From the IMG/VR virus record IMGVR_UViG_3300047453_000452, positions 1 through 41,932 of that record: a DNA stretch of 41,932 nucleotides. One strand, given 5' to 3'. A program made the position numbers and the translations under genes. The DNA is from a virus. The notes beneath the pieces are model-generated. The model worked only from the letters and a program-made list of their open reading frames with translations, was not told the origin of the DNA and ran no database searches. Within the stretch, counting starts at the first letter, position 1, and the number at the start of each line of letters is the position of its first letter. Shown piece by piece: positions 1 through 41,932 of this stretch.

Positions 1-141
1 GCTGTAATTAATTTGCCTGTTGTAAACGGTGCACAATCTACAGTTAAATATACAGGACAATGGGAAGTTATATTGTATAACAACAGAGAAGCGCAACGAC
101 AAAGCCTCAGCAATGTGCTTAGGCCTAAGGCAGATTTATAA
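1..141 (+). CDS. C-terminal end of a probable neck protein (gp14-like), partial
   Basis: Frame 1 is open from the left edge for 46 codons and ends at TAA 139-141, whose last base is the A of the next gene's ATG. The fragment ends NVLRPKADL and includes the phrase QWEVILYNNREAQRQ. In T4 and its marine relatives the gene before gp15 is the neck protein gp14, and the one-base overlap fits a co-translated neck/tail-completion pair. The identity rests mainly on gene order, because the fragment is too short to recognise alone. The 5' end lies outside the window. Confidence 0.55.
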   Translation, partial: AVINLPVVNGAQSTVKYTGQWEVILYNNREAQRQSLSNVLRPKADL

Positions 142-1571
142 TGCAACATTTTTATGATGGACAAATAAGACGTTACCTTACTCAAATGATTAGAATGATG
201 AGCGGGTTTTCTTACCAAGACGGCAAAGGACAATTAACAACAGTTCCTATAACGTACGGTGATATTACTAGGCAAGTTGGAAGTATTTTAAGAGACAATT
301 CTGAAAATAAAATTCCTAGTGCGCCAAGAATGGGAATTTATGTTACTGGTTTAGAAATGGACAGAAGTCGTACAAGCGACTCTAGTTATGTTAGTAAAGC
401 ACATATTAGAGAAAGAGCATATGACGAAGAAAATAACGAGTACCTAAATACAGATGGTAAAAACTATACTGTTGAACGATTAATGCCTACTCCGTATACG
501 TTATCAGTAAATGTTGATATTTGGACTACAAATACAGAACAAAAGTTACAAATTATGGAACAAGTTCTAATGTTGTTTAATCCAAGTTTAGAAATACAAA
601 CTACTGATAATTATCTTGACTGGACCAGTTTAAGTGTTGTTAATTTAGATACCATTTCTTGGAGTTCAAGAAGTATTCCTACAGGAACTGATTCAGAGAT
701 TGATGTAGGTTCATTAACTTTTACAACACCAATTTATATTAGTCCACCTACTAAAGTTAAACGTTTAGGTATTGTTACTGATGTTATTAGTAGAGTATTC
801 CAAGGTGGTGAAATTGACGACCTTGATGATGCAGCTAATATTAGTACAAAGATTTATGTTGACGAAAACGGTGATCTGCAAAGAGGAAAAACAGAAGCAT
901 ATTGGGAAACTACACAAACTAGACTAAGTGTTGGCCCAACTAACTACAAAAATACAAGCCTATTAGTTCTTAATAATTCAATTAAATTAATTGACAAGGG
1001 AAATGTTGGCGGCAAATCTTGGCCCGAATTTTTATTAGCATTCCCTCAAAAGTTTGTAGATGGAATTACACAAGTAAGGCTCACTAGAGCAGATATGGCT
1101 TTTGATGTTATTGGTTCGCTTGCAATTAATCCACTAGACGAAACAGAAGCTACAGTTTCCTGGGATGAAGATACTATCCCAACAGATTCACTAATAACAA
1201 GTGAAGTAGGTGCTAGAAATAAAATTGATTATATTATAGATCCTACAAAATCAAATCCACAATCATTAGGACTATCAGGCAATCCTAGAATATTATTATT
1301 AGGCGATATTGGAGATGCCAAAAACAACGACGGCTCTGATGCTTGGAAAAATTCTGACAATACAGACTTTATAGCAAATGCTAATGATATAGTTGAATGG
1401 GATGGATCTAAATGGACTATTATATTTGATGCAGACGTTGACCTTAGTGTATACGGTACATTATACACAACAAATTTAAACACCGGAGTGCAATACAAGT
1501 TTGATGGTAATGACTGGTTACTTTCGTTCGAAGGCGAATATCCAAACGGCACTTGGAGTTTAAACTTCTAA
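141..1571 (+). CDS. 15: Tail sheath stabilizer and completion protein, T4 gp15-like
   Basis: The first 210 or so residues match the pattern of T4 gp15. An N-terminal HFYDGQIRRYLTQM corresponds to the FYNSSFRRYATLM region of gp15. A VPITYGD block and a PTPYTLSVNVDIWT segment follow, then EQVLMLFNPSLEI (gp15 has EQILPYFQPHF), and an ISPPTKVK stretch near residue 205. In T4, gp15 caps the top of the contracted-tail sheath and joins the tail to the neck. At 476 aa this protein is much longer than T4 gp15 (about 270 aa). The extra C-terminal half (residues ~230-476) is Asp/Asn-rich, predicted beta, and has no motif I recognise. The start is fixed by the TAATG overlap with the preceding gene. Confidence 0.85.
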   Translation: MQHFYDGQIRRYLTQMIRMMSGFSYQDGKGQLTTVPITYGDITRQVGSILRDNSENKIPSAPRMGIYVTGLEMDRSRTSDSSYVSKAHIRERAYDEENNEYLNTDGKNYTVERLMPTPYTLSVNVDIWTTNTEQKLQIMEQVLMLFNPSLEIQTTDNYLDWTSLSVVNLDTISWSSRSIPTGTDSEIDVGSLTFTTPIYISPPTKVKRLGIVTDVISRVFQGGEIDDLDDAANISTKIYVDENGDLQRGKTEAYWETTQTRLSVGPTNYKNTSLLVLNNSIKLIDKGNVGGKSWPEFLLAFPQKFVDGITQVRLTRADMAFDVIGSLAINPLDETEATVSWDEDTIPTDSLITSEVGARNKIDYIIDPTKSNPQSLGLSGNPRILLLGDIGDAKNNDGSDAWKNSDNTDFIANANDIVEWDGSKWTIIFDADVDLSVYGTLYTTNLNTGVQYKFDGNDWLLSFEGEYPNGTWSLNF

Positions 1572-1584
1572 TATAACTACATAT

Positions 1585-2019
1585 ATGAACAATCAAATCA
1601 TATGCAGTGGAGCATTATTATATTCTCTTGATTCTAAAAGGTTCTTGTTTTTGCATCGCGCAAACGGGAAGCACAAAGATGTATGGGGTTTGGTTGGTGG
1701 CACTAACGAAGGTATTGAAACACCGTGGGAAGGCCTTAGACGAGAAATTGAAGAAGAAATAGGAAAAGTTGAAATCAAAAAAACTATTCCGTTAGAAACC
1801 TTTGTATCTAACGATACTAGATTTAAATTTCATACATATCTTTGTTTAGTCGACAAAGAGTTTATTCCTAAATTAAATTCTGAACACGATGGCTACAGCT
1901 GGTGTAGTTTTAGCAAATGGCCAAAGCCGTTACATTTCGGCCTACAAAATACACTAAGCAAAAAAGTAAATCTTACAAAATTAAAAACTGTTTTTGATGT
2001 CATAAATTTACTTGACTAA
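1585..2019 (+). CDS. Nudix hydrolase
   Basis: This 144-aa protein has the length of a single Nudix domain. A full Nudix box (G-x5-E-x7-REUxEExGU) lies at residues ~39-62: GTNEGIE, then the REIEEEIGK helix that carries the metal-binding glutamates. The last position of the box is Lys instead of a hydrophobic residue. Nudix enzymes hydrolyse nucleoside diphosphates linked to another moiety, in the cytoplasm, with Mg or Mn. The substrate cannot be read from the sequence. Because an ADP-sugar pathway follows directly, a nucleotide-sugar or nucleotide housekeeping role is plausible, but phages also carry Nudix enzymes for RNA caps and nucleotides. No clear Shine-Dalgarno precedes the ATG; it lies 13 bases after the gp15 stop, so translation may depend on coupling. 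A promoter-like element overlaps its 3' end. Confidence 0.85.
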   Translation: MNNQIICSGALLYSLDSKRFLFLHRANGKHKDVWGLVGGTNEGIETPWEGLRREIEEEIGKVEIKKTIPLETFVSNDTRFKFHTYLCLVDKEFIPKLNSEHDGYSWCSFSKWPKPLHFGLQNTLSKKVNLTKLKTVFDVINLLD

Positions 2020-2040
2020 TAGTCCAAAAGAAAGTATAAT
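2012..2040 (+). promoter_or_regulatory. Candidate sigma70-type promoter upstream of hldE-like gene
   Basis: TTGACT (2012-2017) and TATAAT (2035-2040) are separated by exactly 17 bases, giving five of six -35 matches and a perfect -10. The -35 box overlaps the Nudix stop codon. A start seven bases after the -10 would fall at about 2047, next to the ATG at 2048, so the transcript would be essentially leaderless. AT-rich DNA throws up such matches by chance; only the spacing and position make this worth listing. Confidence 0.45.
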
Positions 2041-2047
2041 ATAAGAT

Positions 2048-3208
2048 ATGAAAGTATTAGTTTTAGGTGACGTCATAATTGACAAATATGTGTATGGTAC
2101 TAGTTCAAGAATTAGTCCCGAAGCGCCTGTGCCTGTTGTAACTTATCAAGAAGAAAAAGAATCACTAGGCGGCGCTGGACTTGTATACAAAAATTTAAAA
2201 AGTTTAGGTGTAGACGTTACACTGTTTGAAACAAAACAACCACTTAGTGTAAAGACACGTATTGTTTGTGACGGACATTATATTACACGTATAGATGATG
2301 ATAGAGATGCAGATTCAAATGCAGTACTAGCAAATGTATTACGTAGTGATTTCTCTGAGTATAACTATGTTATTCTAAGTGATTACGACAAAGGTGTACT
2401 AGACAATGCGAAACAAATTATTGCACACATTAACAGTCAAGGACCTAAAGTAATTGTAGATCCAAAACGTTACGCATTCAATTATGAAGGTGCTTGGATA
2501 GTTAAACCAAACAACAGTGAATACACTAAGTTTGAGTTTGACGAATGGCAAGGTAATATTATTACTACTGATGCAGGACATACAGTAGATGCTACAATAG
2601 ACAATGAGCAGTTTAAGATTCCTGTAGAAAATGTCGAAGTATCAGATGTCACTGGAGCTGGAGATTGTTTTATAGCTGCCTTTGTATATGCCCTTACAAA
2701 AGAATATGATTATGAAAAATGCTTGCAATTAGCAGTAGCAGGATCTACTGAAAGTGTTAAGCATAGTGGTACGTATATATTACAAGAAAAAGATTTAAAA
2801 AAGAAAGTTGTATTCACAAACGGTTGCTTTGATATCCTACATAAAGGGCATCTTACGTTGCTTAAAGAAGCCCGTATGCGTGGCGATAAGTTAATTGTAG
2901 GACTTAACAGCGATGAAAGCGTAACCCGCTTAAAAGGCGCTTTAAGACCCATTAACAACGTACAAACTCGTATGGAACAATTGTTGTTGATTCCGTATGT
3001 AGATGAGGTTATTGTTTTTGTTAACGACACTCCTTATGAATTAATTAAACAACTACAGCCAGACTTAATTGTCAAAGGCGGCGACTATACTGTGGAAGAA
3101 ATAGTAGGACACGATATTGCTCCTGTACATATTGTTCCTACAGTAGAAGGCCATAGCACAACAAAAATATTAGAGATAAAAAATGAAGATATTAATTACC
3201 GGACATAA
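2048..3208 (+). CDS. hldE: Bifunctional heptose-7-phosphate kinase / heptose-1-phosphate adenylyltransferase (HldE-like)
   Basis: Two domains are in the same order as in bacterial HldE. Residues ~1-250 are a PfkB/ribokinase-type kinase. It opens with GDVIIDKYVYG and SRISPEAPVPVV, nearly as in E. coli HldE, has a GGAG substrate loop, and keeps the catalytic DVTGAGD (residues 200-206). Residues ~255-380 are a nucleotidyltransferase with FTNGCFDILHKGH (HxGH at 265-268), GLNSDESVTRLKG, VKGGDY and a terminal GHSTTKIL. The expected reactions are phosphorylation of D-glycero-D-manno-heptose-7-phosphate at C1 and, after GmhB removes the 7-phosphate, adenylylation to ADP-D,D-heptose. It is 386 aa against about 477 in E. 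coli, with the loss mostly in the middle of the kinase domain; all motifs I can check survive. The ATG follows a promoter-like -10 by seven bases. The last 26 bases overlap the hldD-like gene. Confidence 0.92.
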   Translation: MKVLVLGDVIIDKYVYGTSSRISPEAPVPVVTYQEEKESLGGAGLVYKNLKSLGVDVTLFETKQPLSVKTRIVCDGHYITRIDDDRDADSNAVLANVLRSDFSEYNYVILSDYDKGVLDNAKQIIAHINSQGPKVIVDPKRYAFNYEGAWIVKPNNSEYTKFEFDEWQGNIITTDAGHTVDATIDNEQFKIPVENVEVSDVTGAGDCFIAAFVYALTKEYDYEKCLQLAVAGSTESVKHSGTYILQEKDLKKKVVFTNGCFDILHKGHLTLLKEARMRGDKLIVGLNSDESVTRLKGALRPINNVQTRMEQLLLIPYVDEVIVFVNDTPYELIKQLQPDLIVKGGDYTVEEIVGHDIAPVHIVPTVEGHSTTKILEIKNEDINYRT

Positions 3209-3989
3209 AGGGTTCATTGGTCAGAACCTAACTTTTTATTTACAGACCGATCACGACTTGTATGGGTACGAATGGCAAGAAGAACATTTACCAGAAGTTG
3301 ACGGGTTTGATCAAGTAATACACGTAGGAGCAATTTCGTCTACTACTGAAACTGATGTAGACAAGGTTATGCTACAAAATTACGAATTTTCTAAATGGTT
3401 ATATAATCAATGTAATACCAAAGGTGTAAATTTTCAATATGCATCAAGTGCCAGCGTATATGGAACTAATACAGAATTTAGTGAAGATTCACCTAAGCAA
3501 CCTCAAAGTCCATATGCTTGGTCAAAGTATTTGTTTGATAGATGGGTGTGGCAGCAAGATCACAAAGTATGCGTACAAGGATTTAGATATTTTAATGTGT
3601 TTGGACCGTTAGAAGATCACAAAGGTAATCAAGCAAGTCCAATAACAAAGTTTACACAGCAAGCTAAAGACGATGGTAAAATTACACTATTCTACGGAAG
3701 TGATAATTATAAGCGAGATTTTATTTTTGTAGGTGACGTATGCGAAGCACACAAGCAATTAATGGAAAATAAGACGCCTGGATTATATAATATTGGCACT
3801 GGCACAGCTAGTAGCTTTGAAACAGTAGCTGAAATGATTTCTAAAAAATATAGCGCAGAAATAAAATATATTGAAATGCCTGATAATTTAAAAGGACAGT
3901 ATCAAGAATATACTTGTGCAGATAACAAAAAATTAAATAATATAGTAGATATAAAGTACACAACAGTAGAGGATTTTGTAAATGGATGA
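3183..3989 (+). CDS. hldD: ADP-L-glycero-D-manno-heptose 6-epimerase-like NAD-dependent sugar epimerase (HldD-like)
   Basis: An extended short-chain dehydrogenase fold begins with the nucleotide-binding GHKGFIG at residues 7-13. The active-site serine region YASSASVYG (86-94) and the YxxxK pair (Y111, K115) are present. Features specific to HldD are clear: GAISSTTETD, GFRYFNVFGPLEDHKGNQAS, KRDFIFVGDV, NIGTG, and PDNLKGQYQEYTCAD near the C-terminus, which parallels PDKLKGRYQAFTQAD of E. coli HldD. The enzyme should invert C6 of ADP-D,D-heptose to ADP-L,D-heptose. At 268 aa it is shorter than the usual ~310. It overlaps hldE by 26 bases and the cupin gene by 8 (ATGGATGA), so the three are co-translated. 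Confidence 0.92.
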   Translation: MKILITGHKGFIGQNLTFYLQTDHDLYGYEWQEEHLPEVDGFDQVIHVGAISSTTETDVDKVMLQNYEFSKWLYNQCNTKGVNFQYASSASVYGTNTEFSEDSPKQPQSPYAWSKYLFDRWVWQQDHKVCVQGFRYFNVFGPLEDHKGNQASPITKFTQQAKDDGKITLFYGSDNYKRDFIFVGDVCEAHKQLMENKTPGLYNIGTGTASSFETVAEMISKKYSAEIKYIEMPDNLKGQYQEYTCADNKKLNNIVDIKYTTVEDFVNG

Positions 3990-4380
3990 ACCAACTAGAA
4001 AAACTGGTATAGATAAAAAAGGCTGGGGTTACGAAATGATCTGGGCAACTAATGATTTGTATTGCGGCAAAATTATGGTGTTTACTAGAGAAATGGCTAA
4101 AACAAGTATGCACTTTCATAAAGAAAAAGATGAAACTTGGTTTGTAAATAGTGGCGTATTTAAAGTTGCATACATTGACACAAAAGATTCTACTTTGTAT
4201 GAGAAAGAATTAAAAGAAGGCGAAGTATGGCGCAATCCTCCGTTGCAACCCCATCAGTTAATTTGTTTAACAAAAGAAGGCAGTGTAACTGAAGTTAGTA
4301 CACCAGATAGTGTTGAAGATAACTATCGCATTGGTCCAGGGGATAGTCAAGCATTAGAAGATGCAGACAATGGAAGTTAA
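3982..4380 (+). CDS. Cupin-fold protein, possible sugar-phosphate isomerase/epimerase
   Basis: A single cupin domain of 132 aa. The first metal motif is H44-x-H46-x4-E51 (MHFHKEKDETW) and the second-motif histidine is H91 (PPLQPHQL), so all four usual metal ligands are present. The opening KGWGYEMIWATNDLYCGK resembles the C-terminal cupin of mannose-1-phosphate guanylyltransferase/mannose-6-phosphate isomerase proteins. A role on a phosphosugar or nucleotide-sugar in the surrounding heptose pathway is reasonable but not shown. The ATG is preceded by GAGGA nine bases upstream, inside hldD. The 3' end overlaps the following oxygenase gene. Confidence 0.75.
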   Translation: MDEPTRKTGIDKKGWGYEMIWATNDLYCGKIMVFTREMAKTSMHFHKEKDETWFVNSGVFKVAYIDTKDSTLYEKELKEGEVWRNPPLQPHQLICLTKEGSVTEVSTPDSVEDNYRIGPGDSQALEDADNGS

Positions 4381-4936
4381 AAGTCACTTTGCAGTTCCAA
4401 TATTGCATTATAACCTACCGCCAGAATTAGCAGATGAGCTAGAAACAAGATTAACTCCAGAATTAGATAAACTAGAGCACAACGGTGATGAATACGATTA
4501 TAGAAGATCCGACTTTTGGGAAACTAAAATTATGTATCACGAGATTGCACCTGAACTAACTGACGAGTGGGCTAAATGTATTGCAGAATACAAAGAAGCA
4601 ACTAGTATACAAACAGGTGAAGGTTTACACTACTGGACACAAGATTACAAAGACGATGAAGGGCACGATATGCACGGTCACGGCATAGATGGTATCAGTG
4701 GAATTTATTGGTTACGTGCTAATGAAAACGCAGGTTATATTCGTATGTATAATCCAAATACTGTTGCTGAATATGTACAACACGATGATCCTGATAAGCC
4801 GTTTTTTCAAGCACAACTTGATATTAAAGCAGAAAAGGGTAAATTAATTTTATTCCCTTCATACTTAAAACACAAAGTAATAACTACAAGACATAATGTA
4901 GTTAGAACAACTATTGCATTTAATGTAGGATTATAA
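4361..4936 (+). CDS. 2OG-Fe(II) oxygenase-like protein
   Basis: This 191-aa protein has the layout of small 2-oxoglutarate/Fe(II) dioxygenases common in marine T4-like phages. An H105-G-H107 pair in DMHGHGID is followed by a beta strand ISGIYWL, a GYIRMYNP strand, then KGKLILFPSYLKHKV with distal iron ligand H171 and R182 for 2-oxoglutarate, ending RTTIAFNVGL. Such enzymes hydroxylate protein, sugar or small-molecule targets; the substrate is unknown. The placement between the cupin and GmhB suggests a step on the same sugar or its acceptor. Two starts are possible, 4361 and 4370 (third codon apart); the first has AGAAG close upstream. It overlaps the cupin gene by 20 bases and abuts the next ATG with no gap. 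Confidence 0.75.
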   Translation: MQTMEVKSHFAVPILHYNLPPELADELETRLTPELDKLEHNGDEYDYRRSDFWETKIMYHEIAPELTDEWAKCIAEYKEATSIQTGEGLHYWTQDYKDDEGHDMHGHGIDGISGIYWLRANENAGYIRMYNPNTVAEYVQHDDPDKPFFQAQLDIKAEKGKLILFPSYLKHKVITTRHNVVRTTIAFNVGL

Positions 4937-5626
4937 ATGTCGTATAATATGTGGGGCAACGCACCTAAAAAGACACAACAAGCAAAGCCAAATATGGGAT
5001 GGAGTAATCAGCCAAAGCCTGAAGACATTCCATATTATGATCCAGTACATAACATTGCTCCTAAGGTAGTTGTAGGACTAGATAGAGATGGTGTTATTAA
5101 TGTTGATGCAATCGACCTATCTAAAGATTATGTTTATAAAGTTGAAGATTTTAAACCTATCCCAGGTAGTTTAAAAGCTATTGCTAAGATAAGAAGATTA
5201 GGTCACAAGATTGCAATTATTACAAATCAAGGTGGTATTGGTAAGGGAATTTATACAGCAGACGATGTTGAAAAAGTACACGACCATATGTTTAATTTAT
5301 TAGGCGAAGCAGGTTGTTCTAGTATTGACGCATTATATTATAGTGAAACAAGTTTACGTGCAGACGGGTTTGCTAAACCTAATACAGGTATGTTCAAACG
5401 CTGTGAAGAAGAAATGCCATTTATTAAATTTTCAAAAGGGTTTTTTGTTGGTGATAAAATATCAGATTTAAAAGCTGCATTTAAGGTAGGAGCAAAGCCT
5501 GTATTAGTTCTTACCGGCCACGGTCAAGAAACATTAAAAGAACTTAACAAATTTAGCAATCAAAAAATTAAAAAGAAAACTATTATATTTGACAATCTTG
5601 CTCAGTTTGCAGATTCATTAGGTTGA
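4937..5626 (+). CDS. gmhB: D,D-heptose 1,7-bisphosphate 7-phosphatase-like HAD phosphatase (GmhB-like)
   Basis: A HAD-family histidinol-phosphatase/GmhB-type enzyme. Motif I is LDRDGVIN (nucleophile D49, acid D51), motif II is ITNQGGIGKG (T96), the lysine motif is AKPNTGM (K147), and motif III is VGDKISD (D173, D177). DRDGVIN with TNQGGI is the GmhB signature. The expected reaction removes the 7-phosphate from D-glycero-D-manno-heptose 1,7-bisphosphate, between the two HldE steps. Unlike E. coli GmhB, the segment before the lysine motif (YYSETSLRADGF) has no Cys/His zinc loop. About 40 Pro/Gly/Gln-rich residues precede the domain; their function is unknown. TAGGA lies just upstream of the ATG. 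The gene ends 25 bases inside the convergent oxygenase gene. Confidence 0.85.
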   Translation: MSYNMWGNAPKKTQQAKPNMGWSNQPKPEDIPYYDPVHNIAPKVVVGLDRDGVINVDAIDLSKDYVYKVEDFKPIPGSLKAIAKIRRLGHKIAIITNQGGIGKGIYTADDVEKVHDHMFNLLGEAGCSSIDALYYSETSLRADGFAKPNTGMFKRCEEEMPFIKFSKGFFVGDKISDLKAAFKVGAKPVLVLTGHGQETLKELNKFSNQKIKKKTIIFDNLAQFADSLG

Positions 5627-6237
5627 TCTTCAATAACTTTAAAATTAGCACTAATTGAAGCTCTAACATTATCAGTTTTATTCCAAGTAACATAATGATC
5701 TAACGTACTTGGAAAAAATACAATATCTCCATCTTCTAAAAACGGATTGTGTCTTTGTGTCCAACGTTCTGGCTCTTCAAATAAATGCATATGATTAGCA
5801 CTAAACATTTCACAACTACTATCATAAAAAATAAACTGCCCATTTTCACTAGGATCTTCATTATTTGGTAGGTCTAACATATATGCACAACTAACAATAT
5901 TGCCGTCGCCGCCGTGTGCGTGTACCTCTTGATGCTGTCCTTTGTGATATCTATTCGCCCACGCATATGAATGTAATTGATTCTGATATTCTTCCTTTAA
6001 TCCAATCTCGTAAAGATAAGGTCTCAATGCTTCTTGAATATTACCAAAAAATAAATTCCAAGGAAGTTTTTCGTTAAGGTCTGGATGATGAATAGTTGTA
6101 TCGCAATTACAATCCCATTTTACTGATTTACCAAATGAGTTTGGATCATTTAAATGTGGTAGAAATTCTTTTTTAATTTCTTCGTGGTTGGGCATCTTAG
6201 TTTTAAAAATAAGATTACCAAGAATCATTTCAAACAT
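5602..6237 (-). CDS. Second 2OG-Fe(II) oxygenase-like protein
   Basis: A 211-aa protein of the same general class as the oxygenase at 4361 but not a close copy. It has HQEVHAHGGDGNIVSCAYML with iron ligands H106 and H108, then EDGDIVFFPSTLDHYV with H181, and R192 in RASISANFK as the likely 2-oxoglutarate contact. The predicted fold is the double-stranded beta-helix dioxygenase. It overlaps the carbamoyltransferase stop by 8 bases (ATGTTTGA), so it is the third gene of the glycosyltransferase-carbamoyltransferase operon. Its 3' end is convergent with, and overlaps, the gmhB-like gene. The substrate is unknown. Confidence 0.75.
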   Translation of the reverse strand: MFEMILGNLIFKTKMPNHEEIKKEFLPHLNDPNSFGKSVKWDCNCDTTIHHPDLNEKLPWNLFFGNIQEALRPYLYEIGLKEEYQNQLHSYAWANRYHKGQHQEVHAHGGDGNIVSCAYMLDLPNNEDPSENGQFIFYDSSCEMFSANHMHLFEEPERWTQRHNPFLEDGDIVFFPSTLDHYVTWNKTDNVRASISANFKVIEDQPNESAN

Positions 6238-8032
6238 TTTTTACCTTTACTAATTTTCCTAATTCTGGCAAGTAACAGTATTCAATTTTACTAGACGCTA
6301 AGGTATGAAATGCATCTTGAAGTGTTTCAACTAAAGGATCACCACCTAAGTTAAAACTAGTATTGAATACAATTGGACAGCCTGTTTTATCTTTAAACGC
6401 TTTGATTAAATCGTAATAGTTTGGATTTTGATCTCTATTTACAGTTTGAATTCGACAAGTGCCGTCTACGTGAATAATAGCTGGAATCTTTTCTTCGACG
6501 CCAGGCTGACAGTTTACAGCATACATCATTGTTGGTGAGCTTTCCATACCACGCAAATCAAACCATTCGTGTACATCTTCTTCTAATATACTACCTGCAA
6601 ATGGTCTAAAGTATTCTCGATGTTTTACACTATTAATAAAGTCTTTACCATTTGGGTCTGTTGGATCATATAGAATACTTCTATTACCTAACGCTCTTGG
6701 TCCGTTTTCAGATCTTCCTTGAAATACTGTAACAATATTTCTATTTGTAATTAATTCAACAATGTCTTCATTAGTTGCATCAGATACTTCACCATCAAAC
6801 ATTTTAGCTGCATTATCAACATCTTCGTTTGTAATATTCCAGTCTGGGCCTAGGTATACATCAGTAGCTTGAGGATCGATTTTCATATCTTTAGTAAGAC
6901 TTCTGTATGCCCACATAGCTGCACCCATTGCTGTGCCGCCATCGTTTGACACTGGTTCAACATATAGATTAATACCTTCATCTTCTAATTCTTTAAGGAA
7001 ATAATAGTTAGCAACACAGTTTAATCCATATCCTCCACTAACAACAACATTTTTACACCCACTAATTTGTACAGCATATCTAATAACATCTGCGGCAGCT
7101 TTTTGTGTTTGCGTTTGAATAGCATACGCCATATCTCTTCTATTTTGTAATAATGTTGCATCAGCGTCTTCTGAGGCAGGACGCTCTCTTAAATGTGAAT
7201 AGAGTGATTCGTTAACAATAGAACCATTTGGATATCTAGGTATAAAAAGGTTTCTATTACTTAATGGTGTAGGCCAGTTTGCGTATTCATCAAAGAATGG
7301 CGGTAAAGTTTCGTTAGGGCCGCCATATGGAAATAGTCCCATAGTTTTACCTGCTTCAATTGCATTCCAACCGCAGTACTCTGTTACTGCTTCGTAGCAC
7401 TTTGTAATACCTGCACGATCTGATAAAGACGCTTCGTATGATCCTGTTTTGTTACCAAAAATATCATAGTCAGGTGCTTCATTTGCAACTGTTGGTAAAA
7501 AGTCTTTACAACCTAATGTTTTATATAACGTTTCAATATTATCTGGATAACTGCATTTGTAAATAGATTCAGTTTCCCACATATATCTACTATCACCATC
7601 AGCTTCAAGAGGGTAACAAGTACCAGCTCCGTCAATAATTACTGCTGTTGCTTCCTCAAATCCTGATCTATAAAATGCTAAACTGGCGTGCATCTTATGG
7701 TGTAGTTTAGCTACATCAATAACTTGAGGATGGTGGTCCCACGGATGATTACTTTCAATTAACCCCATTTTTCTAGCAAGGCCAGTATAAACATCTTCAT
7801 TAGTATAATCAACTCTACCAGCAGTTTCATCAAGTGTTTGAGTATGAGAGATAACCATATAATCTAGCCTATCTGTATACTCTAAAATTTTCAATATCGA
7901 TGCTAATGGTCCGCCGTCATACTTACTACGTGTTAGTCTTTCTTCTTCAATAGAAAAAATAATTTCTCCATCTTTCATTAAGCAAACGCCTGCATTATGG
8001 CCTCTAGCAAGGCCAGCAATCCATAAACTCAT
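6230..8032 (-). CDS. O-carbamoyltransferase, NodU/CmcH/TobZ family
   Basis: A full-length, two-domain 600-aa enzyme. The N-terminal Kae1-like domain starts GLARGHNAGVCLMKDG with EEERLTR (29-35), the metal/active-site histidines KLHHKMHAS (H111, H112, H115) and IIDG (133-136). The C-terminal domain carries GRSENGPRALGNRSIL (GPRALGN at 444-450), VKHREYFRPFAGSIL and FNTSFNLGGDP. Family members activate carbamoyl phosphate to carbamoyl-adenylate and transfer the carbamoyl group to a hydroxyl, usually on a sugar or natural product. Carbamoylated L,D-heptose is known from Pseudomonas LPS core, which makes heptose a plausible acceptor here; that is inference. The ATG shares one base with the stop of the upstream GT9 gene and has a strong GGAGG inside it. 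Confidence 0.92.
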   Translation of the reverse strand: MSLWIAGLARGHNAGVCLMKDGEIIFSIEEERLTRSKYDGGPLASILKILEYTDRLDYMVISHTQTLDETAGRVDYTNEDVYTGLARKMGLIESNHPWDHHPQVIDVAKLHHKMHASLAFYRSGFEEATAVIIDGAGTCYPLEADGDSRYMWETESIYKCSYPDNIETLYKTLGCKDFLPTVANEAPDYDIFGNKTGSYEASLSDRAGITKCYEAVTEYCGWNAIEAGKTMGLFPYGGPNETLPPFFDEYANWPTPLSNRNLFIPRYPNGSIVNESLYSHLRERPASEDADATLLQNRRDMAYAIQTQTQKAAADVIRYAVQISGCKNVVVSGGYGLNCVANYYFLKELEDEGINLYVEPVSNDGGTAMGAAMWAYRSLTKDMKIDPQATDVYLGPDWNITNEDVDNAAKMFDGEVSDATNEDIVELITNRNIVTVFQGRSENGPRALGNRSILYDPTDPNGKDFINSVKHREYFRPFAGSILEEDVHEWFDLRGMESSPTMMYAVNCQPGVEEKIPAIIHVDGTCRIQTVNRDQNPNYYDLIKAFKDKTGCPIVFNTSFNLGGDPLVETLQDAFHTLASSKIEYCYLPELGKLVKVKNV

Positions 8033-9081
8033 TATCTATTTCCTCCGTGATGAAATCCGTCACCTGGTCGATGTACAACTCCGTGTGTTGGACAAACTTC
8101 GCCTTGTGGCTGTTGCATTTGTTCTGAAGGTTGTCTTGGAGCACTTTTTTTAGATTTTCCCATTTTGCCTTTAATAGATTTAACAATATCATTAACGTGT
8201 GTATCGCTCATATTCATTGCTTTATCGTTAACTCTATCTGGTTCTTCTTCCATACTAGCTCTAATAGGACTGTAAACTCTTCTGCCTTCGCCAATGTCAA
8301 ATATTGTTACATCTTTATCATTTAGGTAAGATGTATTAATTGGAAATGTACTTCCAGTTACAACAGTAGCAGGTGTTCCTAATGCTTTAGCAACGTGCTG
8401 ACCTACACTATCACAACCTAAAAAGTGATCAGCTTCTTTAATTACTGCTGACCAAATACGAAGATCTGGAATCTGTGGCTGTGCTAATGGAACTTCATTT
8501 TCATTTTCTTCATATAAGTTTAGCTGATGCTCTGACATTATAATAATGCCATATTCTTGTTTTAATTGATTTGCCATTCCAAGCATATCTTCAACTCTAA
8601 AACTTCTTGATGTTGAGTCAATTAAACTTTCTTCAACACCTCTACCAAAAGGTTGAATAACTAAAATTTTGTCAAACCCGGTAACAGCTCTTACTTCGTC
8701 AACTACCCCTTTACCTTGAATTAGTTCTGATTTGTTAAGGTCAATTGTAGGTGCTGGTAAATCTCTAATACCTTTTTTGTTAATTTCAATATCAAATGCT
8801 TGAGCAATACTACATTGTTGATTGTAGTATTCCCAGATTCGATATGGTTCAGGACTTACACAATCTCTATCTTTAATAAATTGTTCAAATAATCCTTTGT
8901 GCCAAGTATCATAAGCACGTTTATGTAGGGTCGGATGTCCTTTATAAAAGTCCATACCCCCTTCGCAAACAATGATAAAATCATCATCTGGATTCTCTTT
9001 TTCGTAAAGCTCAAATGCAGGAATACTAGTAACTACTCTACCAGCTCCTCCATTGATAAAAAATGCTGTTGATCTTTTCAT
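8032..9081 (-). CDS. Glycosyltransferase family 9 (heptosyltransferase)-like protein
   Basis: A 349-aa GT-B-type protein resembling ADP-heptose:LPS heptosyltransferases. The N-terminus has the acceptor-side loop GGAGRVVTSIPAFELY. The C-terminal half has IIIMSEHQ, then ADHFLGCDSVGQHVAKALGTPATVVTGS, which matches the GT9 donor-site pattern (D-S-x-xxH-xA-ALG-P-V-x-LFG). The family transfers heptose from ADP-heptose, the product of the hldE/gmhB/hldD genes nearby. Residues ~305-349 form a Lys/Gln/Pro linker and a Cys/His tail (CPTHGVVHRPGDGFHHGGNR) not usual for GT9. It is the first gene after its own late promoter; AGGGAC precedes the ATG. The acceptor is unknown: host lipid A core, a polysaccharide, or a phage fibre protein. 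Confidence 0.75.
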   Translation of the reverse strand: MKRSTAFFINGGAGRVVTSIPAFELYEKENPDDDFIIVCEGGMDFYKGHPTLHKRAYDTWHKGLFEQFIKDRDCVSPEPYRIWEYYNQQCSIAQAFDIEINKKGIRDLPAPTIDLNKSELIQGKGVVDEVRAVTGFDKILVIQPFGRGVEESLIDSTSRSFRVEDMLGMANQLKQEYGIIIMSEHQLNLYEENENEVPLAQPQIPDLRIWSAVIKEADHFLGCDSVGQHVAKALGTPATVVTGSTFPINTSYLNDKDVTIFDIGEGRRVYSPIRASMEEEPDRVNDKAMNMSDTHVNDIVKSIKGKMGKSKKSAPRQPSEQMQQPQGEVCPTHGVVHRPGDGFHHGGNR

Positions 9082-9106
9082 ATTTGTCCCTTTGTAATTA
9101 CTAAAT

Positions 9107-9114
9107 TATTTATT
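9107..9114 (-). promoter_or_regulatory. T4-type late promoter AATAAATA for the GT9 operon
   Basis: The minus strand reads AATAAATA, one mismatch from the T4 late consensus TATAAATA and fitting the NATAAATA form of marine T4-like phages. It stands 25 bases before the GT9 start codon, the same range as three other copies in this window (20-27 bases), and just after a terminator. Confidence 0.65.
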
Positions 9115-9151
9115 AGACCCTATAATTGATTATTACAAAAGTGGTTGTCAT

Positions 9152-9186
9152 AAAAAAAGGCAGTATAAAAACTGCCCTTTTCTTTT
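9152..9186 (-). terminator. Intrinsic terminator after the virion gene block
   Basis: Read on the minus strand, GGCAGT-TTTTAT-ACTGCC (9159-9176) is followed directly by seven T. The six-pair stem, short loop and T-run form a textbook Rho-independent terminator 12 bases after the stop of the gene at 9199. On the plus strand an interrupted T-run also follows, so it may act in both directions. The rest of the 117-base gap at 9082-9198 contains only the late promoter and ribosome-binding site. Confidence 0.85.
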
Positions 9187-9198
9187 TGTTTTTATTAC

Positions 9199-10017
9199 TT
9201 ACTCTCCAGTAAGATCTGGATCTTCATTTGGATTGTAATCATCATAATTAGTAATGTCAAACTCAATTATTGTAGTTTTTGGATACATAGAATCAATAAA
9301 GATTTGAGGAATATCAGTACCTTCAAATGCCTGTGGCATATCTCTTAACAATTGTCTGTACGTTGCTAACTCTTGAGTTTTCTCACCTTCAGCATCCATA
9401 GCTAGATATGTAGCATACAATGAGTCAGTATTTCTTAACAATACGTCTCTTTCCGCTTTAATTGTATGCCAGCTTTGAGCTTTACCTATCCAACATTCGT
9501 TAGTTTGTTTGTGCAAAATAACTTTTTCATTTTCAAAGTCCCAGCGACATTTTAAATCATCATATAGTTCGTCTGGGTGAATTGGATAAGGATATTCAAA
9601 GTTTTCATATCCTTCTGGTGACTCAATCACTTTTTGACCTACTTCGTGTTCCCAGTCATCATCATCCATAAAGTTATTATGATAATCGGATAATACTTCA
9701 GCAGCTAACGGATCTGATGCACAATCAAATTTAATTAATGTTGTTTCTGAGTCTGCTTCAATTGATTCATCTGGTAGTTCGTGTTCTCTAAATACAGATT
9801 CAAATGTTCCGTCTTCATTATTTGCAAAAAAGTAAATTGTTTTTGGACCAATATAGATAGTATTAATTGTATCTGTACTATCCCAACCATCTAAATAATT
9901 GTTATTTGGACATTCGTAACTATACTCTTTTTTAATCCATTCGGTTTCAAATTCGTCACTCATATTGATATCATCTATGTTGACACCAAAATTTGTTTTC
10001 ATATCTATTATCGCCAT
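9199..10017 (-). CDS. Probable tail-fibre assembly chaperone / tail assembly protein
   Basis: A very acidic 272-aa protein. Residues ~183-232 (WHTIKAERDVLLRNTDSL, then ATYRQLLRDMPQAF) fit the pattern of the phage tail assembly chaperone family (Phage_tail_APC type: R-x-ERD-xLL-x-TD, then YRQ-x-LRD-x-P). The N-terminal 180 residues, rich in Asp, Glu and aromatic residues, are not recognised. The gene is the last of the fibre operon, right after a probable tip adhesin, which is where T4-like phages keep their fibre chaperone. It may help fold or attach the upstream fibre, or be a minor structural protein. Confidence 0.6.
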   Translation of the reverse strand: MAIIDMKTNFGVNIDDINMSDEFETEWIKKEYSYECPNNNYLDGWDSTDTINTIYIGPKTIYFFANNEDGTFESVFREHELPDESIEADSETTLIKFDCASDPLAAEVLSDYHNNFMDDDDWEHEVGQKVIESPEGYENFEYPYPIHPDELYDDLKCRWDFENEKVILHKQTNECWIGKAQSWHTIKAERDVLLRNTDSLYATYLAMDAEGEKTQELATYRQLLRDMPQAFEGTDIPQIFIDSMYPKTTIIEFDITNYDDYNPNEDPDLTGE

Positions 10018-10021
10018 TCTA

Positions 10022-10885
10022 TTAACTCCAAGTTATTCTAATTAGACCCGGCATACCCGGAGTACCACGACAGAAACAAATAAAGTTACCGCACCACGAT
10101 TTCATATTACTCATTCCACCCATAGCAATCAATCTAAATCCTCTACAACAACTTGCACAACCGCAATATGTTCTACTAGGTCCCATATAGTATGTATGTT
10201 CGTTATTGAGTCCATAGGATGGAGCAGTTTTCTGCCATCTATCCCAACACTGGCAACCACTGTCTGATTTATAAAATTGTGGCTCGCCACCTGTATCAGC
10301 AAAGTCCCATTTACAACCAATACAAATACCTAAGTTACAGAATCCTTCTGTTCGGTTAGCGCCACTCATACACTTACAAGTACAGTATCTTACATATGCA
10401 CCTAGTCCGCCTGGTATACAAGTACAGCATAATCCTGAACCAATAAACCAACTACTACACCCTCTCGGTCCTTGACAACAAGCAGTAAAGCAACCGCAGC
10501 CGTTATTTGATGTTCCGTTACCACCTGAGCCTACACAGAATCTGTAACAGCACCCTGGAATAAATTGTCCGTCGGTTCGTCTAATAGTTTTTCTACCAAA
10601 ATATCCTCCAAACGATCCACAACTTGCCATATCACATCTACAACTATAGCAGCAGTGTCCTGATCCTGAGCCACCTCCGCTCCATACTTCAAATGTAATT
10701 TTTGATGCACAAGTACAAGCAAACCAGCAACCACATCTACCACAGTGTGCTCTACACCTGTGTGTACCATTACATACTAAGCAAGTATTGTAACACTGGA
10801 AAAACCCTCCAGGTACTTGGCCTTGTGATCTTTGACACGTACCGTCCGGAAACCTAATCCCATCGCTATATAAACAAGTAGCCAT
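10022..10885 (-). CDS. Cysteine- and glycine-rich protein, probable tail-fibre tip adhesin
   Basis: A 287-aa protein with 42 cysteines (about 15%), many as CC, CxC or CxxC, plus abundant Gly and no long helix-forming stretch. The start LYSDGIRFPDGTCQ resembles the FxDGTxQ openings of phage fibre modules. The body follows the pattern of glycine-rich tail-tip adhesins: WSGGGSGSG, VGSGGNGTSNNG, SSWFIGSG, PGGLGAYVRY, and a final GMPGLIRITWS, with Cys occupying many positions between the Gly runs. It abuts the stop of the S74 fibre gene, has an AAAGGGAGA ribosome site and its own late promoter 20 bases upstream. Adhesin function is inferred from this order (fibre, adhesin, chaperone) and composition. 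Whether the Cys form disulfides or bind metal cannot be read from the sequence. Confidence 0.6.
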   Translation of the reverse strand: MATCLYSDGIRFPDGTCQRSQGQVPGGFFQCYNTCLVCNGTHRCRAHCGRCGCWFACTCASKITFEVWSGGGSGSGHCCYSCRCDMASCGSFGGYFGRKTIRRTDGQFIPGCCYRFCVGSGGNGTSNNGCGCFTACCQGPRGCSSWFIGSGLCCTCIPGGLGAYVRYCTCKCMSGANRTEGFCNLGICIGCKWDFADTGGEPQFYKSDSGCQCWDRWQKTAPSYGLNNEHTYYMGPSRTYCGCASCCRGFRLIAMGGMSNMKSWCGNFICFCRGTPGMPGLIRITWS

Positions 10886-13111
10886 TTATGCGTCTCCCTT
10901 TAATGTATTTATTTCTTCTTTTAATTCTTTAATTGCTTCTACTAATAAAGGTACAACTCTTTCGTATTGCAATGTTATGTAGTCCTCACCTGATATTGAT
11001 TTACCATCGTTTTCCGGATCTCTATCAAACGGTGCAGGGTGAATGATTTCTGGAAGTACTGCTTGCACTTCTTGAGCAATCAATCCTACTTCTGCTTTTT
11101 CTTTATCAAAGTCATCTGGTGTATTTTCGTTCCAATTATATGTTACACCATTAAGTGACATAACTTTGTCTAGTGCATTTGGAATGTTTTCAATGTTAGT
11201 TTTAAGTCTAGCATCTGAAGTATTTGAAATAACGTTACCTGAAGCTCTGTGAATACCGTTTGTTTGACAACCATCATTTTGCGTTTCAATCTTATTAGAA
11301 TCGTTATAACGCAGTTGAGTTTGGCCATTAAGTGTATGATAAACGAACCAGTGATTGTTTACATCGTCGTATAAGCCGGCAGCATTGCTGTTATCGTGCA
11401 TAAACACAACTCGTCCGCCAATTGAATACCCTTCCCAGCCACCGTGGTCGCCGCCGTCAATTTCAATCGAACCGTAGTTACCACTTACTGGACGGAAGTA
11501 TCCGTTATCTGTGTCGCCTAAACGTACACCTGTGCCATTAACTGTTACTTCACGACTTCCTCCAACATACATACTAATTGTATCGCCTTCAAAGTCAAGA
11601 TACGTGTTACTATCACCTGCGTGACGCAAGTATCTTGGAATAGTTAGATCGCCAGTTGTTTCAAGACTTGTAAATTTACCAGTGCTTGATGTTGATGCAC
11701 CAATTGACATATTGTTAATTGATCCGCCACCTGCTGGTGACATTGTAACAGTACCTGTTCCACTTGGTGAAAATGTTAAGTTAGCGTTTGCTGGACTAAA
11801 TCCTACTGTACTTGTTGCACTTAGTGTTGTAAATTCTCCAGAAGCTCTTGATACGTTACCAATTGAACCTACAAAGCCGCCGCCGGAGTAAATGCGTTTA
11901 GCAATACTTGCACCACCTTCACAACGTAGTGTACCAGTGTCACCCGAGTTGTTTGAAGCGTCTGTAGTTCCTGTAAAGTCTACAGTTGAGTTTGCAGTTA
12001 GTGTAGTAAATGCACCTGTGTTAGCAGTTGAACTACCAATTGGAGTATTATTAATACTGCCTGCAAATAATGCGCCACTTACACCAATGCCGCCTGTTAC
12101 AACTAGCGTACCTGTTGTAGTGTTAGTTGATGCTGTGTTTGCTGTAAATGTTGTTGCACCGTTTGAAGTTAATGATGTAAATGCACCAGTACTAGCTGTT
12201 GAACTACCAACTGCTGTACCTTGTAAACTTCCACCGTATATTGCTCCGCTTACACCTAACCCACCTGTTACAACTAGCGTACCTGATGTAGTACTACTTG
12301 ATGCTGTGTTTGCTGAAAATGTAACTGCTCCTGTTGCACCTAAGCTAGTAAAGTTAGCTTGTGCTGGATTAGTTGCACCAATTCTAACATTAGACATACT
12401 ACCTTGTGTATCTGAACTAATTGTTAGTGTGCCGCCTGCTCCAATAGTAGTATCGCCACCTGGATCAATTGTTACTGAACTAGTTGAACCAGTTGGCGCC
12501 ATATTAATAATCTGTCCAGCTGCTGTAAAATCTAAGTTACCTGGAAATTCTGTTGGTTTTCCAGCTTCGCCTAATATAATTGATCCTGATGCAGATGCTA
12601 ATGTTAAATTTCCTGTAGGTCGGAGTGTTGCTTGTGCCCCAGGCTGAATGGAGACAGAACTCTGTGGACTAATGTCAACTGTTCCTGAACCTGTTGGTTT
12701 AATTTCTACATTATTATCTAATGGATTAAGTTCTACTTTTGCATCAGCATTTAGTACATCATTAAATGTAACTGGTAGTTCAAATACTGTAGTACCTGCT
12801 AACGCACTTGTTAATACATAATTTGCACCATCTGATGTTAATTGATATGTTGAGTTTGTTGGAATATCTACTGATGTTCCAAGTGTTACACCGTTACCTG
12901 TGATTTGACCAGCTGACGTAGTCAACGTAATCATTCCATCAGTAGCGTTGTAAAATGTTTGTCGACTTCCTGGAAAAAATACTGGGCTTACCATTGTAAC
13001 TTCGTACCCTGTTGTCCCTATTAGGGAAATAATTCCTCCAGTAAACGCATAAGTGAATGTTGTTTCCTCTTCCACTACCAGTGTTTGCGGTGCTGTATTA
13101 TAACGTGCCAT
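10886..13111 (-). CDS. Tail fibre with C-terminal S74 self-cleaving intramolecular chaperone
   Basis: A 741-aa protein dominated by Ser/Thr/Gly/Asn beta repeats. Two clear ~60-residue copies contain TSGTLVVTGGLGVSGAIYGG and TTGTLVVTGGIGVSGALFAG, each followed by an SSTAxTGAFTxLT segment. The last ~110 residues are the S74 chaperone domain: SDARLKTNIENI with the Ser632/Lys637 cleavage pair, VTYNWNE, VGLIAQEVQAVLPEII, YERVVPLLVEAIKEL and a terminal coiled coil. In this family the domain trimerises the fibre and then cuts itself off before the serine. The mature fibre would be about 631 residues. GGGGAA precedes the ATG. It sits between a small virion protein and the Cys-rich adhesin candidate. 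Confidence 0.88.
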   Translation of the reverse strand: MARYNTAPQTLVVEEETTFTYAFTGGIISLIGTTGYEVTMVSPVFFPGSRQTFYNATDGMITLTTSAGQITGNGVTLGTSVDIPTNSTYQLTSDGANYVLTSALAGTTVFELPVTFNDVLNADAKVELNPLDNNVEIKPTGSGTVDISPQSSVSIQPGAQATLRPTGNLTLASASGSIILGEAGKPTEFPGNLDFTAAGQIINMAPTGSTSSVTIDPGGDTTIGAGGTLTISSDTQGSMSNVRIGATNPAQANFTSLGATGAVTFSANTASSSTTSGTLVVTGGLGVSGAIYGGSLQGTAVGSSTASTGAFTSLTSNGATTFTANTASTNTTTGTLVVTGGIGVSGALFAGSINNTPIGSSTANTGAFTTLTANSTVDFTGTTDASNNSGDTGTLRCEGGASIAKRIYSGGGFVGSIGNVSRASGEFTTLSATSTVGFSPANANLTFSPSGTGTVTMSPAGGGSINNMSIGASTSSTGKFTSLETTGDLTIPRYLRHAGDSNTYLDFEGDTISMYVGGSREVTVNGTGVRLGDTDNGYFRPVSGNYGSIEIDGGDHGGWEGYSIGGRVVFMHDNSNAAGLYDDVNNHWFVYHTLNGQTQLRYNDSNKIETQNDGCQTNGIHRASGNVISNTSDARLKTNIENIPNALDKVMSLNGVTYNWNENTPDDFDKEKAEVGLIAQEVQAVLPEIIHPAPFDRDPENDGKSISGEDYITLQYERVVPLLVEAIKELKEEINTLKGDA
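10906..10913 (-). promoter_or_regulatory. T4-type late promoter AATAAATA before the Cys-rich gene
   Basis: AATAAATA followed by CATTAAAGGGAG on the minus strand, inside the last codons of the 741-aa fibre gene and 20 bases before the next ATG. The extension ATAAATACATTAA is shared with the element at 25600-25607. Confidence 0.6.
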
Positions 13112-13130
13112 TTCTAGTTCCCCTGTCTAA

Positions 13131-13451
13131 TTAAGTTGTCGATGTTTCGATGCCGTATACTGTAATACCAACGTCATTAGAGTTTACATTTGCTACTATA
13201 TTTAGCCCGCCTTGCATAACTAAACCTGTGCGTTCAAACACACCGTTTGGAATAATAACTGTATTCCATTCGATCCATTCTTCCGCTGTTGGCGTTGCTG
13301 CCGTTGCCATTGCCAACTTCATTGAAATTGACGTTGCATTTCTATTTGTAATTGATACATTTGCTACAGCATAAGTTCCTACTGGTACTGTGTACACAGT
13401 AGTATCTGTACTTGCTGTTAGGTCCTGTACGCCTAATCTTCCTGTTGCCAT
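13131..13451 (-). CDS. Small virion-associated protein, function unknown
   Basis: A 106-aa all-beta-looking protein starting MATGRLGVQDLTASTDTTVY. It resembles in layout the 109-aa protein at 36149: an N-terminal ligand-like strand, an N-x-N central strand, a VIIPNG turn (VVPPNT in the other), a GG-L strand, and a C-terminal strand with final acidic residues. Proteins of this size between fibre genes in marine T4-like phages are usually annotated as virion structural proteins. GGAGATAA serves as the ribosome site. No enzyme motif is visible. Confidence 0.65.
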   Translation of the reverse strand: MATGRLGVQDLTASTDTTVYTVPVGTYAVANVSITNRNATSISMKLAMATAATPTAEEWIEWNTVIIPNGVFERTGLVMQGGLNIVANVNSNDVGITVYGIETSTT

Positions 13452-13470
13452 TTTAATTTATCTCCATTTT

Positions 13471-16400
13471 TTATCTGCTTAAGAAGTATCCAAGTGCTAC
13501 TGGAGCTCCATCAACACCACCAGTAAAGTTCATCTTCGCTTTAATATTTAGCTGACCTCCACTAGTTGTTGTGATTTCATCGTTTGCAATGAATATTACC
13601 CCTGCTGTTAGTGTGTTAACGTTCAGGCTACTTTGTCCACCACCAATCTGTGCAGTGATGTACGATTTGATTGCTCTTTGTGTTGGAACAATATTGTCAC
13701 TGTTTTCTGTAAAGAACGGATCTGTACTAAACTGTGTAATAACTGCTGAGCCAATACCAACCGCAATACCACCAAGTTGCAATGACTGCAATCCTGCTAA
13801 GTTAAATGCGTCAGCATCCAATGTCGCAGTACCTGTGGACTGCTGAACACCAAACAAGCCACCAACGTTAAAGTTACCATCTTGGTCAGTACTTGTAAAG
13901 AATACTCGTCCGCCGCCGCTACTTAATTGCTGTGCTTCGATATATGCTGATGTAATATCAACGAACGGATAGTTTGTTTTAGCTTGGTTACCAGTACCAA
14001 TATACAAGAAGTCGTGTCCTGTTAGACGCACTTGCGAGTATTTGTTAGTTGTAGTAATCTTTGTTCCGTCTTTCGGTGCATTCAACACTGTTAATGACGG
14101 ACTAACTTGGAAGGTTGCTGTATAGCTTCCTGGTTGTCCAATAACATTACTAATTGTAACCAATTTATAATAATTGTCCGGAATACTAGCAAACTCAACG
14201 TTTGATCCTGGTTCTGGCAATTCAAACAATCCTCTTACAGCAATAAACGTTGCTGGTTGATATAAGTCTGCGCTACCATCGCCTGATAATTCAGCTGTTG
14301 CTGTTGTATATCCTGTACCTCTGTTAGTAAAGGTTGGACTTGCTAATGCACCACTTCTAATTCTAGGATTAACTGCTGCATCAATTGTTGCGTTATTATC
14401 ACCAATTGTTACTCTCGGTCCTGCTTCAAATATTGTTGGTTCTAGATCTGCTGCTACTACTGTAGTAATGTCAAAACTTGCACCGCCACTAATTAAACTA
14501 ATTTCAATGTCAGTACCGTTAATTGCACTTATGTAATATAACTGCTCACTGTCAATACCTGTAGCACTTTCTACATTAGATGCAACACCTGATCCTCCGT
14601 AGCCTCCGCTGCTGGTTGTTGTTGTCTGCGTGTTTATTGTAATTGGTTGCCCAACATACAAGTTTGCTGCAGAGTTAACTTCAATAGTGTTTGGTGCTGT
14701 TGTACTTACAACAGTTCCTGTTGGATAACCTGATCCAGGTTCAGCTAAACTAATTGTTATTATACGTCCATCTTCGTCAGTTGTTCTACCCAACGCTCTT
14801 GCACCAGTATTAATATAGAAGCCTGTTCCTCGAGCTGCTGTAGCTCCTGGACCGTTTGTTACTACCCAGGTTGGAACACTATTTGGATTACCAAATCCTA
14901 CGCCATACCATTTTGTACCTGAAGCTGATGAGCTATCTCTTATATACCACTCTAGACCATATTGACTTGTAGCAACATATTCTTCACCAGTAATTACAAA
15001 TAGTCCTTGACCGTATGCAACTTCGTTCCAATCACTAGTTCCAATGTTTTTCAATCCTGCTGGTGATGCTGCCCAAGTTACGCCTTTATCAACACTAACT
15101 GCTACTTCGCCGGATTCAGCAAGTGCAACATATCTACTGTTACCATATGCTATTGCTTTCCAGTTACCAGTTGCTGGCGGTAATGCACCTCCAGCTACCC
15201 AAGTAATACCGTTTGTACTGTATGCTGATTCGTCTTGTTGTGATATTGCAACAAAAGTGTTACCACCGTGTGCAACTGCAACAAAAGTATCTGTTCCACC
15301 TGTTAATGTAGTAATAGTTCTTCCAACCCAACTTATACCGTCTGTTGAAGTACCTGCGCCTGATGTGCCATCTCCGCCAACTACAACATATGTTCCATTG
15401 CCATAAGCAATATCTTGGTATGCTGATCCTGGTAACGGTGATCCGCCTGTCCAGTCAGCTGTTGATAATGAACTACTTTCTAAGTATGCATTGTTAGCTG
15501 AACCTTTAGAAATTGCAACAAATTTTGCTGCTGGATCAGTAATTGTTACTGTTGGTGCGCTAGTATACCCTTCACCACGCAACGGTTGATCATCACCATC
15601 TAGTGAAATATTAACAGTTTTTAATCCGCCATTATCAATAGTTGATGTTGCTGTTGCTTGTGTAGATGCACCGCCTCCACTAATAGTAATAGTTGGTGCT
15701 GTTAAATAACCTCTACCAAATGATGTTACAATAATCTCAGTAACTTTATCTGTTTCAGCTGTTACTGTTGGTGCTTGTGCATAACCTGCACCAGTACTTG
15801 TAATAATAATTTCTTTAATTGCACCATCTTGTACAGTAGCTACAGCACTTGCGCCGCCTCCGCCTGCTGTTGGAGTTAACACAATAGTTGGAGCAGTTAC
15901 ATAACCACGTCCGCCATCAACTACTGTAATCTTTTTAATCTGTGTTGGTCCAGGTAAGCCAATGCTGTTTAGTTCACCTAATTCTGCTGTAAGTACTGCA
16001 CCAGTTCCGCCTAGTCCGCCAACAATTGCTGTTGCTCTAGCATTTTGTCCGCCGCCAAATACAGCTTTTGTCCAAGCACCAGATGCTGGTAATATACCAC
16101 CAACAGCCCAAGTTTTACCATCATTTGAATAGTGAGCTTGTGTGCCGTCTCCTGGTAATGACATAAACACGCCACCACTAGTAATATCAGCAAACTGAAC
16201 TGCACCGTGATCATAAGTTGTTCCAGTTTCTGGAACATTTACAGTATCTTTTGTAAAGCCCGGCTCGTCAAAAGTAATTCTTGGTTCAACTCTATAACCT
16301 GTAGTAAGATCTAAGTTAGCTTCAACTGCTGTACCTTCAATTACGTGATTCCAACCAGCTGCATACATTGCAACAGTTTGACTTGTTGTTGTAGTTAGTG

Positions 16401-19400
16401 TGATTGCACTTCCACCTTCTGAAGTACTTAATTCAAATTCTGAACCACTAGCATTTTTGTTAATTACATAGTACAATGTGTTTTCAGTAATTCCGCCCAC
16501 TGTAGATGCTGCATAAATTGGCATATTATCATATACCTGTTCTATTTCTCCACTTAGTGTTACTTTGTTACCCGTAGCATTAGTTGCTGTAATTGTGTAT
16601 GGTCCGCTGTTTGGTTTATACACTTGAGCTTTTTTAGTACCATTGTTAAATGTTAATATTGTACCGTATTGTCCAACACCTGTTCCTGCTGTTAGTTGTA
16701 AATTCATATCTACGTATGCACCACCAAGTGCGTTATCAGTTGCTGCTAGTGTAGCTTCAACTTCATTACCGCCCTGTGCAACGTTCTGTGCTGAAACATA
16801 ATCTTCACCACCTGTACCGTTACCATCATCTAGATCGATTAAACGAGCTTCAACAACTGCTTGATCTCTAAACTCATCTTGAACAACTGCTGCATTAAAT
16901 CCTGCACCACTAATTGCAACGCCTGCATTTGTATATCCTGTACCAGCATTAGCATATTCAAAGCGTAACACTTCTTCTTCGCCGTCTGTTGGAACGTTAA
17001 AAATAATTGCATCTTGTGACAAGTTATCAGTTGCTGCGGTAATTGGAATTTCACCAGTGTCAGTACCTTCAGCAATAACACCATATGTACCATATGAACT
17101 GTTACCGTTAGTAGCACGTATTCTTCCACCTAAGTCTGCTAAGTAACCTGAATAGTTATAGTAAGCAAACACAGACACAAGTTCTGTTAATGAGTTGTTA
17201 CCCGAACACCATACACCAATACCATCACTTAGTACTTGTGTAAAGTCGTTACTAACAATCGATCTGTTACCGCCTGCGTGTAGAGCTCCATCAATTTTAC
17301 AACCAACACAACCAACACCAAATGTTGTTACGTTTTGTACATAACAAGATTTGTTAGTTACCCACGCTTCAGTGTCCCAAGGTCCAAATCCAGGATCAAG
17401 TGATACGTAAGAACCTGCTGTTGGACGTCTTGTACCAAAATCGTTTAGTTCAGTTAAGTTGCCGCGTAAACCGTTTACAGTCATATTTCTTACACCTGTT
17501 GCGTTTCTTACGTGGAACATATCTGAACGCTCTGATCCATTTACTGCGTTTAAGTATTTTTGTGCTTCTTTCCAAACTTTATGGTTTCCAGGATATTGTA
17601 AATCATATGCAATAGCATTTACATATTCAGTTACGTCATCACGCAATTTAGCTTGATCAAATGCATATGCAACAACACTTGAACCAGTGCCGCCTGTAAA
17701 TGTAACACTTTCGCCGCCTTTTGTATCTGAAACTTCAATTGTTGTAGTTGACCCTACTGTTGAAACCCAATACGTTGTATTTGCTGCAACACCGCCAATT
17801 GCAGTAGCAAATTTAATTGGATCGCCTACTGATAAATTGTGAGCTGCACTAAATGTAATTGTGCCAGGTGATCCAGCAACTTCAGTTGCTGTTCCGCCGT
17901 AGTTAGCATTGATCCAAGCTACTGATTCCTCAGCTAAGAATTCTCTGTTAACTTTTAGCACATCAACAGCATTAATCATTTCTCTACTGTTATAGTACGT
18001 TGTTGTTCCGTGAATCTCAGGAGTTTTGCCGCTACCTGTATCTAACATTTTGATAACAATATCCATTAAATTGTTAGTACGTTTTAGTGCTAAACTATTA
18101 GCATTAATATATGTGCCAATTTTGTTTTTCAATTCTCTGTATGCTTGTACTGTTGCATTATTTTGTGGGCCTAATACTGCATCTGCTGCTGTACCTCTAA
18201 AATATGATTGTGCTGCAAATGTAGTTAGATAGTTTGTATTAGACATCATATCACGTCCAACTGCATCAACAAGCAAGCCAACATCTCTTTCGCACTTAGC
18301 ACTATCGTATGTTAATGTTGGATAGTTAGTTGCAATATATGTTGTGATTGCTGTTTTAATTGCAGCAACAGAACCTGTTAAGTTTGTAAACTGTTGTTTT
18401 AGTGCTGCTGGAACTGTTGACAAATCTGCGTTTCTTACTGGATATGTAGGATAACTTTCACTAGTTGCATCAGCAAAGTCAGCTTCAGGACCGTTAAAGT
18501 ACTCTGAAAGTGTAACTGTAGTTGGTGTTGGAGTTGTTTTAACATAGAACACTATACCATCATTTAATCCTGCAAATGTTACTGTATCACCTATTTTGAA
18601 ATTGTGTACAGTTGACAAAGTCAATACATTCGACGCAATGTCTGTAGTAGCAAGTTCTTCGCTACCACTTGTTAGACCATCAAGGATGTTATAAAAACTT
18701 GTTAGTAGGTTTTCAGTTCTTGCTACTGTGCCTGCATTACCAACAATTTGTAAAGAATCTCTTAATACTGGAGTTTCAATATCTTGTATAGCACCAGGAC
18801 TTGTAACTGAGTTTACTACCAGTCCATTAACCAGTTGTTTTAAATAATCAAATGCTTCAAGGTATGCTGCTTTTTGATTCTCTGTTAGTGTAAGTTCATC
18901 TGGTTGTCTGTTTATATAGTACTGATATGCAACTTCATTTACACTCGAAGTACTACCATAAGTTAAGTCATAACGTAGTGCATCAACAACGTTACTAACA
19001 TCTCTATTAAAATCAACGCTGTTGTATACTAATGTAGGATAGTTTACGTTAACATATTCTGTTAGTTCTGCTTGTAACCATTTTTTATTTTCCCAAATTA
19101 ACGCTGCGCCAGCTACGTCATTTGCATCTGCATTACTTGGTGCACACCATTTTGATACTGGTGTTGTGCCGCCGTTAATATATCCTTTAAGATCATCTAC
19201 AAGCAATTCAATTGACGCACTTGCATTTGTACAAGCTACTCTTCTTACTTTTTCAGCTAAGAATCCAATTGAGTTAACTGTTGCAATTAATTCGTTATTA
19301 ACTACTTCTAGTGCTGAAGCTGTTGGTCTATAATACTGCATACCTGCTTTAACTGTTGCATAATTAGAGCCTGTAGCAATATCTCTTGCAATTGCATCAA

Positions 19401-22400
19401 CCATTAATCCTGCATCTCTTCTGCAAGTGTCTTGGTTGTAAATTAGTTCTTGATGATATTTTTCTACCCAGTACACAACATCTTCAACAATTTCGCTTTT
19501 GCGTACAACTAGTTCATTGTATGCGTCTCTACGCTCGTTAGTAATATAATCAGTTGCGACTTCGATAGTAGCATTAGGTGCTGAATTGTTAAGCCAATCA
19601 AGCACATCATCTAAACGATCCTGTGCAAATTCAACTGCATTTGTGTTAGCTGCTGTTCCGCTTGTGTCTTGTGTTTCAGTAACATTTGGACTTGTTGTAA
19701 CTGTAGTTTCAGTAATTACTTGATCAATTACTGTTTTAAGTCTTCCATATGCTCCAATAGTCATATTACTTTCATCTAGTGTAATGTTTGAAACAAAATC
19801 TGTAAAGTATGAACTACCTACAATCAATGATTGTGTGTTACCGCCATAAATCATATCATAGCGAACTGCATCTATACTGTATCCAATATCTGTAATAAAT
19901 CTAGCTTGATCGTCTGCTGTAAGAGCTGCCCAAGTTGCGTCAAAACCATTACCTGAATCTTGAACCCAATTTTCAATTTCATCTAACATAAAGTCTTTGT
20001 TTGCAACAATTTGAGCAACAGCGTTGTTAAATGTAGTTGTGACGCCATCGGCGTTTGCTGTTACAGCAAAAGCAGTGTTAGCATATCCACTTGTTCCCCA
20101 CTCGTTAATAGTAGGAAACTCAATACCTGGAGTTGCAGCAAGTCCGTTTTGTGCAATAGTCTGCATACCAATAGTAATATCATATGCTCTATTAGAAGTG
20201 TCTCTAGTACCTTCTTCAGCTAACTGACTCATTGTTAGTTCTAATAACTGTTCTTCAATAAATTCAACTGTTTGTATTGTTGCATTTAACTGATTATTAA
20301 GAACAAGTTCAGTTGAAGTAATGCCTCTACGATATGCTGCTCCTGCTTGTGCGCTTCTAAAGTTGCTGTTAAAAATAACGTCATAAGCAATAGCATCAAC
20401 AATATATCCAACATCTCTAGCACACTTTACTCTATTGTATGTTAAATTAGGATATACTTGATCAATATATGCAATTGCACTATCTTTAATGTTTTCAACT
20501 CTTAGATCAATTGATGTTTTTAAATCTACAAGTGCAGTATCTACCCAACTAGTTGCCGGAGTAATTAATGCTGGATCTAATCCACTATCAATAGTTTCTT
20601 TGATTTCATTAATTCTGTCTACAGCAAATAATCCAGCACCTGCTGAACCTGCGGTTCCAGTAACGTCTTGTGTGTTTACATTACTTGATGATTTTGTCCA
20701 TCCTGCTGTATTACCTTCAACAATATTATCAATAACATCTGCTAGTCGAGTGTGCAATGCAAGGAATGCTGTTTTCTCATCTGCTGGTTTTTGGAATACT
20801 TCATCAACATAATATTTTCTTGCAATTACGATTGTTTCTAAGTTACCACGGTATGTTAAGTCATATTGCAGAGCATCAACAGTTTGGCCAATTTCAGCTT
20901 TCCATTGTGTCTTTTCGTCTGCGGTTAACGCTGTCCATACTGCATTATAATTATCAATCATATATGCTTCGCCTTCGTCAATTATAAATTGCTTGTTAGC
21001 AACTAATAATCTTCTTGCGTTAAAGAATCCTGTATCATATCCAACTGGATCAGTAATTGTGTAAGATGCTGGAGCAATATCATTAGCTAAAATATTAATA
21101 ATATCTGTTGCACGATCTCTTACTTTTTGCTGTCCTGAAGTAATTTCTTTAATTTCTTCTCTTACAACATCAAGCGATACTACTGAAGCTTCAAGTTGAT
21201 TATCTAAAACATATTCAGTCGAAGTAATACCTCTGCGGTATGACATTCCTGATTTTAATGAATTAAATGTAGTGCCAAACATCATATCAAGTAATAAACC
21301 GTCAACAATAAATCCAATGTCTCTTGAACACTTAGCGTGATCATATTCAAACTCACTATAGTTGTTAGTTACATATTGTAATGTTGCTGGAACAACAGTT
21401 GTGTCAGCAATAATGTCATCTGCATCACTTGCAATTGCTGCTGCTGCCCAAGAATAGTCTGGATATGTTTTTGTTGGCAGTGCAATGATTGTACCTGCTT
21501 CAATAGCTTTTGCAACAATAAGAATTAAAGTATTTGCTTCTGCTTTTTCAGTTGCGTTTGTCATTGTGCTTTGTACAATAGTAGAAAGTTGCTCAAATGC
21601 TGCTGCTGAAATATCTCTTTGTGCTACTGGTAATGTTTCTGCATAGCCTTCAAAGTATGCTTTTGCTGCTTCATATGTTGCACTATTTCCGCCATATTGA
21701 ATATCGTAACTTACTGCATCAATAACACGACCTGCATCTCTTTCGCAAATTTCTGTACTGTATGTATAAGTTGGATATGTAGTATCAATCCAAGTAGTTA
21801 GTGCAGCAATACTAGCTGCTCTGTTAGTTTGTAGTTGTTCACGTGCAGTTGTTTTTGCTGCAACACCTGGGTTTGACCAAGTAATTACGTCTGCATTATC
21901 TGTACCGTTTTCAACAATATCAAGGACTTCGTCCCAGTATGCAGTATTTCTTGTAGTTGCTGTTGAGTCACTTACTAATGCTAATACTAATGCTTTTTCT
22001 GCTGCAATTGTGCCAAGTGTTTGTGGTAACTGATTTACAATAACATTAAGACCCATTTGACGTCTATATGCAAGACCATCGCGTATAGAGTTATAGTTTG
22101 TGCCTAATGCAGTATCATATGCTGAACTTGTTTTTAAAATAGTTGAGTCTCTTCTACAAGATCCACTATCATATTCAAATTCACCAAAGTTTGAGTTGAC
22201 AAAATCAATAACTGAATTTTGGATGTCTGCTTTTTTTGCAGCAATTTCAGTATTGTATGTTGTTAACTCAGTTGATACCCAAGTAGTATCTGATGCAATT
22301 GCTGATGCTAATGTGCCGTCAGTATCAATAGTGTCATAAATTTCTTGTACACGAGCTTCTGCAAATGTTTCTGCGCCTGCACTACCTGCAGTACCGTCAA

Positions 22401-25400
22401 GGTTTTGTGTTAAAGCATTACCTGCACTTGGAGTAATTGGAGTTTCAGTAATTACATCTCCAACAATAGTTTTTAAATGTGCGTATGCTGCTAGTGTTTC
22501 TTCTTTTTCTCCTGCGCCGTATACTGGACTACCGTCTACAAAATAACTTCTTGATGCTACTGTAGATTGGAAGTTTCCACCATATGTTAAGTCATAACGT
22601 AGTGCGTCAAGGATAAATTCAACGTCTCTTTTACATTTCTCTGCATTATAAACAAAGTTTGATGCAAATGGAGCAATTGCTCCTGCAACCTGTACAGCAA
22701 TCCAATTAACAATTTCTTCTTGGATAAAGTCATAGTTTGCTTCAATTTGTGCAACAGCATTTGCAAATCCTGCATCACTTGCATTATTAGATCCGCTTGT
22801 TGGAGTTGGTCCAACAGCTGGCATTGTATCTACAATACTTAAACCTGTTTTCAATACATCTTGTACAATTTCTACACCATTGTTAATTCTGTTAGTTGCA
22901 AGCGTATTGCCGCCGTAACCGTTAACGTATGCTTGAGAAACTGTGTTTCCTGTAGTTGGAGTAATAGCAACATTTTGAATTATTTCTGATGACACATCTT
23001 TAATTCTGTCTAGTACACTAGATCTTTTTGCTTTATCATTTGATAATAATTCTACTGCCGGTGCTGGTTGTACAACACTTGTACGCAATTCGTCGCCAAC
23101 TACCGCAGTGTATTCTGGAAGGATCATTGGTAATGTTTCGTTGTACGTACCTGTTTTAATAAACACTGTAGTATTTGGAAGTACAGGTAATGCAATTGCA
23201 GTATTTGATTCAGCTGCAATACCATTAATAACAATATCCATTAATTGTGCTACTTTAGTTTTACCTTTTGCTTCTGGAACTAAATCAAAATCAATAACTT
23301 GTTGAGCTCTTTTGCCCATTTCAATTTTGTTTAGTGACTGGTAATTAACTGGTGATTTGTTTTCTAGTAATGTTGCAATAATTGCTTTTAACTGTTGATT
23401 TGCTGCAATAGTTTGTAAACGCTGATTGCCTAAATTACTACTAATATACTCGTTACCTGCTTCAGTATAATATGATTTTGTTGCAGTAGTAGTATTCAAT
23501 GTGCCGCCTCTTGATACGTCATATATTAACGCATCAATAATTAAGCCACTGTCTCTTTCACACTTTGCTTCACCATAAGAAAGATCACCTTGCATTTGGC
23601 CAGTTGCAGTTGTTAATACAATTGAAACGCCGCCTGGTGTAGCTGAAATTCTAAATTCTGTAGAGTTGATAATTGAGTCAATGTAGTATGTAGTTCCTGC
23701 TACTACGCCGCCAAATACTTCACCAGTAAACACAATTGGCATATTGTCTTGCAAGTTTGCAGTACTGCCGCAAGTAAATCTACGTGTACCAGAATTTGAT
23801 GATGTAACTGTTACATTGTAAGTATATTTTAACCAGTTAGTAATTTCTTTTAATAAAAACTGTTTATTGTTTTTTAGTACATCTCTAGTCTGTGGATTTA
23901 AATAACCCTTTTTAACTTGTTCTAATGCATAGCTAACAGATAGGAATGGTTTGTCAATTGTTAAACCTGATGTCGGAGCAGGTACATCAGTACCTAACGG
24001 TCCAACAAAGATAACGTTATCAATTAAGCCGTAGTTTGCCCAGTCTGGAAATCCGTCTGTTGCACGTAAAATTTGACCGTCAACACCAATTGGAAGTCTT
24101 GTAGGTCCTTGATTACCGTAGTAAACTAAGTCGCCTTCTTTTTCTAACGATAGTGCTTCACTACCTAATGTTAATAAGTTCCAGTATGCTGCTGTTAAAT
24201 CATTGTCTGGTCTATTTGCAACTTCTGACAGGTGCTTTGCAACAACAATAAATGAGCTTGCACCGTAAATTACAACATCACCAACTGCATAGTTTCTTCC
24301 TGAAACCCAACTTGCAGAATAACCAGTGTGTGTAATTGTATCAATTACTCCGCCTGTTTGTCCTGTTACTGTTATAATAATATCGTTAGCCGGTGTAGTA
24401 CCGCCTGCAGATTCACCTGAAATAGTAATTACATCGTTATCGGCATAACCATTTCCTGCAAAGCCAGTTGAAACACCAACTGTATAAACTGTGTTTGATC
24501 TAGTAATATCAAACTTTGCGCCTGAGCCCGATCCGCCTGCTGCGTTTGTACCTGAAATTTGTGAATAACTTTCAGTACTTTGTGTCCAGTTAACACCTGA
24601 GTTCAATAGCTGCCAATAAGTAACATTTGGTGGCTCTTGTGCATCATTGTCAGCAGTAGCAACATAAGTTGATCCGCCTAAACGAACTACGTCACCAACT
24701 TTGTATTCGTCTAAAGTTGCCCAATCACCTTGGAATTTAAAACCAGTTGTAAATACTTCCCAGTCTGCAGGACTAGTTGTTGGCTGTGAACCTGTATTAT
24801 TTGTTTTAGCAACATATACATAACCACCGTATGTGATTGTGTCGCCGCTTTGGTAAACAGTTGAATTGTCCCAACTATCTTCAAATTGGAAGCCTTCAAT
24901 AAATACGTCCCAATTAGCATCGTCACTAATAAAGTCAGTTGAAGTATGTGCTGATGTAGCAATAAACACGTTACCGCCATATTTTACTACGTCATTAACT
25001 TTGTATCTAACAGCTGATGTCCAGTCTCCAAGATAAACAATACCATCACTGAACAGAGTCCATTTAGCTTGATCTGGTTCAAGTCCTTCTGCTACTGTTG
25101 CAGCAGATATGTGAGCAGTGTTACACAGATAAACATAACCGCCGTACTTTACTAAGTCGTTAATTTTAAAACGGGTTGCAATAGTCCAGTCGCCTTTCCA
25201 ATCAAAGGAAGTAGCAAACTGTGTCCATTTGGATAAATCTTCTTCTAGGCCTAGAAAATCCGGAGCTTCAAATGTTGCTGATGTATGCCCTGTTTCAGCA
25301 ATATATACAATTGAACCATATTTTACAACGTCACCTGGGGCGTACTCAACTTCTGGACCCCAGTCACCTTTCCAACTTGTACCGTCTGATACAATATCCC

Positions 25401-25575
25401 ATTTTGGAATAGCGTTTGTAAAGTCTGTTTGAAAGCCTGCTGATGCTGTGTGATTTACAATACATATGTATGATTTACCACCAAAACTTACAACGTCATC
25501 TGCAACGTATGCGCGACCTGTTGACCAATCCCCTTGCCAAACAAATCTAATTCTACCTAGTTTAAACTCTGCCAT
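13471..25575 (-). CDS. Giant modular tail fibre/adhesin (4034 aa)
   Basis: Modules in order, approximate residues. 1-470: seven CBM5/12-like repeats (W-x-GDW, Y-x-x-GDVVxYGG-x-YxA). 540-660: linker with a YY module. 665-2675: twelve copies of a helical repeat with a CxRDxGxxVDAxxYD core. 2690-2845: right-handed beta-helix with RNMTVNGLRG and NGNSSYGTYG. 3125-3180 and 3345-3570: BNR/propeller-like repeats (YGNGTYVVVGG, STDGISW). 3210-3345: GxGYxxAPTV repeats. 3890-4034: C-terminal module with TDQDGNFNVGGLF and NIVPTQRAIKSYI. The N-terminus (MAEFKLGRIRFVW) matches the 676-aa protein, and the C-terminus matches the 2693-aa protein, which supports both ends. This is presumably a long fibre or baseplate-attached receptor-binding protein. 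A late promoter lies 24 bases upstream; GGAGTT is the ribosome site. There is no frameshift over 12.1 kb. Confidence 0.85.
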   Translation of the reverse strand: MAEFKLGRIRFVWQGDWSTGRAYVADDVVSFGGKSYICIVNHTASAGFQTDFTNAIPKWDIVSDGTSWKGDWGPEVEYAPGDVVKYGSIVYIAETGHTSATFEAPDFLGLEEDLSKWTQFATSFDWKGDWTIATRFKINDLVKYGGYVYLCNTAHISAATVAEGLEPDQAKWTLFSDGIVYLGDWTSAVRYKVNDVVKYGGNVFIATSAHTSTDFISDDANWDVFIEGFQFEDSWDNSTVYQSGDTITYGGYVYVAKTNNTGSQPTTSPADWEVFTTGFKFQGDWATLDEYKVGDVVRLGGSTYVATADNDAQEPPNVTYWQLLNSGVNWTQSTESYSQISGTNAAGGSGSGAKFDITRSNTVYTVGVSTGFAGNGYADNDVITISGESAGGTTPANDIIITVTGQTGGVIDTITHTGYSASWVSGRNYAVGDVVIYGASSFIVVAKHLSEVANRPDNDLTAAYWNLLTLGSEALSLEKEGDLVYYGNQGPTRLPIGVDGQILRATDGFPDWANYGLIDNVIFVGPLGTDVPAPTSGLTIDKPFLSVSYALEQVKKGYLNPQTRDVLKNNKQFLLKEITNWLKYTYNVTVTSSNSGTRRFTCGSTANLQDNMPIVFTGEVFGGVVAGTTYYIDSIINSTEFRISATPGGVSIVLTTATGQMQGDLSYGEAKCERDSGLIIDALIYDVSRGGTLNTTTATKSYYTEAGNEYISSNLGNQRLQTIAANQQLKAIIATLLENKSPVNYQSLNKIEMGKRAQQVIDFDLVPEAKGKTKVAQLMDIVINGIAAESNTAIALPVLPNTTVFIKTGTYNETLPMILPEYTAVVGDELRTSVVQPAPAVELLSNDKAKRSSVLDRIKDVSSEIIQNVAITPTTGNTVSQAYVNGYGGNTLATNRINNGVEIVQDVLKTGLSIVDTMPAVGPTPTSGSNNASDAGFANAVAQIEANYDFIQEEIVNWIAVQVAGAIAPFASNFVYNAEKCKRDVEFILDALRYDLTYGGNFQSTVASRSYFVDGSPVYGAGEKEETLAAYAHLKTIVGDVITETPITPSAGNALTQNLDGTAGSAGAETFAEARVQEIYDTIDTDGTLASAIASDTTWVSTELTTYNTEIAAKKADIQNSVIDFVNSNFGEFEYDSGSCRRDSTILKTSSAYDTALGTNYNSIRDGLAYRRQMGLNVIVNQLPQTLGTIAAEKALVLALVSDSTATTRNTAYWDEVLDIVENGTDNADVITWSNPGVAAKTTAREQLQTNRAASIAALTTWIDTTYPTYTYSTEICERDAGRVIDAVSYDIQYGGNSATYEAAKAYFEGYAETLPVAQRDISAAAFEQLSTIVQSTMTNATEKAEANTLILIVAKAIEAGTIIALPTKTYPDYSWAAAAIASDADDIIADTTVVPATLQYVTNNYSEFEYDHAKCSRDIGFIVDGLLLDMMFGTTFNSLKSGMSYRRGITSTEYVLDNQLEASVVSLDVVREEIKEITSGQQKVRDRATDIINILANDIAPASYTITDPVGYDTGFFNARRLLVANKQFIIDEGEAYMIDNYNAVWTALTADEKTQWKAEIGQTVDALQYDLTYRGNLETIVIARKYYVDEVFQKPADEKTAFLALHTRLADVIDNIVEGNTAGWTKSSSNVNTQDVTGTAGSAGAGLFAVDRINEIKETIDSGLDPALITPATSWVDTALVDLKTSIDLRVENIKDSAIAYIDQVYPNLTYNRVKCARDVGYIVDAIAYDVIFNSNFRSAQAGAAYRRGITSTELVLNNQLNATIQTVEFIEEQLLELTMSQLAEEGTRDTSNRAYDITIGMQTIAQNGLAATPGIEFPTINEWGTSGYANTAFAVTANADGVTTTFNNAVAQIVANKDFMLDEIENWVQDSGNGFDATWAALTADDQARFITDIGYSIDAVRYDMIYGGNTQSLIVGSSYFTDFVSNITLDESNMTIGAYGRLKTVIDQVITETTVTTSPNVTETQDTSGTAANTNAVEFAQDRLDDVLDWLNNSAPNATIEVATDYITNERRDAYNELVVRKSEIVEDVVYWVEKYHQELIYNQDTCRRDAGLMVDAIARDIATGSNYATVKAGMQYYRPTASALEVVNNELIATVNSIGFLAEKVRRVACTNASASIELLVDDLKGYINGGTTPVSKWCAPSNADANDVAGAALIWENKKWLQAELTEYVNVNYPTLVYNSVDFNRDVSNVVDALRYDLTYGSTSSVNEVAYQYYINRQPDELTLTENQKAAYLEAFDYLKQLVNGLVVNSVTSPGAIQDIETPVLRDSLQIVGNAGTVARTENLLTSFYNILDGLTSGSEELATTDIASNVLTLSTVHNFKIGDTVTFAGLNDGIVFYVKTTPTPTTVTLSEYFNGPEADFADATSESYPTYPVRNADLSTVPAALKQQFTNLTGSVAAIKTAITTYIATNYPTLTYDSAKCERDVGLLVDAVGRDMMSNTNYLTTFAAQSYFRGTAADAVLGPQNNATVQAYRELKNKIGTYINANSLALKRTNNLMDIVIKMLDTGSGKTPEIHGTTTYYNSREMINAVDVLKVNREFLAEESVAWINANYGGTATEVAGSPGTITFSAAHNLSVGDPIKFATAIGGVAANTTYWVSTVGSTTTIEVSDTKGGESVTFTGGTGSSVVAYAFDQAKLRDDVTEYVNAIAYDLQYPGNHKVWKEAQKYLNAVNGSERSDMFHVRNATGVRNMTVNGLRGNLTELNDFGTRRPTAGSYVSLDPGFGPWDTEAWVTNKSCYVQNVTTFGVGCVGCKIDGALHAGGNRSIVSNDFTQVLSDGIGVWCSGNNSLTELVSVFAYYNYSGYLADLGGRIRATNGNSSYGTYGVIAEGTDTGEIPITAATDNLSQDAIIFNVPTDGEEEVLRFEYANAGTGYTNAGVAISGAGFNAAVVQDEFRDQAVVEARLIDLDDGNGTGGEDYVSAQNVAQGGNEVEATLAATDNALGGAYVDMNLQLTAGTGVGQYGTILTFNNGTKKAQVYKPNSGPYTITATNATGNKVTLSGEIEQVYDNMPIYAASTVGGITENTLYYVINKNASGSEFELSTSEGGSAITLTTTTSQTVAMYAAGWNHVIEGTAVEANLDLTTGYRVEPRITFDEPGFTKDTVNVPETGTTYDHGAVQFADITSGGVFMSLPGDGTQAHYSNDGKTWAVGGILPASGAWTKAVFGGGQNARATAIVGGLGGTGAVLTAELGELNSIGLPGPTQIKKITVVDGGRGYVTAPTIVLTPTAGGGGASAVATVQDGAIKEIIITSTGAGYAQAPTVTAETDKVTEIIVTSFGRGYLTAPTITISGGGASTQATATSTIDNGGLKTVNISLDGDDQPLRGEGYTSAPTVTITDPAAKFVAISKGSANNAYLESSSLSTADWTGGSPLPGSAYQDIAYGNGTYVVVGGDGTSGAGTSTDGISWVGRTITTLTGGTDTFVAVAHGGNTFVAISQQDESAYSTNGITWVAGGALPPATGNWKAIAYGNSRYVALAESGEVAVSVDKGVTWAASPAGLKNIGTSDWNEVAYGQGLFVITGEEYVATSQYGLEWYIRDSSSASGTKWYGVGFGNPNSVPTWVVTNGPGATAARGTGFYINTGARALGRTTDEDGRIITISLAEPGSGYPTGTVVSTTAPNTIEVNSAANLYVGQPITINTQTTTTSSGGYGGSGVASNVESATGIDSEQLYYISAINGTDIEISLISGGASFDITTVVAADLEPTIFEAGPRVTIGDNNATIDAAVNPRIRSGALASPTFTNRGTGYTTATAELSGDGSADLYQPATFIAVRGLFELPEPGSNVEFASIPDNYYKLVTISNVIGQPGSYTATFQVSPSLTVLNAPKDGTKITTTNKYSQVRLTGHDFLYIGTGNQAKTNYPFVDITSAYIEAQQLSSGGGRVFFTSTDQDGNFNVGGLFGVQQSTGTATLDADAFNLAGLQSLQLGGIAVGIGSAVITQFSTDPFFTENSDNIVPTQRAIKSYITAQIGGGQSSLNVNTLTAGVIFIANDEITTTSGGQLNIKAKMNFTGGVDGAPVALGYFLSR
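13850..13915 (-). other. Shared C-terminal DxxGxFxVGxLF module, copy in the 4034-aa fibre
   Basis: TDQDGNFNVGGLFGVQQSTG here parallels TDQDGNFRVGDLFAVEQATG in the 2693-aa protein (about 26050-26110) and VDHKGDFRVGDLFTVNQETG in the 1496-aa protein (about 39140-39210). The following strand and the NIVPTQ-x-AI helix are also shared by the two giants. It is probably an attachment or trimerisation element. Confidence 0.6.
15540..15945 (-). repeat. GxGYxxAPTV beta repeats in the 4034-aa fibre
   Basis: Four tandem units of about 30-40 residues each contain GRGYVTAPTI, GAGYAQAPTV, GRGYLTAPTI or GEGYTSAPTV, separated by Ala/Gly/Thr-rich strands ending in an IxxIxIT motif. They are only coding repeats; no DNA-level role is suggested. 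Confidence 0.7.
17550..23580 (-). repeat. Twelve-fold helical protein repeat in the 4034-aa fibre
   Basis: Twelve units spaced mostly 140-180 residues apart (two gaps are larger) share a core of LxYNxxKCxRDxGxxVDA, then xxYDxxYGGNxxTxxAxxxY. Examples start FVYNAEKCKRDVEFILDA (~22620), FEYDHAKCSRDIGFIVDG (~21320), LTYNRVKCARDVGYIVDA (~20420) and LTYDSAKCERDVGLLVDA (~18280). Between cores lie long helices of the type AxxxYRRGITSTExVLxNQL. Some copies have lost the Cys (units 6, 8, 10 and 12). The 2693-aa protein has a single related unit (YNFDNEKVIRDARLIYDG, ~31630). I do not recognise the family. Confidence 0.8.
24165..25548 (-). repeat. CBM5/12-like (chitin-binding-like) repeats, N-terminus of the 4034-aa fibre
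   Basis: Seven units of about 50-60 residues with W-x-G-x-W, Y-x-x-x-D-x-V-x-Y/F-G-G-x-x-Y/F and a closing W. This is the aromatic pattern of carbohydrate-binding family 5/12 domains. Four related units form residues ~11-225 of the 676-aa protein and three lie at residues ~315-560 of the 2693-aa protein. Glycan binding is inferred from the family, and the same fold may simply be structural. Confidence 0.65.
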
Positions 25576-25599
25576 TTTATTTTTAACTCCGTGTTAATG

Positions 25600-25607
25600 T
25601 ATTTATC
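25600..25607 (-). promoter_or_regulatory. T4-type late promoter GATAAATA before the 4034-aa fibre gene
   Basis: GATAAATACATTAA on the minus strand overlaps the stop of the 2693-aa gene and ends 24 bases before the start codon at 25575. The extended motif matches the element at 10906-10913. Confidence 0.6.
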
Positions 25608-28600
25608 CTATTGCAGATCGCCGCGTGTAGGATCGACAAATGTCTTCATAAAATAAGCCATTGCCAAGCCGTCTCCGCCCCATCCTGCTAGTGGGCCATT
25701 GACATTTGTCTTTGCACCCATTTTAACTTGATATCCTTCTCCGCCCTCTGGAATTGAAGATGTTATTTCGTCTGGTCCACCTACTTTAACAGTACCAGCT
25801 TGTAGCAAGCCTGTAAATGTATCTGAGCCACCTTGTGATAACCTACTTGACAAATATGTTCTAATTGCCTTTTGGGTTGGCACAATGTTGTTTGAGTTAG
25901 CAACAAACGTACCGTCTGTACTAAACTCACTTACTGTAACTGGTGATCCACCTAGTGCAACACCACCAATTGTTAATTCTGTTAGACCGTCTAGTCCAAA
26001 CTCTGAAGCACTTAGTGTAACAACACCTGTTGCTTGTTCAACAGCAAACAAGTCGCCAACTCTAAAGTTACCGTCTTGGTCTGTACTTGAGTAAAACACA
26101 CGCCCGTTATTTGTTTCAACAATTTCATCCTGCGGTTCTAATCCTGTGTTTTCAGGAAGCAACGGATAGTTTGATTGTATTTCGTTACCAAAGCCAATGT
26201 TTAGGAAATCGTGGTTTGTAATACGAACTTGACTAAATCTACTTCTAATAGTAAACGGTGTATTATGAGCCGGTGATGTTTCTTGAGTAATTTGTGGACT
26301 CAAGTTAATTACTGCTTCAAGGTTTGGTGTTGTTGTACCTCTAAGTGCTGTAGCTGTTGCTACACGATATACTTCTGGATTACCTTCAAACTGTAAGTTG
26401 TCGCCTGGAGCAGGGAATCGAGTAATTCCTTTAGCAATTAAATTTAGTCCTGTTTGGAACGAGTCTGAGAAACCTTCACCTCTAATTGCAATACTAGTTG
26501 ATGTTGTGTTATAACCACTACCAAAGTCTGCAAAGCTCGGAGCACCTAGTGTTCCGCTACCAATACGAACCTGTACCGCAGCCTCTTCTGAGTTGTTTGG
26601 ATCTGTAATTTTAATCTTTGGACCAAAGCTATCATCAGTATAACCACTACCTGGTTCTAGTAAAGTAATATCTGTAATTTTAGCGGATTGCACATCTGCT
26701 CTAGCAATAGCTCTTGAACCTGCATTAATTTTAGTTGACGTTTCGCCAATCTCATCTACAGTTAAAAACATTCCTTTTCTTTCAGTAGTGTCCATACCAA
26801 ATCCAATTGCACCATACGATCCGCCGGATGTTGAAAGTTCTTGTTGCCAGTTAAACCCATCTGATGAAGTATATGAAATACCAGTAACTGGATCAATTAC
26901 TAAAAATACACCTTGTGCATATTTCATTAACGTACCACTTACATTAGTATTCGAAGTGAACCAAGTAATGCCATCAAAACTGTATACAGATGATCTGTCA
27001 TCGCTTGATATTGCAACAAATCTACCGTTACCAAATTCAATTCTTCTCCAGTTGTCAATTGTTGAGTCATCTGATATTGCTGCTGCTGACCAATTTAATC
27101 CGTTGTCTGTTGAATATTTTACTTCATTATTTGAACCTGAAATTGCAACAAAACAATTATTACCATATGCAATATCTACCCAATCTTCTTCACCACTAGC
27201 GCCAATAGCACCTGTAACTTCTGTCCACGTAATGCCATTGTTTGTAGAATATGCACTATTTTCTGCTCCTCTAGCTACTGCAACAAAAGTATTGTTACCG
27301 TATGCTATTGATGAATAATATGATTCACCAGCTGGTAATGCAGGCAAGTTAGTACTTAACCAAGTTAATCCTTGAGAAACTGATGTTAAACTGTCTTGTC
27401 CTGACTTAGATATAATTATAAAAGTGTTATTACCGTGTACAGCATCTACCCAGCCGCCGTTTGTTGCAATGCTTCCTGATATCGGTAATGTATATGATTG
27501 ATCCCAATATGTATAATCACTAGTGCTTAGTAAAGTGTCTCCAGCTTTTGGTACTGCAAAAATTCTATACTGATCGGATACTAATACCGCATATCCGTCT
27601 GGCAGAGTATCTTGATTATCATCTTCTGTAGCCGGAAGTAATTGTGCTGTTTCAGTGTTTGGATCAATAACATCTTCAACTGTAAATACTGGTCTATCAA
27701 GTGTAATTCTAGGCTCAATTTGATAAATTGATGTTGAGTCAAATGTTGTTACAGGTGGTGTGCCTGCGTTAATATGATCCCACCCAATTGATTGAATTTG
27801 CATAGATCCATCAGCGTCTGTTAATGATACTGTAGTTGCTAATGTATCATCTGTTGCTAATTCAAGTGCTAATGCTGCTGAGTCTAATTCATTTTTTGAT
27901 TTTACATAGTACGTTGTACCTTGAGCAATCCCACCAAATATTTCTGTAAAGAACGATGCTTCCATTCCTCCTCTACCTGATGTTACTACTTCTTTAGTAC
28001 CTGTAGTTTTGCCAGACATTGTTCCTGTAGCGTCAGTTAATGTAAGCTCGTCAACAACTGTTCTAACAATAATTGAACCTGTTGTTGTAGTTAACGGAAC
28101 AGCCGCGCCTGCTGGAACTTCTGAAATTGTAAATGATGTTGCATCGTTCACAACCTGAATATAATAAATTTTATCATTTACTAAGCCGCCAAATGTTACA
28201 CCACTAAACACAATCGGAGCATTTGCAATAAATCCTGCTGTGCTATCTACAGTTATCAAGTTTGATATTCCTGCTGTTGCTGTAGCTGTTTGAGTAATTG
28301 TTCCACTGGACAATGTAAAATTAGTACCATCAATAATACTGTTAATGTAGTACTTGGTCTTTTCAACAACTCCACCTAATGTATCACCTTTAAAGATTAC
28401 AGCATTCATTGGAAGTAACACTGATGAATCTGCTACGGTTAACGCATTGTTACTACTAGAAGTAGCAGTTACATCAACATCAACAAGTGACGATGATATC
28501 GAAAACTGTGTTCCATTATATACTTCATTAATGTAATAAGTTTCACCAAGTGTAATGCCGCCAATACTAGTACTTGTAAATTGTATTGGCAATGTTACTT

Positions 28601-31600
28601 GCATATTTGCAGTTGTATTAGCTGTAATGTAACTAGTATCATCTGGATAATTTAATGTAAAGCCTGCTACTTCACCAGTTAAAACAATTGGTGAATCATC
28701 TGGATCATCAATATTAACATTTGAAAGCGGCCATACTGCGCCACCTAATGATGTTGAAAGTTGAATACTTCTGTCGTCAATTACATCAATGATATAATAA
28801 TCAAAACCTGTAATTACTCCGCCAAAGGGTGTTCCACTAAAGTTAATTTTCTGTCCTGTTTTTAATCTAGCAGTACTACTAACATACATATAGTTGTTAA
28901 GGTCACCTAATGTACCTAATACATTTACTGCACTTTGTGCAGTACTTGGAGTTAAGATATCATAAAATGTTGGAGTAAACTGAATTGGTTGTCCAGGATA
29001 TATATTATAAAAATCAGTACCTGGAGCTAGTGTAAATTCGTCTGTTGTAGAATTTGAAATTATAACTTCTCTAGGATCAAAAGATTCTTTAACAACTGAT
29101 GCTTCTTTACTTGTAGGATTATAGTCAGCAATAATTCCAAACTGTCCAGCACCTTTACCTGATTTTACAAATAAACGCATACCTTCATATTCTGCTGCTG
29201 TAGCAACTTCTGATCCTGCTAATGTCAAGTATTCAGTAGTACCAGTTTGTGCATTGTTTGTTTGTATTTTGTATCCTAAACCGCCAAGACGTACTTCTTC
29301 ACTTTCAAGTAGTCTTAACTGGAAGACTGAGTTAGTTCTAAGTTCATCACCGATAACTTCTACATTTTGACCAGCACCAGTAATTTTAATATTTGCATAA
29401 GTTGACGGTGTTTTGTCGCCTGTGTCTACAAAGAATATTGGATCTTGTCCTAATGTTATTTGAGCACCGTAGAAATTAGTAAATCCAGCAATACCGTCTA
29501 TTCCTCTAGGATATACTCTAAACTTTAAATTGCTGTTTTGTGCAGTTTCATCAACTACTGTAAATGTTAATCTATACCAGCCATCTTGTAAGAAGCTTGC
29601 TTGCAAATTAGTTGCCGGAAATGTTGCTCCTGTAGCAATTTGTGTTGTAAATGTTTCAGTTCCAAAGTTATATCTTGCAGTATAAGTTCTTTCACTTACC
29701 CCGCCAAATATTGCGTACAAGTCAACGTAAGCTGCTGTGCCTGCTTGAACGTGGATACTAACGTTATATGGTAACGCTGAGCCTTCTGGCACTGTGCCAG
29801 AGAATTGAATTTGATTAATAGCAGTAATACTTAAAGTTTCTACTTCAACTGTAATATCATTTTCAGGTGATCTACCACCAAACGATTTACCAGATAGTGT
29901 AATTTGGTTTCCAATAACATAGTTTTCACCGCCATTGTTTACTGTAACAGTATAATCATTTGCAGTAACAGTTACATCAAATGTTGCATTAGTACCCGAA
30001 CCACTGATGTTCACGCCGCCTACATTTGTATACGTTCTACCTTGTGGTACTGCACTTACTGTTTGTTCGTAGTAAGCAGAATCTGTAAGAGAAGTAGTTG
30101 CATTTACTTTCCAAGCAAATTCATTTTCATATGGAGTTGATGGCGCTCTAACAACACCAACGTTTGAATCATTAACCCAATCAGATGATAGTAAGTTATT
30201 ACTTTGTGTCAACAAGTTGGTTGCGCTTTTGTAATATTGTTCACCTGCGTGTGTGTATTGAATTTTTAAAATTTCTGCGTCTGCGCCTAATGCACCAACA
30301 GCTTTAGCAGTTGCTTCTCCTGATGTATTATTAACTGAACCAAGAGCTGGTGTTTCTGCAAGATCAAATCCTTCTGCAACACAACCGTATGTACCATAAG
30401 ATGAGTTACCATTTGTAGCACGTACTCTTGCGCCGTCTTCAGCAAAGTAACCTGCATAACCGTAGTATGAGAACACCGAAACTGCTTCTGTAAGTGCATC
30501 ACCACCTTTACACCAAATACCAATACCATCTGATAAAATTTGTGTAAAGTCGTTACTAACAACTGATCTGTTACCGCCATTGTGTAATGTACTGTCAATT
30601 TTAAGTCCTACACATCCTAAACCAAATGTTGTTACGTTTTGTACATAAGGTGACTTTCTAGTAATCCAAGCTCTTGTATCATCAGGCCCTGTACCAGGAT
30701 CTAATGAAACATATGCTCCGCCTGTTGGTCGTCTTGTTAAGTATTCATTTTCTGCTGTTAGTGTACCACGTAGACCTTTAACAGTCATATTTCTAATACC
30801 TGTACCGTTTCTTACGTAGAACATATCGTGTAATGCTTCACCACCGTAAACATACATATCACCAAGGTTTGTAAATAATTCTAATGGTGGACCGTCTTTA
30901 GTTTCTGATACTTGAAATTGTGTGTCAGTAATTGTGCTACCAATTACATAATATGTTTGCCCTGCTACAACTTCACCAAATACTGTACTAATTTCATCAA
31001 CTGGATTTAGTGATACAAATTGTACTGGAGTATTGTTTTCCATATTTACTGTAGATCCTACAGTAAACAAGTTTACATCACCTGTAGTACGTGTACATAA
31101 CGTGTTAACTGGATTTTTTGGTTGAATAGTTGTTCCACGTAATTCGTCACCGTTTAGTGCTGTAAATGCTGGAATAACAATTGGAATATTTTCGTTGTAT
31201 GTTCCTGCTCTAATAAAGATTGTTGAATATGCTGATTCGTTTGCTGGCGGAATACTAAGATACGATCCTTCTAAGAACGACTGTAAATAAATTCTTTCAA
31301 GTGCGCCTACTCTTGTTAATGTATCAGATTCTAATGTTAATCCGTTATTGATATATTGTGTTACTGGAGATTCAACTCCCTCTAATAATTGATAACTGTC
31401 TGCAGGAATAGAATTAGTTAATGCTCTTTCAATAAAGTTAAACAGTTCAACAAAGAATACTTGGAAGTATTCTCTTTGCTCTGCAACACCTGCATTAGTA
31501 AAGCTATTTGTACTTTCTAAGTCAAAATATGATAATGCATTTTCAACTGTAACAGCATTACCACCTCTAATTAAATCTCTAACAACGCCATCATAAATCA

Positions 31601-33689
31601 ATCTAGCATCTCTAATTACTTTTTCATTATCAAAGTTGTAAGAAGAATCAAATGGTGCAAAGTTTTCATTTTGTTGATGCAAGAACCAATAAAATATTTC
31701 TTGTATTACCCATTCTTTGTTTTGTTCTAATAATATTTTAGCATTTTGTTGTAGTGTACCTTCTAATACTTGGGCACAAGCATAATTAACACTTGCCCAA
31801 GCAGTGTCAGGAGTTGTGCCGCCTGTTGGTACATCAACACCATTAGTTGCTACATAATAAACATTTGGAGTAAAATCAATTGAACTCCAAGCCGGAAGAC
31901 TGTTAACTACTTTTAAAATAGAAGCATTAGGTCCAATTGCTAAAGGAACATTATCCTCAACACCTCGAGTAATTAATTCGCCTGGATTAGAAAGAATGTT
32001 TCTTTGATCGTGCTGTAAATATACTGTCCAATAATTATTCTGTAAATCTAAGTCAGGACGGTTTACTAATGCAGAGGTATGCTCTCTTAAACTTACATAA
32101 GTTGCATTTCCAAAGTATGCTATATCGTCTTGATTATATAATCTATCACTTGTCCAGCGGCCTTCCCATTGGAAGCCTGGGATTAATAATTCCCAATATT
32201 CGTAGCTTGAGCCAACAAATGTTAACACTGCTGAATCGCTAACTGTTCCTGCTGGTGCATAATTTAATGTAACTGTTGTAATGCCAGTTCCTTCGTCTAC
32301 GCTTACTGCTTCAACAGATTGATTGCCGTCAAATCCTTCGCCAACTACGTTCATTCCGATTGTAATTGCAGCTGGATCAGTTGAATCTGCTGTGTTTAAT
32401 TTAATAGTTGTTCCACTTGAACCTTCTGATTCATATACTGCTTGTACTTGGAAATCACCTGGAATTTGTCCTTGTGTATCAACAATTGATACATATACAT
32501 CGCCACCGTAAGTTACAATGCTACCTACTTTATATGCTGTTGAAATATTATAATCGCCTGTAATGTCGTACGCTGATGTAATTAGTTCCCAAGCATCTGT
32601 TGAATCGTCACCGTAAGTTGTAGACGGTTTATTTCCAATATTGTTAATAACTTTTGACTGGAATAAGTAACCACCGTATTGTACTACATCTCCAGGTTGA
32701 TAAATTATATTTTCGTCATATACACCGTCAAAATCTAGTCCTGGTAACCATAGTTTCCAATAATCTGAATTCCAACTATCTTCTAATACTTTTGATGCAG
32801 CAGTTTGTTGTACTGAATAACCTGAATCTCCTGCAATTGTTGGATCGCCTACATCACCGTCTTGGAATATACTTCTAATAGTGTCTAAAGGCATTTTACT
32901 AACTACTGGAGCAATGTATGTATTGTATAATGCAAGTCCTAATGGAAGATTTGCTGCAATGCCTGCTGGTGTTGCTACTGTGTCTGCCCATTCAGGTGCA
33001 AGACTTGCACCTTCCCATAGAGTTGAATAATCAAACATACAGAAGTTTAACAAGTATAAGTATTCTTTTGCTGCTACTTCAAATGCATCGCCAGATGTTT
33101 TAAAATCTTCGCCACCGTAACCTGACGGATCCCAGAAGCCGCCGTCGTATGCTTCTACCATTGCGTTATATAAAGGACCAGTGTTCCAGTCTGAATTTAA
33201 GAAAGGATATAATTTTAATCCTTGTGCATCAAGTCCGTGCATATGTAATGTATGCATTACGTGTTCAAGTACTTCTTGTGCGTCACCGTCACCGTCACCT
33301 TGAGTTTCACCTGTTGAATTTAAATACCACACCATATCATTTTGTACAGTAGCGTCAAAGAACTCAGATAGTTCCCAAAATATAATACCTTCATCAGTTA
33401 AAAAGTTAGTTGAATAATCTGAGCCTGCACCTCTTGCTATACGCTGTATAGTTGGTTTTCCTGCGTGATACGTTCCATTTGCTCCTGCAAGTGTATTAAT
33501 TGCTTGAGTCTGTGCTGCACTATTGATATTTGGATCATCTCTATTTAGTAGCAACTTAAATGTTTGTGCTACCTTTTCAACAAATGCATCTGGAACTGCT
33601 GCTTGGCCACCTACGTCACCTGCTGCTACAATTCTAACACCGTATACTGTTAGTTCCTTTTTAAAGAATTTACTTCCTGATATTGCCAT
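25608..33689 (-). CDS. Giant modular tail fibre/adhesin (2693 aa)
   Basis: Residues ~1-295 are a distinct N-terminal domain with a histidine cluster (EHVMHTLHMHG, His143/146/149/151) and KEYLYLLNF; it resembles a metal site but not canonical HExxH. Then come three CBM5/12-like repeats (~315-560), one copy of the helical repeat (~685) and a beta-helix (~820-1120) with RNMTVKGLRG and NGNSSYGTYG. After these come a jelly-roll CBM-like region (~1150-1445), a tandem run of YY modules (~1570-1970), BNR/propeller-like repeats (~2030-2305; YGNNTFVAVARG, STNNGITW) and the shared C-terminal module (TDQDGNFRVGDLF, NIVPTQKAIRTYL). It is paralogous to the 4034-aa protein except for the N-terminus and the repeat expansion. 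It is probably baseplate- or fibre-associated and contacts host glycans. AAGGAA precedes the ATG; no late promoter lies nearby, so it may be read through from 35758. Confidence 0.85.
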   Translation of the reverse strand: MAISGSKFFKKELTVYGVRIVAAGDVGGQAAVPDAFVEKVAQTFKLLLNRDDPNINSAAQTQAINTLAGANGTYHAGKPTIQRIARGAGSDYSTNFLTDEGIIFWELSEFFDATVQNDMVWYLNSTGETQGDGDGDAQEVLEHVMHTLHMHGLDAQGLKLYPFLNSDWNTGPLYNAMVEAYDGGFWDPSGYGGEDFKTSGDAFEVAAKEYLYLLNFCMFDYSTLWEGASLAPEWADTVATPAGIAANLPLGLALYNTYIAPVVSKMPLDTIRSIFQDGDVGDPTIAGDSGYSVQQTAASKVLEDSWNSDYWKLWLPGLDFDGVYDENIIYQPGDVVQYGGYLFQSKVINNIGNKPSTTYGDDSTDAWELITSAYDITGDYNISTAYKVGSIVTYGGDVYVSIVDTQGQIPGDFQVQAVYESEGSSGTTIKLNTADSTDPAAITIGMNVVGEGFDGNQSVEAVSVDEGTGITTVTLNYAPAGTVSDSAVLTFVGSSYEYWELLIPGFQWEGRWTSDRLYNQDDIAYFGNATYVSLREHTSALVNRPDLDLQNNYWTVYLQHDQRNILSNPGELITRGVEDNVPLAIGPNASILKVVNSLPAWSSIDFTPNVYYVATNGVDVPTGGTTPDTAWASVNYACAQVLEGTLQQNAKILLEQNKEWVIQEIFYWFLHQQNENFAPFDSSYNFDNEKVIRDARLIYDGVVRDLIRGGNAVTVENALSYFDLESTNSFTNAGVAEQREYFQVFFVELFNFIERALTNSIPADSYQLLEGVESPVTQYINNGLTLESDTLTRVGALERIYLQSFLEGSYLSIPPANESAYSTIFIRAGTYNENIPIVIPAFTALNGDELRGTTIQPKNPVNTLCTRTTGDVNLFTVGSTVNMENNTPVQFVSLNPVDEISTVFGEVVAGQTYYVIGSTITDTQFQVSETKDGPPLELFTNLGDMYVYGGEALHDMFYVRNGTGIRNMTVKGLRGTLTAENEYLTRRPTGGAYVSLDPGTGPDDTRAWITRKSPYVQNVTTFGLGCVGLKIDSTLHNGGNRSVVSNDFTQILSDGIGIWCKGGDALTEAVSVFSYYGYAGYFAEDGARVRATNGNSSYGTYGCVAEGFDLAETPALGSVNNTSGEATAKAVGALGADAEILKIQYTHAGEQYYKSATNLLTQSNNLLSSDWVNDSNVGVVRAPSTPYENEFAWKVNATTSLTDSAYYEQTVSAVPQGRTYTNVGGVNISGSGTNATFDVTVTANDYTVTVNNGGENYVIGNQITLSGKSFGGRSPENDITVEVETLSITAINQIQFSGTVPEGSALPYNVSIHVQAGTAAYVDLYAIFGGVSERTYTARYNFGTETFTTQIATGATFPATNLQASFLQDGWYRLTFTVVDETAQNSNLKFRVYPRGIDGIAGFTNFYGAQITLGQDPIFFVDTGDKTPSTYANIKITGAGQNVEVIGDELRTNSVFQLRLLESEEVRLGGLGYKIQTNNAQTGTTEYLTLAGSEVATAAEYEGMRLFVKSGKGAGQFGIIADYNPTSKEASVVKESFDPREVIISNSTTDEFTLAPGTDFYNIYPGQPIQFTPTFYDILTPSTAQSAVNVLGTLGDLNNYMYVSSTARLKTGQKINFSGTPFGGVITGFDYYIIDVIDDRSIQLSTSLGGAVWPLSNVNIDDPDDSPIVLTGEVAGFTLNYPDDTSYITANTTANMQVTLPIQFTSTSIGGITLGETYYINEVYNGTQFSISSSLVDVDVTATSSSNNALTVADSSVLLPMNAVIFKGDTLGGVVEKTKYYINSIIDGTNFTLSSGTITQTATATAGISNLITVDSTAGFIANAPIVFSGVTFGGLVNDKIYYIQVVNDATSFTISEVPAGAAVPLTTTTGSIIVRTVVDELTLTDATGTMSGKTTGTKEVVTSGRGGMEASFFTEIFGGIAQGTTYYVKSKNELDSAALALELATDDTLATTVSLTDADGSMQIQSIGWDHINAGTPPVTTFDSTSIYQIEPRITLDRPVFTVEDVIDPNTETAQLLPATEDDNQDTLPDGYAVLVSDQYRIFAVPKAGDTLLSTSDYTYWDQSYTLPISGSIATNGGWVDAVHGNNTFIIISKSGQDSLTSVSQGLTWLSTNLPALPAGESYYSSIAYGNNTFVAVARGAENSAYSTNNGITWTEVTGAIGASGEEDWVDIAYGNNCFVAISGSNNEVKYSTDNGLNWSAAAISDDSTIDNWRRIEFGNGRFVAISSDDRSSVYSFDGITWFTSNTNVSGTLMKYAQGVFLVIDPVTGISYTSSDGFNWQQELSTSGGSYGAIGFGMDTTERKGMFLTVDEIGETSTKINAGSRAIARADVQSAKITDITLLEPGSGYTDDSFGPKIKITDPNNSEEAAVQVRIGSGTLGAPSFADFGSGYNTTSTSIAIRGEGFSDSFQTGLNLIAKGITRFPAPGDNLQFEGNPEVYRVATATALRGTTTPNLEAVINLSPQITQETSPAHNTPFTIRSRFSQVRITNHDFLNIGFGNEIQSNYPLLPENTGLEPQDEIVETNNGRVFYSSTDQDGNFRVGDLFAVEQATGVVTLSASEFGLDGLTELTIGGVALGGSPVTVSEFSTDGTFVANSNNIVPTQKAIRTYLSSRLSQGGSDTFTGLLQAGTVKVGGPDEITSSIPEGGEGYQVKMGAKTNVNGPLAGWGGDGLAMAYFMKTFVDPTRGDLQ
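27780..28990 (-). repeat. Tandem YY beta modules in the 2693-aa fibre
   Basis: Five units of about 45-70 residues follow the pattern P-x-x-F-x-G-x-x-x-GG-x-x-x-x-x-x-YY-I/V-x-x-x-x-x-x-x-x-F-x-L/I-S. Examples are LPIQFTSTSIGGITLGETYY and APIVFSGVTFGGLVNDKIYY. Another copy lies at ~30860-31070, and single copies occur in the 4034-aa protein (for example ~16370-16530, ~17670-17850 and ~23600-23760). Confidence 0.7.
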
Positions 33690-33699
33690 TTCTTATTCC

Positions 33700-35730
33700 T
33701 TATGTCACCGTAATTGTTCCGGTCATCGATCCGTGGAATTCACAGATATAATAGTACGTTCCAGAATCTTGTATTGTCCACTGAACGCTTCCACTTTGTG
33801 TTCCTTGTCCAGTTACTCCATCAACGACTTGATCACCAGTGCCTGTTGTTTGTGCTGTTTTAATGTACAACGGGTGCCCTGATGCGCTAACAGCAAATTC
33901 TACTGTTTCACCTTGATTAAATGCTAGATTTGGGTTATCACCGCTTACTGTACCATTTGCATCATTGCCGCTCATTGTGTATGCACTTGCACCGCTGTTT
34001 GTAACGTTGATAGTGTAATCTGCTGATACTGGAGCACCTACGCTTGTATCATTAATTGTAATGCTTGTTAGTGTTTCTACAATAGTTCCACTTATGCTTC
34101 CAATTCTAATTTCAACGTCAAATGTTTCTTCACCTTCTGTTTCACTGTCAGCATATGGGCTAACTGTAAACTGCCCTGCATTGCTTGCAACACTGAAGCT
34201 GCCAGACGATACAAGGAATTCTGTACTATTTGTAGCTGTCCAATATAGTACAGTTGCATCCGGTACGTTTGTTGTTACAATATTAACTGTAAGTGTACCG
34301 CCTTCATCGACGTCAGGATCTGATGAAGCTGTGTACGATGCCGGTGGAGCTTGGCTTGTATCATTAATTGTAATATTGCCGCTTGTACCTACAATAGTTC
34401 CACTTGTGCTTCCTGTTCTAACTTGTACTACAAAAGTTTGTGCGCCTTCTGTAATTACATCAGCAGTTGGACTTACTGAGAATGATCCTGAATTTCCTGA
34501 TACTGTAAAGCTGCCTGATGGTACTTCAAAGTCTGATACATTAGTAACACTCCAAAACAATTCAGTATTATCGTTAACATTTGTTGTTGTAACATTGATT
34601 GTAAGTGAGCTACCTTCATCAATATCACTTGATACTGGTGTAACTGTGTATGCTGATAGACCTGGTGGAATTGCTGTTCCTCCCATACCGCTGTGATTAA
34701 CACAATAATAATATAATGCTGGTGCATCGTCCGGTACTGTAATTTGTGTATATGCTCCTTCAGTTCCAGCTGTGCCTACCTTTGTAACTCCAGTTGTATA
34801 TTCAACCCCGCCACCATTCCAAATACCATTTGGTGTTGCAGAGAATAAAAGCTGATGTGTAGCATTGCTAGGATCTGATTGATCAAATCTATATGTTAAC
34901 CCTCTAGTCAATGATAGTGCAGGACTTGCTCCAACTTCGCCTGCAATATAAAATTTATTGCCTGTTCCGTATTCGTTTGTTCCTGATGCAACGGTTACTG
35001 TGTAAACAATTGCTCCTCCAAAAGGTGTAATTCCAGTGCTTGTGTATACACCAAAGTCAACTACTTCAGGTACTGAAGGTGCGTGTCCTCTAATGCACTC
35101 ATAAATGCTTGGACCATATTTTACAAGATCATTTAACTTATATCTAGTTTGTGTACTGTCTTCGGTTGAAGTGTTGTACTCGCCTCTGTATTGTACTCCA
35201 TACTGTAACAATTTCCAATATACTTCTGTACTATCGTCTACTTGTGTATAGTCATCTTCTAAACCTAAAATATCAGTTTCTGCTGATACGTGAGATACTG
35301 TACATTCATATGTTGATCCGCCGTATCTTACAATGTCACCAATACCATATTGGAAGCTGGATACCCATTCACTTGCCCAAGTTTTTGATTCTGCGTATGT
35401 ATCCCATTTATCAATGTCAGTATTAAAATTTGCTCCTGCGCTGTGTGCTTCGTTACATTTGTAAACAACACCACCAAACACTACAATATTATCTAAAGAA
35501 TAAACGCCAAACTGTGTCCACGGACCCTTCCAAGTCTGGCCAGTCATCATTAGTTCCCATTTTGGAAAAGTATCATTTAAATCGTTGTAAAATCCTGAAG
35601 ATGTGTGAGGTATTAAGCAAACATATGCTTTACCTTCAAACTGAACAACTTCGTCTTTGTTGTAAGCAGTTAAATCATTCCATTCACCTACCCAACTAAA
35701 TCTTAATCTACTAATTTTAAATTCTGACAT
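33700..35730 (-). CDS. Virion protein with CBM-like, cupredoxin-like and Calx-beta-like domains
   Basis: 676 aa with a clear modular plan. Residues 11-225 are four CBM5/12-like repeats homologous to those of the 4034-aa fibre. Residues ~245-352 are a cupredoxin-like domain with H292 and C343-x2-H346-x2-M349 in YYYCVNHSGMGG. Residues ~358-563 are two near-identical Calx-beta-like units, each with VDEGGTLTVN-type openings and ending in ITINDTS. Residues ~572-676 are a second cupredoxin-like domain with H619 and C663-x2-H666-x2-M669 in YYYICEFHGSMTG. The His/Cys/His/Met sets resemble type-1 copper ligands, though the Cys-His-Met spacing is tighter than in plastocyanin. No signal peptide. It is probably a tail fibre or decoration protein. 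GAGGAAAG is the ribosome site and a late promoter lies 27 bases upstream. Confidence 0.75.
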   Translation of the reverse strand: MSEFKISRLRFSWVGEWNDLTAYNKDEVVQFEGKAYVCLIPHTSSGFYNDLNDTFPKWELMMTGQTWKGPWTQFGVYSLDNIVVFGGVVYKCNEAHSAGANFNTDIDKWDTYAESKTWASEWVSSFQYGIGDIVRYGGSTYECTVSHVSAETDILGLEDDYTQVDDSTEVYWKLLQYGVQYRGEYNTSTEDSTQTRYKLNDLVKYGPSIYECIRGHAPSVPEVVDFGVYTSTGITPFGGAIVYTVTVASGTNEYGTGNKFYIAGEVGASPALSLTRGLTYRFDQSDPSNATHQLLFSATPNGIWNGGGVEYTTGVTKVGTAGTEGAYTQITVPDDAPALYYYCVNHSGMGGTAIPPGLSAYTVTPVSSDIDEGSSLTINVTTTNVNDNTELFWSVTNVSDFEVPSGSFTVSGNSGSFSVSPTADVITEGAQTFVVQVRTGSTSGTIVGTSGNITINDTSQAPPASYTASSDPDVDEGGTLTVNIVTTNVPDATVLYWTATNSTEFLVSSGSFSVASNAGQFTVSPYADSETEGEETFDVEIRIGSISGTIVETLTSITINDTSVGAPVSADYTINVTNSGASAYTMSGNDANGTVSGDNPNLAFNQGETVEFAVSASGHPLYIKTAQTTGTGDQVVDGVTGQGTQSGSVQWTIQDSGTYYYICEFHGSMTGTITVT
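33703..34017 (-). other. C-terminal cupredoxin-like domain of the 676-aa protein
   Basis: Residues 572-676. Potential copper ligands are H619 (SGHPLYIKT), C663, H666 and M669. The preceding ANGTVSGDNPNLAFNQGETV strands and final GTITVT strand fit a Greek-key beta sandwich. Copper binding is inferred from the residues only. Confidence 0.55.
34042..34659 (-). repeat. Two Calx-beta-like tandem units
   Basis: Residues ~358-457 and ~464-563 align along their whole length: xVDEGGTLTVNIVTTNV, LYWTATN, SGSFSV, GQFTVSPYAD, TEGxETFxVxIRxGSxSGTIV, ITINDTS. Calx-beta domains bind Ca2+ through acidic loops; acidic residues are present at DVDEG and DSETEGEE. Confidence 0.65.
34675..34998 (-). other. Internal cupredoxin-like domain of the 676-aa protein
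   Basis: Residues ~245-352. Potential ligands are H292 (NATHQLLFS), C343, H346 and M349 (YYYCVNHSGMGG). The same Cys-x2-His-x2-Met spacing as in the C-terminal domain suggests the two sites are related. Confidence 0.55.
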
Positions 35731-35757
35731 TTAATTCTTTCCTCAAATCATTTTATA

Positions 35758-35765
35758 TATTTATG
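35758..35765 (-). promoter_or_regulatory. T4-type late promoter CATAAATA before the 676-aa gene
   Basis: CATAAATATATAA on the minus strand overlaps the stop codon of the 125-aa gene (35761-35763) and lies 27 bases before the start codon at 35730. Confidence 0.6.
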
Positions 35766-36138
35766 ACACTATCTGACTTGCGTCATAAGTATATGCTTGA
35801 TTAATTCTAACTACTAATTCGCCTTCGCTGTTTACATAATAAAACATATTTTTGTTGTCCCAGCGATATTGATCCCATTGTAAATTATCATATGGACGAC
35901 TATGATCTAATTCAATACGTCCATCAAAAAAGTCAACTCCGTATTCAAACTCTGTAAAGTCATCTGATGATGCTCCAGGATTGTTTACAGTGATAGTATC
36001 GTTATCTTTTAGCTGGTCAATTTTAGCAAAGAACAGTGTACCGTCTTCTGTTCTACGCAGAGCATAAAAATATCTTGGTTGCCCTACTCCTAAAAGTTCT
36101 GTTATACTTGGTGTACCACCTACATAAAATGATGACAT
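35761..36138 (-). CDS. Small virion-associated protein, function unknown
   Basis: 125 aa starting MSSFYVGGTPSITELLGVGQ. It is rich in aromatic and acidic residues, with RYFYALRRTEDGTLFFAKID, a YGVDFFDGRIELDHSRPYDN segment and YYVNSEGELVVRIN. There are no membrane segments, signal peptide or catalytic motif. It lies between two fibre genes on one operon, with a strong AAGGAGATAT ribosome site, which supports a structural or assembly role in the tail. I do not recognise a named family. Confidence 0.65.
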   Translation of the reverse strand: MSSFYVGGTPSITELLGVGQPRYFYALRRTEDGTLFFAKIDQLKDNDTITVNNPGASSDDFTEFEYGVDFFDGRIELDHSRPYDNLQWDQYRWDNKNMFYYVNSEGELVVRINQAYTYDASQIVS

Positions 36139-36148
36139 CTATATCTCC

Positions 36149-36478
36149 TTAAACTATCTCAACCGTACTCATAATTACGTCAATACTGTCGTCAACATTT
36201 GATGTAACAAATAAGTTATTATCCGGTGTTAAAATTAATTTCTCACCGCCGTTAAGTACACGCAAACTTGTGTTTGGCGGTACTACAATTTCTTTTGCAT
36301 AATATCCAGTAACACTTGCGGAATCTTGTAGCTCTACATCAACTAGCACTGTGCCGCCAGTTACGTTTGCTAAACTAAATCCAACTACAGTTACTCTTGC
36401 GTTTTCGTTAGTAGCTAGTACTTCTTCTCTTACTGAACCTATACCAGGTACTACTACGTTTTTAAATGTTGTTGCCAT
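36149..36478 (-). CDS. Small virion-associated beta protein, function unknown
   Basis: 109 aa, predicted almost wholly beta: VVVPGIGSVREEVL, VTVVGFSLANVTGG, then YYAKEIVVPPNTSLRVLNGG and LFVTSNVDDSIDVIMSTVEIV. The layout matches the 106-aa protein at 13131, with the same order of a central strand with Asn, a VPPN or IPNG turn, a GG strand and an acidic last strand; the two may be distant paralogues. AGGATAAAG precedes the ATG, four bases after the long fibre's stop. It could be a small connector or decoration protein of the fibre complex. Confidence 0.65.
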   Translation of the reverse strand: MATTFKNVVVPGIGSVREEVLATNENARVTVVGFSLANVTGGTVLVDVELQDSASVTGYYAKEIVVPPNTSLRVLNGGEKLILTPDNNLFVTSNVDDSIDVIMSTVEIV

Positions 36479-36482
36479 ATCT

Positions 36483-39400
36483 TTATCCTAATACCAATAC
36501 TGTTGCTAGTGCAATTTCCTCTGCATCACCTCGTGTAATACCTGATCCTGATCCTGCTACAGATACCCAGTTAGTTCCGTCCCATACTTCAACACGACTA
36601 TCTTGAGTGTTAAATCTCATTTGACCAACTTCAGTGTACGCTAACGGTGGTCTTTCACCACTAGTACCAGTTGGTATAACAACACCGTAAGATCCGTCAA
36701 ATTTTACATATCCGTCGCCTGTATTTTGAAACGTTGTTATCGAGTTAGTAACAGTGTTTGTAATAACATCTTCTTTAATTGAAAAGTTATCAAACGTAAT
36801 AGACCCTGTGCCATTTGCAGTTAATTCAAGATCTGTATCTGTTGTTATTGTTTCAATAACATTACCGTTAATTCTTATATCGTCTACGTCAATCTGTGGT
36901 GCTGTTAATGAAGTACTATCAATAGTAACTACTGTTGATCCTTGTACATCAAACCTAATTACACCATTATTTGCGCCTTCTGATGTTTCTGCTGTAATAC
37001 GTGTATCACCGTCGACATCTTCTACACCTTTAAGATTTATCCAGTTTGTTCCATTATATCCTTCAAAACGAACTAGGTCTGTGTTATAACGTATTTGACC
37101 TGTTGTTGCTGTTGGACGTTCGCCTGTTGTGCCTGTTGGTAGTGTTAATGCTCCGTTACCGTTAATATTAACAAGTCCACTACCTGGAACAATATTAAAA
37201 TCACTACTAGTACTAATAGTTGAACCATTGATATCAAATGTATCAATAATAATTGATCCAGTTCCATTAGCTCTTAGTTCTAAGTCACTACTACTTATCG
37301 TAGTTGTAATGAAGTTGTCGTCAATTAAGATATCGCCTGTACTAAAACTATTTGCTGTAATTGTACCAGTACTAGTAATGTTTCCAACTGTGATAGTACC
37401 GTTAACATCTAAGTTATTTTCAATTACAACGTCATTGCTAGGAATGTTAATAATTCCAGTGCCATTAGCACGTAACTCTAAATTTGAACTTGATTCAGTT
37501 GTTTTAATAGTGTTGCCAACAATTTGTAAATCTTCAAATTGTATAAGACTTGCACTAATAATAACTTCACCAGTTACATCTAAGTTACCAGTTAAGTTAA
37601 TGTCGCCTACTTGTGTAACATTACCAGTGTGTGTTATATTTCCACTAACTACGGTGTTGCCTAATGTACTAGTACCGTTTACAGTTAAATCATTACTAAT
37701 TAATACATTGTTACTAGGTACACTTATTACACCTGTGCCGTTTGCACGTAATTCTAAATCACTACTGGTTTGTGTTGTAGTAATAAAATTATCATCAATT
37801 AAAATATCACCAGTGCTAAATCTGTTTGCAGTAATAGTACCTATACTGTTGATATCTCCTACAGTAATAGTTCCAGAAACAGTTAAATCATTAACAATTC
37901 TTAAATCGTTAGTTGGTACTACAATATCTCCAAACTCTGAAGCACGTAGTTCTAAATCACTGCTAGTTTGTGTTGTAGTAATAAAGTTTGTTTCAATTTT
38001 TATATCTTCAAACTGTGATACTCCTGATACTGTAATATCACCTGTAACACCTAAATTACCAGTTAATGCAATATTACCAGTTTGTGTAGTATTTCCAGTA
38101 TGTGTTAAGTTACCTTGAATTGAGGTATCTTTTATTGTAGAAGTACCTTCAACTGTTAAATCTTCGTCAATTTCAACATCGTTACTAGGTACTAATATTA
38201 CACCCGTGCCGTTAGCACGTAAATCTAAATTTGAACTTGTTACAGTTGTTTCAATATAGTTGTCAGTGATTACAATGTTACCAGTTGTAAAACTTCCTGA
38301 AGCAATTGTTGAAGCATCTATATTTGTTACTGTTGTAGTTCCGTCAACTTGTAAATCGTTTGTAATTTCAACATTATTATTTGGTACAAGTATTTTACCA
38401 GTACCATTAGCACGTAATTCTAAATCTGCGCTAGTTGTAGTAGTTGTAATAAAATTATCATCTACAAGTATTTCTTCAAACTGTGCTGCACCCGAAACAT
38501 CTAAATTTTCAGTTACAGTTACATTACCTGTAACAGTTGTATCACCTGTTTGTGTCAAGTTACCAGTATAAGTTATTGTACCAGTAATATTAGTATCTTG
38601 AAGATTAGTTGTGCCAGAAACAGTTAAGTTATTATCAATTTGTACATCGTTACTAGGTACAAGTATTTCACCTGCGCCACTTGCACGTAATTCTAAATTT
38701 GAACTAGTAACTGTAGTTGTAATATAGTTGTCACGAATTTGAATGTCGTCTAAGTTTATTTCGTTTGTAAATAAATTTTTCCAAGTTTTTGTTGCAGTAC
38801 CTAATGTGTAAGCACTTTTTGTTTTTGGAATAATATCCGAGTCTATACCTGCAATAATTTGTATTGTATCACTTGCTTCGTCACCAATAGTAATGTTACC
38901 ACCGATTGTAACATTGCCAGTTACATCAAGACTACCTTGAACATTAACATCTGAATTAAGATTTATTTCTCCACTGCCAGCTTCAAAGTTTGCATCTTGT
39001 GTAAGAGTTTCGATTGTGTTGTCGCTTATGCGCCAGTCGCCTGTTTCAATTTTAGCGCCATCAATAAATGTAGTATCACTTCCGGTAGTAAATGTTACTC
39101 CGTTGGTTGTATTAATTTCAAAGTCTTGTACTGCAAATGTTACACTACCTGTTTCTTGATTAACAGTAAATAAATCGCCAACTCTAAAGTCACCTTTGTG
39201 GTCAACTGAGTTATAACGTATAGATGCACCGTTTGTTTCAACAATCTCGTTTGCTTGTATTACTGATTCAGTTTCATTAGTTGCTTCTTTGCCATTACCA
39301 ATGTATGCAACATTGTGTCCAATAGCATACATAAGTACGCCCGGCCCATCGCCTACTAAGCCAAAGTTACCATAAACACTTGCTGAACCTATTAGTCTTA

Positions 39401-40973
39401 CTTCTGCACCAAACTCACGTAAATCAAAGCTATCAATAGTTGTTGCTGTTGCTGTGCCATCTGTAATACTCTGTGGAGTTAAATCAAACCCATCTAAATC
39501 TAAGTAACTGCTTACATAAACATCATTACCGTCTACACTGTCTATTGTACCTGTTAGTACAGTAGACGCATCAGCTGACGTGATTGTAAGTGTATTGCCT
39601 TGAGCAAATGTTCCTGTAACACCACTTAGTGTTAGTTTAGTTTTACCTGCTCCTCTACGACCTGTTGTGCCGTCATATGCAAACATTGAGCGATTAGCAA
39701 AGTATGTAAAACTGTTTAACCATTCAACTCTAGCACCGTTTGTAAGCGTTACTGCATCTACACCTGGTGTAATAAATGTTGCTGAGTGAAACAACATTGC
39801 AGTGTTTGCTGATGTACTTGATGCTACTGCACCGTCTAAAAATACACCTTTACCTGCATCGCCTGCATCAAACCCTCTTGGGTCTAGCGCACTTGTTACA
39901 CTACCTGCTGTAATTACTGTAATGTTTCTAATATATGGAGATCGACTAGTTGCTGTATAGCTCGGTGCGTAACTGAACGCATAGCCTGGACTGTAAAAGC
40001 CAGTAATTGTTAAGTCTTCTACAGTTGTCTCACCGTTAAGTAAAAATGCACTATTTGTATTTGTTACTGCTGATGGACGAATAATAACACTTCTAATACT
40101 TTCACCTTTTACTGTAACACCTGCTGGAACTGTCAAAGGAAATGTTTCTGTATAATCACCTGGAAATATGTGTATTGTGTCGCCTGCACTTACTTGTGAT
40201 AATGCATATGTTAAACTTGCATACGGATCAAGTATATGACTACCTGAGTGTGCATCGTCACCGTTTTCAGCAACAAAATATGTATTTCCGTATTGTAGGG
40301 TAAGATCGATGCCATTAACAACAGCATCATTAGAATCTAAACTTGATGCAAAAATTCTATTTACATATATGTCATTCCATTCTTTACCGCCTGATAACGG
40401 ATTACTTCCTAAATTATATGTTCTATCTTGATCTGGAATAAGATCACTTGCAATTTCTGCATTAAAAATAACGTTATCAGTATCTGCATCACCAATTGTA
40501 ATATCGCCATCTGCTGTAATATTACCAGTTGCGTAAATATTTCCTGTAACGTTCATATCAGAATATACGTCAACAGTGCCTGTTCCGTTTGGTCTTAGCT
40601 CTAAGTTTACATTGGCTGACGAATCTTCATTGTTTGTTGAAATAACATTGCCTTCAATATCAATGCTATCAATTCTAAGTTTATTGAGTGCAACTACAGT
40701 ATCTAGTGTTGCTAGATTTAGGTATGGTTGTGTAGTACTAATTGTATTGCCAGACACATTAATGTCAGCAATATCTGCTTCATTAGTAACAATTAAATTT
40801 GTTGTTTGTGTAGTTCCAGTAACATCTACCTCGTACTCCGGAGCTGAATTTTTGACGCCGATACGCTGATTATTAACATCTAGATATAATAGGTCAGTCT
40901 CAAAAGCTAAATCTATTCCGTTACGAATAAGATTCGACTTCAAGAGTGGACCGGATATGCGACCAACAGCCAT
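36483..40973 (-). CDS. Repeat-rich tail fibre (1496 aa)
   Basis: The N-terminal ~235 residues begin MAVGRISGPLLKSNLIRNGI, followed by short beta repeats. A beta-helix domain follows (~235-425) with FVAENGDDAHSGS, a DTIHIFPGDYTET rung and VTVKGESIRSVIIRP. The VDHKGDFRVGDLF module is near residue 590. Residues ~660-1270 alternate two repeat types (A, about 90 aa; B, about 62 aa), each opening DNFITTTxTSSDLELRANGTG. The C-terminus has two related end modules with TGTTGERPTATTGQIRYN and TGTSGERPPLAYTEVGQMRF, each followed by a W-DG-x-NW unit, ending TVLVLG. No enzyme motif. It is paralogous at its C-terminus to the partial gene at the right edge. AAGGAGAAAAG is a strong ribosome site; the leader is unusually long. 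Confidence 0.85.
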   Translation of the reverse strand: MAVGRISGPLLKSNLIRNGIDLAFETDLLYLDVNNQRIGVKNSAPEYEVDVTGTTQTTNLIVTNEADIADINVSGNTISTTQPYLNLATLDTVVALNKLRIDSIDIEGNVISTNNEDSSANVNLELRPNGTGTVDVYSDMNVTGNIYATGNITADGDITIGDADTDNVIFNAEIASDLIPDQDRTYNLGSNPLSGGKEWNDIYVNRIFASSLDSNDAVVNGIDLTLQYGNTYFVAENGDDAHSGSHILDPYASLTYALSQVSAGDTIHIFPGDYTETFPLTVPAGVTVKGESIRSVIIRPSAVTNTNSAFLLNGETTVEDLTITGFYSPGYAFSYAPSYTATSRSPYIRNITVITAGSVTSALDPRGFDAGDAGKGVFLDGAVASSTSANTAMLFHSATFITPGVDAVTLTNGARVEWLNSFTYFANRSMFAYDGTTGRRGAGKTKLTLSGVTGTFAQGNTLTITSADASTVLTGTIDSVDGNDVYVSSYLDLDGFDLTPQSITDGTATATTIDSFDLREFGAEVRLIGSASVYGNFGLVGDGPGVLMYAIGHNVAYIGNGKEATNETESVIQANEIVETNGASIRYNSVDHKGDFRVGDLFTVNQETGSVTFAVQDFEINTTNGVTFTTGSDTTFIDGAKIETGDWRISDNTIETLTQDANFEAGSGEINLNSDVNVQGSLDVTGNVTIGGNITIGDEASDTIQIIAGIDSDIIPKTKSAYTLGTATKTWKNLFTNEINLDDIQIRDNYITTTVTSSNLELRASGAGEILVPSNDVQIDNNLTVSGTTNLQDTNITGTITYTGNLTQTGDTTVTGNVTVTENLDVSGAAQFEEILVDDNFITTTTTSADLELRANGTGKILVPNNNVEITNDLQVDGTTTVTNIDASTIASGSFTTGNIVITDNYIETTVTSSNLDLRANGTGVILVPSNDVEIDEDLTVEGTSTIKDTSIQGNLTHTGNTTQTGNIALTGNLGVTGDITVSGVSQFEDIKIETNFITTTQTSSDLELRASEFGDIVVPTNDLRIVNDLTVSGTITVGDINSIGTITANRFSTGDILIDDNFITTTQTSSDLELRANGTGVISVPSNNVLISNDLTVNGTSTLGNTVVSGNITHTGNVTQVGDINLTGNLDVTGEVIISASLIQFEDLQIVGNTIKTTESSSNLELRANGTGIINIPSNDVVIENNLDVNGTITVGNITSTGTITANSFSTGDILIDDNFITTTISSSDLELRANGTGSIIIDTFDINGSTISTSSDFNIVPGSGLVNINGNGALTLPTGTTGERPTATTGQIRYNTDLVRFEGYNGTNWINLKGVEDVDGDTRITAETSEGANNGVIRFDVQGSTVVTIDSTSLTAPQIDVDDIRINGNVIETITTDTDLELTANGTGSITFDNFSIKEDVITNTVTNSITTFQNTGDGYVKFDGSYGVVIPTGTSGERPPLAYTEVGQMRFNTQDSRVEVWDGTNWVSVAGSGSGITRGDAEEIALATVLVLG
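37160..38770 (-). repeat. Alternating A/B super-repeat in the 1496-aa fibre
   Basis: Seven openings of the form DNFITTTxTSSDLELRANGT recur. Long (A) units carry xGNITHTGNVTQVGDINLTG; short (B) units carry TVGNITSTGTITANSFSTGD. A and B alternate three times, giving a ~150-residue (450-base) period, then the series decays. The DNA copies are similar enough to allow slippage or recombination. Confidence 0.75.
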
Positions 40974-41093
40974 CTTTTCTCCTTGTACGGGGATCCTGTC
41001 CCTCTAGCCTAAGTTTTCAGCTTTCGCTCTTTGCTGGCTAACCACAGTTTGACCCTGCAAGTATGGTCGTACTTTGCATTAATAGTATTTATC
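40974..41093 (-). ncRNA. Candidate structured 5' leader RNA of the 1496-aa fibre gene
   Basis: The late promoter at 41086 would give a leader of about 105 bases, while other late promoters here give about 15-20. On the minus strand three hairpins can be drawn. 41056-41078: TGCAA(A)GTA-CGACCA-TACTTGCA, eight pairs with one bulge. 41005-41040: TAGCC/GGCTA closing with an inner AGC/GCT. 40990-41002: GGGA-CAGGA-TCCC. The first loop (ACCA) could pair with TGGT just 5' of the second hairpin. The ribosome site AAGGAGA (40978-40984) lies after the third hairpin. No riboswitch class is recognised. A 13-codon ORF also begins in the first hairpin, without a ribosome site. Confidence 0.45.
41086..41093 (-). 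promoter_or_regulatory. T4-type late promoter GATAAATA before the fibre leader
   Basis: GATAAATACTATTAATG on the minus strand, 112 bases before the fibre ATG at 40973. It lies just after a short hairpin-T6 element that could end the previous transcript. Confidence 0.6.
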
Positions 41094-41101
41094 GTTTATC
41101 G

Positions 41102-41121
41102 AAAAAAGGGGTTACTTACCC
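41102..41121 (-). terminator. Weak candidate intrinsic terminator
   Basis: On the minus strand GGGT-AAGTA-ACCC, overlapping the stop codon of the right-edge gene, is followed by C and six T. The four-pair stem is short, so termination may be partial. Confidence 0.4.
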
Positions 41122-41932
41122 AAAGATTAGAGTGTATTCTAATATGAGATCATCCATTTCATCTGCACTAAGTGTAGCACTTGTACCTGCGGCAGTAATA
41201 AAGGTTGTGCCGTCCCAAACTTCAAGCACATCGTTTTCAGTGTTCCATCTCATCATACCTGATTCAGGTGTAAAGCTAGGCTGTTCAGCAGTTGTACCTG
41301 AAGGTAGTTTTACAGAATGACCGTCAAACTTTACTACACCGTAAAGTGTATTTCTCAAGGTAAGAGCTGTTGCAGCAGTATTAGTAATTGTATTTGTACT
41401 CAGTTTTACATCATCAATTACTAGGCCGCCGGTGCCGTCAGCTCTTAAATCTAAGTCTAAATTAGCTGAATTTGTTTTAATAGTATTTGCTTCAATAGTA
41501 ACATCATCTACTGTTAATCCGTGTGTATCTATCCCTACATTAGTAATATTAGTAACATTACTGTCTATGACATTAATATTAATAGTATTGTTTGTTGGAT
41601 GGGCTAAAACATTAGTCTGTCTGTTATCTGAATATATTCCATTGAATGTAATAGTGTTACTATTCCTAAATGCTTCAAACACATTATCAGTAGTATTAAA
41701 TCTAATACCACTATCTTCTAACTGTCTTTCTAATGTAGTTCCTATTGGAATTTTAATTGCATCAGTTGATGTAATGTTTATATTATTTGTTGTAAAATCT
41801 ATATCACTAGTTTCAGTACTAATATTATCATTATTAACTAAAATGTTTTGAAGTCTGATATTACTATTATCAATAGTTCTTAATTCTAAATTTGAGCTAG
41901 TGTTAGTTGTTGTAATAACATTATCAAATAGC
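41116..41932 (-). CDS. Tail fibre protein, paralogue of the 1496-aa fibre, 5' part outside window
   Basis: The frame is open from the right edge to TAA at 41116-41118, 272 codons including the stop, so a start inside the window (for example GTG at 41682) is not needed. Near the edge the translation reads NVITTTNTSSNLELR, the same repeat opening as the 1496-aa protein; NTIKTNSANLDLDLRADGTG recurs further on. The end VKLPSGTTAEQPSFTPESGM, then EVWDGTTFITAAG and YTLIFG, parallels the 1496-aa C-terminus (IPTGTSGERPPLAYTEVGQM, EVWDGTNWVSVAG, TVLVLG). The two adjacent fibre genes therefore look like a tandem duplication. It is probably a virion structural protein. Confidence 0.8.
   Translation of the reverse strand, partial: LFDNVITTTNTSSNLELRTIDNSNIRLQNILVNNDNISTETSDIDFTTNNINITSTDAIKIPIGTTLERQLEDSGIRFNTTDNVFEAFRNSNTITFNGIYSDNRQTNVLAHPTNNTININVIDSNVTNITNVGIDTHGLTVDDVTIEANTIKTNSANLDLDLRADGTGGLVIDDVKLSTNTITNTAATALTLRNTLYGVVKFDGHSVKLPSGTTAEQPSFTPESGMMRWNTENDVLEVWDGTTFITAAGTSATLSADEMDDLILEYTLIFG

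Follow-up and report, generated by a model that had tools for sequence, protein, structure and literature searches.

The Fibre Locus

The window, by which we mean the whole stretch of DNA analyzed here (41,932 nucleotides), carries on its minus strand, at positions 10022–10885, an open reading frame (ORF) that starts with ATG and encodes 287 amino acids, among them 42 cysteines (14.6%) and 49 glycines. The initial annotation had given the same count, 42 cysteines in 287 residues, and had called the product an adhesin candidate; we describe it below as a probable tail-fibre-tip adhesin on the basis of its gene order, its predicted fold, and a phrog_4205 match.

Immediately downstream lies a tail-fibre assembly chaperone gene (9199–10017, minus strand), identified by its match to the Pfam family Phage_tail_APC (PF16778). 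On the other side, at 10886–13111 (minus strand), profile matches identify a tail fibre with a C-terminal Peptidase_S74 intramolecular chaperone, which may be the carrier of the adhesin, and beyond it a small fibre-locus protein of 106 amino acids (13131–13451, minus strand; phrog_11338, E 8e-8) that resembles PSSM2_302, CAM1_228, and CAM3_160 when the sequences are compared by eye. Two further minus-strand genes serve as syntenic markers of the locus: a phrog_8954 glycosyltransferase-9-like protein (8032–9081; E 2e-134, with weak Pfam support) and a Nol-like carbamoyltransferase (6230–8032; Pfam).

The fibre region also holds, upstream of the adhesin, two giant minus-strand ORFs at 13471–25575 (4034 aa) and 25608–33689 (2693 aa). 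Genes resembling 2OG-Fe(II) oxygenases or prolyl hydroxylases occur near fibre-tip genes both in the window (5602–6237, minus strand) and in S-SM1 (33496–36678), S-SSM7 (105389–105856), and Sf-FS3 (97904–98536).

Is It a Real Gene?

The other minus-strand proteins of the window, 12 in number, contain 57 cysteines in 11,412 residues. Because they average only 0.5%, the 42 cysteines lie far beyond chance; the binomial probability of at least 42 in 287 residues is ∼3e-47 to 1e-46. Reading frame and length are preserved in relatives at 64–89% identity. When the window protein is aligned with six of these, 37 of the 42 cysteines are identical across all seven sequences, and both TGT and TGC are used in 23 of these 37 invariant columns. 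Of the residues compared in this clade, cysteine shows the highest conservation (88% invariant, vs. 80% for glycine), and pairwise dN/dS is ∼0.06–0.22, values that are rough, dS being saturated. Judged from these comparisons, the ORF is a real protein gene under purifying selection. An artefactual or chance ORF was also considered, and is ruled out by the cysteine statistics, by dN/dS below 1, and by the conserved cysteine columns.

A Widespread Cysteine-Rich Family

By hmmscan, residues 34–287 of the window protein match positions 32–285 of phrog_4205 (E 7.1e-12), a family annotated as of unknown function. Direct tblastn searches of cultured phages with the window protein and with its counterpart from locus L011 gave no match, even at E 10, and the family was therefore reached through a neighboring gene together with phrog_4205. 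That gene pointed to Synechococcus phage Sf-FS3, three tandem genes of which match phrog_4205; further members are found in S-SSM7, S-SSM6a, P-SSM2, P-SSM5, S-CAM1, S-CAM3, and single-cell marine viruses. The cultured members in P-SSM2, S-SSM7, S-CAM1, S-CAM3, and Sf-FS3 carry the annotation “hypothetical.”

When viral contigs were scanned with a profile, 255 places were confirmed, and 80 loci were kept from these. The homologue search that the initial annotation had proposed thus yielded, from all loci, at least 231 unique members with 5.4–14.6% cysteine (median 10%), a range to be read with the knowledge that the search was seeded with cysteine-rich sequences and cannot demonstrate an absence of cysteine-free relatives. 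The window protein has the joint highest cysteine fraction of the 231. Where both flanks of a locus are present, there are three tandem copies in 34 loci, two in 21, and a single copy in 11; in 92 of 108 loci, the gene directly after a family gene is fibre-assembly-like.

Several searches were empty within their scope: PDB sequence searches returned nothing relevant, one scan of cellular genomes with the window-clade alignment found no member, S-CREM2 (a phage with a virion proteome) has none, and we found no literature on the cysteine-rich family. The window sequence reaches no Pfam family and does not match Gly_rich_2 (PF21722) at E≤1. Its relatives come closer, with an Sf-FS3 copy at 27.1 bits (cut-off 24.3), the L012 protein exactly at the cut-off with 24.3 bits, and places in S-SSM7, S-CAM1, and S-CAM3 above it. 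In profile comparison, the window clade alone does not match the cysteine-poor forms of this domain, whereas the wide family does so partially (E 3.8e-6, 87%).

Predicted Fold

AlphaFold was run on monomers; the initial annotation had suggested structure prediction as both trimer and monomer. The model of the window protein (88 aligned sequences) has a pLDDT of 71 and a pTM of 0.75, and that of a 262-aa relative (70 sequences) a pLDDT of 82 and a pTM of 0.78, with low confidence for the N-terminal 30 residues. The two models are not fully independent, because their alignments have most sequences in common. The best PDB match of both is the Pam3 tail fibre 7ypx (Foldseek E 5.5e-6 for the window protein and 4.9e-7 for the relative; probability 1.00 and TM 0.47–0.55 for both). 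Matches in a viral structure library include members from P-SSM2 and S-CAM3, many glycine-rich-domain proteins, and Syn9 gp38.

Pam3 gp24 combines a TNF-like with a glycine-rich domain; in the latter, six loops pack into a lattice, and the distal tip is variable. The fibre protein is folded by the chaperone gp25, and gp24, not gp25, is detected in virions (PMC9608196). In the window protein, TNF-like strands and cysteine-rich loops equivalent to the gp24 head region are predicted from approximately residue 50 to 287 (10025–10738, minus strand). A first distal loop, residues 70–94 (10604–10678, minus strand), has five cysteines between model strands 62–68 and 96–102 and probably stands where Pam3 has glycine loop L1. 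A second, residues 119–144 (10454–10531, minus strand), also has five, between model strands 113–118 and 145–149, and may likewise have a Pam3 counterpart.

Because gene order, the adjoining tail-fibre-assembly gene, and the predicted fold all point the same way, the window protein is very probably the tip with which a tail fibre binds its receptor, and the adhesin or tail-tip assignment of the initial annotation is to that extent borne out. We would predict that it represents a conserved, widespread, and uncharacterized cysteine-rich version of a known class of fibre-tip adhesins.

Cysteine in the Place of Glycine

The earlier description of a glycine-rich framework calls for a correction, since 17% glycine is low for an adhesin of this kind; the glycine-rich domain of Pam3 has 39% (PMC9608196). 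Cysteine-poor Gly_rich_2 proteins are encoded in the fibre regions of Syn9, S-SM1, S-SSM5, Syn33, and Pam3, and their distal part has 0–3% cysteine and 28–41% glycine, whereas in the cysteine-rich family the medians for this part are 11% and 19%. Because cysteine-poor proteins have the same domain, cysteine is dispensable for the fold, and because the cysteine-rich form has the narrower distribution, we infer that it is the derived one.

In a 70-row alignment, there are 8–24 cysteines per 100 residues in the distal loops, compared with 0–0.6 in core strands 61–67, 93–99, and 256–262; cysteine is nearly missing from the N-terminal 33 residues and plentiful in the segment preceding the first core strand. 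The window-protein model by itself shows no significant cysteine bias between strand and non-strand residues, and the loop pattern therefore relies on the family alignment and the better model of the relative. On the best reading of these models, the cysteines would sit mostly in the loops that form the glycine lattice in Pam3, where much of the glycine would have been exchanged for cysteine clusters.

Whether the cysteine positions are conserved, as the initial annotation asked, depends on the cysteine. Among 88 sequences of 18–89% identity to the window protein, ∼17 of the window's cysteine columns are cysteine in 79–100% of the sequences with a residue there, although a few of these columns are present in only a minority of the sequences; others (e.g., 4, 17, 53, and 57) are nearly restricted to the window clade. 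In a set of 225 sequences, cysteine makes up half or more of 25 columns. A core of ∼15–25 columns is thus retained in relatives at ∼20–30% identity, and the remaining cysteines are lineage specific.

What Might the Cysteines Do?

The reading we prefer, to which we give an even chance, is an adhesin in which cysteine has taken over part of the glycine lattice and becomes disulfide cross-linked after release. The protein would be a receptor-binding fibre tip that has the TNF-like and glycine-rich fold of Pam3 gp24 and is folded with the help of the adjoining chaperone. In ordinary members of the fold, the distal loops stack as a glycine lattice through main-chain hydrogen bonds; across the cysteine-rich family, much of the lattice glycine in the same loops would have given way to cysteine clusters. 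These would stay reduced during cytoplasmic assembly and, on exposure to oxygen at lysis, cross-link mainly neighboring loops and possibly subunits. The result would be a stiff and stable tip in which the residues between the cysteines vary to match receptors. What the analysis shows directly is the gene with its conservation and order among its neighbors, the fold as predicted, and the location of the cysteines in models and alignments; that the protein is part of the virion, forms trimers, and binds a receptor, and whether its cysteines are oxidized, we infer.

Cross-linking after release is favored because the protein belongs outside the cell, disulfide-bonded fibres are known from Pam3 and Milano, and there is no clear metal motif. 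The same two phages qualify the earlier statement that so much cysteine is rare in virion proteins, which is broadly right, yet disulfide-linked fibres have been published for both. Erv1/Alr sulfhydryl oxidase genes were sought in 18 cyanophage or related records and none passed the cut-off, which would fit oxidation once the virion is released.

The initial annotation had offered a disulfide-locked tip or metal binding, and the pattern of cysteine gain and loss gives neither a clear signature. Even cysteine counts are not preferred (122 of 231 members are even); core cysteines are not lost in pairs (co-loss 59, vs. 56 ± 4 expected under a randomization keeping losses per branch and per column), most branches that lose any losing only one; and no pair of cysteine columns changes together significantly after correction for 990 pairs. 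Were every cysteine to have a fixed partner in its own chain, one would look for even counts and for losses in pairs. Uncertainty in the tree and the alignment limits the power of these tests. A paired-disulfide signature in co-change was rejected on the results for co-loss and for the 990 pairs. Three loop segments of the 70-row alignment most often have exactly three cysteines, which would suit cross-links between rather than within loops. Parity, paired loss, replacement, and the three-cysteine segments, taken as a whole, make it unlikely that the disulfides form a fixed intrachain, intraloop set, and bonds between loops or chains would be compatible with the absent parity and pairing signal.

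At least two glutaredoxin matches occur in four of five genomes with the cysteine-rich adhesin (S-SSM7, S-CAM1, S-CAM3, Sf-FS3, and P-SSM2) and in one of nine others, genome size being a confounder.

Metal binding by the same adhesin, with cysteine clusters as Zn, Fe, or Cu thiolate sites that organize the loops, is an unlikely but serious alternative. It has a precedent in the T4 fibre needle, in which histidines bind iron (PMC6957217). The three-cysteine segments would fit it, as would the common loss of single cysteines without a partner, which suits redundant ligands, and histidine accounts for 9% of core cysteine replacements, compared with 2–4% for most other residues (tyrosine, 9%). However, this increase is mild, and half of the cysteine-to-histidine events sit in one weakly conserved column; CxxC spacing is not enriched (6 seen vs. 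5.9 expected), and the protein matches no metal-binding Pfam family. CxC spacing occurs 10 times, against 6.0 ± 2.1 expected. As to the suggested link with iron uptake, we find nothing in its support beyond chemical possibility.

We consider it more doubtful still that the cysteines of the same adhesin are free thiols used for packing or reversible receptor contact. The lack of both a parity and a pairing signal would agree with this, as would the many kinds of residue that replace core cysteines, but the degree to which cysteine outconserves glycine in the window clade, and the survival of the core to ∼20–30% identity, exceed what simple packing would lead one to expect. Free thiols are, moreover, prone to oxidize in surface seawater. 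Very improbable is a small non-virion protein of the infection period (e.g., a redox or metal buffer) that lies in the fibre locus by chance: we found no proteomic detection of the family, the proteomics of PMC3037559 covering S-SM1, S-PM2, and Syn9, all without the cysteine-rich form, but the predicted fold, the chaperone neighbor, the position of the gene, flanked in most loci by a fibre and an assembly gene, and the cysteine-poor proteins that share the domain and are encoded in fibre regions all speak against it.

The Phage

The phrog_8954 gene and a baseplate wedge gene of the fibre locus have their best matches in cyanomyoviruses. Elsewhere the signal differs: jumbo phages, Atu_ph07 and Phosso among them, provide the nearest matches to a tail-sheath-stabilizer-like protein (window 141–1571). 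The related contig L008 encodes a major capsid protein (95% identical to that of L012) with 65–76% identity to its counterparts in the jumbo phages Vibrio 2.275.O, Phosso, GAP32, and Atu_ph07, but its identity to the capsid proteins of cyanomyoviruses, where they align, is only ∼35–38%. A search for psbA in the larger related contigs, which are incomplete, found none, and a cyanobacterial host therefore cannot be assumed. By these comparisons, the source, a marine phage, looks like a jumbo T4 relative and not a standard cyanophage.

The cysteine-rich form is absent from four cultured jumbo relatives, in which only cysteine-poor glycine-rich stretches occur, in Phosso. There, a very long protein of this Sinorhizobium phage (PV764938.1, 48338–57826) has two stretches, both poor in cysteine, with matches to the adhesin profile.

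The adhesin module appears to be common to cyanomyoviruses and jumbo T4 relatives, and an exchange between a fibre locus of the cyanomyovirus type and a jumbo T4-related phage is probable. Only tentatively would we go on to propose a redox-set adhesin, in which a widespread marine phage family has swapped a glycine lattice for a cysteine network that is reduced before lysis and, once outside, locks or else takes up metal, side-chain cross-links taking over from backbone hydrogen bonds in holding the receptor-binding loops, as a module moved between these two groups of phages.

The range of cells that a phage can infect depends in part on its fibre-tip adhesins. At least 231 unique sequences, including those of the much-studied P-SSM2, keep ∼10% cysteine (up to 15%) in a fold that elsewhere does without this residue. 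The role of these residues, once found, would show a second way of building receptor-binding loops that vary, and cultured phages would then allow direct tests of what is claimed on marine phages and metals, or on oxidation after lysis.

Comparison with Known Systems

Pam3 gp24 (PDB 7YPX), the best structural match of both models, offers the closest comparison, with its TNF-like and glycine-rich distal domains and a fibre-assembly gene, gp25, directly after the fibre gene, as in the window. It differs in having a single cysteine, residue 28, near the N-terminus and outside the glycine loops, whereas the window protein is 15% cysteine; the window model, in turn, lacks the long N-terminal helix. 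Disulfide-attached fibres have been published for Pam3.

The phrog_4205 proteins of cultured phages (PSSM2_304/306, SSSM7_114-116, and those of S-CAM1, S-CAM3, and Sf-FS3) are homologous by profile, with 8–12% cysteine and a comparable gene order. The window clade differs from them in its 37–42 cysteines, many of them lineage specific, in being single copy where seen, and in sharing only ∼20–30% identity with them. Syn9 gp38, Syn33_047, S-SM1_049, and S-SSM5_040 belong to the same domain family and lie in the fibre regions of T4-like cyanophages, but have 0–1% cysteine and 22–34% glycine over the whole protein. In Syn9, gp39 (L112:31149–32327) looks like a glycine-rich domain that has been duplicated and in which some stretches, midway and at the end, are out of frame.

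The T-even tip adhesin gp38 of Salmonella phage S16 is likewise encoded by a small gene after a long fibre gene and has a glycine-rich receptor-binding domain; it is a structural relative of Pam3 gp24 according to PMC9608196, on which this comparison draws, S16 gp38 being absent among the Foldseek matches listed. The extracellular TG domain of ALK and LTK is a distant fold match (E ∼1e-4 to 1e-2), but these are animal receptor kinases with a TM-score of ∼0.3, and we make no claim of common family. Finally, the Agrobacterium phage Milano has, as is proposed for the phage here, a tail with functional cysteines, with a disulfide network that includes fibres bonded to the baseplate (PMC10811340); its cysteines, at ∼2%, are spread through the structural proteins and not focused in a fibre-tip domain.
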